NCBI RefSeq assembly: GCF_010091925.1
Contig: NZ_WVID01000040.1
Coordinates: forward strand, 1 to 45,708
Direction of reading: 5' to 3'
Length of the DNA: 45,708 bases
DNA from: Nostoc sp. B(2019)
GTDB lineage: Bacteria > Cyanobacteriota > Cyanobacteriia > Cyanobacteriales > Nostocaceae
Shown here: piece after piece, positions 1 through 45,708 of the stretch
How positions within the stretch are numbered: position 1 is the first letter of the stretch
Layout of the letters: the number at the start of each line of letters is the position of its first letter
Notes under the pieces: model-generated
The model's input: the letters and a program-made list of their open reading frames with translations, nothing else
What the model was told of the DNA's origin: nothing
The model's database searches: none
Program-made: the position numbers and the translations under genes

Positions 1-42
1 TCTAGTGTGTTGACCCGCTTTGTAATGCCTTGAGGTCATAAT

Positions 43-639
43 TCACGATTGTGACACTTCAAAGGGCGGAATGTAGGGTACACCGTTTCGCTTTAGCTGT
101 TTAAGCCACATCCTAAATTTGGCATCACAGGCGTGGGCATCGTCCAGGATTAGGAAAGCTGTGTTTTCCTCTAAGAAATCGGCGATCGCCCGTTTTAACT
201 TATCAGCTGTTAGTGATTTACCCTCCAAATCTTCGGTTGGAATGTCAAACTGGTGAGCAATTTCCAGCAACATCTGTTTTGGTGTTGCAGGCTCGATAAA
301 CGCCACCATAAAGCCATCGTCTTGCAACTTCTCCACTACTGCATTAGCTAGTACAGATTTACCACTCCCATCCTCACCAGCGATCAAGATAGCCCCATTA
401 GCGAGTAGTGAAGCTGTAGTGCGGTTGAGTTCGGCTTGTCGGTAAATTTTGAATGCCCCAGGCGCGGATATGTCCTCAGTAATTAGTGATGAGTTATGAG
501 CTATCTCATTCTTAGAGGAAACTTTTGGAATGAAAGCGATGCCTACGGCGAGCTGCGCTAACGCTCCTCCCATACCTAAAGCCAGTAATGAGAAGGGATT
601 TAGCCCATTGATTGCGATAATCGCACCTGTCGCCACCAT
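43..639 (-). CDS. Membrane-anchored AAA-type ATPase, probably C-terminally shortened
   Basis: The 198-residue product starts with a hydrophobic stretch (about residues 4-37) that could be one membrane hairpin or anchor, then an AAA-like NTPase core: Walker A GEDGSGKS near residues 88-95 and Walker B AFLILDDAH near 160-168. It stops soon after Walker B, where AAA domains normally continue with sensor 1 and an arginine finger, so it looks short; a frameshift near the 3' end is possible but the window edge prevents checking. It lies 11 bp downstream of the HTH gene on the same strand, so the two are probably one operon. AAA/HTH pairs of this kind occur in transposition and partition modules, but I cannot assign a role. 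Two copies of the dispersed TTCCTCTAAGAA motif lie inside the coding region. Confidence 0.7.
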   Translation of the reverse strand: MVATGAIIAINGLNPFSLLALGMGGALAQLAVGIAFIPKVSSKNEIAHNSSLITEDISAPGAFKIYRQAELNRTTASLLANGAILIAGEDGSGKSVLANAVVEKLQDDGFMVAFIEPATPKQMLLEIAHQFDIPTEDLEGKSLTADKLKRAIADFLEENTAFLILDDAHACDAKFRMWLKQLKRNGVPYIPPFEVSQS

Positions 640-650
640 GCCCAGGAACT

Positions 651-1235
651 TTAAACAGCCACCCCAGAAACGTTGGCGAGATTGATTAATGAGTTGGCGT
701 AGGCGAAAGGGTCTATGCTTGGCATTTCCCCCGACTCCTTAATTTTCTCCTTAAGGTTATCTGGCAGTAAGTCAGGATTCTCAATGAAGTGTCTAGCTAG
801 TATGTTCTCAGCAATGAGTGTACCAGCTGCTTTGTTTTGGGCAGATTGCACAATGGCCGCGGTGTCGTCTACTTGGGAAGACTGCGATCGCTTTTGCTGA
901 GGTGCGTAGCTAGGTGTGGTGGATAGCGAAGAAGTTTCTGTCACTGTCAAACTACTAGATGTCTGCTCCTCTTCAACTGGCCCCGATGCCTCTGGCACTG
1001 GGTAGCCTTCTATGCGTCCAGTAGCTTTGATATGTTCGTGCAGCCCGTCCATGTGAGCCACTTGATCGGCATACAAGTAAGCCTTACCTGATAGTTTCCA
1101 AGTCTTAATTTGTAGGTAGCGCATCCGAGCGTACAGCGGATCGCGCCCAATCTCGTATTTTTTTTGTAATTCTAATATGGAAATTTTGGAATTTTCTACA
1201 TCACTTTGTAGGTTGTCAGGTTGAGTGTCTGCCAT
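651..1235 (-). CDS. Helix-turn-helix protein, cyanobacterial plasmid type
   Basis: 194 residues. After an acidic N-terminus, residues about 17-68 (ISILELQKKYEIGRDPLYAR followed by an L-Y-A-D-Q-V-A-H-M segment) read like an excisionase- or MerR-type helix-turn-helix. The middle (about 80-125) is a low-complexity Ser/Thr/Pro/Gln linker, and the C-terminus is helical. It is the first gene of the two-gene operon with the downstream ATPase. The start ATG is the first in-frame Met and is preceded by an AT-rich leader without a clear Shine-Dalgarno. Role unknown; a DNA-binding partner of the ATPase is an inference from adjacency. Confidence 0.65.
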   Translation of the reverse strand: MADTQPDNLQSDVENSKISILELQKKYEIGRDPLYARMRYLQIKTWKLSGKAYLYADQVAHMDGLHEHIKATGRIEGYPVPEASGPVEEEQTSSSLTVTETSSLSTTPSYAPQQKRSQSSQVDDTAAIVQSAQNKAAGTLIAENILARHFIENPDLLPDNLKEKIKESGEMPSIDPFAYANSLINLANVSGVAV

Positions 1236-1389
1236 AAAAGTAAGGTTGTATGCCGATTTTTCATCTATTTTCAGGCATACAGTCTGGTATACAGTGTGGT
1301 GAAATTACGGGTTGTATTGTGAAGTTTTACCAGACAAGCTCAGGTTAGAGAACAATAACTTTTTTTGCGGGAATTACGGTCTTAGGACT

Positions 1390-1641
1390 TTAATCATCGC
1401 AGGGGATATCTGTAGATGTTTCGTATTTCCATTCAGCACATTCTAAATCAATTGAGAATGCCAAATCTTGTACTAGCTTACTAAGTTTTCTCATCTTCGA
1501 GAAAGGTCCTTTTCCCAAAGGTATCCGAGGTCTACTGTTTAGGCAGTTGTTGTCAGGAATGCGATCGCTTTGAACACGTTTACGAGAGGTTGCGGCCTCA
1601 AGAAACAAGTCTATGTCGCAGGTAGTAATTAACTGATGCAT
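1390..1641 (-). CDS. Small hypothetical protein
   Basis: 83-codon ORF, unrecognised. It is basic in the centre and acidic at the C-terminus (ending T-D-I-P-C-D-D). A weak GGA-rich stretch precedes the ATG. No domain is visible and it is isolated between non-coding stretches, so it may be a real small accessory gene or a chance ORF. Confidence 0.35.
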   Translation of the reverse strand: MHQLITTCDIDLFLEAATSRKRVQSDRIPDNNCLNSRPRIPLGKGPFSKMRKLSKLVQDLAFSIDLECAEWKYETSTDIPCDD

Positions 1642-2111
1642 CTGTAAAGGAACTATTCCTATCCTTGGAGCGAAGACCTTAGAACAGGTAAGGAATAATA
1701 TTGGGGCATTAAGTTAGGAGCTAAACCCCAGTGAGTTTGCAGAGTTGGATAAAGCGGCTGCAAGTGCAGATTAAAAATGGTATAAAATACCTTTCAAACT
1801 AAATAAACTTTCTCATGACAAGAGCAATGGCGTGGATGTTATGGAGACTTGTCAATACCGCAAGCCTATACCTTGCCTATAGTACAGCTACTCTCAAAAG
1901 ATTGCTGGGCAAAAGGTACAGCTATATGATCGCAGGTAGTCAGAGATAAAAATAGCTTCATTTATACCAAATGAACCACGAGTCGTGTTATTCTCCCAAA
2001 GAATAATTAAAGATGAGTGACATGCGAATCAAAAAATTGTCTGTACTTTTCTAAATCTTTGTCATTACTCTTAGCTGTTGTTTTAGCTTCAAAGTGGATG
2101 CATAGAATTAT
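1642..2111. other. Intergenic stretch without a supported gene
   Basis: AT-rich stretch. The only ORF worth naming is 1815-1949 (+), 44 codons, basic and partly hydrophobic (begins MTRAMAWMLWRLV), without a Shine-Dalgarno; I do not call it as a gene. No strong hairpin or RNA gene is seen. Confidence 0.5.
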
Positions 2112-2804
2112 ATGACAAACAATTCGATCGCAACTATCATCAACGATATGGAATCGCCTCATGAAGGAATACCGCATGGGGTTCCAGAAACTTTTGATTG
2201 GGCATGTGCTCCTCGTATAAAGATGGGGAACAATCCACGAGGTTTTAAAGCCATGATTGCATGGGGACAACTATATGAAGCTGCCGAAGGTAATCCTGCT
2301 ACTAATACGCGGGTTCAGATAAAAGATATCAAGGCTTACATGCTCACGCCAGATGATACATGGGATCTTCTCCAAGGTTCAACAGCAGTTAAAGGGGCTG
2401 CATATCGAGAGGATTTTGCCAATGATGCTAGCGAACCCACAGATATTCGTCGCGAGCAGGATGGTAGTATTTCAGCTAAAGCAGGTAATGGACACAACTT
2501 TCACTTCTGGTGTGAAACTGGTCGGGTTACAATTAATCCTAACGATGTGGCAGGTATGTTTACCACTGTTCAAGCGCGGTTGGTACTTGACAATACCGAA
2601 GGAGAGGACGATCGCTCTCAAGCTCGCTATTTGCTGAGCATGGGCGGCGATTACTGGTTTGAATTAACTAGTGTGTGGAGCAAATACACAGTCGGTGATA
2701 TAGCTATTGGTAAGTTTAAGTACGTAACAGAAGAGTGGAAATCTTTCAATATGTCTACTCTTTGCCCAGAGCAAATCCGTCTAAACCCGCCACCACTTGA
2801 GTAG
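2112..2804 (+). CDS. Hypothetical protein, probably beta-rich
   Basis: 230 residues, not recognised. The sequence is rich in Trp, Gly, Asp and Asn and has alternating hydrophobic segments (for example R-L-V-L-D-N and S-M-G-G-D-Y-W-F-E-L) that suggest a beta-sandwich or lectin-like fold. There is no signal peptide or membrane segment. The start ATG is the first available and lacks a clear Shine-Dalgarno; the gene may have lost an N-terminal part, since it begins straight after non-coding sequence. It stands alone. Confidence 0.55.
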   Translation: MTNNSIATIINDMESPHEGIPHGVPETFDWACAPRIKMGNNPRGFKAMIAWGQLYEAAEGNPATNTRVQIKDIKAYMLTPDDTWDLLQGSTAVKGAAYREDFANDASEPTDIRREQDGSISAKAGNGHNFHFWCETGRVTINPNDVAGMFTTVQARLVLDNTEGEDDRSQARYLLSMGGDYWFELTSVWSKYTVGDIAIGKFKYVTEEWKSFNMSTLCPEQIRLNPPPLE

Positions 2805-2858
2805 AGAAGAATGACGCATTCATCACACCTCTGGGGTGCGATCGCCATGTCATTTTCC

Positions 2859-2952
2859 GGCGTTGCAGAACAGTGGGATGAATTAGGACAATGCAGGGGA
2901 AGCAGGGGAGTATTTTAGAAGTTGCTAAATCATCCCGCAACTATGCAACGCC
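2859..2952. mobile_element. 94-bp MITE-like inverted-repeat element with IS1-like ends
   Basis: The two ends form a long imperfect inverted repeat: the left end starts GGCGTTGCAGAACAG and the complement of the right end starts GGCGTTGCATAGTTG, and both continue with GGGATGA-TTAG, about 28 bp in all. The GGCGTTGC..ATGAAT ends resemble those of the IS1-family copy at 41514-42315, so this is probably a non-autonomous derivative. It has no coding capacity. Its right end supplies the last codons (G-V-A-stop) of the J-domain-like pseudogene. Confidence 0.6.
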
Positions 2953-3216
2953 GTTTTTCTTTTTAATTTGAAAGTAAACCGCAACGCCTGGATCGTCTGG
3001 TTCTACACGATTTGCATAGGGTAATCCGTCCTGGCGTAATTGTACATTGCTGGAGATAACGAAGTTATCAACATTTAGTAATCTAAGTTCATTGAGTAGG
3101 TCATCACGAGCAACAGCAAATTTGACTTAAAATCGTGCTTCTTTGCGCTCGTACCAGGGGGTTCTAGGGTAGATAGTCGCCGATGTGAGAGGATAAGCTG
3201 AAATGTGATTTGTCAT
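2941..3216 (-). pseudogene. J-domain-like plasmid/phage protein, truncated and with internal stop
   Basis: Reading the minus strand from the ATG at 3216 gives M-T-N-H-I-S-A-Y-P-L, then Y-P-R-T-P-W-Y-E-R-K-E-A-R-F, a TAA stop, and continuing in the same frame V-K-F-A-V-A-R-D-D-L-L-N-E-L-R-L-L and L-R-Q-D-G-L-P-Y-A-N-R-V-E-P-D-D-P-G-V-A-V-Y-F. This is the conserved N-terminal region of a family usually annotated as J-domain-containing proteins in phages and plasmids. The TAA replaces a single sense codon (probably AAA). The frame ends where the inverted-repeat element at 2859-2952 begins. It follows the 3228-3467 gene by 11 bp, so they were once an operon. Confidence 0.7.
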
Positions 3217-3227
3217 TGCTGTGATCG

Positions 3228-3467
3228 CTACCCATACCAAATAAAAGTAACAGCTGTTGCATTAGGGTGATCAGCTTCAACTTGCACAATTTCATCAGAA
3301 GTATAAGGTGTCAAATCACCAGCATCCTTTTTAATCCAGTATTCATGCACTACATTGATGTTTAAACATTCCTCAAGCTTGAAACTTGCACTGGCGATCG
3401 CAATTACAGTTAAGTGAACTACATTTTCTGGTTCAACACGTAATATTAGCTCTTGCCAACTTGCCAA
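3228..3467 (-). CDS. Small hypothetical protein upstream of J-domain-like pseudogene
   Basis: 79 residues (begins MASWQELILRVEPENVVHL, ends T-F-I-W-Y-G). No recognised domain; mixed alpha/beta with no membrane segment. It reads directly into the J-domain-like pseudogene 11 bp downstream, which supports a real former operon rather than a chance ORF. Confidence 0.5.
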   Translation of the reverse strand: MASWQELILRVEPENVVHLTVIAIASASFKLEECLNINVVHEYWIKKDAGDLTPYTSDEIVQVEADHPNATAVTFIWYG

Positions 3468-3827
3468 AACCTTCCCCCCTTTTTCTTAGAGGAAATCTCA
3501 AGCTGTGGTTGGGCTTCGTCATACCGCGCAGCGCCGCCCTTTGATATGAGCGTTGGGGGAGGAATTTTGGGCAGGCGATCGCCTTGCAGTGTCCGACCAA
3601 GTAACAAGATTACACACATCATTTTTGAGTTACAGGACTTAACATCAAAAGCGATGTCGAGGTTCAGCCGCGGCCATGTATTCCGGCTGCGGCTGAACTC
3701 CTATTCCACCTTTTCCTAAATAGGTGGAATCAATAATTTTCGCCCTTCATTACACGTATTGGCTCTTATGTCGTTCACAACGCTCAGAGCATAAGCCTGA
3801 TATTGATGTGACGTTGGGCTATATCTG
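3468..3827. other. Intergenic stretch with two strong hairpins
   Basis: No supported gene. 3662-3698 is a GC-rich hairpin (GTTCAGCCGC paired with GCGGCTGAAC, inner GGCC/GGCT, short loop), and 3705-3728 is a second one (TCCACCT/AGGTGGA). They may be bidirectional terminators or a dispersed palindrome. One HIP1 site lies near 3577 and one TTCTTAGAGGAAA copy at 3483. Confidence 0.5.
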
Positions 3828-4112
3828 CCCCAAGACCCACAACAGCCTAATAATTCTGAACTACCCCCACATCCAAGAGATGAAAATTTGCGTCGGGTAC
3901 ATCAAATTGGTCGCCAGCAATGGAAAGAAGAAAGCAGGTATCATCGGCGTTCTTTGTCTGAAACGGCTATGTTTCGACTTAAAATTATTTTTGGCGGTAA
4001 GTTAAGACGACGCTTTTTTAACAATCAAGCCGTTGAGTTATTTTTGCAATGTGCTGCCCTTAACCGCATGATTCAGTTGGGCAAACCCGACAGTTATAAA
4101 GTGGAAGACTAA
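3828..4112 (+). pseudogene. IS5-family transposase remnant (C-terminal part)
   Basis: In frame from 3828: S-E-L-P-P-H-P-R-D-E-N-L-R-R-V, then W-K-E-E-S-R-Y-H-R-R-S-L-S-E-T-A-M-F-R, ending A-L-N-R-M-I-Q-L-G-K-P-D-S-Y-K-V-E-D-stop. The Y-H-R-R-S-x-x-E-T-A-M-F-R block with its catalytic Glu is the end of an IS5-type DDE domain. The N-terminal two thirds are missing. An inverted pair CTTTGTTG/CAACAAAG just downstream (about 4122-4175) may be part of the old right end. Confidence 0.65.
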
Positions 4113-4361
4113 TTACTAACTTTGTTGAGAGAAAGTGTGTCTTTTTTCTGTTTAACGCAACAAAGCCCTTGACTGTAGCTACTGAAGTAAAAAACTCTAA
4201 CAATAAATTTCTTACTTTAGGCTTTTTTCAAGCATTTTTACTATCAGCGGTAAAATGTGATGTCCAACAACTAGCCGCAAGCGTCTACCCACCCCGTCAC
4301 AAACTACCAGTGCGATCTCCACCTAATAATATAGAGGTTGAACAAAAAACCAATTATACCC
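4113..4361. other. Non-coding stretch after IS remnant
   Basis: AT-rich, no credible gene. It holds the inverted pair CTTTGTTG/CAACAAAG next to the IS5 remnant and the leader of the gene starting at 4362. Confidence 0.4.
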
Positions 4362-4592
4362 ATGTCGAAGATTGAAAACTTGGGAGTGACTGTAGAAGAG
4401 TATTTAGATGGATTGGCAGCAGGCATTGACGTTTTGGAATTGAAGCGCTTAGAAGCAAAGGGAATACCAACAAACCTAGCTCTAGAAGTAATGACGATCG
4501 CACCAAAGGTAATCAACGGCACGGCTACCCCTGAAGAGGTTGTTAGAGGAATCATGATTTTGACACCATCCCTTAGACAGCAAATTGAATAG
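4362..4592 (+). CDS. Small acidic hypothetical protein
   Basis: 76 residues from the ATG at 4362 (MSKIENLGVTVEEYLDGLAA...). A TTG at 4338 is in frame, but its GAGG would touch the start codon, so ATG is preferred. Helical, acidic, no recognised domain; V-T-V-E-E-Y-L-D-G-L looks like an amphipathic helix. It stands convergent to partition locus 1 and is probably a stand-alone small gene. Confidence 0.5.
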   Translation: MSKIENLGVTVEEYLDGLAAGIDVLELKRLEAKGIPTNLALEVMTIAPKVINGTATPEEVVRGIMILTPSLRQQIE

Positions 4593-4720
4593 TTGATAAT
4601 TTAATGAGAGATGGTGCTTTTATATATACATGCGATAGTTAGGGTTATTTCGCTTCCATGCTCTTTGCTCGTTTAGTTCAGGCTGAAAGTGCTAAAGTAT
4701 TGCTGTATATACAATTAATA

Positions 4721-4737
4721 CTATTAGACCTTTATAG
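4721..4737 (-). repeat. Partition-locus repeat, copy 1 (inverted)
   Basis: CTATTAGACCTTTATAG, the exact reverse complement of 5940-5956. Together the two exact copies bracket the RHH-like gene and parA. Candidate centromere or operator site. Confidence 0.6.
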
Positions 4738-4755
4738 CATTAAATTATAATAACT

Positions 4756-5115
4756 TTAGAGTCTAAGCTGTTGTCTCAAGTCTTCTGTATTTTTTACTTG
4801 ACTCCAATCAACATCACTATTTTGCAACAGTTCGACAGCTACACCGATTAGATGCTGAGGATAAACGCGATCGCCTGGGGGAACTGGCTCTGTATTATTG
4901 TCTCGAACTGTACGGGCGGTATCATTTAACCATTCATGCTGTTCGCGGCTGATTTTGATGTTGATGGAAACTGGCTTTTCCTTTGGCGTTGACTCTTTGA
5001 CTGATACAGTTTCAGGTGTAGATTCTTGTGGTGACTCGGTAGGTGTTTCTGTCTCATTGCTTTTGATACCAGAAAACTGGCTGAGTTTCATCCCGCCCAT
5101 CTTACTTTTTGCCAT
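4756..5115 (-). CDS. Small partition partner of ParA, RHH-like
   Basis: 119 residues: a basic tail (MAKSKMGGMKLSQFSGIK), a disordered Thr/Glu/Pro/Ser linker to about residue 48, then a folded C-terminus beginning K-P-V-S-I-N-I-K-I-S-R-E-Q-H-E-W-L that fits a ribbon-helix-helix DNA-binding strand and helix. Small RHH proteins behind a parA gene are typical type Ib partition partners. It lies 48 bp downstream of parA, and a copy of the locus repeat (5119-5135) sits immediately before its start, suggesting autoregulation. Its exact family is not certain. Confidence 0.6.
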   Translation of the reverse strand: MAKSKMGGMKLSQFSGIKSNETETPTESPQESTPETVSVKESTPKEKPVSINIKISREQHEWLNDTARTVRDNNTEPVPPGDRVYPQHLIGVAVELLQNSDVDWSQVKNTEDLRQQLRL

Positions 5116-5118
5116 ATA

Positions 5119-5135
5119 CTATTATACCTTTATAC
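5119..5135 (-). repeat. Partition-locus repeat, copy 2 (variant)
   Basis: CTATTATACCTTTATAC, a variant of copies 1 and 3 with the same CTATTA-ACCTTTATA core. It lies between the parA stop and the start of the small partner gene, where an operator or centromere box would be expected. Confidence 0.5.
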
Positions 5136-5163
5136 TATAAACTAATGAACTGTTAATAAGATA

Positions 5164-5883
5164 CTACTTCCACGATTTCAAGCATTCTTTAGCTAATGAC
5201 TGATAAGCCCTAGCACCGCTGGACTTAGGGGCGTACTCATTAACTGGTTTTTGTTGTGCTATCGATTCAGCAACAGCAATATTCTCTGGAATTGTCGTAT
5301 GAAGAAGACGATAGTCTAAATCTGCTGCTGCCTCAATCAACAAATCATCAGCTTCTTTAGTCAGAACTAACCGTGGTTTATAACGCACCCTCAGCACATC
5401 AATTTTGATGTCTGCCCTCTCACCTCGAATTAATTCAACTGCTTCTGACAACCCTTTTAGGGCAGCTGGTTCGCATAAAGTTGGAATCAGAACGCGTGAG
5501 CTTGCAAGAATCGCCTGCACAGATGCCACCCCTAAACTAGGTGGACAATCCATTAAACAGACATCAAAGCCAGTCAATTTAGATAACGCTGGAGTAAATA
5601 AATCATCCTTGGCTGTTAAGCGAAACATCCCAATATCCCCAGGAATAAGCGACAGGTGTTTTACTTGAGTTGCTAGGGGAGTAATAGGCTTGTTATCAGT
5701 CAGCCAGTTCAAAGTAGTGGGACTTTTACCGTCCATGCCTAAACCAAATGAAGCAGTTCTTTGCCCATCTAAATCTATCAGTAGCACCTGACGCTTGGAA
5801 GTAGCCAAGGCGGCTCCTAGATTTATCGTGGTGGTGCTTTTGCCTGTCCCGCCTTTAAAGTTGAATACTGCGACTTTCAACAC
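5164..5883 (-). CDS. parA: ParA-family partition ATPase (locus 1)
   Basis: 239 residues with a deviant Walker A K-G-G-T-G-K-S-T at residues 10-17, the L-L-I-D-L-D-G-Q switch, the D-C-P-P-S-L-G motif and a typical ParA C-terminus. It has no N-terminal HTH, as in the small type Ib ParAs. It drives plasmid segregation by ATP-dependent binding to nucleoid DNA, with the downstream RHH-like protein as DNA adaptor. It is divergent from the GIY-YIG gene; the shared intergenic region holds an exact 17-bp repeat (5940-5956) and a weaker copy (5905-5916), good candidates for operator/centromere boxes. Confidence 0.85.
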   Translation of the reverse strand: MLKVAVFNFKGGTGKSTTTINLGAALATSKRQVLLIDLDGQRTASFGLGMDGKSPTTLNWLTDNKPITPLATQVKHLSLIPGDIGMFRLTAKDDLFTPALSKLTGFDVCLMDCPPSLGVASVQAILASSRVLIPTLCEPAALKGLSEAVELIRGERADIKIDVLRVRYKPRLVLTKEADDLLIEAAADLDYRLLHTTIPENIAVAESIAQQKPVNEYAPKSSGARAYQSLAKECLKSWK

Positions 5884-5904
5884 TTGCTTAGAGTTTCATA
5901 TTTA

Positions 5905-5956
5905 ATACCTTAATAGCCTAACACTTTTAAGATAAAATACTATAAAGGTCTAATAG
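5905..5956. promoter_or_regulatory. Divergent regulatory region with partition repeats
   Basis: Contains the exact repeat copy CTATAAAGGTCTAATAG at 5940-5956 and a weaker half copy AATACCTTAATAG at 5905-5916 between parA (minus) and the GIY-YIG gene (plus). AT-rich with several TATAAT-like hexamers. Likely ParA-locus operator and possible centromere. Confidence 0.5.
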
Positions 5957-5973
5957 GTTACTACGTTTATAAA

Positions 5974-6408
5974 ATGTTAAAGATAAATCCTTTAGAATTG
6001 CCGTTTGTGTCTTTTCAAGAGCGCAAAATCTTACCAGCCAGCCCAGGAATATATTTTGCTATCTCCAGTAATAATGAGATTTTATACATTGGTAGAAGTA
6101 GCAATTTGCGTAACCGATGGAAAAGCCATCACCGAGCGGTGCAGCTTAAATCTCAAAGTGAAAATATCCGACTAGCTTGGTTACAAGTTGATGATGAAGA
6201 GCTATTACCAGAGATTGAAGCTGCATTAATTGAGCATTTTGCCCCTGCTTTCAACAATACTCATTTACCAAACGGGATTATTCGACTCACGGTAGACTTG
6301 CCCAAATCAATGCACCGTAAGCTGTCTGTGTTAGCTGCGAAGACAGGGAGGAAAAAAGCCGAGATTGTGAGGCTTTTGCTGGATGAAGCTTTAGACGTAG
6401 AAGAGTAA
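5974..6408 (+). CDS. GIY-YIG nuclease-like domain fused to RHH-like C-terminus
   Basis: 144 residues. The N-terminal part has P-G-I-Y-F-A-I (about 28-34) and I-L-Y-I-G-R-S-S-N-L-R-N-R-W (about 43-56), the GIY-YIG signature, followed by a Glu-containing helix (E-I-E-A-A-L-I-E-H-F). The last 45 residues, beginning I-R-L-T-V-D-L-P-K-S-M-H-R-K-L and continuing K-K-A-E-I-V-R-L-L-L-D-E-A-L, look like a ribbon-helix-helix. The fusion suggests a site-directed nuclease or a nuclease-derived DNA-binding protein. It is divergent from parA and followed by a good terminator. Confidence 0.75.
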   Translation: MLKINPLELPFVSFQERKILPASPGIYFAISSNNEILYIGRSSNLRNRWKSHHRAVQLKSQSENIRLAWLQVDDEELLPEIEAALIEHFAPAFNNTHLPNGIIRLTVDLPKSMHRKLSVLAAKTGRKKAEIVRLLLDEALDVEE

Positions 6409-6433
6409 GGTTCTATTTAAGAAGTATTTATGA

Positions 6434-6469
6434 GGCGATCCGGTTGTGATAACTGCGATCGCCTTTTTT
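6434..6469 (+). terminator. Rho-independent terminator after the GIY-YIG gene
   Basis: GGCGATC (6434-6440) pairs with GATCGCC (6457-6463), 16-nt loop, followed by six T. It contains a HIP1 octamer in the 3' arm. Confidence 0.65.
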
Positions 6470-6514
6470 ATATCCTCAAACCTCACAAAAATTTTTGCGG
6501 GAATTCTCTAGTAG

Positions 6515-6560
6515 GGAATAACAGTTGAGCCAAGTTGACAAAGTTTCTATAGGAGGTGGT
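6515..6560 (+). repeat. Duplicated ribosome-binding-like element, copy 1
   Basis: 46-bp direct repeat (starts GGAATAACAGTTGAGCCAAG) ending in TTGACA, an AT-rich spacer and AGGAGGTGGT. A 30-codon ORF (6559-6651, GTG) starts almost on top of the Shine-Dalgarno, which is too close for normal initiation. Copy 2 lies about 140 bp downstream. Confidence 0.6.
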
Positions 6561-6653
6561 GATACTCAACTCAGAATCCCCATTAAACCAGATGGGCAAC
6601 TTAGGGCAAAAGGAGACTGAGCTTTTGACCAAAAAACCACAGAAATACTAAGT

Positions 6654-6700
6654 GGAAATAACAGTTAAGCCAAGTTGACAAAGTAATTAAAGGAGGTGGT
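6654..6700 (+). repeat. Duplicated ribosome-binding-like element, copy 2
   Basis: 47-bp repeat of 6515-6560 with few differences. It ends AAAGGAGGTGGT, ten consecutive bases (AAAGGAGGTG) complementary to the anti-Shine-Dalgarno tail of 16S rRNA. A TTG nine bases later opens only a five-codon frame ending in TAG. It lies about 120 bp upstream of the gene at 6818. Confidence 0.6.
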
Positions 6701-6817
6701 TATCTTTGCTTACTAAACGCTAGTTACACCCTGTTACATCAGTTAAAGCTGGTCTGGTAGTTTGCGACTTTACCAAACCAGCAGCATTAAACAAACGTCA
6801 CATTTAAGGAATAAGTT

Positions 6818-7000
6818 ATGCTTACCCCAAAACACTTTCATAATAGGTCAACTGTCATTATCTTTGTTGGTGGTCTGGTTGCCTTAGCCTCTCTCTGGGT
6901 TGTAGGAACATCTAACTGTGGAGTTTATCTAGCCTTTGAGATGTCACCTTGGCCTAATGTTCAACTCAAAAAGGAGGCTTGTTTACCCAATAACGAATAA
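6818..7000 (+). CDS. Small single-pass membrane protein
   Basis: 60 residues: MLTPKHFHNRS, then a transmembrane helix (about residues 13-30, V-I-I-F-V-G-G-L-V-A-L-A-S-L-W-V-V-G), then a short polar tail with two Cys. AAGGA stands 7 nt before the ATG, a good Shine-Dalgarno, which decides the start. Two hairpins follow. Function unknown; the duplicated leader element upstream may control it. Confidence 0.55.
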   Translation: MLTPKHFHNRSTVIIFVGGLVALASLWVVGTSNCGVYLAFEMSPWPNVQLKKEACLPNNE

Positions 7001-7006
7001 GTTACC

Positions 7007-7030
7007 GGATACTTAAATACTTGAGTATCC
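7007..7030 (+). terminator. Hairpin after small membrane-protein gene
   Basis: GGATACT pairs with AGTATCC across a 10-nt loop, 7 nt after the stop codon. There is no U-tract, so it is either a weak terminator or an mRNA 3'-end stabiliser. Confidence 0.4.
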
Positions 7031-7046
7031 GCATACCCATAATGCA

Positions 7047-7067
7047 GGCGAACGCACAGCGTTCGCC
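7047..7067. repeat. Perfect 9-bp hairpin with triplet loop
   Basis: GGCGAACGC-ACA-GCGTTCGCC, followed by TTTCC. Palindromes of this form are dispersed in Nostocales genomes; it may also help end transcription from 6818. Confidence 0.55.
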
Positions 7068-7137
7068 TTTCCTGCTAAAATCAGCCTTTACCTATGATGC
7101 CGAAGCGTATTTGGTGAAGTTTAGATATTTAATTATC

Positions 7138-7677
7138 TTAAAGTACACCTTCTTTATTTTTAGAGAATTGACGTTTGAAAAAAGTGCCAAGGAATAATGC
7201 TGTTCCTGTACCTAGAATAGTCAGAGGTTCTGGAACAGGAGCAACTTCATTAGTTATAGTTATTTTTGCAAGTTGAAAGGGTTGATTCTGTGTAGATGTA
7301 TTAGCTATTACCCAATTTGTATTAGCCCATGCATATTGTGTCAATGTTTGAAATGGTTTAACAATTACAGGAAGGTTGCTCTGTGTTGTTGTTGTTTTTA
7401 TGTATTCTTTAGCAGGGTCATATGTCAAGAACTTCTCCATTGAGTTCGTTAAACTATCTACAATCCAGTTATAAGTAATTATTTCATTGTAACCTTGACC
7501 TGCTACTTTAGGATCAGGGTTTATTGCTGTCGCACTTGCAGGATTACCTGCTACAACCACACCAGTTATTACTTGATCGATTACTTTAATAGTAGCGGCT
7601 TCAGCAGATCTGATATTAGAAATGATGCTTACTGCAAGAAATGTTGTTGTTAATCCTAAAATTTGTGTTGCTTTCAT
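7138..7677 (-). CDS. PEP-CTERM exosortase-sorted secreted protein
   Basis: About 179 residues from the ATG at 7677. A GTG three codons upstream is in frame, but AGGTGA positioned just before this ATG favours it. A Sec signal peptide ends near A-E-A-A (residue about 27). The mature part is a Thr/Asn-rich beta-like domain. The C-terminus has V-P-E-P-L-T-I-L-G-T-G-T-A, a hydrophobic helix and a basic tail (F-K-R-Q-F-S-K-N-K), the PEP-CTERM sorting signal. The product should be exported and processed by an exosortase encoded elsewhere. Single-gene unit. Confidence 0.85.
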   Translation of the reverse strand: MKATQILGLTTTFLAVSIISNIRSAEAATIKVIDQVITGVVVAGNPASATAINPDPKVAGQGYNEIITYNWIVDSLTNSMEKFLTYDPAKEYIKTTTTQSNLPVIVKPFQTLTQYAWANTNWVIANTSTQNQPFQLAKITITNEVAPVPEPLTILGTGTALFLGTFFKRQFSKNKEGVL

Positions 7678-7857
7678 TTTGATCACCTGTTTTTATATGG
7701 GTTAAACAGTATCAAAATGTGTGTATGTTGTTAACAACATCACAGTTTTAAATAGGTAATTTTCAACAAATCTTTAATTCTTTATTTAAATAAAAAGTAC
7801 AGCATAAAAGTTATTACTTTAAATAAAGCTTCAGTAAATATTGAAGGGTGTCTACCA

Positions 7858-7897
7858 AAAAGGCGATCGCAGCCGCAGTCTGACCAAATCGCCTTTT
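7858..7897 (-). terminator. Terminator downstream of the tRNA array
   Basis: AAAAGGCGAT pairs with ATCGCCTTTT (10 bp, 20-nt loop); on the minus strand the stem is followed by a T tract. It lies about 115 bp beyond the last tRNA-like sequence, so it would end the array transcript, and it contains a HIP1 octamer and a TTCCTCTAAGAA copy at its edge. Confidence 0.55.
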
Positions 7898-8013
7898 CCT
7901 CTAAGAAGTTAGCCTTAGATTACCTGCATAATCATGCCGAAGCACTCGGCTTTCTCTCGCTCTTTATCCCATAGGGTAGCGATAGAACAGCGTCAGAGTC
8001 TACGCAAGGGAAA

Positions 8014-8086
8014 TCCACCAGGGAGGTACTGCCCCTCAATAATCTGTGTTATCAGCACAGCGCCTCAATGAGTCGGCTTCAGGTGG
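8014..8086 (-). tRNA. tRNA-Ile(GAT)-like, degenerate T arm
   Basis: A 73-nt cloverleaf can be drawn: acceptor CCACCTG/CTGGTGG (one mismatch), D arm GCC/GGC, anticodon stem CTGTG/CACAG with loop CTGATAA (anticodon GAT), T stem TGAGG/CCTCC. The T loop is GGCAGTA instead of TTCRANN and position 8 is A, so it is probably a decayed or non-standard tRNA at the distal end of the array. Confidence 0.45.
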
Positions 8087-8090
8087 AAGG

Positions 8091-8172
8091 CGGAAGATGG
8101 AGGAATTGAACCCCCAGGTATTACCCTGCTCTAGTTTTCAAGACTAGTTGCCCCCCTTGAGCAGCATCTTCC
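8091..8172 (-). tRNA. trnS-UGA: tRNA-Ser(TGA)
   Basis: Acceptor GGAAGAT/ATCTTCC, anticodon stem CTAGT/ACTAG with loop CTTGAAA (anticodon TGA), long variable arm, T loop TTCAATT, discriminator G. CCA is not encoded. The D arm is unusual (G instead of T at position 8). Confidence 0.85.
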
Positions 8173-8179
8173 ATATAAG

Positions 8180-8255
8180 GGGTGTCTGACGGGGCTTGAA
8201 CCCGTTATGACTGGTTCCACAAACCAGTGCCGCGACCGCTTTGGCTTCAGACACC
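8180..8255 (-). tRNA. trnH-GUG: tRNA-His(GTG)
   Basis: Encoded G-1 facing C73, acceptor GTGTCTG/CAGACAC, anticodon stem CTGGT/ACCAG with loop TTGTGGA (GTG). Position 8 is A rather than the usual T. Confidence 0.85.
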
Positions 8256-8266
8256 ATCAGTGGATT

Positions 8267-8342
8267 TGGTGGGCGCTACAGGAGTTGAACCTGTGGAGCG
8301 CCTGATTAAGAGTCAGGAGCATAACCGTTCTGCCAAACGCCC
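8267..8342 (-). tRNA. trnK-CUU: tRNA-Lys(CTT)
   Basis: Acceptor GGGCGTT/AGCGCCC, anticodon stem CCTGA/TCAGG with loop CTCTTAA (CTT), T loop TTCAACT, discriminator A, CCA encoded. Confidence 0.9.
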
Positions 8343-8347
8343 ATGTT

Positions 8348-8423
8348 TGGTGGGTCGCCAGAGAGTCGAACTCTGATCAGTCCGCTTAAAAGGCGGCAAC
8401 TCTAGCCATTGAGCTAACGACCC
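8348..8423 (-). tRNA. trnK-UUU: tRNA-Lys(TTT)
   Basis: Acceptor GGGTCGT/GCGACCC, anticodon loop CTTTTAA (TTT) on stem GCCGC/GCGGA (one outer mismatch), T loop TTCGACT, CCA encoded. Five bases separate it from the tRNA-Lys(CTT). Confidence 0.88.
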
Positions 8424-8428
8424 ATGAA

Positions 8429-8502
8429 TCCGAATGGTAGGATTTGAACCTACGACCGCCTGTTCCCAAAACAGGAGTGCTGCCAAGCTACACCACACCC
8501 GG
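8429..8502 (-). tRNA. trnP-UGG: tRNA-Pro(TGG)
   Basis: Acceptor CCGGGTG/CATTCGG with two G-T pairs, anticodon stem CCTGT/ACAGG, loop TTTGGGA (TGG), T loop TTCAAAT, discriminator A, no encoded CCA. Confidence 0.88.
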
Positions 8503-8507
8503 ATGAT

Positions 8508-8582
8508 ACAGAAGAGTGGGAGTTGAACCCACAACAAGAAAGTTTCTAAAACCAGCGCCTCTTCCAGTTGGGCTACAGGAGT
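8508..8582 (-). tRNA. tRNA-like sequence, degenerate (apparent anticodon TAG)
   Basis: The T arm (GTGGG/CCCAC, loop TTCAACT) and D arm are tRNA-like, and the anticodon loop would be TTTAGAA (TAG), but the anticodon stem has two mismatches and the acceptor halves (ACTCCTG and TCTTCTG) do not pair. It lacks the long variable arm of a tRNA-Leu. Probably a tRNA pseudogene or chimera. Confidence 0.5.
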
Positions 8583-8591
8583 ATAATTTAG

Positions 8592-8664
8592 CTGCCCTGC
8601 CAGGGTTTGAACCTGGAATCTTCTACTTCAAAGGTAGGGATGTTACCAGTTACACCACAGGGCA
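8592..8664 (-). tRNA. trnQ-UUG: tRNA-Gln(TTG)
   Basis: Acceptor TGCCCTG/CAGGGCA, anticodon loop CTTTGAA (TTG) on CCTAC/GTAGA (outer mismatch), T loop TTCAAAC, discriminator G. Confidence 0.88.
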
Positions 8665-8672
8665 ATGATTGG

Positions 8673-8746
8673 CTGCCGAGGTAGGGTTTGAACCTACAAA
8701 CTCCTGTTTCAGAGACAGGTGACTCTACCAATTCGTCTACTCGGCA
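8673..8746 (-). tRNA. trnQ-CUG: tRNA-Gln(CTG)
   Basis: Acceptor TGCCGAG/CTCGGCA, anticodon stem CCTGT/ACAGG with loop CTCTGAA (CTG), T loop TTCAAAC, discriminator G. It decodes CAG directly, a reader that a TTG tRNA makes partly redundant. Confidence 0.88.
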
Positions 8747-8756
8747 ATAAAATAAA

Positions 8757-8831
<75 letters not shown>

Positions 8832-8844
8832 ATATGCCAGCCAG

Positions 8845-8918
8845 TCCCCCAGATCCGGATTGAACGGATGGCCTCCTGTTCTTCAAACAAGCGCTACTAC
8901 CAACTGAGCTACCGGGGG
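8845..8918 (-). tRNA. trnF-GAA: tRNA-Phe(GAA)
   Basis: Acceptor CCCCCGG/CTGGGGG, D arm GCTC, anticodon loop TTGAAGA (GAA) on CTTGT/ACAGG, T loop TTCAATC, discriminator A. The acceptor is unusual for tRNA-Phe, so identity rests on the anticodon. Confidence 0.82.
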
Positions 8919-8924
8919 ATAAAG

Positions 8925-8998
8925 CGAGAACGGAGAGACTTGAACTCCCAATCTTCAGTTTCGTAATCTGAGATGTTATCCAGTTACACCACGTTCTC
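8925..8998 (-). tRNA. trnR-ACG: tRNA-Arg(ACG)
   Basis: Acceptor GAGAACG/CGTTCTC, anticodon loop TTACGAA (ACG) on a 4-bp stem with an A-A mismatch at the loop side, T loop TTCAAGT, discriminator G. Confidence 0.82.
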
Positions 8999-9003
8999 AA
9001 AGG

Positions 9004-9091
9004 CGGAGAGAGAGGGAGTTGAACCCACAGTGAGATGATGAATCCCACAACTGTTTAGCAAACAGCTTGCCCTGCCAATAGCAATCTCTCC
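9004..9091 (-). tRNA. trnS-GCU: tRNA-Ser(GCT)
   Basis: Acceptor GGAGAGA/TCTCTCC, anticodon loop TTGCTAA (GCT) on GCTGT/ACAGT, long variable arm, T loop TTCAACT, discriminator G. Confidence 0.88.
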
Positions 9092-9095
9092 GTAA

Positions 9096-9177
9096 TGGGT
9101 CAGGCTGGAATTGAACCAGCAAAACTGAACGCGACTGTTTTACAGACAGTTGCCCACACCAATAGGCGAGCCGACCC
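9096..9177 (-). tRNA. trnY-GUA: tRNA-Tyr(GTA)
   Basis: Acceptor GGGTCGG/CTGACCC, anticodon stem ACTGT/ACAGT with loop CTGTAAA (GTA), long class II variable arm, T loop TTCAATT, discriminator A. Confidence 0.88.
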
Positions 9178-9183
9178 AGATAA

Positions 9184-9256
9184 TTCCCCCGACGGGATTT
9201 GAACCCGCAATTTCCGCTTTGAAAGAGCAGCGACTTAACCGTTCGTCCACGGGGGC
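9184..9256 (-). tRNA. trnE-UUC: tRNA-Glu(TTC)
   Basis: Acceptor GCCCCCG/CGGGGGA with a G1-A72 mismatch, anticodon loop CTTTCAA (TTC) on CTGCT/AGCGG, T loop TTCAAAT, discriminator A. The 1-72 mismatch may affect charging or processing. Confidence 0.83.
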
Positions 9257-9273
9257 AGGGAGTAGAACTAGAA

Positions 9274-9344
9274 CGCACAGACAAGGATTTGAACCCTGAC
9301 CAAAGGTTTTGGAGACCCTGGTGCTGCCGTTACACCATCTGTGC
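9274..9344 (-). tRNA. trnW-CCA: tRNA-Trp(CCA)
   Basis: Acceptor GCACAGA/TCTGTGC, anticodon stem AGGGT/ACCTT with loop CTCCAAA (CCA), T loop TTCAAAT, discriminator G. Confidence 0.87.
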
Positions 9345-9346
9345 AT

Positions 9347-9423
9347 TGGTAGCAGTGGCGAGAGTTGAACTCGCATATACCAAGTTATGAGCTTGGGGCT
9401 TTGCCATAAATCGCTACACTGCA
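9347..9423 (-). tRNA. trnM-CAU: tRNA-Met(CAT)
   Basis: Acceptor TGCAGTG/CACTGCT (T1-T72 mismatch), anticodon stem CCAAG/CTTGG with loop CTCATAA (CAT), T loop TTCAACT, discriminator A, CCA encoded. A CAT anticodon could also be tRNA-Ile2 (lysidine); the unpaired 1-72 end resembles initiators but the anticodon stem lacks their GGG/CCC. Confidence 0.8.
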
Positions 9424-9428
9424 ATGCT

Positions 9429-9528
9429 TGGAGTCCAGGGCGAGAATTGTAGACACGAAGCGGCTTCCCGAAGGGTACTCGCACAGTCGGTTTTGCAGAC
9501 CAACGCCTTCCCATTTGGCCACCTGGAC
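9429..9528 (-). tRNA. trnC-GCA: tRNA-Cys(GCA) with an insertion in the T loop
   Basis: Acceptor GTCCAGG/CCTGGAC, anticodon stem TTGGT/ACCGA with loop CTGCAAA (GCA), discriminator T and encoded CCA. The T stem GCGAG/CTCGC is intact, but the T loop is 33 nt (9445-9477) instead of 7. The extra sequence carries a CCC-TTC-GGG hairpin and resembles a short palindromic Nostocales repeat. Without the TTC loop this RNA should not fold normally, so it is probably inactive unless processed. Confidence 0.75.
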
Positions 9529-9533
9529 ACATT

Positions 9534-9610
9534 TGGAAGCCTTGACGGGAGTTGCACCCGCTTGGACATGCTTGAGAGGCACAGCGACTTGTCTATTTGT
9601 CCACAAGGCT
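9534..9610 (-). tRNA. trnE-CUC: tRNA-Glu(CTC)
   Basis: Acceptor AGCCTTG/CAAGGCT, anticodon loop CTCTCAA (CTC) on TGTGC/GCATG, T loop TGCAACT (G for the second T), discriminator T, CCA encoded. Two departures from consensus suggest weak constraint. Confidence 0.78.
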
Positions 9611-9616
9611 ACAAGG

Positions 9617-9692
9617 CGGGAATGATGGGATTTGAACCCACGGTCTTTCGCTCGACAGGCAATCGCTTTGAACCGGACTAAGCTACACCCCC
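9617..9692 (-). tRNA. trnD-GUC: tRNA-Asp(GTC)
   Basis: First tRNA of the array. Acceptor GGGGGTG/CATTCCC, anticodon loop CTGTCGA (GTC) on ATTGC/GCGAA (outer mismatch), T loop TTCAAAT, discriminator G. Confidence 0.84.
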
Positions 9693-9757
9693 ACGTTGGA
9701 TGGCAATTATTTAGTTTTCATGGTTCAGGGTGTTTGCGCTATGCCTTTTTGAGAGGC

Positions 9758-9774
9758 TGTAGTGCTTCACTACA
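9758..9774 (-). promoter_or_regulatory. Perfect hairpin at the predicted tRNA-array transcription start
   Basis: TGTAGTG-CTT-CACTACA, 7-bp stem with triplet loop, just downstream of the -10 box. It may be an operator or a 5'-end structure of the primary transcript. Confidence 0.45.
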
Positions 9775-9777
9775 TTT

Positions 9778-9806
9778 ATACTACATAAATACTACAAAAG
9801 TGTCAA
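9778..9806 (-). promoter_or_regulatory. Sigma70-type promoter of the tRNA array
   Basis: On the minus strand: perfect -35 TTGACA (9801-9806), a 17-bp spacer and -10 TAGTAT (9778-9783), about 85 bp upstream of tRNA-Asp. It is the only good promoter seen before the array and is oriented to transcribe all the tRNAs. Confidence 0.75.
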
Positions 9807-9818
9807 GGGCATACTACA
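9778..9818. promoter_or_regulatory. Three phased ATACTACA boxes overlapping the tRNA promoter
   Basis: Identical octamers at 9778, 9789 and 9811, spaced 11 and 22 bp (one and two helical turns). The first covers the -10, the second lies in the spacer and the third is upstream of the -35. This is the geometry of a repressor binding one face of the helix. The same octamer recurs in front of the 72-aa gene. Confidence 0.55.
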
Positions 9819-9893
9819 AACTTTTTTGAAAACTGAGAGGGCGCTTAGTTCTGTAATCGCTGTATTGCCCTCTCTGACTAGAGTTGAAGTAAA

Positions 9894-10430
9894 TTACTCG
9901 TTTTCAGTAAGGCGTTGTGCGCTCCAAAACTGTTCGGCAAATGCCACTGCTGGGTGAATTGGAGCTTTAGGCTTGTTTTTCAGTACCATTCCCGCTTCAT
10001 GAGGTAAGCGATCGCTCTTGATTGAATTACACTTTTCACACGCTGTTACAACATTGTCCCAACTGTGTTGTCCACCTTTCGAGCGAGGAATTACATGGTC
10101 AAGCGTTAGATGCTTGGTGCTGCCGCAGTATTGGCAAGTATGGTTGTCTCGCTTTAACACCTCACGTCGGTTTACAGGTGGTACTTTCCAGTGCCGTTCA
10201 GGATTACCAACCGTTAAGCGAATATGTTCAGGAACTTGTAGTACAACACTAGGAGAGCGAACTTCCCAAAGCTTTGTACTGCTGAATTCTAATGACTCTG
10301 CCTGACCCGTAACTAACAGCACGATTGCTCGTTTGATATTGATGCGTGCCAGTGGCAGGTAGTTCTTGGAAAAGACTACTACCGAATTTTGTAATATGTG
10401 TGGTTGCTGGCTCTGCTGCTGAGCTTCCAT
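9894..10430 (-). CDS. HNH endonuclease associated with the tRNA array
   Basis: About 178 residues from the ATG at 10430; an upstream in-frame GTG overlaps the AGGAG Shine-Dalgarno, so the ATG is preferred. The C-terminal half carries a zinc-HNH domain: C-Q-Y-C-G, then L-T-L-D-H-V-I-P-R-S-K-G-G, W-D-N-V-V-T-A-C-E-K-C-N, and K-S-D-R. The N-terminal about 90 residues (V-V-V-F-S-K-N-Y-L-P-L-A-R-I-N) form the domain usual in this cyanobacterial HNH family. As I recall, cryptic tRNA operons of Anabaena plasmids have HNH genes nearby. It lies just upstream of the array on the same strand and could be co-transcribed with it. Confidence 0.85.
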   Translation of the reverse strand: MEAQQQSQQPHILQNSVVVFSKNYLPLARINIKRAIVLLVTGQAESLEFSSTKLWEVRSPSVVLQVPEHIRLTVGNPERHWKVPPVNRREVLKRDNHTCQYCGSTKHLTLDHVIPRSKGGQHSWDNVVTACEKCNSIKSDRLPHEAGMVLKNKPKAPIHPAVAFAEQFWSAQRLTENE

Positions 10431-10446
10431 ACGTTGATTCACTCCT

Positions 10447-10486
10447 AAAAAAATAACCCCCGCTTCTGGTCATCAAAAGCGGGGGT
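10447..10486 (-). terminator. Terminator/attenuator in the leader of the HNH gene
   Basis: Minus-strand stem ACCCCCGCTT/AAGCGGGGGT (10 bp, 11-nt loop) followed by TTATTTTTTT, and directly after the T tract the AGGAG of the HNH gene. A textbook intrinsic terminator in this place either ends transcripts from the 72-aa gene upstream or acts as an attenuator for the HNH gene. Confidence 0.75.
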
Positions 10487-10508
10487 CAAGTAGTTGATAC
10501 TTTTTGCC

Positions 10509-10727
10509 TTATGTTGGTGCTGTAATACACTTGCACCTCCCGCTTTGAATAAGTTGGTCTAGATTTAACCATCCGGCACTTGCTCCAAAAATACTTTCAC
10601 GCTGCAATTTACCGCCGACGAACAAATACATTCCCTCAAACGCAAACAGCACAAGTACTCTGCCTAAACCCTTGTTGGGTTGGCAATGCATCGCGCTACT
10701 AATGGTTGAGGAGAATCTGCTTATCAT
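10509..10727 (-). CDS. 72-aa hypothetical protein upstream of the HNH gene
   Basis: From the ATG at 10727: starts MISRFSSTISSAMHCQPNKG, then G-R-V-L-V-L-F-A-F-E-G-M-Y-L-F-V-G-G-K, ending C-K-C-I-T-A-P-T. A compact beta-rich protein with three Cys; family not recognised. A longer upstream extension exists but runs through AT-rich promoter-like sequence with two ATACTACA boxes, so the short form is preferred. It precedes the terminator before the HNH gene. Confidence 0.5.
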   Translation of the reverse strand: MISRFSSTISSAMHCQPNKGLGRVLVLFAFEGMYLFVGGKLQRESIFGASAGWLNLDQLIQSGRCKCITAPT

Positions 10728-10730
10728 TTT

Positions 10731-10777
10731 TGTAGTATTTGTAATTAAGATTAATATCAATAATACAGTTGTAGTAT
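10731..10777. promoter_or_regulatory. Two TGTAGTAT boxes before the 72-aa gene
   Basis: TGTAGTAT at 10731-10738 and 10770-10777 (ATACTACA on the gene's strand) lie immediately upstream of the start codon. The same octamer occurs three times in the tRNA-array promoter, suggesting a common regulator. Confidence 0.45.
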
Positions 10778-11285
10778 GTGTTTGTCTACTGCACAGTGTT
10801 TGGGGATGAGCGATCGCTGCGCCAACGCCTTGGAGATGGTAGCTAATTTTGGACATTTGCGTTTTTGAGTACGCAAATATTTATATGAATACTTTTTCTT
10901 AGAGGAAATGTAATGGATGCGGTAAATGAGGGTGATCGCACGCTTGATCGCCTTTTCCTCTAAGAAGCTGGTCGCTTCCCTTACTCCTCTGACCCAACCT
11001 GCGGTGCTGGTGCATTTATGCTGGGTGCGATTTGACGCGCCAAAAACAAAGGCGATTACAGTAGGGTGCTTGGATCGCTCCATCCTCTAAGAATCAGGCT
11101 TCATCTCCTGTTTATTTCTGCCTTAGGAGATATATTAATTCCTATTTATACTGCTAATGTTTGGGTATCTTATTCTTTTTAAGAAAATATTAATAAATCC
11201 AGAAAAAACGTATAAAGTCCAGAGAATCATGCGTACTACTTTTTATGATGCTTACAATTACTTGTATCAAAGATATAGAAGTATA
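10778..11285. other. Repeat-rich intergenic stretch
   Basis: No supported gene. It has several HIP1-like sites, an inverted pair of the dispersed motif (TTCTTAGAGGAAA at 10897 and TTTTCCTCTAAGAA at 10953) and a further copy at 11083. It runs up to the IS630 insertion point. Confidence 0.5.
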
Positions 11286-12300
11286 CAGCACTTACGTCTA
11301 TTATGAGGTACACTAGATTAAAATATAAATACTTTTAAATGAAGTCCTACTCTGTCGATCTTCGAGAAAAAATAGTTGCAGCACATCTTGAGAAAAACAT
11401 CTCAATCAGAAAAGTGGCTAACATCTTTTCCGTCTCAAAGAGTTTAGTACAAAAGCTTGTAAAACAACAAAGACTTGAAGGAAATTTACAATCCAAGCCG
11501 CGAGGAAAGCCACAATTTAGTCATTTAACAAATGCTGACACAGAGTTGAGAGAATTAGTTGAATTATATCCAGATGCAACATTGATAGAGTTGTGTGAAT
11601 TATTTGCAGACAAGACTGGCAATTGGGTAGGTCAAAGTGCAATGTGTCGGGCGTTACAAAAATTAGGATTAAATCGAAAAAAAAAACGAAGCGGAGTACC
11701 CAAGCAGGGACAGAGAGAGTCCTGAATTTAAGATTAGATTATTGGGAAAAGGTCAAACATATAGAGCCAGAGAACTTAGTATTTTTGGATGAAACTGGTG
11801 TCCTACTTGGGTTAGCGAGGACTCATGCCCGTTCACAAATGGGAACAAGAGCTTACTCTCTTAACCCCTTTTATAGAGGCTCAAAAGTTACAGTAATTGG
11901 AGCAATTAGTATTAAAAAAGTAGTTGCATTAATGACAATGAATGGTTCAATGGATGGCATTGCATTTGAATTATTTATCGAGAAGTTTTTAGTGCCAAAT
12001 TTATGGTCAGGAGCAGTAGTAGTAATGGATAATTTATCCGCACATAAACTAGATTCAATTGTGCCAATGATTGAAGCTGTAGGTGCGAAAGTTATTTGTT
12101 TATCCTCATACTCCCCCGATTTTAATCCAATTGAATTATGGTGGTCACAACTTAAATCTTTTTTACGCAGTTTTGCTCCAACTACAACAGAAATAGTTGA
12201 TAAACTAATCTCAGTTGCACTCGACTTAATAAATCCTCAACATTTAAGAAACTGGTTTGCTAGTTGCTGCTACTGTACCTCATAACAGCCGTGAATGCTG
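11286..12300 (+). mobile_element. IS630-family insertion sequence (about 1.0 kb)
   Basis: Imperfect 29-bp terminal inverted repeats (left 11286-11314, right 12272-12300, 24 of 29 matching) with the outer end CAGCA. TA dinucleotides at both flanks (11284-11285 and 12301-12302) are the TA target duplication of the IS630/Tc1 group. It carries one transposase in two overlapping frames and looks complete. Confidence 0.85.
11339..12285 (+). CDS. IS630-family transposase, two frames with probable -1 frameshift
   Basis: ORF A (11339-11725) encodes the DNA-binding half (MKSYSVDLREKIVAAHLEKN, an HTH with I-S-I-R-K-V-A-N-I-F-S-V-S-K-S). ORF B (11623-12285) encodes the DDE domain: V-F-L-D-E-T-G, V-V-V-M-D-N-L-S-A-H-K, and S-P-D-F-N-P-I-E-L-W-W. 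ORF B lies in the -1 frame and the overlap contains a run of ten A (11677-11686), the usual slippery site in this family. The element is likely active or recently active. Confidence 0.85.
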
Positions 12301-12682
12301 TAATAATCAGGCTGTCCTTGGTGACAATAATCAAGTGACGCAACAGAATCAAGTTGGTGCAGATACCGCAGAATCGCTTACTAAACATGAGGTTGTAAAG
12401 TTGTTGACACAATTAGAAACTTTGATTCAAGGTGCAGAATTACCAGCCGATACCAAAGAAGAAGTAATTGAAGATTTGAATGCAGCTAAAAATGCAACGG
12501 ATAAAGAAGAACCAAATAAAAAACGAGCATTGGTTCGCTTGGAAAATGTGACAGAAACTCTAGAAAAGACAACTAAAACTGTTGATTCTGGTAAGAAACT
12601 TTGGACAGCAGCCAAGCCGATTATTGTGAAAGTTGCAGGCTGGTTAGGTGCGGCGGCTGGTTCATCTTTATTGGGATTGTAG
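12257..12682 (+). CDS. IS-interrupted gene 3' part: NxxVxGxNN motif and helical C-terminus
   Basis: The open frame starts inside the right end of the IS630; the first 15 or so codons are IS-derived. True gene sequence begins about 12302: N-N-Q-A-V-L-G-D-N-N-Q-V-T-Q-Q-N-Q-V-G-A-D, then a helical stretch with T-K-H-E-V-V-K-L-L-T-Q-L-E and L-P-A-D-T-K-E-E-V-I-E-D-L, and a hydrophobic Gly/Ala-rich end V-A-G-W-L-G-A-A-A-G-S-S-L-L-G-L. The sequence left of the IS does not continue this frame (a TAG lies there), so the original 5' end is lost or rearranged. The N-x-x-V-x-G-x-N-N stretch also appears in the next gene, 9 bp downstream, so they form a pair. Confidence 0.6.
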   Translation: MLVAATVPHNSRECCNNQAVLGDNNQVTQQNQVGADTAESLTKHEVVKLLTQLETLIQGAELPADTKEEVIEDLNAAKNATDKEEPNKKRALVRLENVTETLEKTTKTVDSGKKLWTAAKPIIVKVAGWLGAAAGSSLLGL

Positions 12683-12691
12683 AACGCATTT

Positions 12692-13855
12692 ATGAGTCAG
12701 CCGCCTGAAAATTTGGAACCACAACAGCAACAGGCTGATAGTTCCAAAAATCATGCAGTTCAAGGTAATCAAAATCGAGCAGTTCAAGGGGATAACAATA
12801 GGGCATTTTTGGGTGATAGCAATATAGTAATTGATGGCAATAACAATACCTTGATCATCAATCATAATTATTCTTCTGAAGAAGTGATAAACGCCTCTGT
12901 AAAATCTGTTGAAGAAACTAAAAACACTTTACAAAACAAAGAATATGATTTCAATGCGGAACCAGAGAAAGAAGTCAGAGCGCGTTCTAAACTTAAGCCC
13001 AGCCTCCGAAAGTATCGGTTTGAATATGCAGAAGTCGTTAAGCCTTCTGGACTATTTGGATTCGTAAGAAAACCAATCATCAACTCTCACCGCAAGGAAG
13101 CTAAGTATTTTGTCGAAGATTTAGGTGGGGGTGTGGAATTAGAGATGATTGCTATTCCTGATGGAAATTTTTTTATGGGATCATCTGAAGAAAAAAATAC
13201 AAGTAGCTCAAAAGTTCCTCAACATCTGGTGTCTGTTAATTCCTTCTTTATAGGGAAATACCCCATTACTCAAAAAGAATGGAAAGCTGTAGCTTGCTTA
13301 CCACAGATCAATCGGCCCTTAGTAGTTGATTGTTCTAAATTCAAGGGAGACAGCTATCCCGTAGAACAAATTTGCTGGGACGATGCTGTTGAATTCTGCG
13401 ATCGCCTTTCCCAAAAGACAAGTCGGGACTACCGATTGCCCAGTGAAGCTGAATGGGAATATGCAGCTCGTGCTGGGACTACAACTTTATTCCACTTTGG
13501 AGACATTATTACTCCTGAGTTGGCAAACTATCAAGATTATAAAGATCCTAAATCTTCAAGAGAAGTTTTTCATAATCAAACTACTCCTGTTGATAACTTT
13601 AAGTTTCCAAATCTCTTAGGGCTATACGATATACACGGTAATGTTTGGGAATGGTGCATGGATCACTGGCATGATAGCTACAAGAAAGCGCCCAATGATG
13701 GTAAAGCATGGGTCAACAATAGAGACAACCAACTTCGTGTAATTAGAGGAGGTTCTTGGAATGATATTCCAGAAAGTTGCCGTTCAGCATCTCGCAAAAA
13801 AGCTCGAATTGATGAGAAAGGAAGTTACCTTGGCTTTCGAGTAGTTTGTTGTTAA
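12692..13855 (+). CDS. FGE-sulfatase (SUMF1-like) protein with Asn/Gly repeat N-terminus
   Basis: 387 residues. Residues about 18-60 contain short repeats (G-N-Q-N-R-A-V-Q-G-D-N-N-R-A-F-L-G-D-S-N, G-N-N-N-T-L-I-I-N) reminiscent of amyloid-like or beta-solenoid signalling motifs. Residues about 130-387 form a formylglycine-generating-enzyme-like domain: I-P-D-G-N-F-F-M-G-S, Y-P-I-T-Q-K-E-W, P-V-E-Q-I-C-W-D-D-A-V-E-F-C, L-P-S-E-A-E-W-E-Y-A-A-R-A-G, G-N-V-W-E-W-C-M-D, R-G-G-S-W, G-F-R. In cyanobacteria this fold is often an effector or sensor domain of conflict-type proteins, not a sulfatase activator, and no sulfatase is nearby. It is paired with the upstream gene. Confidence 0.82.
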   Translation: MSQPPENLEPQQQQADSSKNHAVQGNQNRAVQGDNNRAFLGDSNIVIDGNNNTLIINHNYSSEEVINASVKSVEETKNTLQNKEYDFNAEPEKEVRARSKLKPSLRKYRFEYAEVVKPSGLFGFVRKPIINSHRKEAKYFVEDLGGGVELEMIAIPDGNFFMGSSEEKNTSSSKVPQHLVSVNSFFIGKYPITQKEWKAVACLPQINRPLVVDCSKFKGDSYPVEQICWDDAVEFCDRLSQKTSRDYRLPSEAEWEYAARAGTTTLFHFGDIITPELANYQDYKDPKSSREVFHNQTTPVDNFKFPNLLGLYDIHGNVWEWCMDHWHDSYKKAPNDGKAWVNNRDNQLRVIRGGSWNDIPESCRSASRKKARIDEKGSYLGFRVVCC

Positions 13856-13931
13856 ATCAATGTTCGGTAGAAATCAAAGAAACTGAAATAATTTGATGTT
13901 TAATAATGTTTCATCTATCTAATATAAAAAA

Positions 13932-14126
13932 ATGAACCTACCTAATCTTATCCCATTAATAATCGTTTTAATTATTGCTGGAATAATTTGGTTTATAACT
14001 AAGAAAAAAGAAGAGGAAAAAACCACACCTGTTCGTTCCCACAAAAGAACGATAACTGTCAAGGGACATTCTAGAAGCAAACCCAAACCCAAACCCAAGA
14101 GCAAAAATCGCCGTAGCAGTAAATGA
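13932..14126 (+). CDS. Small membrane protein with basic tail
   Basis: 64 residues: MNLPNLIP, one hydrophobic helix (about 8-22, L-I-I-V-L-I-I-A-G-I-I-W-F-I), then a highly basic Lys/Arg/Ser/Pro tail with a K-P-K-P-K-P-K repeat. N-out single-pass topology with a cytoplasmic nucleic-acid-like tail is an inference. It follows the FGE gene by about 75 bp and may belong with it. Confidence 0.45.
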   Translation: MNLPNLIPLIIVLIIAGIIWFITKKKEEEKTTPVRSHKRTITVKGHSRSKPKPKPKSKNRRSSK

Positions 14127-14175
14127 TGAAACAATTAAAATTGCATGACACTTTCTCTATCATTGCCCCCATTAC

Positions 14176-14349
14176 TCATGCCTCCAACTCCGCTATAAAC
14201 TTATCCAACGCTTTGGCTACTGCCTTTAACTTGTCAGACAGAACTTTTTTGAGGATGCGGTCGCGCACCTGCTGATAATCAATTTCAGTTCTGGGGGAAA
14301 CTTCCGGTAAAGCGATCGCACTCCGCGCAATGTTGGAGGCGACTGTTTA
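14176..14349 (-). pseudogene. C-terminal gene fragment, unrecognised
   Basis: An open minus-strand frame without a start encodes V-A-S-N-I-A-R-S-A-I-A-L-P-E-V-S, Y-Q-Q-V-R-D-R-I-L-K-K-V-L and A-K-A-L-D-K-F-I-A-E-L-E-A before TGA. It begins after a TAA stop, so only the end of a larger protein remains; the stop overlaps an ATG (ATGA), a typical operon junction whose downstream gene is also lost. Confidence 0.4.
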
Positions 14350-14360
14350 AAATTCATGCC

Positions 14361-14591
14361 TTAATAGTCATTATCAGCCACACAAATTCCTTTACATTTA
14401 ATACCGTTCGTAGCTGTGCGCTGACAATGAGAACATAGAACTTTTTCGTTTTCTGTTTCTTGATTTATCTTTATACTAGTGCTTGCAGTAAAAAAGTCTT
14501 TTTCAATAACCTGCCCTCTGGTAAACTTAATCTGTCCTCGCTTAGTTTTACTGTCAAGATGTTTTTTTTGAGAGCTGCGAGTGCTACTCAC
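14361..14591 (-). CDS. Small Cys-containing protein coupled to the condensation-domain gene
   Basis: Starts at a GTG that overlaps the TAG stop of the upstream acyltransferase (TAGTG), with AGAGG seven bases before it, so translation is probably coupled. 76 residues, basic N-terminus (begins MSSTRSSQKKHLDSKTKRGQ), then C-S-H-C and K-C-K-G-I-C, a possible four-Cys metal site. Family unknown. Part of this frame extends into the upstream gene as a shadow, which I exclude. Confidence 0.5.
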   Translation of the reverse strand: MSSTRSSQKKHLDSKTKRGQIKFTRGQVIEKDFFTASTSIKINQETENEKVLCSHCQRTATNGIKCKGICVADNDY

Positions 14592-15871
14592 TACCCAACC
14601 TCTACAAGGGCTGTAAGCAATTGTTCCATAGCTATGTTTTTTATGTTGTAGGCGTTTGTACCAGGCACAAGAGACTCTTGGTAACGACAAATAAAACACA
14701 TCTTCTCTTGAAGTGTTGCTACACCTATTAAAAGTGGTAGAGATTTTGGCCCCGTAGCCATCAAATAAAGTTCCTGTAGCTGTAATTTTCCAAACTGCTG
14801 TTTAATATTTAAATTCCCCAAATTAGTAATTGCAATATCCATTCCCCCTATATCTCTGGCATCTGAAGTTTCCTCACCTTTGTTAGAGTTACTAGATAAT
14901 AAAGCTCTTGCTTTTAGTACATCGTCAAATAATTTTCCGTCTGCTACCACTTGATTGAGCTTATATTTAACTTCACGGGCTAAATCCCAAAAATCGGTTT
15001 TCTGGCTTAATCGATGAGCGGTGACTGGTCGAGTAATGTATTCTCCTAGATTTTCGCCAACATAAATTGTCAAATAGTTGCGGATATTTACTGGTGTATG
15101 ACACCTAAGAATAATCTCGTTAGGAGATTTTATTTCAGCAGCGATCGCTAGAAGAAATGCAGCACATAAAGCACCGTGAACAGAAGTTTTCTCTTCTCGA
15201 CAGCGAGCTAGAAGCTTGGTAGTTTCCGCAGAAGATAGCGTCCAATGAAACAGGCGAAGTGGAAATGTTTCTGAAGTATTTATTTTATGATTATTTTGAT
15301 AAATGGCTGTTAATATAGACTCCGCTTCTATCGAATTATCTAAATCTTCCTCAACCAAATTTTTTGTAATATCAGGGATAATTTCATCAACAGGAGGTAA
15401 GTCTGGTAAAAGCTCACGAGGGTTGTCTGGTTCACCAATAAATTGCAAGATATCTCGGATAAGATAAGCTCCTGATAAACCATCACCAATGCAATGATGA
15501 AAAGTAATTATTAGGTTAGAAACATCAGGTGAGTGCAGCAACAATACGCGCAGCAAGGGTTCTTCGCTCCAACTCAAAGGATGACGTAATTCTTCTACCA
15601 TCTCCCGACACCAATGTTCTTCTCCTTGTCGCTCAATTATTCGCAGTGGAATAGGCGGAACATTTTCTAAGGAAAATTGTGGCTGATTTTGATTGTTAGT
15701 GACTATTTTTACTTTTAACCGAGAATGCCTCAGTTGTAGCCAAGCCAGAGCTTCAGTTAATAAATCAATGGTAAATGACCCTTTAATGGTTGCCGACAAG
15801 GTAACATTTTCCGGGCTGTTCTTGTATGACAACCACATCAAATGTTCTGATGCTGTCAGAATGCGATTCAT
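14591..15871 (-). CDS. Condensation-domain / PapA-like acyltransferase
   Basis: 426 residues. The catalytic H-H-x-x-x-D-G type motif appears as H-H-C-I-G-D-G at residues 125-131, in a single stand-alone condensation domain with no adenylation or carrier domain. The closest families are wax/phthiocerol-ester-type acyltransferases and alcohol O-acetyltransferases, which transfer acyl groups to hydroxyls or amines. The substrate cannot be read from sequence and no NRPS/PKS or lipid gene is near. It forms a two-gene unit with the small Cys protein. Confidence 0.78.
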   Translation of the reverse strand: MNRILTASEHLMWLSYKNSPENVTLSATIKGSFTIDLLTEALAWLQLRHSRLKVKIVTNNQNQPQFSLENVPPIPLRIIERQGEEHWCREMVEELRHPLSWSEEPLLRVLLLHSPDVSNLIITFHHCIGDGLSGAYLIRDILQFIGEPDNPRELLPDLPPVDEIIPDITKNLVEEDLDNSIEAESILTAIYQNNHKINTSETFPLRLFHWTLSSAETTKLLARCREEKTSVHGALCAAFLLAIAAEIKSPNEIILRCHTPVNIRNYLTIYVGENLGEYITRPVTAHRLSQKTDFWDLAREVKYKLNQVVADGKLFDDVLKARALLSSNSNKGEETSDARDIGGMDIAITNLGNLNIKQQFGKLQLQELYLMATGPKSLPLLIGVATLQEKMCFICRYQESLVPGTNAYNIKNIAMEQLLTALVEVG

Positions 15872-15944
15872 GGCAATTACAAGGATTTTAGTGTTATTTA
15901 AATAAATCTAGCCATTTTTGCAATATAACTCCAAATTCTTACTA

Positions 15945-17264
15945 TCAAAACCTCGGCAATACTGTACCCGTGCCCGCGTCTTTCTTCGTGCGGACATAAG
16001 CCTTTGTTGTATCGGTTTTACTATGCCCCAACTGGTTTTGCACCTCAAAAACATTTTTATGCTCGACTGCTCTTGTAGCGTGAGAATGCCGTAGCCAATG
16101 GCAAGAGAATTTTAACTTTGCCACCTCGGAGATATCTTGAATTAGCTGTTTTATAGCTCTGTCGCTCAACGGCAAACCCCGCTTTTTCGGGTCAGGCGAG
16201 ATATTTGGGAATACTGGCATCTTGTCACTAGCCATCCCCCGATACTTCTTAAAAACGAGCGAAGTCTGATGGTCTAACCCAATCTCGCGGTACTTGCCAC
16301 CTTTGCCTCGGAACTTAATCGTATAGTATCCCCGGTTTCTATCCTCTGGTGTTGGGTCGGGATACCACTGGAAATTATGCCAATATAACCCCGGATAATC
16401 TTCTTTAGGTTGACCTGGTTCATCACCCGGAACTGTTACTCTGCCGAGTTCACCAACTCGCATACCGCTATAAAAAAGCAGACAAAAAACCAGCCAGTGC
16501 TTACCCCCCAACTGCTTAGCGGCATCAGCTAGCTTCTTCATCTCGAAATCTTCTAGATACCGCTGCGCCTTCGGTAAATTACTGAAATTATCGTAATTTA
16601 TGGTACTTGCAATATTCCTTAAAAAATAACCGCAATTCTCAGCCGACCCGTAACTCCAGAGCGACCGCAACATCAGCACTTGGTTAGATTTAGTATAAGG
16701 GGAAACCTCACCCCAACTAGCAATAAATTCGAGTAACTTTGGTTGCTGTAGCAATCTTAAATCAGGTATGCCTTCTTTGCGTACCCAATTAAGCAATTTT
16801 TGACCAAATCGATAGTATTTTCGCTTGGTTTGCTCCCGGTTCTGCGACCCCGCCCAAGCTAAAATTAACTCTTCATCATCACCCACCGCAGGTGTACGGT
16901 AATAATATTGCCGAATTACCTCCTCTACCAAATCCGGCGTAACTTGAGCATTCGTGTTTTTAATTACACTTTCTTGTGGAGTAGTAGGCAGAATTTCGAC
17001 CTGGGCGACCTCAATATTAGTAACATCCATCTGGTCTTTAGGGTTACGCGACCATAAACATCTAACTTCCTGGAAGTGCAGTTTCAGGAAGCTTTTATAT
17101 TCTACGACAGCGCCGTGGATATACTGCCCGCTCTCTGCGTCAATAATTCCCAAAGCCTGCACAAAAGTAGCAAGCTCTCCTCCTGGGTGAAAGCCCAAAA
17201 CACGGCGGACGATTCCCGAACTCTTTTGTGCTTGAATCACCAATCCCTGATATGTTGATAGCAT
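15945..17264 (-). CDS. Tyrosine recombinase (phage-type integrase)
   Basis: 439 residues. The C-terminal catalytic domain has R269 (S-G-M-R-V-G-E-L), H389-x-x-R392 (H-W-L-R-H-S-H), H414 (L-G-H-S) and nucleophile Y423 (T-K-A-Y-V-R-T). An insertion rich in Pro/Asp/Tyr (about 280-315) follows the first Arg. The N-terminal 110 residues form an extra domain, then a SAM-like core-binding domain. It should catalyse site-specific integration, excision or dimer resolution. The start codon lies inside a GATAGC-ATT-GCTATC palindrome, suggesting autorepression or an adjacent recombination site. Confidence 0.88.
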   Translation of the reverse strand: MLSTYQGLVIQAQKSSGIVRRVLGFHPGGELATFVQALGIIDAESGQYIHGAVVEYKSFLKLHFQEVRCLWSRNPKDQMDVTNIEVAQVEILPTTPQESVIKNTNAQVTPDLVEEVIRQYYYRTPAVGDDEELILAWAGSQNREQTKRKYYRFGQKLLNWVRKEGIPDLRLLQQPKLLEFIASWGEVSPYTKSNQVLMLRSLWSYGSAENCGYFLRNIASTINYDNFSNLPKAQRYLEDFEMKKLADAAKQLGGKHWLVFCLLFYSGMRVGELGRVTVPGDEPGQPKEDYPGLYWHNFQWYPDPTPEDRNRGYYTIKFRGKGGKYREIGLDHQTSLVFKKYRGMASDKMPVFPNISPDPKKRGLPLSDRAIKQLIQDISEVAKLKFSCHWLRHSHATRAVEHKNVFEVQNQLGHSKTDTTKAYVRTKKDAGTGTVLPRF

Positions 17265-17310
17265 TGCTATCTACTTGATATCGATAGCTGTTGCTATCAA
17301 TTGTGATATC
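17257..17310. promoter_or_regulatory. Palindromic operator / candidate att region between recombinase and divergent gene
   Basis: Two GATAGC/GCTATC inverted repeats (17257-17271 and 17283-17298) and two direct copies of a TTGCTATC..TGATATC unit (17264-17282 and 17291-17310). It overlaps the recombinase start and ends four bases before the divergent ATG. It could bind either gene product. Confidence 0.55.
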
Positions 17311-17313
17311 ACT

Positions 17314-17916
17314 ATGCCTGACGAGAACAAACCCAGCGAGATGATCCGTGTACCCACTCCCCTGATTCCAGCAGTTAGGGAGTTATCCCGGCTACACCGA
17401 CAAGGACGAACAAGCGAGTTGCTTCACTCTTTGGATGAATTAATACTGGCGTTGGACAGTAACACTAGTAGCGCCAACTTTACGAATCAAACGCTATTAG
17501 CTATTTGCGAACGACTTGATAAGCTAGAGTCACAGAATTTCGGGGAATCTAATAGCAACGAAACACCCTCAACCAAGTATCTCGCCGATTTAGAACAAAA
17601 AGTTGAGGGGATGACAGCCCGAATGGCACAATTCGCCGAGGCGATTATTAAAATTCAAAATCATCTCAACAACCAACCGAGGCGGCCCAATAAATCGTAC
17701 TACAACAATTCATCCTATCAAGGGCGTACTCCCCGTATTCAACCGCTAACGGAAGAAGGTTTAGCTAAAAGACTTGGTTTAGCGATAGAAACTATACGTA
17801 AGGAGCGAATTAATCTGCCACCACCGCTTTTTGTGGCATGGTGCAAGGGCAAGGATACATCGGGTATGGGGTGGGAATTTAACGAAAATACTCTTTTATA
17901 TCATCCTGTGAGTTAG
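17314..17916 (+). CDS. Plasmid protein with helical N-terminus and coiled coil, HTH-like C-terminus
   Basis: 200 residues from the ATG at 17314 (MPDENKPSEMIRVPTPLIPA, then V-R-E-L-S-R-L-H-R-Q-G-R). An upstream TTG/ATA extension would read through the palindromes, so it is not used. Residues about 75-130 are a coiled coil (L-A-D-L-E-Q-K-V-E-G-M-T-A-R-M). A low-complexity Asn/Arg/Pro linker follows, then an HTH-like L-A-K-R-L-G-L-A-I-E-T-I-R-K-E-R. The M-I-R-V-P-x-P-L-I-P-x-V-R-E-L-S start is common in cyanobacterial plasmid proteins next to recombinases. DNA binding is likely; function unknown. Confidence 0.65.
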   Translation: MPDENKPSEMIRVPTPLIPAVRELSRLHRQGRTSELLHSLDELILALDSNTSSANFTNQTLLAICERLDKLESQNFGESNSNETPSTKYLADLEQKVEGMTARMAQFAEAIIKIQNHLNNQPRRPNKSYYNNSSYQGRTPRIQPLTEEGLAKRLGLAIETIRKERINLPPPLFVAWCKGKDTSGMGWEFNENTLLYHPVS

Positions 17917-18199
17917 TTTACAGATGCGTGCAAGGATGCGTAGTTTACCGCCGCAGGCATCGCCTCATGTATTCATGTATGACACTTTTGGTTTGACTCG
18001 CTTGAAGCGTCAACACAAGCGCAAGAGTGCGAGCGCAAAAATTAGTTACCGCAGAGGTAAAAGTAATCAATTAAAAGTATGAAAATACCTTCAAAAAGGC
18101 TGATTATTAATCAAATCTGCACTTCAGGTCTATTCTTTACGGTACAAGACGAATCACTAAAAATGATGCAACTTAAGAGTAGTGCAAATATAGGAAATT
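17917..18199. other. Intergenic stretch
   Basis: No gene supported. It contains a GC-rich first half with short alternating GCG/CGC words and an AT-rich second half leading to the DUF4112 gene. Confidence 0.4.
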
Positions 18200-18631
18200 A
18201 TGGACGCTGTTAAACGCCTTGCTACTCTCAACCGCATCCGCCAACTCAGCCGCCTGATGGATACATCTATACGTATCCCTTTGACAGGTTTTCGCATTGG
18301 AATAGACCCAATTATCGGTTTGGTTCCTGGTGCTGGTGATTTAATCAGTACAGCGTTTTCAGCTTACATCATATTTTTAGCAACTCGGTTTGGCATCCCG
18401 CGTCAAGATTTAGCCAAAATGATTTTTAATGTTGGTTTAGAAACAGTAGTGGGTACTGTGCCTCTTGTGGGTGATTTATTTGATGCTTTTTATAAGTCTA
18501 ATATTCGCAATTTGGCAATTTTAGAACAACATTTAACGTTAGTTGAACCAGAACTCAAAGAAGTGTCTGATGAACTTTACCAGAGTAACAAAAATTTACT
18601 AAACCGTATCATCCATCCAACCACATTCTGA
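18200..18631 (+). CDS. DUF4112 family protein
   Basis: 143 residues with the family blocks L-M-D-T-S-I-R-I-P-L-T-G-F-R-I-G-I-D-P, G-L-V-P-G-A-G-D, and G-T-V-P-L-V-G-D-L-F-D-A-F-Y-K-S-N. The repeated P-x-x-G-D and hydrophobic segments suggest a small membrane-associated protein. Function unknown. Its 3' end overlaps the convergent zinc-ribbon gene by 33 bp. Confidence 0.85.
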   Translation: MDAVKRLATLNRIRQLSRLMDTSIRIPLTGFRIGIDPIIGLVPGAGDLISTAFSAYIIFLATRFGIPRQDLAKMIFNVGLETVVGTVPLVGDLFDAFYKSNIRNLAILEQHLTLVEPELKEVSDELYQSNKNLLNRIIHPTTF

Positions 18632-19015
18632 ACAATCCCAATGAACACGCGCTGACCAGTCACGGTCAAACTCATACCCGCACTGGGGACATTTGCCAGT
18701 AAACATCGGATGCCAGTCAATCAGTTCTAGCTGCTGCTCCCTACTCCAGCGCTCTTTGGGTTGCAGAATCAGTTCGCCGTTGTAGTAGCTTGCACCCTCT
18801 ACTTCCCACTGCTCTTGGTTTGGGTCACTGCTGTAGGGGTTTTCATAAACTTCCCCAATCCCCAAAAAATCTACAAACTGCTTACCTTCTAATTGAGGGT
18901 CGGGGCGGAAGTCAAGGCAGGTGTCACTAGCTGGCCCGCCGGGGTGGACAGCACAGACAATCTGGTAATCGTGGGAGTAGAACTGGCAGCGATCGCAGTT
19001 GGGTAATTTCGGCAT
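18599..19015 (-). CDS. Cysteine-rich hypothetical protein with C-terminal zinc ribbon
   Basis: 138 residues. The N-terminus has C-D-R-C-Q-F-Y and a further Cys pair (I-V-C-A-V-H-P-G-G-P and T-C-L-D-F-R-P-D), the C-terminus C-P-Q-C-G-Y-E-F and D-C-S-E-C-G-W, a rubredoxin-like zinc ribbon. Function unknown. It is convergent with the DUF4112 gene and overlaps its end; the reading frames of both are good, so both are likely real. Confidence 0.7.
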   Translation of the reverse strand: MPKLPNCDRCQFYSHDYQIVCAVHPGGPASDTCLDFRPDPQLEGKQFVDFLGIGEVYENPYSSDPNQEQWEVEGASYYNGELILQPKERWSREQQLELIDWHPMFTGKCPQCGYEFDRDWSARVHWDCSECGWMDDTV

Positions 19016-19040
19016 AGCACCAGTTTATCCAGTACAGGTA

Positions 19041-19127
19041 GCGATGCCTAGGTTGGGCTGTGACGCTCGAACGCGAGTAGCGTCTCCGACAGGAGAAGAC
19101 TCGCTAACGCTACGCTATCGGTGACGC
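19041..19127. repeat. Dispersed palindromic repeat, copy A
   Basis: 87 bp beginning GCGATGCCTAGGTTGGGCTG, with internal inverted segments (ACTCGC/GCGAGT, GCTAACGC/GCGTAGC-like). Copy B is at 25433-25515 and shares most positions, with the middle differing. Non-coding Nostocales-type repeat. Confidence 0.7.
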
Positions 19128-19182
19128 ACTCCCAATTTTTCCTTTAAGAATATCGAAACTGCATTACTGACCGAGGAGTAAT

Positions 19183-19344
19183 TTAGCCTAGGGAAGTGCC
19201 TATTGCTCTTGCCATTGTTGCTGCCAATAACGAAATAAAGCCAAAAAGTGACCAATAATTCAGATTTCCATTGGTCATGAACACAAAATCATTAGTAGGG
19301 GTTGCTACTGCATTCCCTGGTGATTCCAGCTTTGACTCGCTCAT
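19183..19344 (-). CDS. Possible 53-aa membrane protein
   Basis: From the ATG at 19344: starts MSESKLESPGNAVATPTNDF, then N-L-N-Y-W-S-L-F-G-F-I-S-L-L-A-A-T-M-A-R-A, one membrane helix. No Shine-Dalgarno, no homologue recognised. Coding-like but short. Confidence 0.35.
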   Translation of the reverse strand: MSESKLESPGNAVATPTNDFVFMTNGNLNYWSLFGFISLLAATMARAIGTSLG

Positions 19345-19399
19345 ATTTGGCTGGCATCGGCTTTGTTGTGGACTTCGTTAGAAAGTTTGATGGTTGTAG

Positions 19400-19672
19400 A
19401 TGAACATAGGAATAATCGAGTCTTACAATAGCGGATTTTTAGACGTTGTACCAGAGGGTGAAGACAGCGACTATTGGCAGATTGCAGCTGTACACATCAA
19501 TGGCCAAGCCTACTGCCCTAGTCCTCGGCTTTATCGTTCAGAAAAAGTAGCATTGGCAAAAGCTGCACGAATTTATGATTGGCTAGCTGACCACGAAGAA
19601 GAAATTAGTAATGGGGCTTGCAACTGCTCTCAATTGAACCTCATCTTATGGCAGCAACCAAAAGTATCTTAG
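19400..19672 (+). CDS. Small hypothetical protein
   Basis: 90 residues beginning MNIGIIESYNSGFLDVVPEG, acidic, with a C-terminal C-N-C pair. The fold looks compact alpha/beta; not recognised. It is followed by a C/G-rich hairpin with a T tract at 19749-19775. Confidence 0.55.
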   Translation: MNIGIIESYNSGFLDVVPEGEDSDYWQIAAVHINGQAYCPSPRLYRSEKVALAKAARIYDWLADHEEEISNGACNCSQLNLILWQQPKVS

Positions 19673-19748
19673 TTGACTAGGGCGTAGGTGCTTGCCTTGG
19701 GCAAATATTCTTAGTACTTTTGTTCTAATGCTTTAAAGTAAGCCATAG

Positions 19749-19775
19749 TCCCCGGCGATTAAGTGTGGGGATTTT
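19749..19775 (+). terminator. Weak terminator after 19400-19672
   Basis: TCCCC pairs with GGGGA across a 13-nt loop and is followed by TTTT. It stands 75 bp after the stop. Confidence 0.4.
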
Positions 19776-19930
19776 ACTTTGTTGATAGGATGCGAACACA
19801 CTTCAAAGAATTAATATTAATCTCCAATATAAATCAAAAATTTCTAAAAAGGGTTACATTAATGATTTAAAATAATATAAATAGTGATATTTAACCGATT
19901 ATTTACTAAAACTAAATAATAGTAAAAACC
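19776..19930. other. AT-rich intergenic stretch
   Basis: Very AT-rich leader of the DUF5674 gene; no gene or structured RNA is visible. Confidence 0.4.
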
Positions 19931-20266
19931 TTGATAATTATAATACGTCATCGTGCCACTCCAGAACAAATAGAACAGATGCTTGAGGAGCATAAGTTTT
20001 ATATTAAACTGGCAGTTGACATCAAACGCCGTATCCTTGCTGGTGGCGGTGAAATGCACTACTTTTGTGAACAAGCTTTGCTTGAGGATGGAAGTTCTCA
20101 AAAAAATATCTGGGGAGCGGGCTTTATGCCTATTAGTCAGAAAATTAGCTATGATTCACTAATCAATATTCGTCCCAGTCAGAGTAATCGTTCAATGGAG
20201 ATACTTGACGCTACCATTAGAGAACAAGTTGCCCAAATTATTACAGAGTTGTTAGGTAACGTATGA
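19931..20266 (+). CDS. DUF5674 family protein
   Basis: 111 residues from a TTG start; no ATG is available without removing the conserved first strand I-I-I-I-R. Family blocks: A-V-D-I-K-R-R-I-L-A-G-G-G-E-M-H, Q-A-L-L-E-D-G-S-S-Q-K-N-I-W-G, L-I-N-I-R-P-S-Q-S-N-R-S-M-E-I. Function unknown. It overlaps the next gene by 4 bp (ATGA), a translationally coupled pair. Confidence 0.78.
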   Translation: MIIIIRHRATPEQIEQMLEEHKFYIKLAVDIKRRILAGGGEMHYFCEQALLEDGSSQKNIWGAGFMPISQKISYDSLINIRPSQSNRSMEILDATIREQVAQIITELLGNV

Positions 20267-20640
20267 CTGACTGGACTAAAAAACAAGAACGCTTCCTGCA
20301 ATATAATATCCCCACTCGCTTGGGTCACTTAGCTACAAACTTAGCCCGAATTAAATCTTTTTGTGATGATGTAACGCCTCAAGATGTAGTAGCCAGTCTT
20401 TTAAAAGAGAGCCTGTATTTTATTGAGTGGACGGCTCCTAACATGGTGCAGATAGACATTGACCAAGCAGCAGAGTTAGTAGAGTTGGGACGGACTCTAA
20501 CACGTTGGTTATTTAGTTGGGAAAAAATTAGGTCTGATGCTACAGCTTTAACCCAGGTTCAAGCTGAGGTTGGCTCGTGGTCGCAACGTGTTTTAGATAT
20601 GTCGGGATTGTTGTCAGAATCAATTTCCAAAGCTTGTTAA
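20263..20640 (+). CDS. Hypothetical helical protein, coupled to DUF5674
   Basis: 125 residues, all-helical with many Leu/Ala (MTDWTKKQERFLQYNIPTRL...). Four-base overlap with the DUF5674 stop. This coupling and the lack of other partners suggest a two-gene unit, possibly toxin-antitoxin-like, but no toxin motif is visible. Confidence 0.65.
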   Translation: MTDWTKKQERFLQYNIPTRLGHLATNLARIKSFCDDVTPQDVVASLLKESLYFIEWTAPNMVQIDIDQAAELVELGRTLTRWLFSWEKIRSDATALTQVQAEVGSWSQRVLDMSGLLSESISKAC

Positions 20641-20964
20641 AAGTTGAAATAGCTCTGCGATCGCCTTCCTTCCCAAGCAAAATTACAGCAGGCTCAACCC
20701 TCTTCGGTAATGATTGGAAGTCACAGAATGTAAACGCTATCTTAGAAGCTATTACTACTAAAACAGTTGAAAAATAATGCGCTAAACATTGCCACAGACA
20801 TCGACTTGGCAGAATGCGATCGCTTCCTTTGCCAACTGGTCTATGCTTCTGTTGAGGTTTACCCGTAATATCTAATGCACTGTAAAGCTATATAACTATT
20901 TGTGCAAACAAATTTATAAACTATTACATAATTAATTAGCAAGTTCCTAATTAAGGAGTCTGCA
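20641..20964. other. Intergenic stretch with decayed coding remnant
   Basis: Two HIP1 sites and a short coding-like remnant (N-D-W-K-S-Q-N-V-N-A-I-L-E-A-I) without a start. No gene called. AAGGAG at the 3' end belongs to the next gene. Confidence 0.4.
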
Positions 20965-21885
20965 ATGGCCACTGATTATGTAATGTTTATTCATGGTGTA
21001 AGTACTAGAGTTACCTCAGTACCTCCTGAGTATGCAAAACCACTAATTAAACTGGTTGAACAGTCCTTTAATCTCCCATTTCAACCTATTCAACTTTATT
21101 GGGGAGATGTCATGGAAGACCCAGAAAAGAAACTCAGAGAGCAACTGCAATCACCAGAGTGGGATCAGGTTTGGATGAAAAGCTTTCGTGAAAACCAAAT
21201 TATGCAGTTTGCAGGAGATGCAGTTCTCTATATCAGCCGCCATGTCGGCTACTTAGCTGTTCAGAAACTAGCCGCTCAAATTCGAGAAAAACTAGGCAAT
21301 GCTAATTCTAATGACCGTCTGCACTTAGTAGGTCATAGTTTAGGAGGGTTTATTTTATTTGACTTATTTTTCTCTGCTAGGTGGGATGAAAATGTCCCTG
21401 GTCATGATGATGTTCAATTTATTCGCAATCGTATATTTGGTTTATCTCCAAATCCAAGCGATGGAATACGCTTGGTAAGTATGCACACTATGGGATCACC
21501 CATCGTTTTCTTTAACCTGATTAATATTGCTGGAACTGATATTCAAGGTGGCAGTACCCATAACATTACTCCACAGTTGCAGGATATGCTCAGGAATCTG
21601 GGGTTTGGTTCTAATGGGAGAAAATTACCTTGGCGCAATTATATCCATCCAGGAGATATCATTGCCTATCCTCTGGCAAAAGCCATGCCGTCTTTAGTCG
21701 GTGGGGATAACTACATTGACATTAAAGATTTGATTGTACGAGATGATGGATTCTCCACGTTCTTCTTACCCCTGAGTCAAACCATTTTAGCGGTTCTTTA
21801 TGGCGGTAGCGCGCATCAAACTTACTGGAGCAGCAAAAAGGTTGCTAAAACGATAGCACAGACAATTCAGCAGGTTAGCTCCTAA
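20965..21885 (+). CDS. Alpha/beta hydrolase (lipase/esterase-like)
   Basis: 306 residues with a good AAGGAG Shine-Dalgarno 6 bases before the ATG. F-I-H-G at 8-11 can form the oxyanion hole and G-H-S-L-G-G at about 123-128 is the nucleophile elbow (Ser125). Later Y-I-H-P-G-D-I-I-A-Y could supply the acid, with a His near the C-terminus (S-A-H-Q-T). No signal peptide, so it is cytoplasmic. Substrate unknown; single-gene unit. Confidence 0.8.
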   Translation: MATDYVMFIHGVSTRVTSVPPEYAKPLIKLVEQSFNLPFQPIQLYWGDVMEDPEKKLREQLQSPEWDQVWMKSFRENQIMQFAGDAVLYISRHVGYLAVQKLAAQIREKLGNANSNDRLHLVGHSLGGFILFDLFFSARWDENVPGHDDVQFIRNRIFGLSPNPSDGIRLVSMHTMGSPIVFFNLINIAGTDIQGGSTHNITPQLQDMLRNLGFGSNGRKLPWRNYIHPGDIIAYPLAKAMPSLVGGDNYIDIKDLIVRDDGFSTFFLPLSQTILAVLYGGSAHQTYWSSKKVAKTIAQTIQQVSS

Positions 21886-21968
21886 ATTGTGAGTGCGATC
21901 GCACCAAATAACTATATCTAGCTTTGACTAGGAGATAATCATCTAGTCGATAAGTTCTTGAAATACAC

Positions 21969-22529
21969 TTGGAACCAAATCAGCTTGACCTATTCTCAAA
22001 TCTCCAACTAAACCCAGCACTTAGAGCCGAGACACTGGTGATGAGCCATGAGGCACTGCTGGGGTGGAAGTCCCATATTTTTGACTATCAACAAAAAGTG
22101 AGACAGAGCAAGCCACCACAGCAGGTAACATTATTTGACCTTGCCCCAGCGCACTGCGACCCAGACAAGATTGACCCATTACAGTTGGAAGTGCGATCGC
22201 TCTCATTTTGGAGAGTGCCAGCAGACAGCTCCGGCGATGCGTGTCTGTACTTTGTTGTTGACTCTGCTGCTAACCTCATCCTGTATGTGGGCGAGACGTG
22301 CCGCTCTAACAAGCGGTGGAAAGGGTTACACGGGTGTAAAGATTACATCGCTAGCTATCAGGACTTACATTATCGGTATAAGTTGCAGACAGCAGTGAAT
22401 ATCGCGTTTTGGTGGGATACACCAACTGATAGAAAATCCCGGCAGGAATTAGAGCAGGCGTTAATTCAAAAGTGGAAGTCACCCTTTAATAAAGAAATGT
22501 GGGAGCGTTGGGGGCAACCGTTTGGGTAG
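21969..22529 (+). CDS. GIY-YIG nuclease-like protein
   Basis: 186 residues from a TTG start (M-E-P-N-Q-L-D-L-F-S). The GIY-YIG core is C-L-Y-F-V-V-D followed by L-I-L-Y-V-G-E-T-C-R-S-N-K-R-W, with a downstream R-Q-E-L-E-Q-A-L-I-Q-K-W-K-S-P-F-N-K carrying the catalytic Glu and the N of the last motif. The N-terminal about 90 residues are family-specific. Function unknown; likely a DNA-processing nuclease. Confidence 0.75.
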   Translation: MEPNQLDLFSNLQLNPALRAETLVMSHEALLGWKSHIFDYQQKVRQSKPPQQVTLFDLAPAHCDPDKIDPLQLEVRSLSFWRVPADSSGDACLYFVVDSAANLILYVGETCRSNKRWKGLHGCKDYIASYQDLHYRYKLQTAVNIAFWWDTPTDRKSRQELEQALIQKWKSPFNKEMWERWGQPFG

Positions 22530-22561
22530 ACTTTTTTTGTTACCATAAAAGGCCTGTTAGA

Positions 22562-22765
22562 ATGTCTGATAATTTACCTTTTCAAAATCCTGACCAACTA
22601 CAGCAATGGCATCAGGGTATAAAAGATGCAAATCGCAATAATATTTTTTGTCACTGTCGTACTTGCAGTTATGAGTGGATGGATTCAACATTTGATGCTA
22701 CTTGTATTAAATGCGGTAGCAAAGATGTAGAAAGTATTTCATCTTGGCAATTTCCAGATGATTAA
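22562..22765 (+). CDS. Small zinc-ribbon protein
   Basis: 67 residues from the ATG at 22562 (MSDNLPFQNPDQLQQWHQG), with AAGG upstream. Two Cys pairs (C-H-C-R-T-C and C-I-K-C-G) form a zinc ribbon. It begins 32 bp after the GIY-YIG gene and may be co-transcribed. Confidence 0.65.
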   Translation: MSDNLPFQNPDQLQQWHQGIKDANRNNIFCHCRTCSYEWMDSTFDATCIKCGSKDVESISSWQFPDD

Positions 22766-22801
22766 ATTAGAGCGTTCCTGATATGATACAAAGCAGCAAA
22801 T

Positions 22802-23266
22802 TTATGCCAAAAATTCCAGTTCATCTATAAAAACAAATTCGCACTCAATTGGTGAGAGCCAAATATGACCAATTGTGTTATCGTACACTTCAGCTTCAAC
22901 TGTAATCCCTGGTTCTAGATACTTATTACCTACAAAGTCAGAATTTCTAAAATAAAATTCTCCCCCCACTAACAGTTTAGCTAGCTTCAATCTTCCCTCA
23001 TTTTTAGCTTGGTAGTATGCTTGGGAAAGTTCTTCATTGGTGAGATGATTCCGTACATAATTCATCACTGATTCCCATTTCTCTGGACTTAAAGTTTCTT
23101 TTAAACCTGAAGATAAGCTTGTTTTGTCTTGCTGTTTCTGTTCGACTTCTAATTTTATTTTGTTGATATAAAACTGCAAAGCTTCTTGAACACTAATTTG
23201 ATGAGTTTTAGCAATTGTCAAGACATGAGCAATAATCTCTAGGTCTTTAATCGGGTCGGAGTCCAT
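22802..23266 (-). CDS. Hypothetical protein
   Basis: 154 residues from the ATG at 23266; a TTG three codons upstream is less likely. Helical N-terminus (I-K-D-L-E-I-I-A-H-V-L-T-I-A-K) and coiled K-I-K-L-E-V-E-Q-K-Q-Q, then a beta-rich C-terminal half (V-T-V-E-A-E-V-Y-D-N-T-I-G-H-I-W-L). Not recognised; single gene. Confidence 0.55.
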   Translation of the reverse strand: MDSDPIKDLEIIAHVLTIAKTHQISVQEALQFYINKIKLEVEQKQQDKTSLSSGLKETLSPEKWESVMNYVRNHLTNEELSQAYYQAKNEGRLKLAKLLVGGEFYFRNSDFVGNKYLEPGITVEAEVYDNTIGHIWLSPIECEFVFIDELEFLA

Positions 23267-23409
23267 CTTTAGCAATCCTAATTGTTAGATACTACATCAG
23301 TTGATATTCATATATTTACAACAAGCCTGCTGCACATTAACGCCTAATATCAATAAATAAGTAAAAAGTGTATGGCGATCGCTCATCAATCAGTGCCACT
23401 ATTTATCTA

Positions 23410-23889
23410 CTACACTTCCAACTCTCGTAGCAGTGCCTCATTTATCCTTTGTGCTTCTTCGCCACTGGTTTCTACCACATCAAAGGCTTCTTTAACTGCT
23501 GCCTGCACTCTAGGCGGTAACGCTTCAAATTTATCGTTGTTGAGTATGGAAATGCGGCAACCAATGTAGGGCATAAAGTCAACGAATGGCTGCATTCCAG
23601 ATTTAATCAAAAGTTTTGATAACAACGTAATGGGATGATAAGGTTTATCGTTGTCTGAAGTGCTGTTAATTTCGGATGCAAAGTAACCACACAACCAACT
23701 GAGGCTATCAATATCTTTTTCTAAAGCTGTTATTGTAGCATCTAACACCTGTTTGTTGAGCTTTACAGGCAGGTTGTCAAAAATTTGGTCTAATGCTTCT
23801 GGGTGTCGCTTGTGGCAGCAACGCACCGCAGATTCAACAAGTTTATCGATTTTTGTAGGTTGGCGTTGCCCAAATCCTTTGCCAGACAT
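23410..23889 (-). CDS. Hypothetical helical protein
   Basis: 159 residues, starting MSGKGFGQRQPTKIDKLVES; conserved-looking blocks C-C-H-K-R-H-P-E-A-L-D-Q-I-F-D and F-V-D-F-M-P-Y-I-G-C-R-I-S. All helical. Family unknown. Confidence 0.6.
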   Translation of the reverse strand: MSGKGFGQRQPTKIDKLVESAVRCCHKRHPEALDQIFDNLPVKLNKQVLDATITALEKDIDSLSWLCGYFASEINSTSDNDKPYHPITLLSKLLIKSGMQPFVDFMPYIGCRISILNNDKFEALPPRVQAAVKEAFDVVETSGEEAQRINEALLRELEV

Positions 23890-24076
23890 GGTAGTTGGTG
23901 TATTGAATACAGGGATTTTAGCAGGGTTTGGGGTTGTGAGGGGGAGCGATCGCTCCTACTGGCATATTTCCTCTAAGAACAATGAATAATAGGCGATCGC
24001 TTTGGCTGTTATCGCTGCTCTCAAAAATTGGTAGAGTTAGTAAGACTACCCAACGGCTTTGTTTGTATTGTAGGCA

Positions 24077-24388
24077 ATGCCCATCTACAGAAAACGCTAC
24101 GCAAACAATTGGAACGAAATAGCGCTGGCTATCAAAGAAGCAGCCCTTTGGCGCTGTCGGCACTGTGGGCAAGAGTGTTTGCGTCCTGGCGAAAAGCCAG
24201 AAGGACTGTCCCGCTCCCAATGGACAGTAATGACGCTCTCGGTACACCATGCTAATTTTACGCCTGAAGATAACCGGCTTGAAAACCTAATTCCGCTTTG
24301 CACCCCATGCCATATTTCACTGCATAGTCGGGCGCGAGGGCGGTCAAATACCTCACCTGGTCAGCTAGAATTACCACTTTACCAATGA
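24077..24388 (+). CDS. HNH endonuclease
   Basis: 103 residues. C-R-H-C-G binds zinc with C-T-P-C-H; the HNH core reads S-V-H-H-A-N-F-T-P-E-D-N-R-L-E-N-L-I-P-L-C. A compact stand-alone nuclease. It starts at an ATG in an otherwise HIP1-rich region and has no partner gene. Confidence 0.78.
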   Translation: MPIYRKRYANNWNEIALAIKEAALWRCRHCGQECLRPGEKPEGLSRSQWTVMTLSVHHANFTPEDNRLENLIPLCTPCHISLHSRARGRSNTSPGQLELPLYQ

Positions 24389-24531
24389 ATGAGGTTATCA
24401 ACTTTAAAACAACACAGCCACAAAAGTTCTCTGGTTACATTCAACATTCATTCTTCTGTAATTTCCATTCCAAAACCCAAATCTACCGAGCGCGATAATG
24501 CCTGATGGTACAATAACATCAGCATGAAAGC

Positions 24532-25386
24532 GTGAATACAAAACTCCTCATTTCTCCTCAATCACTCACGTCTGTGTTAGCCCAAAAGGCATTAAATACT
24601 GTCATTATCGATACGCGAAGTCCAGAAGATTATGCTATTTCTCATATTCCTCAATCTATAAATATTAGAGATTTTTTCACCTATCTTTTAGAGAATTCTT
24701 ACCCAGCAGGATTAAAGAAATTGCAAAACTATTTTGCAGAAATTATGAGCGGGGTAGGAATATCTGGTGCAGAATGGTTAATTGTTTATGAAGATGCTTT
24801 AAATAAAGGTTATGGCCAATCTTGTCGAGCAGCTTTCTTACTAAAGTATTTGGGTTGCGCTCAGGTATCTATCTTACACGGAGGATATAGAGCGTGGCTC
24901 AGAGCGGGATTACCTACTACCTCGGAAGTACCATTACGTGAAAGCAGCATATTTAGATTGCATCCCAAGGCTGACATAATGGTGACTACCGCCGAGATGT
25001 TGCAAGCAATTGATAATCCAACAATTATTAAATTAGATGTGCGCGATAGCGAAGAATGGCTTGGGTTGAGTTCTTCTCCCTACGCTGTTGATTTTTGTCC
25101 TCGCAAAGGTAGAATCCCTAACGCTGTATGGCTAGAATGGCATAGTCTGATGACATCTGATTCGGAAATCTCTATGTTCCGCTCAAAAGCGGAAATCCTA
25201 GAAATTTGTCAATCTGTAGGTATTACTGAAGACTCTATTGTGTACGTTTACTGTTTTAAAGGTTCTAGGGCGGCGAATACTCTGATTGCTCTGCAAGTGG
25301 CAGGAATTTATGCCAGAAATTATTTTGGCTCTTGGAATGAATGGTCTGGTGACTTCTCACTACCGATTGATAGCAGAGTAATGTGA
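24532..25386 (+). CDS. Tandem-rhodanese sulfurtransferase
   Basis: 284 residues from a GTG start. Two rhodanese-like domains: the N-terminal I-I-D-T-R-S-P-E-D-Y with H-G-G-Y-R-A-W lacks an active-site Cys loop, the C-terminal V-R-D-S-E-E-W ends in Y-C-F-K-G-S-R, with Cys in the catalytic position. Likely a thiosulfate or 3-mercaptopyruvate sulfurtransferase. A copy of the dispersed palindromic repeat follows the gene. Confidence 0.85.
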   Translation: MNTKLLISPQSLTSVLAQKALNTVIIDTRSPEDYAISHIPQSINIRDFFTYLLENSYPAGLKKLQNYFAEIMSGVGISGAEWLIVYEDALNKGYGQSCRAAFLLKYLGCAQVSILHGGYRAWLRAGLPTTSEVPLRESSIFRLHPKADIMVTTAEMLQAIDNPTIIKLDVRDSEEWLGLSSSPYAVDFCPRKGRIPNAVWLEWHSLMTSDSEISMFRSKAEILEICQSVGITEDSIVYVYCFKGSRAANTLIALQVAGIYARNYFGSWNEWSGDFSLPIDSRVM

Positions 25387-25432
25387 AGAAGGCACTTATA
25401 TTGCAACGAGCGTATAAGCTTGCTGATAGTTA

Positions 25433-25515
25433 GCGATGCCTAGGTTGGGCTGTGACGCTCGAACGCGAGTAGCGTGTCGCAGACAAGACTCGCTAACGCT
25501 TTGCTATCGGTGTCG
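25433..25515. repeat. Dispersed palindromic repeat, copy B
   Basis: 83 bp, same start (GCGATGCCTAGGTTGGGCTG) and end (TATCGGTG-like) as copy A at 19041-19127; the centre differs. It lies just after the rhodanese gene. Confidence 0.7.
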
Positions 25516-25531
25516 CTCTTTGAGCTTTCCT

Positions 25532-25744
25532 CTAAGAAAAAGTTAAAGTTACATCGGCACGTTCAAAGGTTCTGGCAATTTGGCATAACTTGTCTGTGTT
25601 TTGCCGTTTAAATGAGATATCAACAGAACAGAACAACCACAAATCGCCAGTTGTTGACCCAACGCTGTAGAATAACTTCTCAGGCAACTTACAGCACTCG
25701 GTCATCGCTTCTCTACAACTGGCTAGTAATTTACTAGAAAACAC
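25532..25744 (-). CDS. Possible small hypothetical protein
   Basis: 70 residues (begins MFSSKLLASCREAMTECCKL, ends D-V-T-L-T-F-S). Alpha/beta composition looks coding, but the 5' side adjoins repeats and it may be the end of a decayed gene. Confidence 0.35.
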   Translation of the reverse strand: MFSSKLLASCREAMTECCKLPEKLFYSVGSTTGDLWLFCSVDISFKRQNTDKLCQIARTFERADVTLTFS

Positions 25745-25959
25745 ATAGTAAATGTGCGATGGCGTACCCGCCCACCGTAGGCGATCGCTCTTGGGTTTTC
25801 CTCTAAGAATTGTGTGGGCGATCGCACTGACAATACTAAAAATTTGACTCTAGTCTTAACTAGTTCTTCTAAGGTTGCTTGGTAAAAAATTATCTATTTC
25901 CTCTCCCGTTTTCCTCTAAGAATTGTGCAGGTTAGGCGATCGCACCTCCAGTAGGAAAG
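25745..25959. other. Intergenic stretch dense in short repeats
   Basis: At least two HIP1 sites and two TTTTCCTCTAAGAA copies (25796 and 25909) within about 130 bp. No gene. Confidence 0.5.
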
Positions 25960-26901
25960 TTATTTACAGTACTTATTGCGATAACTACTTGTTGCCATCT
26001 GCGTTGCCTCAAATTCTGTCCACTGCTTCATCGGTTGTAGCTCTGGAAAACTGGCAAACTGATTTAAAATCGAGTTATCTTCTGTAACTTGAGCGATAAT
26101 TTGGGCGATGGCCTTGCAGCAACTTTGGGGCCACCGTACAATTTGCTCCTCACTGAAGCGAATTACAATCCAGCCTTTATTAGTGAAGAAATTATTGCGC
26201 TTGCTGTCTTTCCAAGCTCCAGCAAAGTGAGTTGGTGAGCCAGTGCGATAAACGTAAGGTTCATCTATCTCAATATCGATGTGAAGATTCAGCCCTTCTT
26301 CGATGTATGCAAAGTCTGGGGTGTATGGATGCTCAAAGTCAGGGATTTTGAGAGTTAGCCCTTTGTGAATCTTGCCAGGGAAATATCGGTTGAGATGATT
26401 ACCAAATAGAGTTTCTGCTTGACCTCTTCTTGCCCCACTACCATTGCCATCATGAGGTACAGTTTGACTGAGTACTTCTAGTAGCAGTTTGTAGCGAAAC
26501 TCAGCTACTCGTTCAGGACTTTGGGTGGCTTTTACTTCCTCATAATGCTGGCGCTTCTTTTTTTCGTAAATTTCTACCTTCTTGGGATAGGTTACTACCT
26601 CACGGTCATGCTTTTGCTTGCGCTGGGGATAGGTGGTGATTTGATGCCATGCATGACCTGCGATCGCTCCTGCTGCTGCCAAAAACAACAAGAACCCTGG
26701 CACTGTTCCACCTTGAGATACTATAGCGACACTAGGCACGGTGGCGACAGTTGCCTCAACAGCAATAACTGTTGTGTTCAGTTTTTGCGGTTCTACTCCT
26801 GGTTGCTGAGGTAGCGGTTCTGTAAATATGGGTTCCGGTGGCTTAGCTGATTTGACTCTCTGAATTTCCCCTGGAATCAGAATTATTGGGTATTGACTCA
26901 T
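25960..26901 (-). CDS. Membrane-anchored PD-(D/E)XK-like nuclease
   Basis: 313 residues. After about 45 disordered residues there is one hydrophobic segment (about 64-82, P-G-F-L-L-F-L-A-A-A-G-A-I-A-G), then a charged linker and a C-terminal domain with T-P-D-F-A-Y-I-E-E-G-L-N-L-H-I-D-I-E-I-D and G-W-I-V-I-R-F-S-E-E-Q, which fits a DUF559/Vsr-like PD-(D/E)XK fold (Asp, then Asp-x-Glu). Immediately downstream (3-bp gap) of the DUF559 nuclease, so translation may be coupled. Last gene of the defence-like operon. Confidence 0.6.
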   Translation of the reverse strand: MSQYPIILIPGEIQRVKSAKPPEPIFTEPLPQQPGVEPQKLNTTVIAVEATVATVPSVAIVSQGGTVPGFLLFLAAAGAIAGHAWHQITTYPQRKQKHDREVVTYPKKVEIYEKKKRQHYEEVKATQSPERVAEFRYKLLLEVLSQTVPHDGNGSGARRGQAETLFGNHLNRYFPGKIHKGLTLKIPDFEHPYTPDFAYIEEGLNLHIDIEIDEPYVYRTGSPTHFAGAWKDSKRNNFFTNKGWIVIRFSEEQIVRWPQSCCKAIAQIIAQVTEDNSILNQFASFPELQPMKQWTEFEATQMATSSYRNKYCK

Positions 26902-26904
26902 AAA

Positions 26905-27684
26905 TTAGACCAAAAACAAATTCAGGAACTCAATCACAACATTTTCAGGTTGCTCAAAGCATTCTTTAGCTGCAAATCTAACTGTAGGAATACCTTCTCG
27001 CAACAGCACCCTATCTCGCACATAATCTCTAGTTGTTTGTAAAGATTCTTGATGGTGATTACCATCTACCTCCAATATCATGCACTTGCCCTTATAAAAC
27101 ACCAAAAAATCAACTTCAATGCGTCCTGTCAGCCAACCACTTACATCAGAGATAGGAGAACCTTGTCGTCCAATTCGACCCCGTGCATTAGCAAAGAATA
27201 AGACCTCTTTGTTATCCAGTTCTTCGGCAATTTTGATTTCGGCTTTGGAGCGAAAGTACATTCCCCCCCATTCATACAGAGGGTTTACATCAGTCTTAAC
27301 TTCTTGTCCAGAGTCAGTGTCATTTTGTGGTGTATCTATTCCTGGTACAGCCAAGGCACTTTGGCGAGTGAACTGCTTTACTTGTTGTTGGTAATAACTA
27401 TCAAAAAATAATCGCCACCAGTGCTGAGTACCATGTCCATCACGCTGGTTTGCATAAGCTAGGTGCAAATGTTCGTTAAACTCTAAATAGTATCCAGGTC
27501 TAGTTTTTGAATACAAATATCTGTTAATTTTTGTTCTTAAGTTTTTATCATTATTATTTTGTCTAGAAATTACAACTAGTAAATCTAATAGCTTACCTGT
27601 CTGCAATTCTAAGTAATACGGAAGTTTTCCCCCGACTGGGACAAGAGAATTACCCTTGACTTGATGCTCTATTCCCTGAACCAT
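26905..27684 (-). CDS. DUF559-type endonuclease
   Basis: 259 residues. The C-terminal about 110 residues carry the PD-(D/E)XK core: E-V-D-F-L-V-F-Y-K-G-K-C-M-I-L-E-V-D-G-N-H-H-Q and R-D-R-V-L-L-R-E-G-I-P-T-V-R-F, as in DUF559/Vsr-like nucleases. Residues about 130-175 contain R-S-K-A-E-I-K-I-A-E-E-L. The N-terminal domain is family-specific. It follows the helicase gene by 55 bp and precedes the membrane nuclease by 3 bp. Confidence 0.75.
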   Translation of the reverse strand: MVQGIEHQVKGNSLVPVGGKLPYYLELQTGKLLDLLVVISRQNNNDKNLRTKINRYLYSKTRPGYYLEFNEHLHLAYANQRDGHGTQHWWRLFFDSYYQQQVKQFTRQSALAVPGIDTPQNDTDSGQEVKTDVNPLYEWGGMYFRSKAEIKIAEELDNKEVLFFANARGRIGRQGSPISDVSGWLTGRIEVDFLVFYKGKCMILEVDGNHHQESLQTTRDYVRDRVLLREGIPTVRFAAKECFEQPENVVIEFLNLFLV

Positions 27685-27739
27685 TTTTAGTTATCTTTAA
27701 TGTCATGTTAAGCAAGTGATCGCATCCTTAACTTTTCCT

Positions 27740-30700
27740 CTAAGAATCTGGTTTAAACCACTGATAGCAAATTAACTTAATGTCTTTTTGCTGGATAATT
27801 TCTACTGGTCTTATATCTTGTTCATCTTCCAATTCCTCATATTGGTCAGTGTCAACAAAATATTCATCTAGTTCAGCCACAAGTAAGCTAATGTTTTTGT
27901 GGTTTTTAAACTTATCCCAGACGGCTTTAACATCTCGCTCATAACTCCGAGAATTAACTGTAGTGATAACTTTTAACACCCGTTCTTTGGCTTCTTCATC
28001 TGTTGGTTCCACTTGAAATAAGTCAGGCTGGGTTAGGGCATGATGAATGCTTTGTAATAGCTTAGACATTTGTGGTTTGATACCTTTGCCCGTCTGCTGT
28101 TTTTGGAAAGATGTAAACAGATTGCCTATGGCTCTTTCTAAAACAGGGAAAATGCGGTTATCAAACTGAACTGGTGGGAGGTCGTCAGGTTTGGGAAAGT
28201 CTGACTGTTGGCATTTAAGCCAATTGAAAATGGTACGTTTGTCACTTATTAGTTTGTTTTCGTCTAGCGAGATAGCGCCATCAATGCGTGGGTAAAAATG
28301 CCAGAAGTGTTTATCATTGGCACGGAAGGCTAGAAAGATGCCACCATCGGGAACATCACGGTGGGGAATGGGTTTATTCCAGGTGCTATGAATGCCAAAG
28401 GGAATATCATCAATTATTTCCTTACTGGCCTGTTGTAGAAACTCTAGTAAAGGTAATCTCATTTCATCTAGGGATACCAAATCTGCTGATTGTTCTAGTT
28501 CCTCTAAAATGGCTTGTTTTTGGGCATCAGTGTCAGCCATTTTTAGTCTGTACAGTTCTTCTAAGGATCTATCAGAAACAGTTTCACCCAGTACACTACT
28601 GTCTAACCCTACTTCCCGGTCAATGGTGGCAATGCGTTGTTGTAGTCTTTTGACTAACCCTAGTAAATCCTCAAGTCCCTGTTCTGGGAAACAGTTGTAG
28701 ATAAATAGCTCGTCATAATCAGTGCCTAAGCGGTCAATCCGTCCTGCCCTTTGAATCATGCGTACTGGGTTCCAGTGCAGGTCATAATTAACTAACACCC
28801 CGGCATCTTGCAGGTTTTGACCTTCTGATAAAACATCGGTACAGATGAGAATATCAATAGGATTTTCTTGTAATAGGGTTAGTTCTTCATCACTTTGAGC
28901 GTTAGCTTTGGGGGCAAACTGCTTAACTTTCTCTTCCCGTTGTTTGCTGGGGGTTGCACCAGTCAATAACTCAATCACCGGCACTTGACCGTTGACTTGC
29001 ATTTGGGATAGCCAATCTGTATCTATAATCAGTTGTTTGTATAAATAATTAGCCGTGTCTTTGAAGTAGCTAAATACTAAAATCTTTTGACCTTGCAGTT
29101 GAGTTGTCAGCAGGTGTTTGAATGCTGCTAACTTGCAGTCATAGTCTGTGTTAGCTGCGGCTGAGGATTCAATTTTGTCTAAAGTGATAATAATGTTGTT
29201 TAAGATTTTCAGGTCAGCTTCAATCTGCTGTTGCAGTTGGTTGAGGTTATAGTCTTTAGATTCAACTTCATCTAGTGACTCAATAATGGTATTAACTGAG
29301 TTACTTTCCTCTTCATCTGTTTCAACAGCTAATACCAACTTGCGAAAATTTTTACTATCTAACAACTTTCCTTGTTGGGTAAGAATTTCATAAAAATTAG
29401 TCTGGAAGTCTCGCTGGTTACGAATGCTATTTTTAAAAGCCAGCAGTGAACTTTCAAATCGTTTAAAATAAAGGGCTTTTTGTAGGGCAACTAGGGCATC
29501 ATTGCGCTTAACTTCTTTTTCCTCTTCTTTATCCTTGCGCTTTTTAAAAGCCTTAATGTTATAAGCAGGTAGGTTAAGCTTGTCAATCTGAGTAGCTATC
29601 CCCGTATACAGTCCAGCAAAGCTATCTTCAAAGTTATAGGTAAACTGTTCTAACTGACGTTTAGGAAAGTGAATTAATTTCCCATTAATGCGAATTTCTT
29701 CACCTGCTTGTTGCCTTCTAATCACATCCTGGCGGCTCCTCCTCACCATTGTTTGCATGAGAAGTTCTGTAATTTCTACCCCACCTTTAGCTAGAGCTTT
29801 AAAATAAGTTTTTAGATTAGAAATACCCCATTCTCGGTAATAGGTTTCACCGCCACGAGTTAACAACAAGATTTGATGGTAAAGGTCAAATATGCTGTTG
29901 TTGATGGGGGTAGCAGTCAGTAACACTACCCGTTTATTGCGCTTACCACTACTGACTAGCTTCAATAAATTACGGTAGCGATTTGTGGCACTGTTGCGGA
30001 AGTTATGAGACTCATCCACTACCACAATGTCGTAACGGGCATAATTATGTAAGTTAAAGTTTTGGCGGCTGATTTCTTCATGGGAAATTACATCAGCTTT
30101 AATACCAAATTCATCTAGTTTTTTATCCCACACTAATCTTTTGAGTTGAGCCGGACAAACCACCAAGGCACGGGGGACAAATCTCGGTTTCTTAAGTTTA
30201 ATTAGGTAATAGTCCAGCAGCCGCAAACCAATAAAGGTTTTCCCCAAACCAACAGCATCAGCAATAACACAGCCATCATGTCTTTCTATGAGTCTGACTG
30301 CTCTTTCAAACCCCTCTTGTTGGAAACTGGCCAGTTCTAATGAGGTGCGATCGCTCTCGCCAATGATGGTATCTTCTTTGAATAGTTCGTATAGGGCTTT
30401 GAGAAATATTTGGTAGGGGGTGTAAGCTTTACTGCCAAACTTGGAGGCGTTGAGGGCGTCAATTAACTTGGTTTTGTAATCAACATCAACACTCTCGTGA
30501 TTCCAAAACTCTGTAAACCAGTTATGGCGTAAGTCTTGGGCAATGGCTCTTTGCTTGTTGACTATGTTTAGTTCTCGGTTGGTGTCAATCCCCGCCGGGG
30601 TGAAGTTACTAGAGCCAACAATACTATAGTCATCAAATATATAAGCTTTGGCGTGTAAAAATTCACCGTTAGTTGCCCCATACAGTCTGACCAAGATGTG

Positions 30701-31030
30701 GTCTTGTTGCAGATATGCAATCATCCGGTCAATCTGCTGTTTATAGCCTGCCTTAAAGTCCTCCTCCTCTAGTTCTTGCTGAATGTCGCGGCGGAAGTAG
30801 CGGATTAGGTCGATGTGATCGCTCTCTGCTGGTCGAATAGTTGGGTCGCGTCCAATCAGCAGCCGCAGACTTGTTAGCTGGTTCATAGCAGCTTCTAACC
30901 GTACCCATGCCTCGATGCGGAAAAAGCCGGTGGCGATATCGAGGATAATCTGGTTTTCATCCTCAATTAAGGTTTTGAGGATGGTTTCTAGTTTGTAGCG
31001 GGAGTTGTCTATGTAGTCTGGTAGAGGCAT
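27740..31030 (-). CDS. PLD-domain SNF2 helicase
   Basis: 1096 residues. N-terminal PLD-like domain with H126-A-K128 and D near 133-134 (H-A-K-A-Y-I-F-D-D-Y-S-I-V-G-S-S-N), one HxK motif. SNF2 helicase: Walker A G-L-G-K-T 261-265, D-E-S-H 339-342, T-A-T-P 372-375; C-terminal D-V-L-S-E-G-Q-N-L-Q and Q-R-A-G-R-I-D-R. A Lys/Glu-rich coiled coil lies between the lobes. Such proteins act as ATP-dependent translocases in restriction- and DISARM-like systems. The start is 18 bp after the DUF4209 gene. Confidence 0.87.
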   Translation of the reverse strand: MPLPDYIDNSRYKLETILKTLIEDENQIILDIATGFFRIEAWVRLEAAMNQLTSLRLLIGRDPTIRPAESDHIDLIRYFRRDIQQELEEEDFKAGYKQQIDRMIAYLQQDHILVRLYGATNGEFLHAKAYIFDDYSIVGSSNFTPAGIDTNRELNIVNKQRAIAQDLRHNWFTEFWNHESVDVDYKTKLIDALNASKFGSKAYTPYQIFLKALYELFKEDTIIGESDRTSLELASFQQEGFERAVRLIERHDGCVIADAVGLGKTFIGLRLLDYYLIKLKKPRFVPRALVVCPAQLKRLVWDKKLDEFGIKADVISHEEISRQNFNLHNYARYDIVVVDESHNFRNSATNRYRNLLKLVSSGKRNKRVVLLTATPINNSIFDLYHQILLLTRGGETYYREWGISNLKTYFKALAKGGVEITELLMQTMVRRSRQDVIRRQQAGEEIRINGKLIHFPKRQLEQFTYNFEDSFAGLYTGIATQIDKLNLPAYNIKAFKKRKDKEEEKEVKRNDALVALQKALYFKRFESSLLAFKNSIRNQRDFQTNFYEILTQQGKLLDSKNFRKLVLAVETDEEESNSVNTIIESLDEVESKDYNLNQLQQQIEADLKILNNIIITLDKIESSAAANTDYDCKLAAFKHLLTTQLQGQKILVFSYFKDTANYLYKQLIIDTDWLSQMQVNGQVPVIELLTGATPSKQREEKVKQFAPKANAQSDEELTLLQENPIDILICTDVLSEGQNLQDAGVLVNYDLHWNPVRMIQRAGRIDRLGTDYDELFIYNCFPEQGLEDLLGLVKRLQQRIATIDREVGLDSSVLGETVSDRSLEELYRLKMADTDAQKQAILEELEQSADLVSLDEMRLPLLEFLQQASKEIIDDIPFGIHSTWNKPIPHRDVPDGGIFLAFRANDKHFWHFYPRIDGAISLDENKLISDKRTIFNWLKCQQSDFPKPDDLPPVQFDNRIFPVLERAIGNLFTSFQKQQTGKGIKPQMSKLLQSIHHALTQPDLFQVEPTDEEAKERVLKVITTVNSRSYERDVKAVWDKFKNHKNISLLVAELDEYFVDTDQYEELEDEQDIRPVEIIQQKDIKLICYQWFKPDS

Positions 31031-31048
31031 TTATTCTAGTATTTATTC

Positions 31049-32803
31049 CTACTCATTTTCTTGTGAAGATTCACGGTTTGAAACTATAGGCAAATAACAT
31101 AAATGTAGTGTAAGCCACCATAAATAAACGACTAGTGGTGTATAAAAACCATTGAGGCTAATTAAGCCATGAGCCATTAAATTTCTTAAATTAGAGCCAA
31201 ATCCTTTGCGGTTTAATAAACCTATTAAATCAAAAGCAATATCTTCTCCAAAAATTGCTTGTAAATCTGCTTCATGCTTATCAAATAGTACGCTCATTAT
31301 GTATTCATCTTGTATGCCTTTGTCGAGCCAAGATGTAATATTTCCTCTGCGTTTGACAAGGCAACGGAGAGAATGTTCTATTTGAGGAATTAAAAGATGT
31401 GCTGCAATTAAAAAATCACCAGTTAAACCAGCATGAAGTCCTCTAGCATATATCTCTTCGCGTCCTCTGGGAACAAAAGGATTATTAGTAACAATTTCAT
31501 AAAAATCACTAATTTTAATATAATGTTCTAAATTAATTTGATATCTAGCTGGCTCAATAACAGCTTGAACCTGAATCTGTTGATACCTAATAGCAGTTGT
31601 ATACATTTCGTCTTCTAAAGATGGGTTCTGTCCTATTATCTTGCCTGTTTCATTGATATAGACCGGAGGAAAAATGCTTCTAGATATACTTGTAGTGATT
31701 ATTTCTTGAGTTTGTTGTTTAATTTGAGATACGCTAGGGGATTTAAATAAAAATGCTAAAGTAAAAAGGGCTTCATGTAACTCTTTACCCTTAACTTGTT
31801 GCATAACTTGTCCAGCAATATCACTAATATCTATCTGCTGAGAAAAAGATTGTAGTTCTGTAGTAGATTTTTGTTGATAGTCTAGTAAAGTTGTATGTAT
31901 TTGTTGTATACGAGTTTGATTACCTCCGATATTTGTTAATGCCTCAATAGCCTTGATTAAGAAATGAGATGCGGCTAGACAGCTTGGAGATGTTTGGTTG
32001 ATTTTATCTTCTGCTTCTTTTACATAAGTTTCGGCATAAGATAAAGATGCAGAGCGTTCTTGGTTAGCATTTTGGTTTTTCCGATGCCAGCCAATGGCTA
32101 TTTCCCAATAGTTTCTTGCTTTATGCCAGTTATGCTCTGTTTCGGCTCGACGTGCTGCCTTTTCTGAAATAGAGGCATATTTTAATGGATCTCCTTTTTT
32201 GAATTCCTGTAGGAGTTCCATCAATTTTGCAGATAGAAAAGAAAGGTCTTCTCCGTTATACTTGTCCAATACACTTTCGATATAAGTAATAACTTTATCC
32301 TTGTGAGTCTTCTGATTAGCTTGATAAGCTAAACGAATTGCCCGTTCAATTCTCTCTACTGATAATGTCCAACGCTCTGGGTTATCTAATAATTTAGCAG
32401 CTTCTAAATAAGAATCAATTGCAATTTGTGCCATGCGATAGTCACGGTTACGTATCCAAATAATATCTGCTATTCTCCCTTGAAGTTCGTAATCAAATAT
32501 TTCTGACACCCACTCTTTCAAAACTGCTAAATATTCATTACTAATATCACTAATAAAATCCATGTAATAGAAAGGCTGTTCAGTAGACTCGGATTTTAAG
32601 GTGGGAGATGTAATTCCTGATAGTACCGCTAAAGTAACTTGGAGTTGAGTATTACCCTGTTGTTCAGCTTCTTGGGATTTAAGCCAAAATAAACGTGAAT
32701 AGTGATTGCAAGTTCTTTCTTCTGAATTGTTAACAACTTCTTCCCAGTTACAGTTAATAAAATTATCTTTTGATAAAGGAATATTTGGAAATGATGAATC
32801 CAT
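31049..32803 (-). CDS. DUF4209 protein with HEPN-like RxxxxH motif
   Basis: 584 residues, largely helical. The C-terminal part matches DUF4209: G-L-H-A-G-L-T-G-D-F-L-I-A-A-H-L-L-I-P-Q, then F-G-E-D-I-A-F-D-L-I-G-L-L, and R-N-L-M-A-H-G at about 540-546. R-x4-H with a following Gly is the conserved motif of DUF4209 and also fits HEPN nucleases. It lies 5 bp downstream of the methyltransferase stop and 18 bp upstream of the helicase, inside a tight operon. An RNase/abortive-infection role is an inference. Confidence 0.78.
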   Translation of the reverse strand: MDSSFPNIPLSKDNFINCNWEEVVNNSEERTCNHYSRLFWLKSQEAEQQGNTQLQVTLAVLSGITSPTLKSESTEQPFYYMDFISDISNEYLAVLKEWVSEIFDYELQGRIADIIWIRNRDYRMAQIAIDSYLEAAKLLDNPERWTLSVERIERAIRLAYQANQKTHKDKVITYIESVLDKYNGEDLSFLSAKLMELLQEFKKGDPLKYASISEKAARRAETEHNWHKARNYWEIAIGWHRKNQNANQERSASLSYAETYVKEAEDKINQTSPSCLAASHFLIKAIEALTNIGGNQTRIQQIHTTLLDYQQKSTTELQSFSQQIDISDIAGQVMQQVKGKELHEALFTLAFLFKSPSVSQIKQQTQEIITTSISRSIFPPVYINETGKIIGQNPSLEDEMYTTAIRYQQIQVQAVIEPARYQINLEHYIKISDFYEIVTNNPFVPRGREEIYARGLHAGLTGDFLIAAHLLIPQIEHSLRCLVKRRGNITSWLDKGIQDEYIMSVLFDKHEADLQAIFGEDIAFDLIGLLNRKGFGSNLRNLMAHGLISLNGFYTPLVVYLWWLTLHLCYLPIVSNRESSQENE

Positions 32804-32808
32804 AATTT

Positions 32809-35800
32809 TTACTCTCCTTTAATAATCTTCATTTCTTCAGCAGTCAGCCCATACAGATAAGCTACCCTATCATCTATCTCTGCTTCCCACTCCTCTACAC
32901 CCTGACCTTTAGCATCAAGGCATTTTTGAACTAGGGCAGAGATGGCTAGGCGGTTTGCTTCAAGGATGGTGGGGATAGGTATTTGCTCAACATATATGGA
33001 TTTAAATCTCATAAAATCACCACGAACTCTAGGACTAATTTGAGAAAAAAAGAAATTAGCTATTGTAGAGTTTAAAATTCCCAATAATTCTAGTGTTCCA
33101 TTAGGAACTATAGAAAGAGTACAATCTGTAAATAAATTTTCAGTATCCCATACAAAATTACACTTTTTTGAAATATCTGGATAAATTATTTTATCTTTTT
33201 CAAATTCTTTAAAGTAAGTAATAGCATAAGGAATTTGGAACCAATCATCTCCATCTCTAACTACATTTAACCTTTTCTCTAATCCCTCTTTAAATTTTAT
33301 TAAATGTTTTTTGATTGCCGGATAAGATTCAATATTAGTTCCTTTTCTAGTAAAAATTAGATAAATATCGTCATAATTTATTTTCCAATAAGTCACATTT
33401 CTGCCTCGTAAAAAAGGCTTAATTAGCGTAGAGCTTTTCAAATCTTCCTCAATTAGCTCATCGCGCTTTTTTCGATCAATTATGAAAGCTTCATTTAAGC
33501 CAGTGACTATGCCTCGATAAATTCTACTTTTTATAAAATCACGTAGAGGAGTACCATTGGCTCTTACTTGCTCGAGAATTTTGAGAGTCATAGTAGACTC
33601 TAACCGCCACCCATCAGCCCCTAATTCCTTCTGAGGCATATAAAAACTTTGGTTCTTATATACCGAGTTAAACTCATCAACAGATTTGCCAACTTCCCAA
33701 TTCAACACACGGGCTTGATGATTATCTGGCTTACTCTTGCTAACCAAAATAATGCTCGGATATGCGATCGCTTCAAATACTGGTGCATCACCAAAATCAA
33801 TCAACACCTGAACTTGTGACTTTTCCCCCAAGAATTGACGTAGTTTTTCACCATAGCCTGCACGGAAGTATTTGTTAGACGTGATGTAAGACAAATGCCC
33901 TCCAGACTTGAGCAGCCTAAACCCACGCTCATAAAAGTAAACAAAGAGGTCAGACACCCCGGTGTAACATTCATATTCTTGCTGAAGGGCTGGCTTGAGT
34001 TCTTTAATCTGCTCTTGTCTCACATAAGGCGGATTCCCAATTACAATGTCAAACCCACCCTGCTGTTGAAACACCTCATTAAAGTGCAGATGCCATTGGA
34101 AGAAATTAAGCGATCGCATCCCCTTTTCCACCTCAGCCGCAAACTTACCCAACTCAGCCAACTTATCAGCAATCTGTTGACGTTCCTTTTCCTGAGCCTT
34201 GCTGACTTTGCCCTTCATCAGCTTAATTTTGTTTTCTAATTCCCTCTGCTTCCCTAACCCAAAGGAACGACGGTCTGCGATCGCAACTCGAAACACATTC
34301 TTCTCAGCTTCTAAAATTTTTCCTCTAAGAATCTTGCGCTCCTGGGCATGAGACTCAAAGTACTGGTGTTGCAAGTCTATTAAAGGTTGAATAGCTGATT
34401 GTATAGGGGTGACATTCAGCATTGTCTGTTGGTCTTTGGTGGGGTCAGGAATTAACTGCTCACCTTGAATAGTAGAAATTAGTGAATCCCCACACATCAA
34501 CTTGTAATCAAGGTTAGGCAGTGGTTCCACATCATCAATATCAGGAATGTCTACCACCAGCGATAACCACATCCGCAGCTTAGCGATTTCAACCGCTTCG
34601 GGCTTAATGTCCACACCATAGAGATTATTAGCAATAATGTCCCGCTTCCATTGACTGATAGTGAGACTACCCCGCTCTACAGTCATGCCCTCCCGATGAG
34701 CGATCGCTTGTTTGACTGACAAAATTACCTGCATCATCCCCATTGGGAATGCACCAGAACCCACAGCCGGGTCACAAATCTTCACAGAGTCTAGAGCTTT
34801 TTTTAACTGTTTCGCCTGCTCTTTAGTCAACAGTTGGTTAATATCCTGTCCTGGTAGTTCAGAGTCATATTCTGTCAGCTTTCTGACTGCTTCCAAGTCC
34901 ATGCCGCTCTGCAAAGCTAGATAGCGACTCAGAGATTCTACACACATGAACTGGACAATACCTCTGGGAGTGTAGAAAGTGCCGCTTTGCCCCCGTTCCT
35001 CAGATGCCAGCATATTCTCGAACACTTTACCCAGCATCTCAGGGTCAACTGCTGCATCTTCATCACCCTGAACGTTTTCTGAGACGGTGAAGTTATAGCT
35101 GTTAAAGAACCTAAGAATACCTTTGTCGCCACTGGGGTCAAAAAGGGAATTAGGCAATTCGATTTGAAGGGGTGTTTCCACGCCAGCAGTATCAATTACA
35201 CCTGTCCCATAATCCCGGTCAAACAGTCCACCATTGAGATAAGGAATCTTACCCCAAGGGGAATCCATATTTGGGCGCTGTTTGTTGAGCATTTCAAAAA
35301 ACAACGGCTCTAGCACCTGGGTATAGAAATCTGTATCTTCTAGTTCAGAACGTAGCTTGTTGTACTGGTTTTTAAGAAAATTGCGATCGCCTCCCAAAAA
35401 CTCCTTTTTCTGCAAAAAGTAGAGGAACATGATTCGTCCCAAGAGCCGTTGAGAAAACTGGTGCAGCCGATTGGGGTCATTAAAGTAGGAATGCTGGTTG
35501 TTAGCTTTGATAACCTGTTGCAACTCCTCAAAGATTTCTCGATAACCCCGATAGAACTCTTTAGTCAGCTTTTCTACATCAAAGGCTTCACACTGCACTT
35601 TATACAGTTCTTGAGGAGAAAGATTACGAGCAGCGATCGCATCTAGGCGGTCACGGTCGTAGTTGGTAGGATTAGCTCTGTCAATCAGTAACTTGCGGAT
35701 GCTAACTTTTAAATTCAGGTCAGCATCAAAGGTTTTGCGGGGATTGACCAACATCAACTGGTCATAGTTTTTTGTACCCAACAGCAGAAAATTAGAGGGT

Positions 35801-36096
35801 CGTCTACAAAGACTTTGAGCTAGCGATCGCATCCGGTTACTAGCAACACTGGGAGATTGCCACTCGTTTTCTTGAAGCTGAAACAGCAAAACTTGCAGCG
35901 ACTCACTACCTTTTTGATGATCGGCAATCATGTATGCGTTCCAAATGGCTTCTGCACTCCGAGCAGGTAGCTCCAAGTCATCAATAGCTAATTGTTGAGC
36001 AGAAGCGTTGTAGCCAATTTTTTGAAATAAAGATGCTACGTTCTCTGGAGTATCTATGTGCCTTACATCATCTAGTTGGAGTAGTCGCCCCTTCAT
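32809..36096 (-). CDS. Eco57I-like class I adenine-N6 DNA methyltransferase
   Basis: 1095 residues. SAM motif I D-P-A-V-G-S-G-A-F at 442-450, catalytic N-P-P-Y at 688-691, a coiled insert of about 90 residues between them, and a C-terminal TaqI-like specificity region with N-x-T-x-x-x-F and E-Q-I-P-I-P elements. An N-terminal about 130-residue domain (L-L-G-T-K-N-Y-D-Q-L-M-L-V-N-P) precedes; no nuclease motif is obvious there. It methylates adenine at a target site and marks self DNA; partner of the helicase. First gene after the XRE regulator. Confidence 0.87.
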   Translation of the reverse strand: MKGRLLQLDDVRHIDTPENVASLFQKIGYNASAQQLAIDDLELPARSAEAIWNAYMIADHQKGSESLQVLLFQLQENEWQSPSVASNRMRSLAQSLCRRPSNFLLLGTKNYDQLMLVNPRKTFDADLNLKVSIRKLLIDRANPTNYDRDRLDAIAARNLSPQELYKVQCEAFDVEKLTKEFYRGYREIFEELQQVIKANNQHSYFNDPNRLHQFSQRLLGRIMFLYFLQKKEFLGGDRNFLKNQYNKLRSELEDTDFYTQVLEPLFFEMLNKQRPNMDSPWGKIPYLNGGLFDRDYGTGVIDTAGVETPLQIELPNSLFDPSGDKGILRFFNSYNFTVSENVQGDEDAAVDPEMLGKVFENMLASEERGQSGTFYTPRGIVQFMCVESLSRYLALQSGMDLEAVRKLTEYDSELPGQDINQLLTKEQAKQLKKALDSVKICDPAVGSGAFPMGMMQVILSVKQAIAHREGMTVERGSLTISQWKRDIIANNLYGVDIKPEAVEIAKLRMWLSLVVDIPDIDDVEPLPNLDYKLMCGDSLISTIQGEQLIPDPTKDQQTMLNVTPIQSAIQPLIDLQHQYFESHAQERKILRGKILEAEKNVFRVAIADRRSFGLGKQRELENKIKLMKGKVSKAQEKERQQIADKLAELGKFAAEVEKGMRSLNFFQWHLHFNEVFQQQGGFDIVIGNPPYVRQEQIKELKPALQQEYECYTGVSDLFVYFYERGFRLLKSGGHLSYITSNKYFRAGYGEKLRQFLGEKSQVQVLIDFGDAPVFEAIAYPSIILVSKSKPDNHQARVLNWEVGKSVDEFNSVYKNQSFYMPQKELGADGWRLESTMTLKILEQVRANGTPLRDFIKSRIYRGIVTGLNEAFIIDRKKRDELIEEDLKSSTLIKPFLRGRNVTYWKINYDDIYLIFTRKGTNIESYPAIKKHLIKFKEGLEKRLNVVRDGDDWFQIPYAITYFKEFEKDKIIYPDISKKCNFVWDTENLFTDCTLSIVPNGTLELLGILNSTIANFFFSQISPRVRGDFMRFKSIYVEQIPIPTILEANRLAISALVQKCLDAKGQGVEEWEAEIDDRVAYLYGLTAEEMKIIKGE

Positions 36097-36229
36097 TGCA
36101 GTATTTTCCTTGACTAAAAAGTTACTTCTCCCAAACCCTTGCTGTGTATCGACCGTAATTAATCTGAAGAAAGCAGCTTAAATCTGCGATGGGCAAAACC
36201 CATCGCCCACATCAAAACTGAGCAAACAA

Positions 36230-36478
36230 CTAATTCGGCAAATACTTCGCCAGTAAATCCTGACCTTGAGCGCCCATCTCTTCCAACATCCCCTCAATCT
36301 TCCCCATCGCTAGCGGTGACGGTTTAGAGCGCCCATTTTCCCAACGGTTAATCGTGGTGTAAGTAACGCCTAGAGTGGCTGCAAATTGTTCTTGCGTTAG
36401 CCCAGCCAAAAGCCGCAAATCACGAATGATCTGCCCCACCTCTGGCTGGTTGATAGCCAAGGGTTTTTTGATAGTCAT
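36230..36478 (-). CDS. XRE/Cro-type regulator
   Basis: 82 residues, helix-turn-helix L-T-Q-E-Q-F-A-A-T-L-G-V-T-Y-T-T-I-N-R-W-E. A small Cro-like protein before a methyltransferase resembles controller proteins of restriction systems. It is separated from the methyltransferase by 133 bp, so it may be transcribed with it or control it. Confidence 0.8.
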   Translation of the reverse strand: MTIKKPLAINQPEVGQIIRDLRLLAGLTQEQFAATLGVTYTTINRWENGRSKPSPLAMGKIEGMLEEMGAQGQDLLAKYLPN

Positions 36479-36676
36479 TTAACTTCTAAACTTGATTCAA
36501 TAACTTAAGTAGCTGGTGCTATATTATTTGCTACATATTATCCATGCTAAAGCCGATTGCCTAACCGTATATACACGTAAATCATTTTTGGCTTTAACAA
36601 GGGCAATTTTTTAAGTGATGTCGAACTGAAATTCTTAGAGGAAAACTAGGGGAGTGCTGGGGGCGATCGCAATCTC
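36479..36676. other. Promoter-type region before the XRE gene
   Basis: AT-rich, contains an AAAGCC...GGCTTT inverted pair (about 36549-36595) and one TTCTTAGAGGAAA copy (36632). Probably carries the promoter of the XRE/methyltransferase operon and the end of the PRTase gene. Confidence 0.4.
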
Positions 36677-37918
36677 TCAAATACCATTAGGCCAACGCCA
36701 ATTATCATAAGCTTGCAGCTTAGAGCCTATCTCTTCATAGGCAGAAGGACTTAAAACACAGTTGTTATAAGGATGTCTAACAATTGAACCAGGTGATGAG
36801 AATTGATTGGGCTGGAATGGATTAAAATTTTCTATACTAACAATTTGCTCATAGTCTTTAATAATTGTTTTCAGTAACGATAAGCAGATTACATTAGCTC
36901 CTGTTTTTTCTATGAAAATACGAGCAGCTTCTAAGGAATAACCTTGTGTGCAAAAATCGTCAATAAGTAAAACTGTCTTACCCTTTTTCAAAGGAGGATT
37001 TGTATAAATCTTATTATCCCCGTAAGAAGGTAGTTTATTAATATAAATAGTATTCAACTGATTCAGATGATCAATTATTTCACCCGAACTTCTCGCATAA
37101 GCTGATTTTCTCGAAGTAGTATGTCGAATAATTAAGTTTTTGAAATATTTTTTTCTAAAGCATTTAGCAAAAGCTACTAAAGTTTCTTCCATCACAGTAG
37201 GTGTAGAACCCTTTTGATGACCAGGATAAGGAGCAATATAGTCTATTCGTTCATGCAACCCCGAAAAATATACAGCAGATAGTAAATACTTGATCCAAAA
37301 ATCAGGATGCCCTCTACCAAATTTTGCAGCTTCTCGTGCATCAGAAGAATAGATAGAATATTTCTCTTCACGAGTACCATAGATTCCTAGAGCGTAGTAT
37401 TCTAAGTTCTGATAATTAATATTAAAATTCCAAAAGTGTTTACGTAAACAGAATATATCAATAAATCTAGCAACATCTTTAGGCGATAAGAATTCAAAAC
37501 CATAACTATTAATTTGTGTATACCATGTTGCATTTAAAAATAGAAGACCACCATTAACAGCAGTCTTCATATCTACATCTGTATTACCCAAATAAACAGT
37601 TTCATTCTTCTTCCACCTCATGACATTTAAGACGTAATTAATAGAATCTTTTGAAGGTTTATGAGGCGTACTATCAATATTTGCAATAAACCACTTAAAA
37701 TCTTCCCATTTATTTGTGAATAAATCTTTTAGTCTTTGACCATTGATAGACCAATCACGATTGGCTAACACAACTGGTTGAATACCATTTTGATATAGGA
37801 AATTAATTAGGCGACCCGTTTCATTCAAAATAGATGGGTCAATTTGTGCATTATCTTCCTTGCCAGTCGCCAAGATATTGTCAATTCCTAAAATAATTCC
37901 TTTCAATATTTGAACCAT
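36677..37918 (-). CDS. HAD-like plus phosphoribosyltransferase-like protein
   Basis: 413 residues. The N-terminal about 145 residues resemble a HAD fold (I-I-L-G-I-D-N-I, Y-L-G-N-T-D-V-D-M-K-T-A), the C-terminus has the phosphoribosyltransferase PRPP loop K-T-V-L-L-I-D-D-F-C-T-Q-G-Y-S-L-E-A-A at about 312-330. It follows the DprA-like gene by 18 bp. PRTase/DprA pairs have been proposed as conflict systems; phosphoribosyl transfer to a nucleotide or nucleic acid is an inference. Confidence 0.72.
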   Translation of the reverse strand: MVQILKGIILGIDNILATGKEDNAQIDPSILNETGRLINFLYQNGIQPVVLANRDWSINGQRLKDLFTNKWEDFKWFIANIDSTPHKPSKDSINYVLNVMRWKKNETVYLGNTDVDMKTAVNGGLLFLNATWYTQINSYGFEFLSPKDVARFIDIFCLRKHFWNFNINYQNLEYYALGIYGTREEKYSIYSSDAREAAKFGRGHPDFWIKYLLSAVYFSGLHERIDYIAPYPGHQKGSTPTVMEETLVAFAKCFRKKYFKNLIIRHTTSRKSAYARSSGEIIDHLNQLNTIYINKLPSYGDNKIYTNPPLKKGKTVLLIDDFCTQGYSLEAARIFIEKTGANVICLSLLKTIIKDYEQIVSIENFNPFQPNQFSSPGSIVRHPYNNCVLSPSAYEEIGSKLQAYDNWRWPNGI

Positions 37919-37936
37919 ATTTATTGAGTTTAGTCA

Positions 37937-39049
37937 TTAGTTGAAGTCAAAGAGGGATAATTGCTGAGGGTGATTATCAACCTGTTGTTTATTCTTAAAC
38001 TCTGGAGTTTCATTTTTAGCTTGCTGACCATTTACACTACTCTGCAATTCTTCTTCCGCTTCTTGGGAGTGGGCTGCAAAACTATTATTTTTAGTTAAAG
38101 ATTCATTGAGAGCAGTTATAAATTTTAGTTCTTCACCTGGAATGGTAAAAATATCCGCACCTAACTTTTCAGCAAACAATAATTCACTGTGATCATTAGA
38201 CCAATCAGGTAATTTAAGGCACACTATTCGCTTCTGAGCTTTGTGTGCAAATTTAACAGTGTGTGATGTTCCGCCTTTTTCTTTCCACTCCACTGGTATA
38301 ATAACGTTACTCAAGCCAGCTTGCAACCGATTACGATGCACAAAGTTTTCAGCACTATAGCTTTGGTTTGGTAAATACTCTGAGACTATTGCACCGCCAT
38401 TCTCGCAAATTTCCTGGCGCAATTTTTCAGAACCAGCAGGATAGTTTTGAAGTATACCAGTTCCAATAAATGCAATTGTAGGAACTTTAGCTCTAATAGA
38501 TTTTTTGTGAATTATTTGGTCAATACCCAGTGCTAATCCGCTGACTGTAACCGCATTAAAGTACTGAAGACAGGCTCCAACGTAATTAGCAAGAAATAAC
38601 CCATCTTCCGAAGGCTTTCTTGTACCTACAATAGCTAAAGCTGGTTGATGCAAGATAGAAATATCACCTTGAACAAACAACCATTTTGGAGGGTCGGATA
38701 TTTCGCGCAGAGATTGAGGAAAATTATCTTGCCCAAAGTGAATAACTTGTATTCTTTCAGCTTCAAGTTGGCGATAGAGTTTGACAGCTTTGCTCCATGT
38801 TTCTTCTCGAAATTTTACCCAGTCTTCACCTATCTGGCTGGTAATCTGATTGATATTTTTACACTTAGCCTGCACGAGATAAGTAATGAATTCAGTACTT
38901 GATTCGGCTTGAAGTACTTGCTTGAAGCCTAAACCTGCTAGCGCAATGTTTCTGATAGTCCAATATCCTACGCTATGCAGCAATGACAAAGTAAGTAGAG
39001 ATACTGTCTCACTTACCCAAAAGTCTATCTTGCCATTGCCGTTCGTCAT
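37937..39049 (-). CDS. DprA/Smf-like protein
   Basis: 370 residues. The Rossmann-like DprA core is clear: L-A-I-V-G-T-R-K-P-S-E-D-G, V-T-V-S-G-L-A-L-G-I-D, G-T-G-I-L-Q-N-Y-P-A-G-S, G-A-I-V-S-E-Y-L-P and F-V-H-R-N-R-L-Q-A-G-L-S. Divergent N- and C-terminal extensions (a Glu/Gln-rich tail) distinguish it from the housekeeping competence DprA. It is the first gene of a two-gene unit with the HAD-PRTase protein, so a defence-type DprA homologue binding ssDNA or nucleotides is likely. Confidence 0.8.
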   Translation of the reverse strand: MTNGNGKIDFWVSETVSLLTLSLLHSVGYWTIRNIALAGLGFKQVLQAESSTEFITYLVQAKCKNINQITSQIGEDWVKFREETWSKAVKLYRQLEAERIQVIHFGQDNFPQSLREISDPPKWLFVQGDISILHQPALAIVGTRKPSEDGLFLANYVGACLQYFNAVTVSGLALGIDQIIHKKSIRAKVPTIAFIGTGILQNYPAGSEKLRQEICENGGAIVSEYLPNQSYSAENFVHRNRLQAGLSNVIIPVEWKEKGGTSHTVKFAHKAQKRIVCLKLPDWSNDHSELLFAEKLGADIFTIPGEELKFITALNESLTKNNSFAAHSQEAEEELQSSVNGQQAKNETPEFKNKQQVDNHPQQLSLFDFN

Positions 39050-39173
39050 AAAAGAATAATCAGAATAGTCAACCTTTAAACTGCCAGCTTAAGCCTAGAT
39101 ATTTTAGCGCTTACCCTAAATCGTTGCACTATTTTTTCTAAAAGTGCAGTTAAGATTTACTATGCGATCGCCC

Positions 39174-39671
39174 CTACAGCTGCTCCATCTTCACCCCTGC
39201 CACTTCCATCATCACCGTAGTAATCGGCACAAGCCGCCCTACAGTCGTGTAGTGACTGTCTCTTACTGGCGTTGTAGTCGAACGCTCCCGAAACCGCTTC
39301 ATGGTAATCAAAAACCACTCCCGCGTTTTTGGCATCGGTAGCCTGTACAGCTGGCGAGTGTTGACAAAGTAATAAAATAGCCAGTTTGCCTCCGTGTACA
39401 TGAAGCAGCCGGGGGTTCCCTTCTCTAAATTACTGTGAGTTTCAAAGAACAAGTTACGAGTTTTATTCCACCTGTCACCCTTCACTTCAATCAAAATTTC
39501 ACCCGTCTGCGTTGTCCAGATGAGGTCAATATCTCTGCGTTGATAGTCTGGGTCATTTTCAACGTTGGTGACGCTCCTTGTTTCTGGTTTTGCCCACAAC
39601 CACGCCTCAATATCAGCAGCAGCAAGTTTTGCTACCTGCACCGCGTCATCCATGCTGTAGGCGTAGGTCAT
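39174..39671 (-). CDS. PD-(D/E)XK nuclease-like protein
   Basis: 165 residues. D-I-D-L-I-W-T-T-Q-T-G-E-I-L-I-E-V-K-G-D-R-W is the core of a PD-(D/E)XK nuclease (Asp, then Glu-x-Lys). GGAGC precedes the ATG. Function unknown. It is upstream of the DprA-like gene on the same strand, 125 bp apart. Confidence 0.68.
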   Translation of the reverse strand: MTYAYSMDDAVQVAKLAAADIEAWLWAKPETRSVTNVENDPDYQRRDIDLIWTTQTGEILIEVKGDRWNKTRNLFFETHSNLEKGTPGCFMYTEANWLFYYFVNTRQLYRLPMPKTREWFLITMKRFRERSTTTPVRDSHYTTVGRLVPITTVMMEVAGVKMEQL

Positions 39672-39790
39672 AGTTCTAGCTCCACCATTAAAATTACTAG
39701 TACAATTGTATTACTATTTGCTTTGAAGATTTTTTCTCTTTAGTACCTATTTTACTAGTACAGAAGATAGATACATTTTTGAAAAGTTGA

Positions 39791-40174
39791 AGCACACTTG
39801 TAGGAGCAACTTTAACTATATATTTTTTAGAGATTCAAACAGATATTGGAGCTCTGTACAAGATAGGAGTAACCCAAAGACCCGTTATCAAGCGAGTAGC
39901 AGAAGTAGAAATAGATTTACTTGCACACTACCAAACTGTTGCAATTAAGGTATTATGAAGTTGGCAACATCGGGGGAATATTGAACTGTATTTTAAACAC
40001 CATTATCGAGATTTTAATTATCCCATTGGGTTTTTAACTGAGTACTATAAATTTGACATTAAAAATGTTGAAATCGTTCTGAGTGACTTGCAACAAATGA
40101 AACCTAAAGTACTTTCTCAAGTTGAAATGGATATTCTTGAAGACAAGCCTAACTTAATTCAAATTGCCGTGTAA
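39791..40174 (+). pseudogene. T5orf172/GIY-YIG-like gene remnant with one in-frame stop
   Basis: Frame from about 39797: Y-F-L-E-I-Q-T-D-I-G-A-L-Y-K-I-G-V-T-Q-R-P, R-V-A-E-V-E-I-D-L-L-A-H-Y, then L-TGA-S-W, and R-G-N-I-E-L-Y-F-K-H-H-Y-R-D-F-N-Y-P-I-G. The Y-K-I-G-V-T-Q-R-P block is typical of T5orf172-type GIY-YIG proteins. One TGA replaces probably a Gly codon and the 5' start is missing. Confidence 0.65.
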
Positions 40175-40213
40175 CGTTTATCTAATACCTAAGCAAAGAT
40201 GCTTTTTATATTG

Positions 40214-40561
40214 CTATCCCTCCAAATACTCTGCCACTGCTGCTAAATCTTCCATTGCCCGATTCAGGCGATTTAGCAAAGCTTCGGCTACTTCCGGTTG
40301 GGCGCTGACAGTTTCTAGTTTTTCTTTGAGATGACGGTCTAGAGCTTCTATCCATAATGACAATTCTGTGTAACGAATTGCTGCCAGTAGCCCCATATTT
40401 CTTAACGCAGCCAAATGAAAGCCAAGTTGGTTTTGTCCGCCGTAGCCCAGATATCCGTCCCACAGTTCCAACTTTTCTGGGGTAAATTCTACATATTGGT
40501 CAAAGGTAATTCCCGCCGGCTCTAGCTGGGGTTGTGGCAGTGGAGGTTGAGAGTTAGTCAT
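40214..40561 (-). CDS. Hypothetical protein
   Basis: 115 residues, acidic helical. A Q/P-rich N-terminus is followed by E-F-T-P-E-K-L-E-L-W-D-G-Y, reminiscent of the start of Uma2-type proteins but without the rest of that fold. Function unknown. Confidence 0.55.
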   Translation of the reverse strand: MTNSQPPLPQPQLEPAGITFDQYVEFTPEKLELWDGYLGYGGQNQLGFHLAALRNMGLLAAIRYTELSLWIEALDRHLKEKLETVSAQPEVAEALLNRLNRAMEDLAAVAEYLEG

Positions 40562-40685
40562 AGTAATATTTGCAGTAAGTGTATCATCCTTGCTTACTAC
40601 TCTAAATCTAAGAGCGCATCTACATTGGGGTACAAGTGGTGCGATGGCGTACCCGCCCGTTCATGCGCGATCGCCCCTTCATCCT

Positions 40686-41042
40686 CTAAGAAAAAGCTTG
40701 AAATAGTTCTGTTATCTTTGCTTTGAGTGCAGCGATCGCCTCTTCTAAAGTTTCACAACGCTCTGTATCTACTAGATGGGCATCCCCTACATCAGCACTT
40801 GACCACAAATAGCTGTGTTGACCTATCGTTAAACATCCTTGCCATTTATCTTCATAAGTATCGAGTGTAATAAAAAACCGCCGTGGCATTAGTTCTTCGG
40901 GGTTAATAACAAACTGTCCCCAAATGGAGAAGCCAAAATACTCCGCATTTTTTTCATTGTTGTATTCCCAGTCAGTTAAGTTAGGAAAAGCAGCTTTAAC
41001 TTGCTCTAAAACTTGTTGGATTTCAGATTCGGTTAGTATCAT
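40686..41042 (-). CDS. Hypothetical protein
   Basis: 118 residues (begins MILTESEIQQVLEQVKAAFP; contains F-G-F-S-I-W-G-Q-F-V and F-I-T-L-D-T-Y-E-D-K-W-Q-G-C-L). Alpha/beta, no recognised domain. It stands close to 41066-41614 (23 bp) on the same strand, so they may be an operon. Confidence 0.55.
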   Translation of the reverse strand: MILTESEIQQVLEQVKAAFPNLTDWEYNNEKNAEYFGFSIWGQFVINPEELMPRRFFITLDTYEDKWQGCLTIGQHSYLWSSADVGDAHLVDTERCETLEEAIAALKAKITELFQAFS

Positions 41043-41065
41043 CTCATCCTCTTTGAATTTATTTC

Positions 41066-41614
41066 TTAGCCTCTCTTGAAAAGTTCAGAGACGCTCGCGG
41101 ACTCGCTAACGCCGGAAATCGGCGCTCCGACTTTTCGCTTCGCTCTTTTAATAAAACCGATTATTTCTTCTAAACTAGCTCCTTCTCTCTGCATTGACTG
41201 AATCATAGGAATTAGCCCCACTGGCACAGAGCCAATACTGCGGCCTTTCCACTCGCCGTCAATCTTTTCTTCCCAGTTAAAGCCCCAGCGCCAATGAGTA
41301 GGATTATCAGGCTTTCTGTCACCAATTACACGCGGGTAGCTGGCTATGGTTCCGTTTTTCAGCTTCTTATTTTCCAGGTATTTGTACAAGCATCCTTTGC
41401 GCTGTCTGCCTTTTGGCTTTTGCACAGCTTGTTTGTGGCATTCAGTTTCCTCTAAGAATTTTTCGGGTATTACCTCATACCATCCTTGCTTGAGAGTAAG
41501 GTGCTTTTTCTCCGGCGTTGCTGAACCAAAATATGAATCAAGTGATGCCTGCGGCGGGCGTAGCCATCGCCTCAAGCTTGCGGGCGTGTAGCGCCCGCAG
41601 CGCCATTGAGCCAT
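41066..41614 (-). CDS. Hypothetical protein with IS1-derived 5' end and repeat-derived 3' end
   Basis: 182 codons, but the first about 33 (M-A-Q-W-R-C-G-R-Y-T-P-A-S...) come from the IS1 end and a palindromic repeat; native sequence starts about codon 34 (E-K-K-H-L-T-L-K-Q-G-W-Y). The core G-R-Q-R-K-G-C-L-Y-K-Y-L-E and H-W-R-W-G-F-N-W-E-E-K-I-D-G is known in Nostoc plasmid proteins of unknown role. The last codons (A-P-I-S-G-V-S-E-S-A-S-V-S) also come from a repeat (41083-41135). Likely a broken gene, possibly still expressed as a chimera. Confidence 0.5.
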   Translation of the reverse strand: MAQWRCGRYTPASLRRWLRPPQASLDSYFGSATPEKKHLTLKQGWYEVIPEKFLEETECHKQAVQKPKGRQRKGCLYKYLENKKLKNGTIASYPRVIGDRKPDNPTHWRWGFNWEEKIDGEWKGRSIGSVPVGLIPMIQSMQREGASLEEIIGFIKRAKRKVGAPISGVSESASVSELFKRG

Positions 41615-42315
41615 ACTTAAGATAATGTATTACTAACCGAATTGAATACTTAAGCATTTCTTCGGTTTTAGAGTAACAAAAAGTTTTCCGATGTAGTCGA
41701 GCTAGATAATGCCTTAAACGGCTATTTTCCCCTTCAACTCTTGTCATATACGTCTTACTAACGATGTGGTCTTCATTGCTAATAAAGCAAGAATAAACAG
41801 GATAACCATCTGTTACGTAGAAATAAGATTGCCAACACCTTATCACTATCCACAAATGTTTAAAAGTTTCTGAACTTCTATCACCCAAAAACCAAGCTAT
41901 AATCCCCGAAAGGCTATGATTTACTGCTGTCCACAACCAAATTTTATTTTTTTTGGCCCAACAAATGTTTCGAGTTCATTAACTTCTGTAACTTATGGTA
42001 TTTCACTTCTATAAGGTGTATCTGGTAAAGTACTACCCAATTGCCTCACCCAATTTATAACAGTAGTATGATGTACTTTTTTAACTCTTTCTATTGCGCG
42101 GAAACCAGAACTATTAACATACATTTCTAGGCACTCGCGCTTGATATCCTCCGTATATCCTTTCTGGTCATAAAACTCAATGAACTGACGTTTGCATTTG
42201 ACACAAATGTAATTTTGTTTACCACGCTGCCGCCCATTCTTCCGAATGTGAGTTGATGCACACTTTGGACATTTCATAGTGATCGCCCTAATTCATATTT
42301 CTATTCTGCAACGCC
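41514..42315 (-). mobile_element. IS1-family element (about 800 bp), degenerate
   Basis: Ends form an inverted repeat of about 25 bp: left GGCGTTGCTGAACC..ATATGAAT, right complement GGCGTTGCAGAATA..ATATGAAT. It carries the two-frame transposase on the minus strand. No target duplication is visible. A palindromic repeat lies inside the left end. Confidence 0.65.
41538..42277 (-). pseudogene. IS1-family transposase, nonsense-mutated
   Basis: InsA-like start at 42277: zinc ribbon C-P-K-C and C-V-K-C plus HTH, ending S-E-I-P-stop. In the same frame beyond the TAA comes V-T-E-V-N-E-L-E-T-F-V-G-P-K-K, then an A8 run allows the -1 shift into the InsB-like frame (N-K-I-W-L-W-T-A-V-N-H...) to H-Y-L-K-Y-G. 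So the normal frameshift signal is present, but an extra in-frame stop (probably CAA to TAA) inactivates it. The C-terminus reads into a palindromic repeat. Confidence 0.72.
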
Positions 42316-42361
42316 CCGGTTAGAGGAAAATAACTTACAGCAAGTTTCTCTTCACTCCTTT

Positions 42362-42532
42362 ATGTCTGTTGGGTGTCAAGTGGGGTTTAGGCTTTGGTCT
42401 TGGGGTGCTATTTTTTGGTTGCTGTTGGGTTGGTTTGGATGGGCGCTGTGTAGATTTTATCTTTTACTCACTATAATAGTTCTCTCTTATCAAGAGATAT
42501 GTCGTATTTTAAGATTCGACATCAAAGGATGA
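42362..42532 (+). CDS. Possible small Trp-rich membrane protein
   Basis: 56 residues from the ATG at 42362: F-R-L-W-S-W-G-A-I-F-W-L-L-L-G-W-F-G-W-A-L and F-Y-L-L-L-T-I-I-V-L. Two helices possible. The DNA is unusually G/T-rich on the plus strand (GGG and TGG tracts), so it may be a structural DNA element rather than a gene. The end overlaps the first partition palindrome. Confidence 0.25.
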   Translation: MSVGCQVGFRLWSWGAIFWLLLGWFGWALCRFYLLLTIIVLSYQEICRILRFDIKG

Positions 42533-42592
42533 CAAATTGAACTGCATAATGTACATTTTTCAAAGCTCAATGTCGGATTTTGAAATACGACA
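42500..42592. promoter_or_regulatory. Two 22-bp palindromes upstream of parA/parB (candidate operator/parS)
   Basis: Imperfect palindromes at 42500-42521 and 42571-42592 share TGTCG-ATTTT at the left and CGACA at the right; starts are 71 bp apart. They lie in the leader of the second partition locus. Candidate binding sites for ParA or ParB. Confidence 0.6.
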
Positions 42593-42605
42593 CGGAAAAA
42601 TCAAT

Positions 42606-43397
42606 ATGAAGCAGATAGTTCTCTCACTTATAGCTAATGCAGGAGGTGTAGGTAAAACTACACTCAGTGTACACATTGCATATGAAATGGGTCGGCGTGG
42701 CTTGTCTGTAGCAGTACTTGATCTAGATCCACAACGCTCTTTAGATGTATTTTGTGGGTTGCCACCTGCTGAAGTATCAAATACTCTAGTCAAAGTGTTA
42801 TCCAAAGATTTTAAGGGTGATTGGAAATTAGTTTCGGTTTGGGAAGAATCAAAAATTCAAGTTTGCCAAGGACATCCATTAATGGCTGAGATCGCTAATG
42901 AATTAGTGATTAGGAAACGGGGAGAGTACGCACTTAGCGATCGCTTAAAAAACCACCCATTACCTCATAACTTGGTGATCTTAGACTGTCCAGCTACATT
43001 GGGAATGCTTAACGTTAATGCTTTAGCTGCCTCAACCCATGTACTAGTACCAGTGCAATTGGAAATGAAAGCCATTTCTGGTTCAGCAGAATTGGTGGAA
43101 TGGTGCATTTCAACAGGTGATGAGTTACAGTTAGAACCTCGTCCACCAATTTTGGGATTTGTACCAAGTATGTATGATGATACGGTGGCAATGCACAGGC
43201 AATATTTAGAGCAATTACCGGAGATCGCCAAGCATTTACATTTGAAGCTTTACCCCAAAATTCGTAACTCAAATGAATTCAAAAATGCTAGTGCCCACGG
43301 CTTACCTTTACAAAAATACCGACCCAAACATCCTGCTTGTAAGGATTTTAAGCAAATTACGGATGATTTAGTCGCTTTGATTAAGGAGAAAAAATAA
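42606..43397 (+). CDS. parA: ParA-family ATPase (locus 2)
   Basis: 263 residues from the ATG at 42606; a TTG at 42537 would run through the second palindrome. Walker A A-G-G-V-G-K-T-T near 12-19, L-D-L-D-P-Q, and V-I-L-D-C-P-A-T. No HTH domain is visible at the N-terminus. It segregates the replicon together with the ParB-like protein 2 bp downstream. Confidence 0.85.
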   Translation: MKQIVLSLIANAGGVGKTTLSVHIAYEMGRRGLSVAVLDLDPQRSLDVFCGLPPAEVSNTLVKVLSKDFKGDWKLVSVWEESKIQVCQGHPLMAEIANELVIRKRGEYALSDRLKNHPLPHNLVILDCPATLGMLNVNALAASTHVLVPVQLEMKAISGSAELVEWCISTGDELQLEPRPPILGFVPSMYDDTVAMHRQYLEQLPEIAKHLHLKLYPKIRNSNEFKNASAHGLPLQKYRPKHPACKDFKQITDDLVALIKEKK

Positions 43398-43399
43398 TC

Positions 43400-44518
43400 A
43401 TGGCTTTGCCTAAAATTGCTAGTAAATTTAGCAGCGCAATTCAAAAAACTGAGCAAGAACAAAAAATTACTGAACTTCAAGTAGAGATAGAAAGACTTAG
43501 AGCCGCACAATCTCCTGAATTAGAGAGTGAATTGCAAAAGCTCCGAGAACAACTTCAAAATCAATCAGGAGAAGTACAAATTGATTTAAATCTCATTGAC
43601 CCAAATCCTAATCAGCCTCGGCAGACAATTACACCAGAATTAATACAGGCAAAAGCACGACTACTTAAAAAACATGGGCAGATTTCAGCAGTAATCTTAG
43701 TACGGCAGAGTAATGGTCGTTACATACTGTTAGATGGGCAACTACGTACTGAAGGCGCAAAATTACTTGGTTGGAAATCTATTCGGGCTGTAGTAGTTTC
43801 AATGCCTGATGACTTAGATCAATCTGCACTGTTAACATTCCTTGGTTTTGAAGATTTGAACCCTTTAGATAAAGCTGAAGCAGTCTTCAAAGAAGTAACG
43901 AAGTCTCTTGAGTTAGAAATTGATGAAGTTTCTACAATATTGGGAACAGTAATTAAAAGAATAGAGAGAGATAACAACAGTAAAGAATTAGCAAAGTTAG
44001 TAAATTATAGTGCTGAGGAACAGGAACAAAGGCTAGAACTACTCAAGGTTACAGATATAGAAAAGAAGTTATTGTTAGTACTGTTAGAGCTAGGTTTAAA
44101 TCCCAGTTCTGTAAAAGCTAATCTTATACCAATGCTGTACCTGCCTCTAGATTTGAAACAGGCTATTCGGCAACAGGGGCTTAAGGGCGCTCATGCTCTA
44201 GCCTTAGCAACACTTTCAGTTAAGGCATTAGACATATCGGAAAATCAAGCTACTGATGAACGAGTTACAGCAACTAATGAAGTTTTAAAGAAAAATCTTA
44301 CTGTTCCAGAAACTCGTGAATTAATTAGACAAATTAAAACTAAATACTTGAAGTCTCAAAAACCAGATTTGAAGCAGCTAAAAGGCATACTTGAGAAAGT
44401 AAATGAAATATCATCAGATTTGCTATCAAAAAGTAGTAGTGAACAACTTCACCAGATGCGCTCTCTTTTACAACAAAAATTAGTAGAGATTGACAAAGTT
44501 ATTGCTAGTACAAAATAA
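43400..44518 (+). CDS. parB: ParB-family partition protein (locus 2)
   Basis: 372 residues. An N-terminal coiled coil (about 15-60) precedes the ParB/Srx-like domain: D-P-N-P-N-Q-P-R, and Y-I-L-L-D-G-Q-L-R-T-E-G-A-K-L-L-G-W. The middle is HTH-like helical. Two bp separate it from parA, so they are one operon. It should bind the palindromes upstream. Confidence 0.82.
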   Translation: MALPKIASKFSSAIQKTEQEQKITELQVEIERLRAAQSPELESELQKLREQLQNQSGEVQIDLNLIDPNPNQPRQTITPELIQAKARLLKKHGQISAVILVRQSNGRYILLDGQLRTEGAKLLGWKSIRAVVVSMPDDLDQSALLTFLGFEDLNPLDKAEAVFKEVTKSLELEIDEVSTILGTVIKRIERDNNSKELAKLVNYSAEEQEQRLELLKVTDIEKKLLLVLLELGLNPSSVKANLIPMLYLPLDLKQAIRQQGLKGAHALALATLSVKALDISENQATDERVTATNEVLKKNLTVPETRELIRQIKTKYLKSQKPDLKQLKGILEKVNEISSDLLSKSSSEQLHQMRSLLQQKLVEIDKVIASTK

Positions 44519-44531
44519 CTAAATATCTTAG

Positions 44532-44768
44532 TTATGTTAGGAAACTTGTTTTAGAGCTGATTCGTAAACAAAAGCTTAAGATGCCATTCGCTTTACCATA
44601 TAGCTTGAGGATGCCCTTAACAGCCTCAACCCCATGCTTAATGCAATCCCTAAGTATTTGAGCATAGTTTGTGATGAGAGAGCTTTCCCTGTTAAATTCT
44701 TCGCCATCGCTACTTGAGAATTGATTAACCACCGCTTCATAGGGATCGCCACAATTCACGCCATCCAT
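44532..44768 (-). CDS. Small hypothetical protein of a decayed operon
   Basis: 78 residues from the ATG at 44768, overlapping the end of the upstream pseudogene by 13 bp. It contains N-C-G-D-P-Y-E-A-V-V-N-Q-F and I-L-R-D-C-I-K-H-G-V-E-A-V-K-G-I-L. Not recognised. Convergent with parB, whose stop is 13 bp away. Confidence 0.45.
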   Translation of the reverse strand: MDGVNCGDPYEAVVNQFSSSDGEEFNRESSLITNYAQILRDCIKHGVEAVKGILKLYGKANGILSFCLRISSKTSFLT

Positions 44769-44983
44769 TCCACACAATCGGAAGCAAATGCAATCAACTG
44801 GCCAAATTTATCCGATTTTACCTCCTCAAACTCTACTATCACCCCTCAACGCTCGTCACTTGTGAGGGTGCTGAGTATTACTTGTACCATCTCCATCCCG
44901 CACTCTACTCTCTGGGCTACTAATTGAGCATAATATTTAACTCGTTGCCACCACGTATTACTGAGTTGTTCATCTGTGTCCAT
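44756..44983 (-). pseudogene. Small gene with internal TGA
   Basis: Frame from the ATG at 44983: begins MDTDEQLSNTWWQRVKYYAQ, then V-E-C-G-M-E-M-V-Q-V-I-L-S-T-L-T-S-D-E-R, then TGA (44846-44848), then G-V-I-V-E-F-E-E-V-K-S-D-K-F-G-Q-L-I-A-F. The stop probably replaced TGG. Overlaps the next gene, so an operon. Confidence 0.5.
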
Positions 44984-45034
44984 ACCCCCCAATTATTACT
45001 CTCACTGGACTTTGGACTAAAAGGCTAGAGAAAA

Positions 45035-45094
45035 GCAGTCAGCAGTAACACTGACTGCCGTAAAGTCAATGAAAGTAATCGATAAATCATTGAC
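45035..45094. repeat. Two hairpins before the DDE transposase remnant
   Basis: GCAGTCAG/CTGACTGC (45035-45058, 8-nt loop) and GTCAATGA/TCATTGAC (45065-45094, 14-nt loop). They lie just before the transposase ATG and may be the subterminal end structure of the IS. Confidence 0.45.
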
Positions 45095-45097
45095 GTG

Positions 45098-45708
45098 ATG
45101 ATCCTGACACAACTAGAAAAATTCCGCCAAGCTATCTACGATTGTTTGGGGAAGGCCAAAGATGCAGTATTTGAATTGATGGATGCAGTATTAACATAAC
45201 AAGTCCGAGTATCCCATCATTTGTAAGCTTGTCACAAAGCCCAGTATTTCGACGGCAATGGTCGAGCATTTATGCAGCACTGCATGATAGTCGTCCACCA
45301 AAAATGTTGCTGATGAAACTGCTAGTACAGGAGGTAGCGACGGATGAACAGCCATTTCTAGCAGGAGATCATAGTTTTTGGGCAAGACCAGAAGCGAAGA
45401 CAGTAAAAGAAAGAACTTTTCATGGGGACAGAGCGGGAAGTATAGGCATCGGACAAAGTTACAGCACGTTAGCGTGGATACCAGAGGCAGATGGGAGTTG
45501 GGCATTACCGTTGAAACATGAACGGATAACCAGCTTTGAAACGCCAACAACTAAAGCCGCATTCCAACTAAAACTTGTAACCCGTGAGTTAGGCAAAAGA
45601 CCACTTGCTGCTTATGACCGAGGCTACGGCAACGCCAAATTTGTCCAAGCTACGGAGAAGATTGACGCAGACCTGTTGTTGCGTTTAGCATCTAACCGAT
45701 GTGTATGG
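45098..45708 (+). pseudogene. DDE transposase (IS4/IS701-like), frameshifted and cut by the window end
   Basis: Starts MILTQLEKFRQAIYDCLGKA, then D-A-V-L-T before a TAA; the next segment S-P-S-I-P-S-F-V-S-L-S-Q-S-P-V-F-R-R-Q-W follows in another frame. The shift is explained by a tandem duplication of TAACA (45192-45201). Downstream A-G-D-H-S-F-W-A-R and Y-D-R-G-Y-G-N-A-K-F are two of the DDE blocks. The rest lies outside the window. Confidence 0.72.

Follow-up and report, generated by a model that had tools for sequence, protein, structure and literature searches.

A putative modular restriction-like locus of Nostoc with an adaptor-bearing methyltransferase, a PLD-SNF2 helicase and an exchangeable gene slot

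The locus described here lies on a plasmid-like contig from a member of the Nostocaceae, and we favour, with modest confidence, its interpretation as a modular, ATP-dependent restriction-like system, in which an adaptor-docked helicase-nuclease would receive its address from a methyltransferase (MTase) or, in sister operons, from a sigma factor, and in which the effectors encoded in a slot of the operon would be interchangeable. Gene content, exchange of the slot genes, sharing of the adaptor, alternation of its partners and conservation of motifs are directly visible in the sequences. The window, i.e., the whole analysed stretch, comprises 45,708 nucleotides; comparison of the contig ends revealed no terminal overlap.

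Five minus-strand ORFs in the window encode, in order, the XRE, MTase, DUF4209, helicase and DUF559 proteins. The gene set on a common strand and the gaps of 5 bp (MTase to DUF4209), 18 bp (DUF4209 to helicase) and 55 bp (helicase to DUF559) described in the original prediction were all reproduced in the ORF list; 133 bp separate the XRE and MTase genes. A Pfam scan that took in ten operon and flank proteins confirmed the families named there (Eco57I MTase, SNF2 helicase with PLD, DUF4209, DUF559 and XRE), and the motifs DPAVGSGAF, NPPY, HAK, RNLMAH (R540-H545), EVDF and EVD are all present in the translations. The features are as follows:

36230..36478, minus strand, XRE/HTH_3 regulator, 82 aa (Pfam HTH_3, 2e-14)
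32809..36096, minus strand, adenine-N6 DNA methyltransferase of Eco57I/TaqI_C architecture, 1095 aa (Pfam and PADLOC type IIG models)
35557..36096, minus strand, adaptor module, MTase residues 1-180 (phmmer/HMM matches confined to residues 1-188; alignment A1)
32947..33456, minus strand, target-recognition region, TaqI_C, residues 881-1050 (Pfam and comparison with 11 relatives)
31031..32808, minus strand, variable cargo slot between MTase and helicase, 1778 bp (comparison with sister loci)
31049..32803, minus strand, cargo gene for a DUF7380 and DUF4209 protein (PADLOC PDC-S39), 584 aa, with a helical-repeat N-terminus and a predicted C-terminal HEPN RNase (Pfam, PADLOC and model; HEPN class from PMC3710099)
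31169..31186, minus strand, R540-x4-H545 (RNLMAH), predicted RNase motif (alignment of relatives)
27740..31030, minus strand, predicted PLD-SNF2 helicase-nuclease, 1096 aa (Pfam; PADLOC C3a139 'HKD+Snf2')
30503..30811, minus strand, PLD domain (PLDc_2, residues 74-176) with a single H126-x-K128 and GSSN at 139-142 (Pfam and alignment)
26905..27684, minus strand, DUF559/DUF2726 nuclease-like accessory protein, 259 aa (Pfam DUF559, 2e-6)
25960..26901, minus strand, second accessory gene, 313 aa, with a DUF559-like C-terminus (19.5 bits against the Pfam cut-off of 20.6)

The restriction-like core of MTase and PLD-SNF2 helicase that had been proposed does exist and is conserved, as judged from sequence, well beyond the source genome and in several phyla. 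The MTase (Eco57I 6e-47, TaqI_C 5e-17) contains DPAVGSGAF and NPPY, and among the MTases longer than 700 aa in the collected loci NPP[YFW] is found in 33 of 33 and [DN]PxxG[ST]G in 32 of 33. The helicase (PLDc_2 1.7e-12, SNF2 2.9e-16, Helicase_C 1.2e-17) carries one HxK motif (HAK), with H126 occupied by H and K128 by K in 75 of 76 alignment rows each. The relatives scan, which retained the best 80 of 168 relatives, gave 77 loci, and the short loci L031-L037 and L150-L152 were omitted from the locus table. Of the 87 helicase loci, 38 have a related MTase upstream of the helicase, in two of them (L061 and L098) only as fragments. The other 49 comprise 14 rows (13 distinct contigs) of a sigma type, with a sigma-70 gene in the MTase position, and 35 loci with no recognised upstream partner, in part contig ends and in part not; L095, L097, L111 and L112 have no MTase upstream of the helicase and one elsewhere nearby. 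The 32 loci of the cyanobacterial clade include 14 of the MTase type (among them L005, interrupted by an IS630 transposase, and the truncated L059), 13 of the sigma type (the degenerate L046 and L177 included) and five without an upstream partner, of which L038, L042, L052 and L057 lie near contig ends and L149 has a giant-protein fragment downstream. L180, from the same contig as L046, was omitted from these cyanobacterial counts and is still counted in the 87.

The XRE/HTH_3 protein is the probable controller of the operon, and its relatives (phmmer) occur in 12 of the 14 MTase-type versus none of the 13 sigma-type cyanobacterial loci. The DUF559 nuclease, proposed as a core part, turned out to be an optional one: L042 and L151 (the plasmid of L049), both sister loci, have relatives 3' of the helicase, and L041 has a distant match on the opposite strand. 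The 313-aa accessory gene begins 3 bp downstream of the DUF559 gene on the same strand, and a ShosT/ShosA pair lies upstream of the operon, also on the same strand, at 36677-39049 (PADLOC 3.5e-85 and 2.5e-85); neither had been reported in the original prediction.

The approximately 180 N-terminal residues of the MTase are, by comparison of sequences, a separable adaptor. In the sister operons the same module heads a complete sigma-70 factor, matching SigA of PDB 8h3v (1.3e-113), directly upstream of the same helicase, and when the 11 intact sigma-70 proteins encoded next to the helicase are compared with the window MTase, they match it at residues 1-188 only (L056 weakly, 41 bits). The gap between partner and helicase ranges from -161 to 162 bp in the 13 sigma-type versus 311 to 2445 bp in the 14 MTase-type loci. 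The helicase tree requires at least four changes between MTase and sigma partners, three of them forced by supported branches, and the MTase type formed one clade in 0% of 200 bootstrap trees. Adaptor and helicase identities are correlated over 25 loci (rho 0.74, a value reached in none of 2000 permutations; rho 0.56 when MTase-sigma pairs are compared), a correlation that shared descent is expected to explain in part. In L043, remnants of an adaptor-MTase lie just upstream of the adaptor-sigma gene, and the alternation may thus have arisen by differential loss from an ancestor that carried both in tandem, instead of by swapping; in L176, an intact adaptor-sigma gene has no adjoining helicase, and the contig ends 1.2 kb further.

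Does the adaptor resemble any known fold? Its model (pLDDT 88) gave five Foldseek matches with E < 0.001, every one a meso-diaminopimelate dehydrogenase (TM-scores 0.24-0.29), and no convincing PDB relative was found among the 50 matches listed (TM of at most 0.30); we therefore infer docking from linkage. The adaptor profile searched against PDB sequences gave a ferritin as its best match (E 0.11), and a PADLOC search with the module alone gave none. No description of an adaptor-sigma/SNF2 operon was found in a literature search limited to free-licence PMC papers.

Two regions of the operon vary strongly. The TaqI_C target-recognition region shares 26-55% identity with that of 11 relatives and is far more divergent than most of the MTase, a pattern that suggests rapid divergence or exchange. 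The second region is the slot, whose length in the 13 other MTase-type cyanobacterial loci is 311-2445 bp. The window aligns with L003 at 85% DNA identity down to position 32795 and at 92% from position 31031 onwards, and the interval between them contains nothing that can be aligned; the identity stops at the MTase stop and returns at the helicase start. By such comparisons, slot genes appear to be exchanged between relatives while the MTase and helicase stay. In 11 of 13 loci the start of the first slot gene lies between -8 and +46 nt relative to the MTase stop, and the cyanobacterial slots hold 23 ORFs of 15 families, although these are mechanical calls of at least 60 aa, some of which may not be genes. 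We also asked whether the gene in the slot might encode a restriction subunit specific to the target of the MTase, and rejected this idea: L004 and L040 have target-recognition regions that are 97% identical and slots that differ except for the first gene. Slot content thus appears, from sequence, to be independent of the MTase target.

According to the proposed mechanism, the MTase would read its target through the variable TaqI_C region and methylate self DNA, its N-terminal adaptor (residues 1-180) would dock the PLD-SNF2 helicase-nuclease, and the latter would translocate from unmethylated sites and cut via paired PLD domains, as in SauUSI. The XRE protein would set operon expression, and the DUF4209 (PDC-S39) protein in the slot would provide a second, growth-arresting defence. 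Docking, methylation and target reading, translocation and cleavage, RNase activity and the role in defence are the parts of this scheme that we infer. In the sigma-type operons the adaptor carries sigma-70 in place of the MTase, and the helicase-nuclease would therefore probably be addressed to RNA polymerase or promoters. More tentatively, and as a speculation rather than an expectation, one plug-in adaptor could direct the same machine to unmethylated sites when joined to an MTase and to promoters or RNA polymerase when joined to sigma-70; transcription itself would then mark invading DNA for attack, with the slot supplying interchangeable suicide effectors.

What, then, is the DUF4209 protein, and does it belong to the core? 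It matches DUF7380 (1.5e-39) and DUF4209 (1.1e-7) in Pfam and is a full-length match to the known candidate family PDC-S39 in PADLOC (PDLC05011, 3.7e-241, residues 6-583). All 17 DUF4209 proteins compared keep R540 and H545, and R-x4-H-G is present in 29 of 30 relatives from viral contigs, the remaining one being cut at the contig end; in a DUF4209 sample of ten genomes, G502 gave only a 91-aa open frame. Judged by conservation, neither this motif nor the HxK of the helicase is a chance occurrence. The protein is most likely a HEPN RNase, as had been proposed, in agreement with the 2013 classification that placed a DUF4209-C6orf70 family among HEPN proteins (PMC3710099). The proposed comparison of its model with HEPN folds gave no independent confirmation of the fold: the C-terminus is modelled as helices, but Foldseek with the whole model returned no match with E < 0.001, and the matches listed were mostly helical-repeat proteins, with HEPN not among them. 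An hhalign comparison with three PF05168 proteins gave no HEPN match and was uninformative, and the profile searched against PDB sequences gave chain 9y59 ('CSD20f3B', E 0.0006) as the best match, with designed helical repeats and TPR proteins ranking next.

The original prediction had made this protein a constituent arm of the system, with its recurrence beside the MTase and helicase elsewhere as the touchstone. It was found in one of 87 helicase loci and one of 38 MTase-type loci, in both cases the window itself, and no such co-occurrence was seen in the other loci examined: helicase and adaptor profiles gave no match in 58 other DUF4209 loci (cyanobacteria, plasmids, a gammaproteobacterial sample and viral contigs), and the MTase profile gave one weak match (L006, 45 bits). 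On these counts DUF4209 was rejected as a core component; since it is found elsewhere without the core, it can presumably work without it. A single coupled system, with the DUF4209 HEPN RNase as an abortive arm triggered by the MTase-helicase core, is consequently unlikely in our judgment, and the genes found beside DUF4209 elsewhere, namely housekeeping polA, ValRS and putA as well as a P2-like prophage, also argue against it. Such coupling would nevertheless fit the two short gaps on either side of the gene and the location of the slot within the operon, where its junctions are tight in most loci. Moreover, 12 of the 23 slot ORFs have a predicted membrane segment in a crude hydropathy scan (the window DUF4209 only marginally), as suicide effectors often do, and slot genes could thus share a trigger. 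R-M genes lie within ~ 7 kb of DUF4209 in five of 13 plasmid regions examined, which may be commoner than for an unrelated gene, and Candidatus Chlorohelix has DUF4209 and an R-M gene as an overlapping pair; the family has been described in print with the phrase "Occurs in R-M related operons" (PMC3710099).

A less probable explanation, which we regard as doubtful, dispenses with a restriction pair: the MTase would be either self-contained and type IIG-like or a solitary epigenetic enzyme, with the PLD-SNF2 protein as a RapA-like, RNA-polymerase-associated remodeller that repairs or clears DNA. The helicase indeed matches RapA (48.8 bits; PDB RapA chains over ~ 50 helicase-core residues), and its sister operons pair it with the SigA-like sigma-70. 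However, the near-complete conservation of both HxK residues points to a nuclease, and the divergence of the target-recognition region, the adjoining ShosTA and the plasmid relatives likewise speak against this explanation. The MTase shares with type IIG enzymes a TaqI_C specificity domain on the same chain; no nuclease domain was matched in it by Pfam, and no acid-lysine set was found among the invariant adaptor columns of residues 1-180 (F24, G28, Y29, L43, Y55, A58, V69, L71, A93 and T108 in alignment A1).

Only the MTase, DUF4209 protein and helicase exceed 440 aa among the window ORFs, and the DUF499 ATPase, DrmA, DrmB and PglZ are too large for the remaining ones; there is thus no room for a DUF499 ATPase, DrmA, DrmB, BrxC (size from PMC12839542) or PglZ. 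A divergent DISARM, BREX or DUF499-centred BREX-related (Type-2 BR) locus is therefore highly improbable, even though the helicase is picked up by DrmD and HmaA models, the MTase is picked up by DrmMI and PglX models and the Type-2 BR Snf2 helicase bears an N-terminal HKD domain (PMC12839542), because the NCBIfam DISARM, BREX and Dpd models are missed widely (DrmD 153 bits versus 610, BREX-1 PglX 111 versus 500). Membership of the window in DISARM, BREX or BR was rejected for these missing parts, unless they act from another place in the genome.

If the modular reading is true, a restriction helicase-nuclease has been re-addressed in evolution by changing the load on a small docking module, a sigma factor included, and the sigma factor would be an unusual means of recognising foreign DNA. 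Closely related operons that differ mainly in slot and target-recognition region form a natural series that would allow PDC-S39/DUF4209 and other embedded defence genes to be compared against an unchanging background, and the HEPN role predicted for DUF4209 and its eukaryotic relative C6orf70 becomes testable.

Several known systems share parts of this design. DISARM class 1, which comprises DrmA, DrmB and a separate DrmC, likewise has an Snf2 helicase (the window helicase scoring as DrmD-like), an MTase and a PLD domain, but in the window the PLD is fused to the helicase. No DrmA or DrmB (DUF1998) candidate was found in the window, where the DrmA model matched the SNF2 helicase only (57 bits), and no window ORF has the size of BREX BrxC/PglY or PglZ. 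SauUSI has a nuclease of the PLD kind and is not known to include an MTase. Like the modelled locus, SauUSI (PMC7913695) and CglI/NgoAVII (PMC5737866, PMC4267653) couple a nuclease to a helicase-like ATPase, in CglI and NgoAVII on two proteins; SauUSI is the source of the translocate-and-cut model applied here, but, unlike our model, it recognises methylated targets.

Type-2 BR (BR-2) also combines an N6-MTase with an HKD/PLD-Snf2 helicase, is predicted to be restriction-like and has an EVE protein as a recurrent neighbour (PMC12839542, PMC7641849), as is the case here; its N-terminal HKD/PLD fused to SNF2 and Helicase_C is present in the window (PLDc_2 at 74-176). In contrast to it, the window MTase is of the Eco57I/TaqI_C kind with an adaptor, and the locus has a cargo slot rather than an ATPase; no DUF499 AAA+ ATPase or DUF3780 candidate was found in the window, with ten operon and flank proteins covered by the Pfam scan. 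An anti-phage system that already includes a sigma-70 protein is MZA, whose mzaA encodes a sigma factor (PMC9523054). The sister-operon sigma proteins were rejected as MzaA, only the sigma part of which matches (profile 420-660 of 683); its N-terminal ~ 420 residues gave no match in the two proteins scanned with PADLOC and the five scanned with NCBIfam. Finally, the window cargo protein is a full-length member of the PDC-S39/DUF4209-C6orf70 HEPN family, which is itself not new (PMC3710099), and its placement in the slot between MTase and helicase is seen in the window only.

The genes of the candidate defence operon lie where the original prediction had placed them, with the gaps and motifs it described, and the operon itself is real, the original reading of it being partly right; it reaches 25960 through a second DUF559-like gene. 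The window represents an entire contig (C44, 45,708 bases) of a 7.4 Mb genome, to which Nostoc genomes stand closest by sequence. The contig matches parts of 27 plasmid records (21 from Nostoc); these matches and its array of 17 tRNA genes make it probable that this is plasmid DNA. Since a ShosT/ShosA pair adjoins the operon, the region can be regarded as a small defence island. The features surrounding the operon are as follows:

8089-9692, minus strand: 17-gene tRNA array of the plasmid-like contig
36677-39049, minus strand like the operon and next to it on the upstream side: ShosT/ShosA pair (PADLOC, E about 1e-85 for both)
39174-39671, minus strand: 165-aa protein, possible small PD-(D/E)XK nuclease (weak SfsA RE-domain match, Pfam 0.0034; EVKGD motif)

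A scan of genome contigs for the PLD-SNF2 helicase revealed 168 relatives, the best 80 of which (77 loci) were taken on and supplemented with plasmid and whole-genome loci to a set of 87, one contig being counted twice. In this set, built on the best 80 of 168 relatives, a related methyltransferase (MTase) was found upstream of the helicase in 38 of 87 loci (two as fragments) and a sigma-type partner in 14 rows, while 35 loci, partly at contig ends, had no recognised upstream partner. Conservation was nearly complete for the PLD residues H126 and K128 (75 of 76 rows for each) and complete for the Walker A lysine (81 of 81); among MTases longer than 700 aa (n = 33), NPP[YFW] was present in all 33 and the motif-I pattern in 32. 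Since these motifs are kept across relatives, the MTase and helicase pair is under constraint and probably catalytic. The window's genome also harbors a second PLD-SNF2 helicase, about 36% identical (L181, contig C21, 286707-294189), preceded by a 1010-aa MTase with its own small intervening ORFs.

A further question is whether DUF4209, to which the original prediction had given an abortive-infection arm, is a regular partner of this core. The window protein corresponds to PADLOC PDC-S39 (3.7e-241), a family mentioned for P. aeruginosa PAO1 in a passage of PMC11878078. DUF4209 was detected in 10 of 386 cyanobacterial genomes, including the window's own, and in 6 of 369 genomes of the class to which a Thioalkalivibrio genome (that of L087) belongs. 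Profiles of the helicase, of the adaptor (MTase residues 1-180) and of the sigma part gave no match in 58 DUF4209 loci (8 cyanobacterial genes plus one fragment locus, 13 plasmid regions, 6 second-sample loci and 30 viral contigs), and the MTase profile gave one weak match (45 bits, L006). Pfam analysis of ten DUF4209 neighbours identified three housekeeping proteins (polA, ValRS, putA); the remainder were YhcG, UvrD, FRG, pentapeptide-repeat, histidine-kinase or transposase proteins, and one had no match. A further location is the following:

L143:6305-8137: DUF4209 gene in a P2-like prophage on a Salmonella plasmid, between replication endonuclease and portal genes

Because these loci show varied neighbours and lack the helicase and adaptor, DUF4209 and the core are not regularly linked, and DUF4209 is thus a mobile defence candidate that has landed in the window's operon, with no fixed link to the core. 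A loose preference for restriction-modification (R-M) neighbourhoods may remain: annotated R-M genes lie no more than about 7 kb away in 5 of 13 plasmid regions (Chlorohelix, Natrinema, Deinococcus QL22, Aeromonas and Bradyrhizobium), and in Chlorohelix a type III-like MTase gene overlaps the DUF4209 gene. In five of eight cyanobacterial loci (L127, L129, L130, L131, L132), a gene of 140-144 aa follows DUF4209 with a 4-nt overlap and might encode its partner or antitoxin. All 17 DUF4209 proteins compared retain R540 and H545. A passage in PMC3710099 assigns the family to HEPN and places it in R-M related operons. The structural model (pLDDT 82, pTM 0.50) has a long helical N-terminus and C-terminal helices; as Foldseek listed mostly repeat proteins, the predicted HEPN fold relies on the family's published classification together with the motif formed by R540 and H545.

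The place occupied by DUF4209, between MTase and helicase (31031-32808), proved to be variable. Of the 32 loci in the cyanobacterial clade (helicase HMM score >1400), 14 are of the MTase type, with MTase-helicase distances of 311-2445 bp. Their slots contain 23 ORFs of 15 families, among them a DnaJ-domain protein predicted to have membrane segments, a KilA-N protein and two paired proteins (183 and 420 aa) for which Pfam gave no convincing match; in the window, the content is DUF4209. The helicases of the window and L003 are 94% identical, and the DNA aligns at 85% down to 32795 and at 92% from 31031 on, with nothing alignable between. In L041, L051, L004 and L039 this gap recurs, and the alignment breaks a second time at the MTase's target-recognition region (TRD, residues 881-1050). 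In 11 of 13 loci, the distance from the MTase stop to the start of the first slot gene is -8 to +46 nt, and in 10 of 13 the end of the last slot gene lies at most 28 nt from the helicase start; given such tight junctions, the slot is a defined place within the operon. Defence genes embedded in other systems have reportedly been described under a title close to 'New antiviral defences are genetically embedded within prokaryotic immune systems'. Identity to the window among 11 relatives is 26-55% in the TRD versus 51-97% in the adaptor. The slot genes are unlikely to encode a cognate endonuclease, because L004 and L040, whose TRDs are 97% identical, have just the first slot gene in common.

Many sister loci have, upstream of the helicase, a gene that matches the window MTase over residues 1-188 only. 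According to Pfam, nine such proteins run on from the adaptor into a complete sigma-70 factor (regions 1.2, 2, 3 and 4), and two further ones (L146, L148) match the sigma profile built here. Of the intact proteins, six are 458-620 aa long and five are giants; two more loci are degenerate:

L043:7052-8887, L045:1685-3547, L047:2495-3961, L048:1627-3255, L050:8638-10161, L056:2800-4176: adaptor and complete sigma-70 in one protein, directly upstream of the PLD-SNF2 helicase, cyanobacteria
L044:2698-9891, L055:2694-9890, L146:11322-18527, L147:3631-10794, L148:2240-9433: giant proteins (2387-2401 aa) of adaptor, sigma-70 and about 1850 residues
L043:6175-7045: what is left of an adaptor-MTase gene, next to the adaptor-sigma gene on its upstream side

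The L055 sigma part matches SigA of PDB 8h3v (1.3e-113, residues 172-482). Its part of about 1850 residues had no match in NCBIfam or PADLOC; each of the three giants scanned with Pfam has one weak AAA_22 match, just below the cut-off. Sigma-type loci have no slot: in all 13, the sigma and helicase genes abut or overlap (gap -161 to 162 bp). An XRE relative occurs in 12 of 14 MTase-type versus 0 of 13 sigma-type loci, and 8 of 14 versus 1 of 13 have an EVE-like gene, or part of one, no more than about 4 kb downstream (for L049, among the eight, it was recorded from L151, which is the opposite end of that plasmid record). The helicase tree requires at least four changes of partner type, three forced by supported branches, and neither type formed one clade in any of 200 bootstrap trees. 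The L043 remnants raise the possibility that both partner types were once arranged in tandem. Adaptor and helicase identities are correlated (rho 0.74, 25 loci, 0 of 2000 permutations as high; 0.56 for MTase-sigma pairs), which would be expected of a docking partner but also from common descent.

The adaptor profile was positive in 12 of 386 cyanobacterial genomes. A helicase stands beside the adaptor in eight (two with degenerate adaptor genes; genome G420 was equated with L043 by coinciding coordinates); the other four comprise one genome with a truncated adaptor-MTase and one with an intact adaptor-sigma gene on a short contig, neither accompanied by a helicase, and two in which the adaptor occurs as fragments only. 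The adaptor model is confident and found no convincing relative among PDB structures; in our reading, its helix and strand order resembles a restriction-nuclease core without conserved catalytic residues.

From linkage and family knowledge, we propose that the adaptor would hold the helicase-nuclease, the MTase or sigma part would give the address, the PLD domains of two helicases would cut during translocation, as a passage in PMC7913695 reports for dimeric SauUSI, and the MTase would mark self. Based on the HEPN assignment, the DUF4209 cargo, a predicted RNase, would halt growth should restriction fail.

Among described systems, the closest are the DUF499-centred Type-2 BR systems, which, as far as portions of PMC12839542 and PMC7641849 describe them, share the MTase, HKD-Snf2 helicase and EVE neighbours with window-type loci but possess DUF499 and DUF3780, for neither of which the window has a candidate. 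A precedent for a sigma factor in an anti-phage system is mzaA (PMC9523054), which has the sigma part alone in common with the sigma-type proteins scanned. No description of the adaptor-sigma/SNF2 pair was found in the free-licence PMC literature. The MTase and helicase core is of a known kind and the DUF4209 gene belongs to a known candidate family; what is new is the slot, along with the adaptor and the fact that it is joined to an MTase in some loci and to a sigma factor in others.
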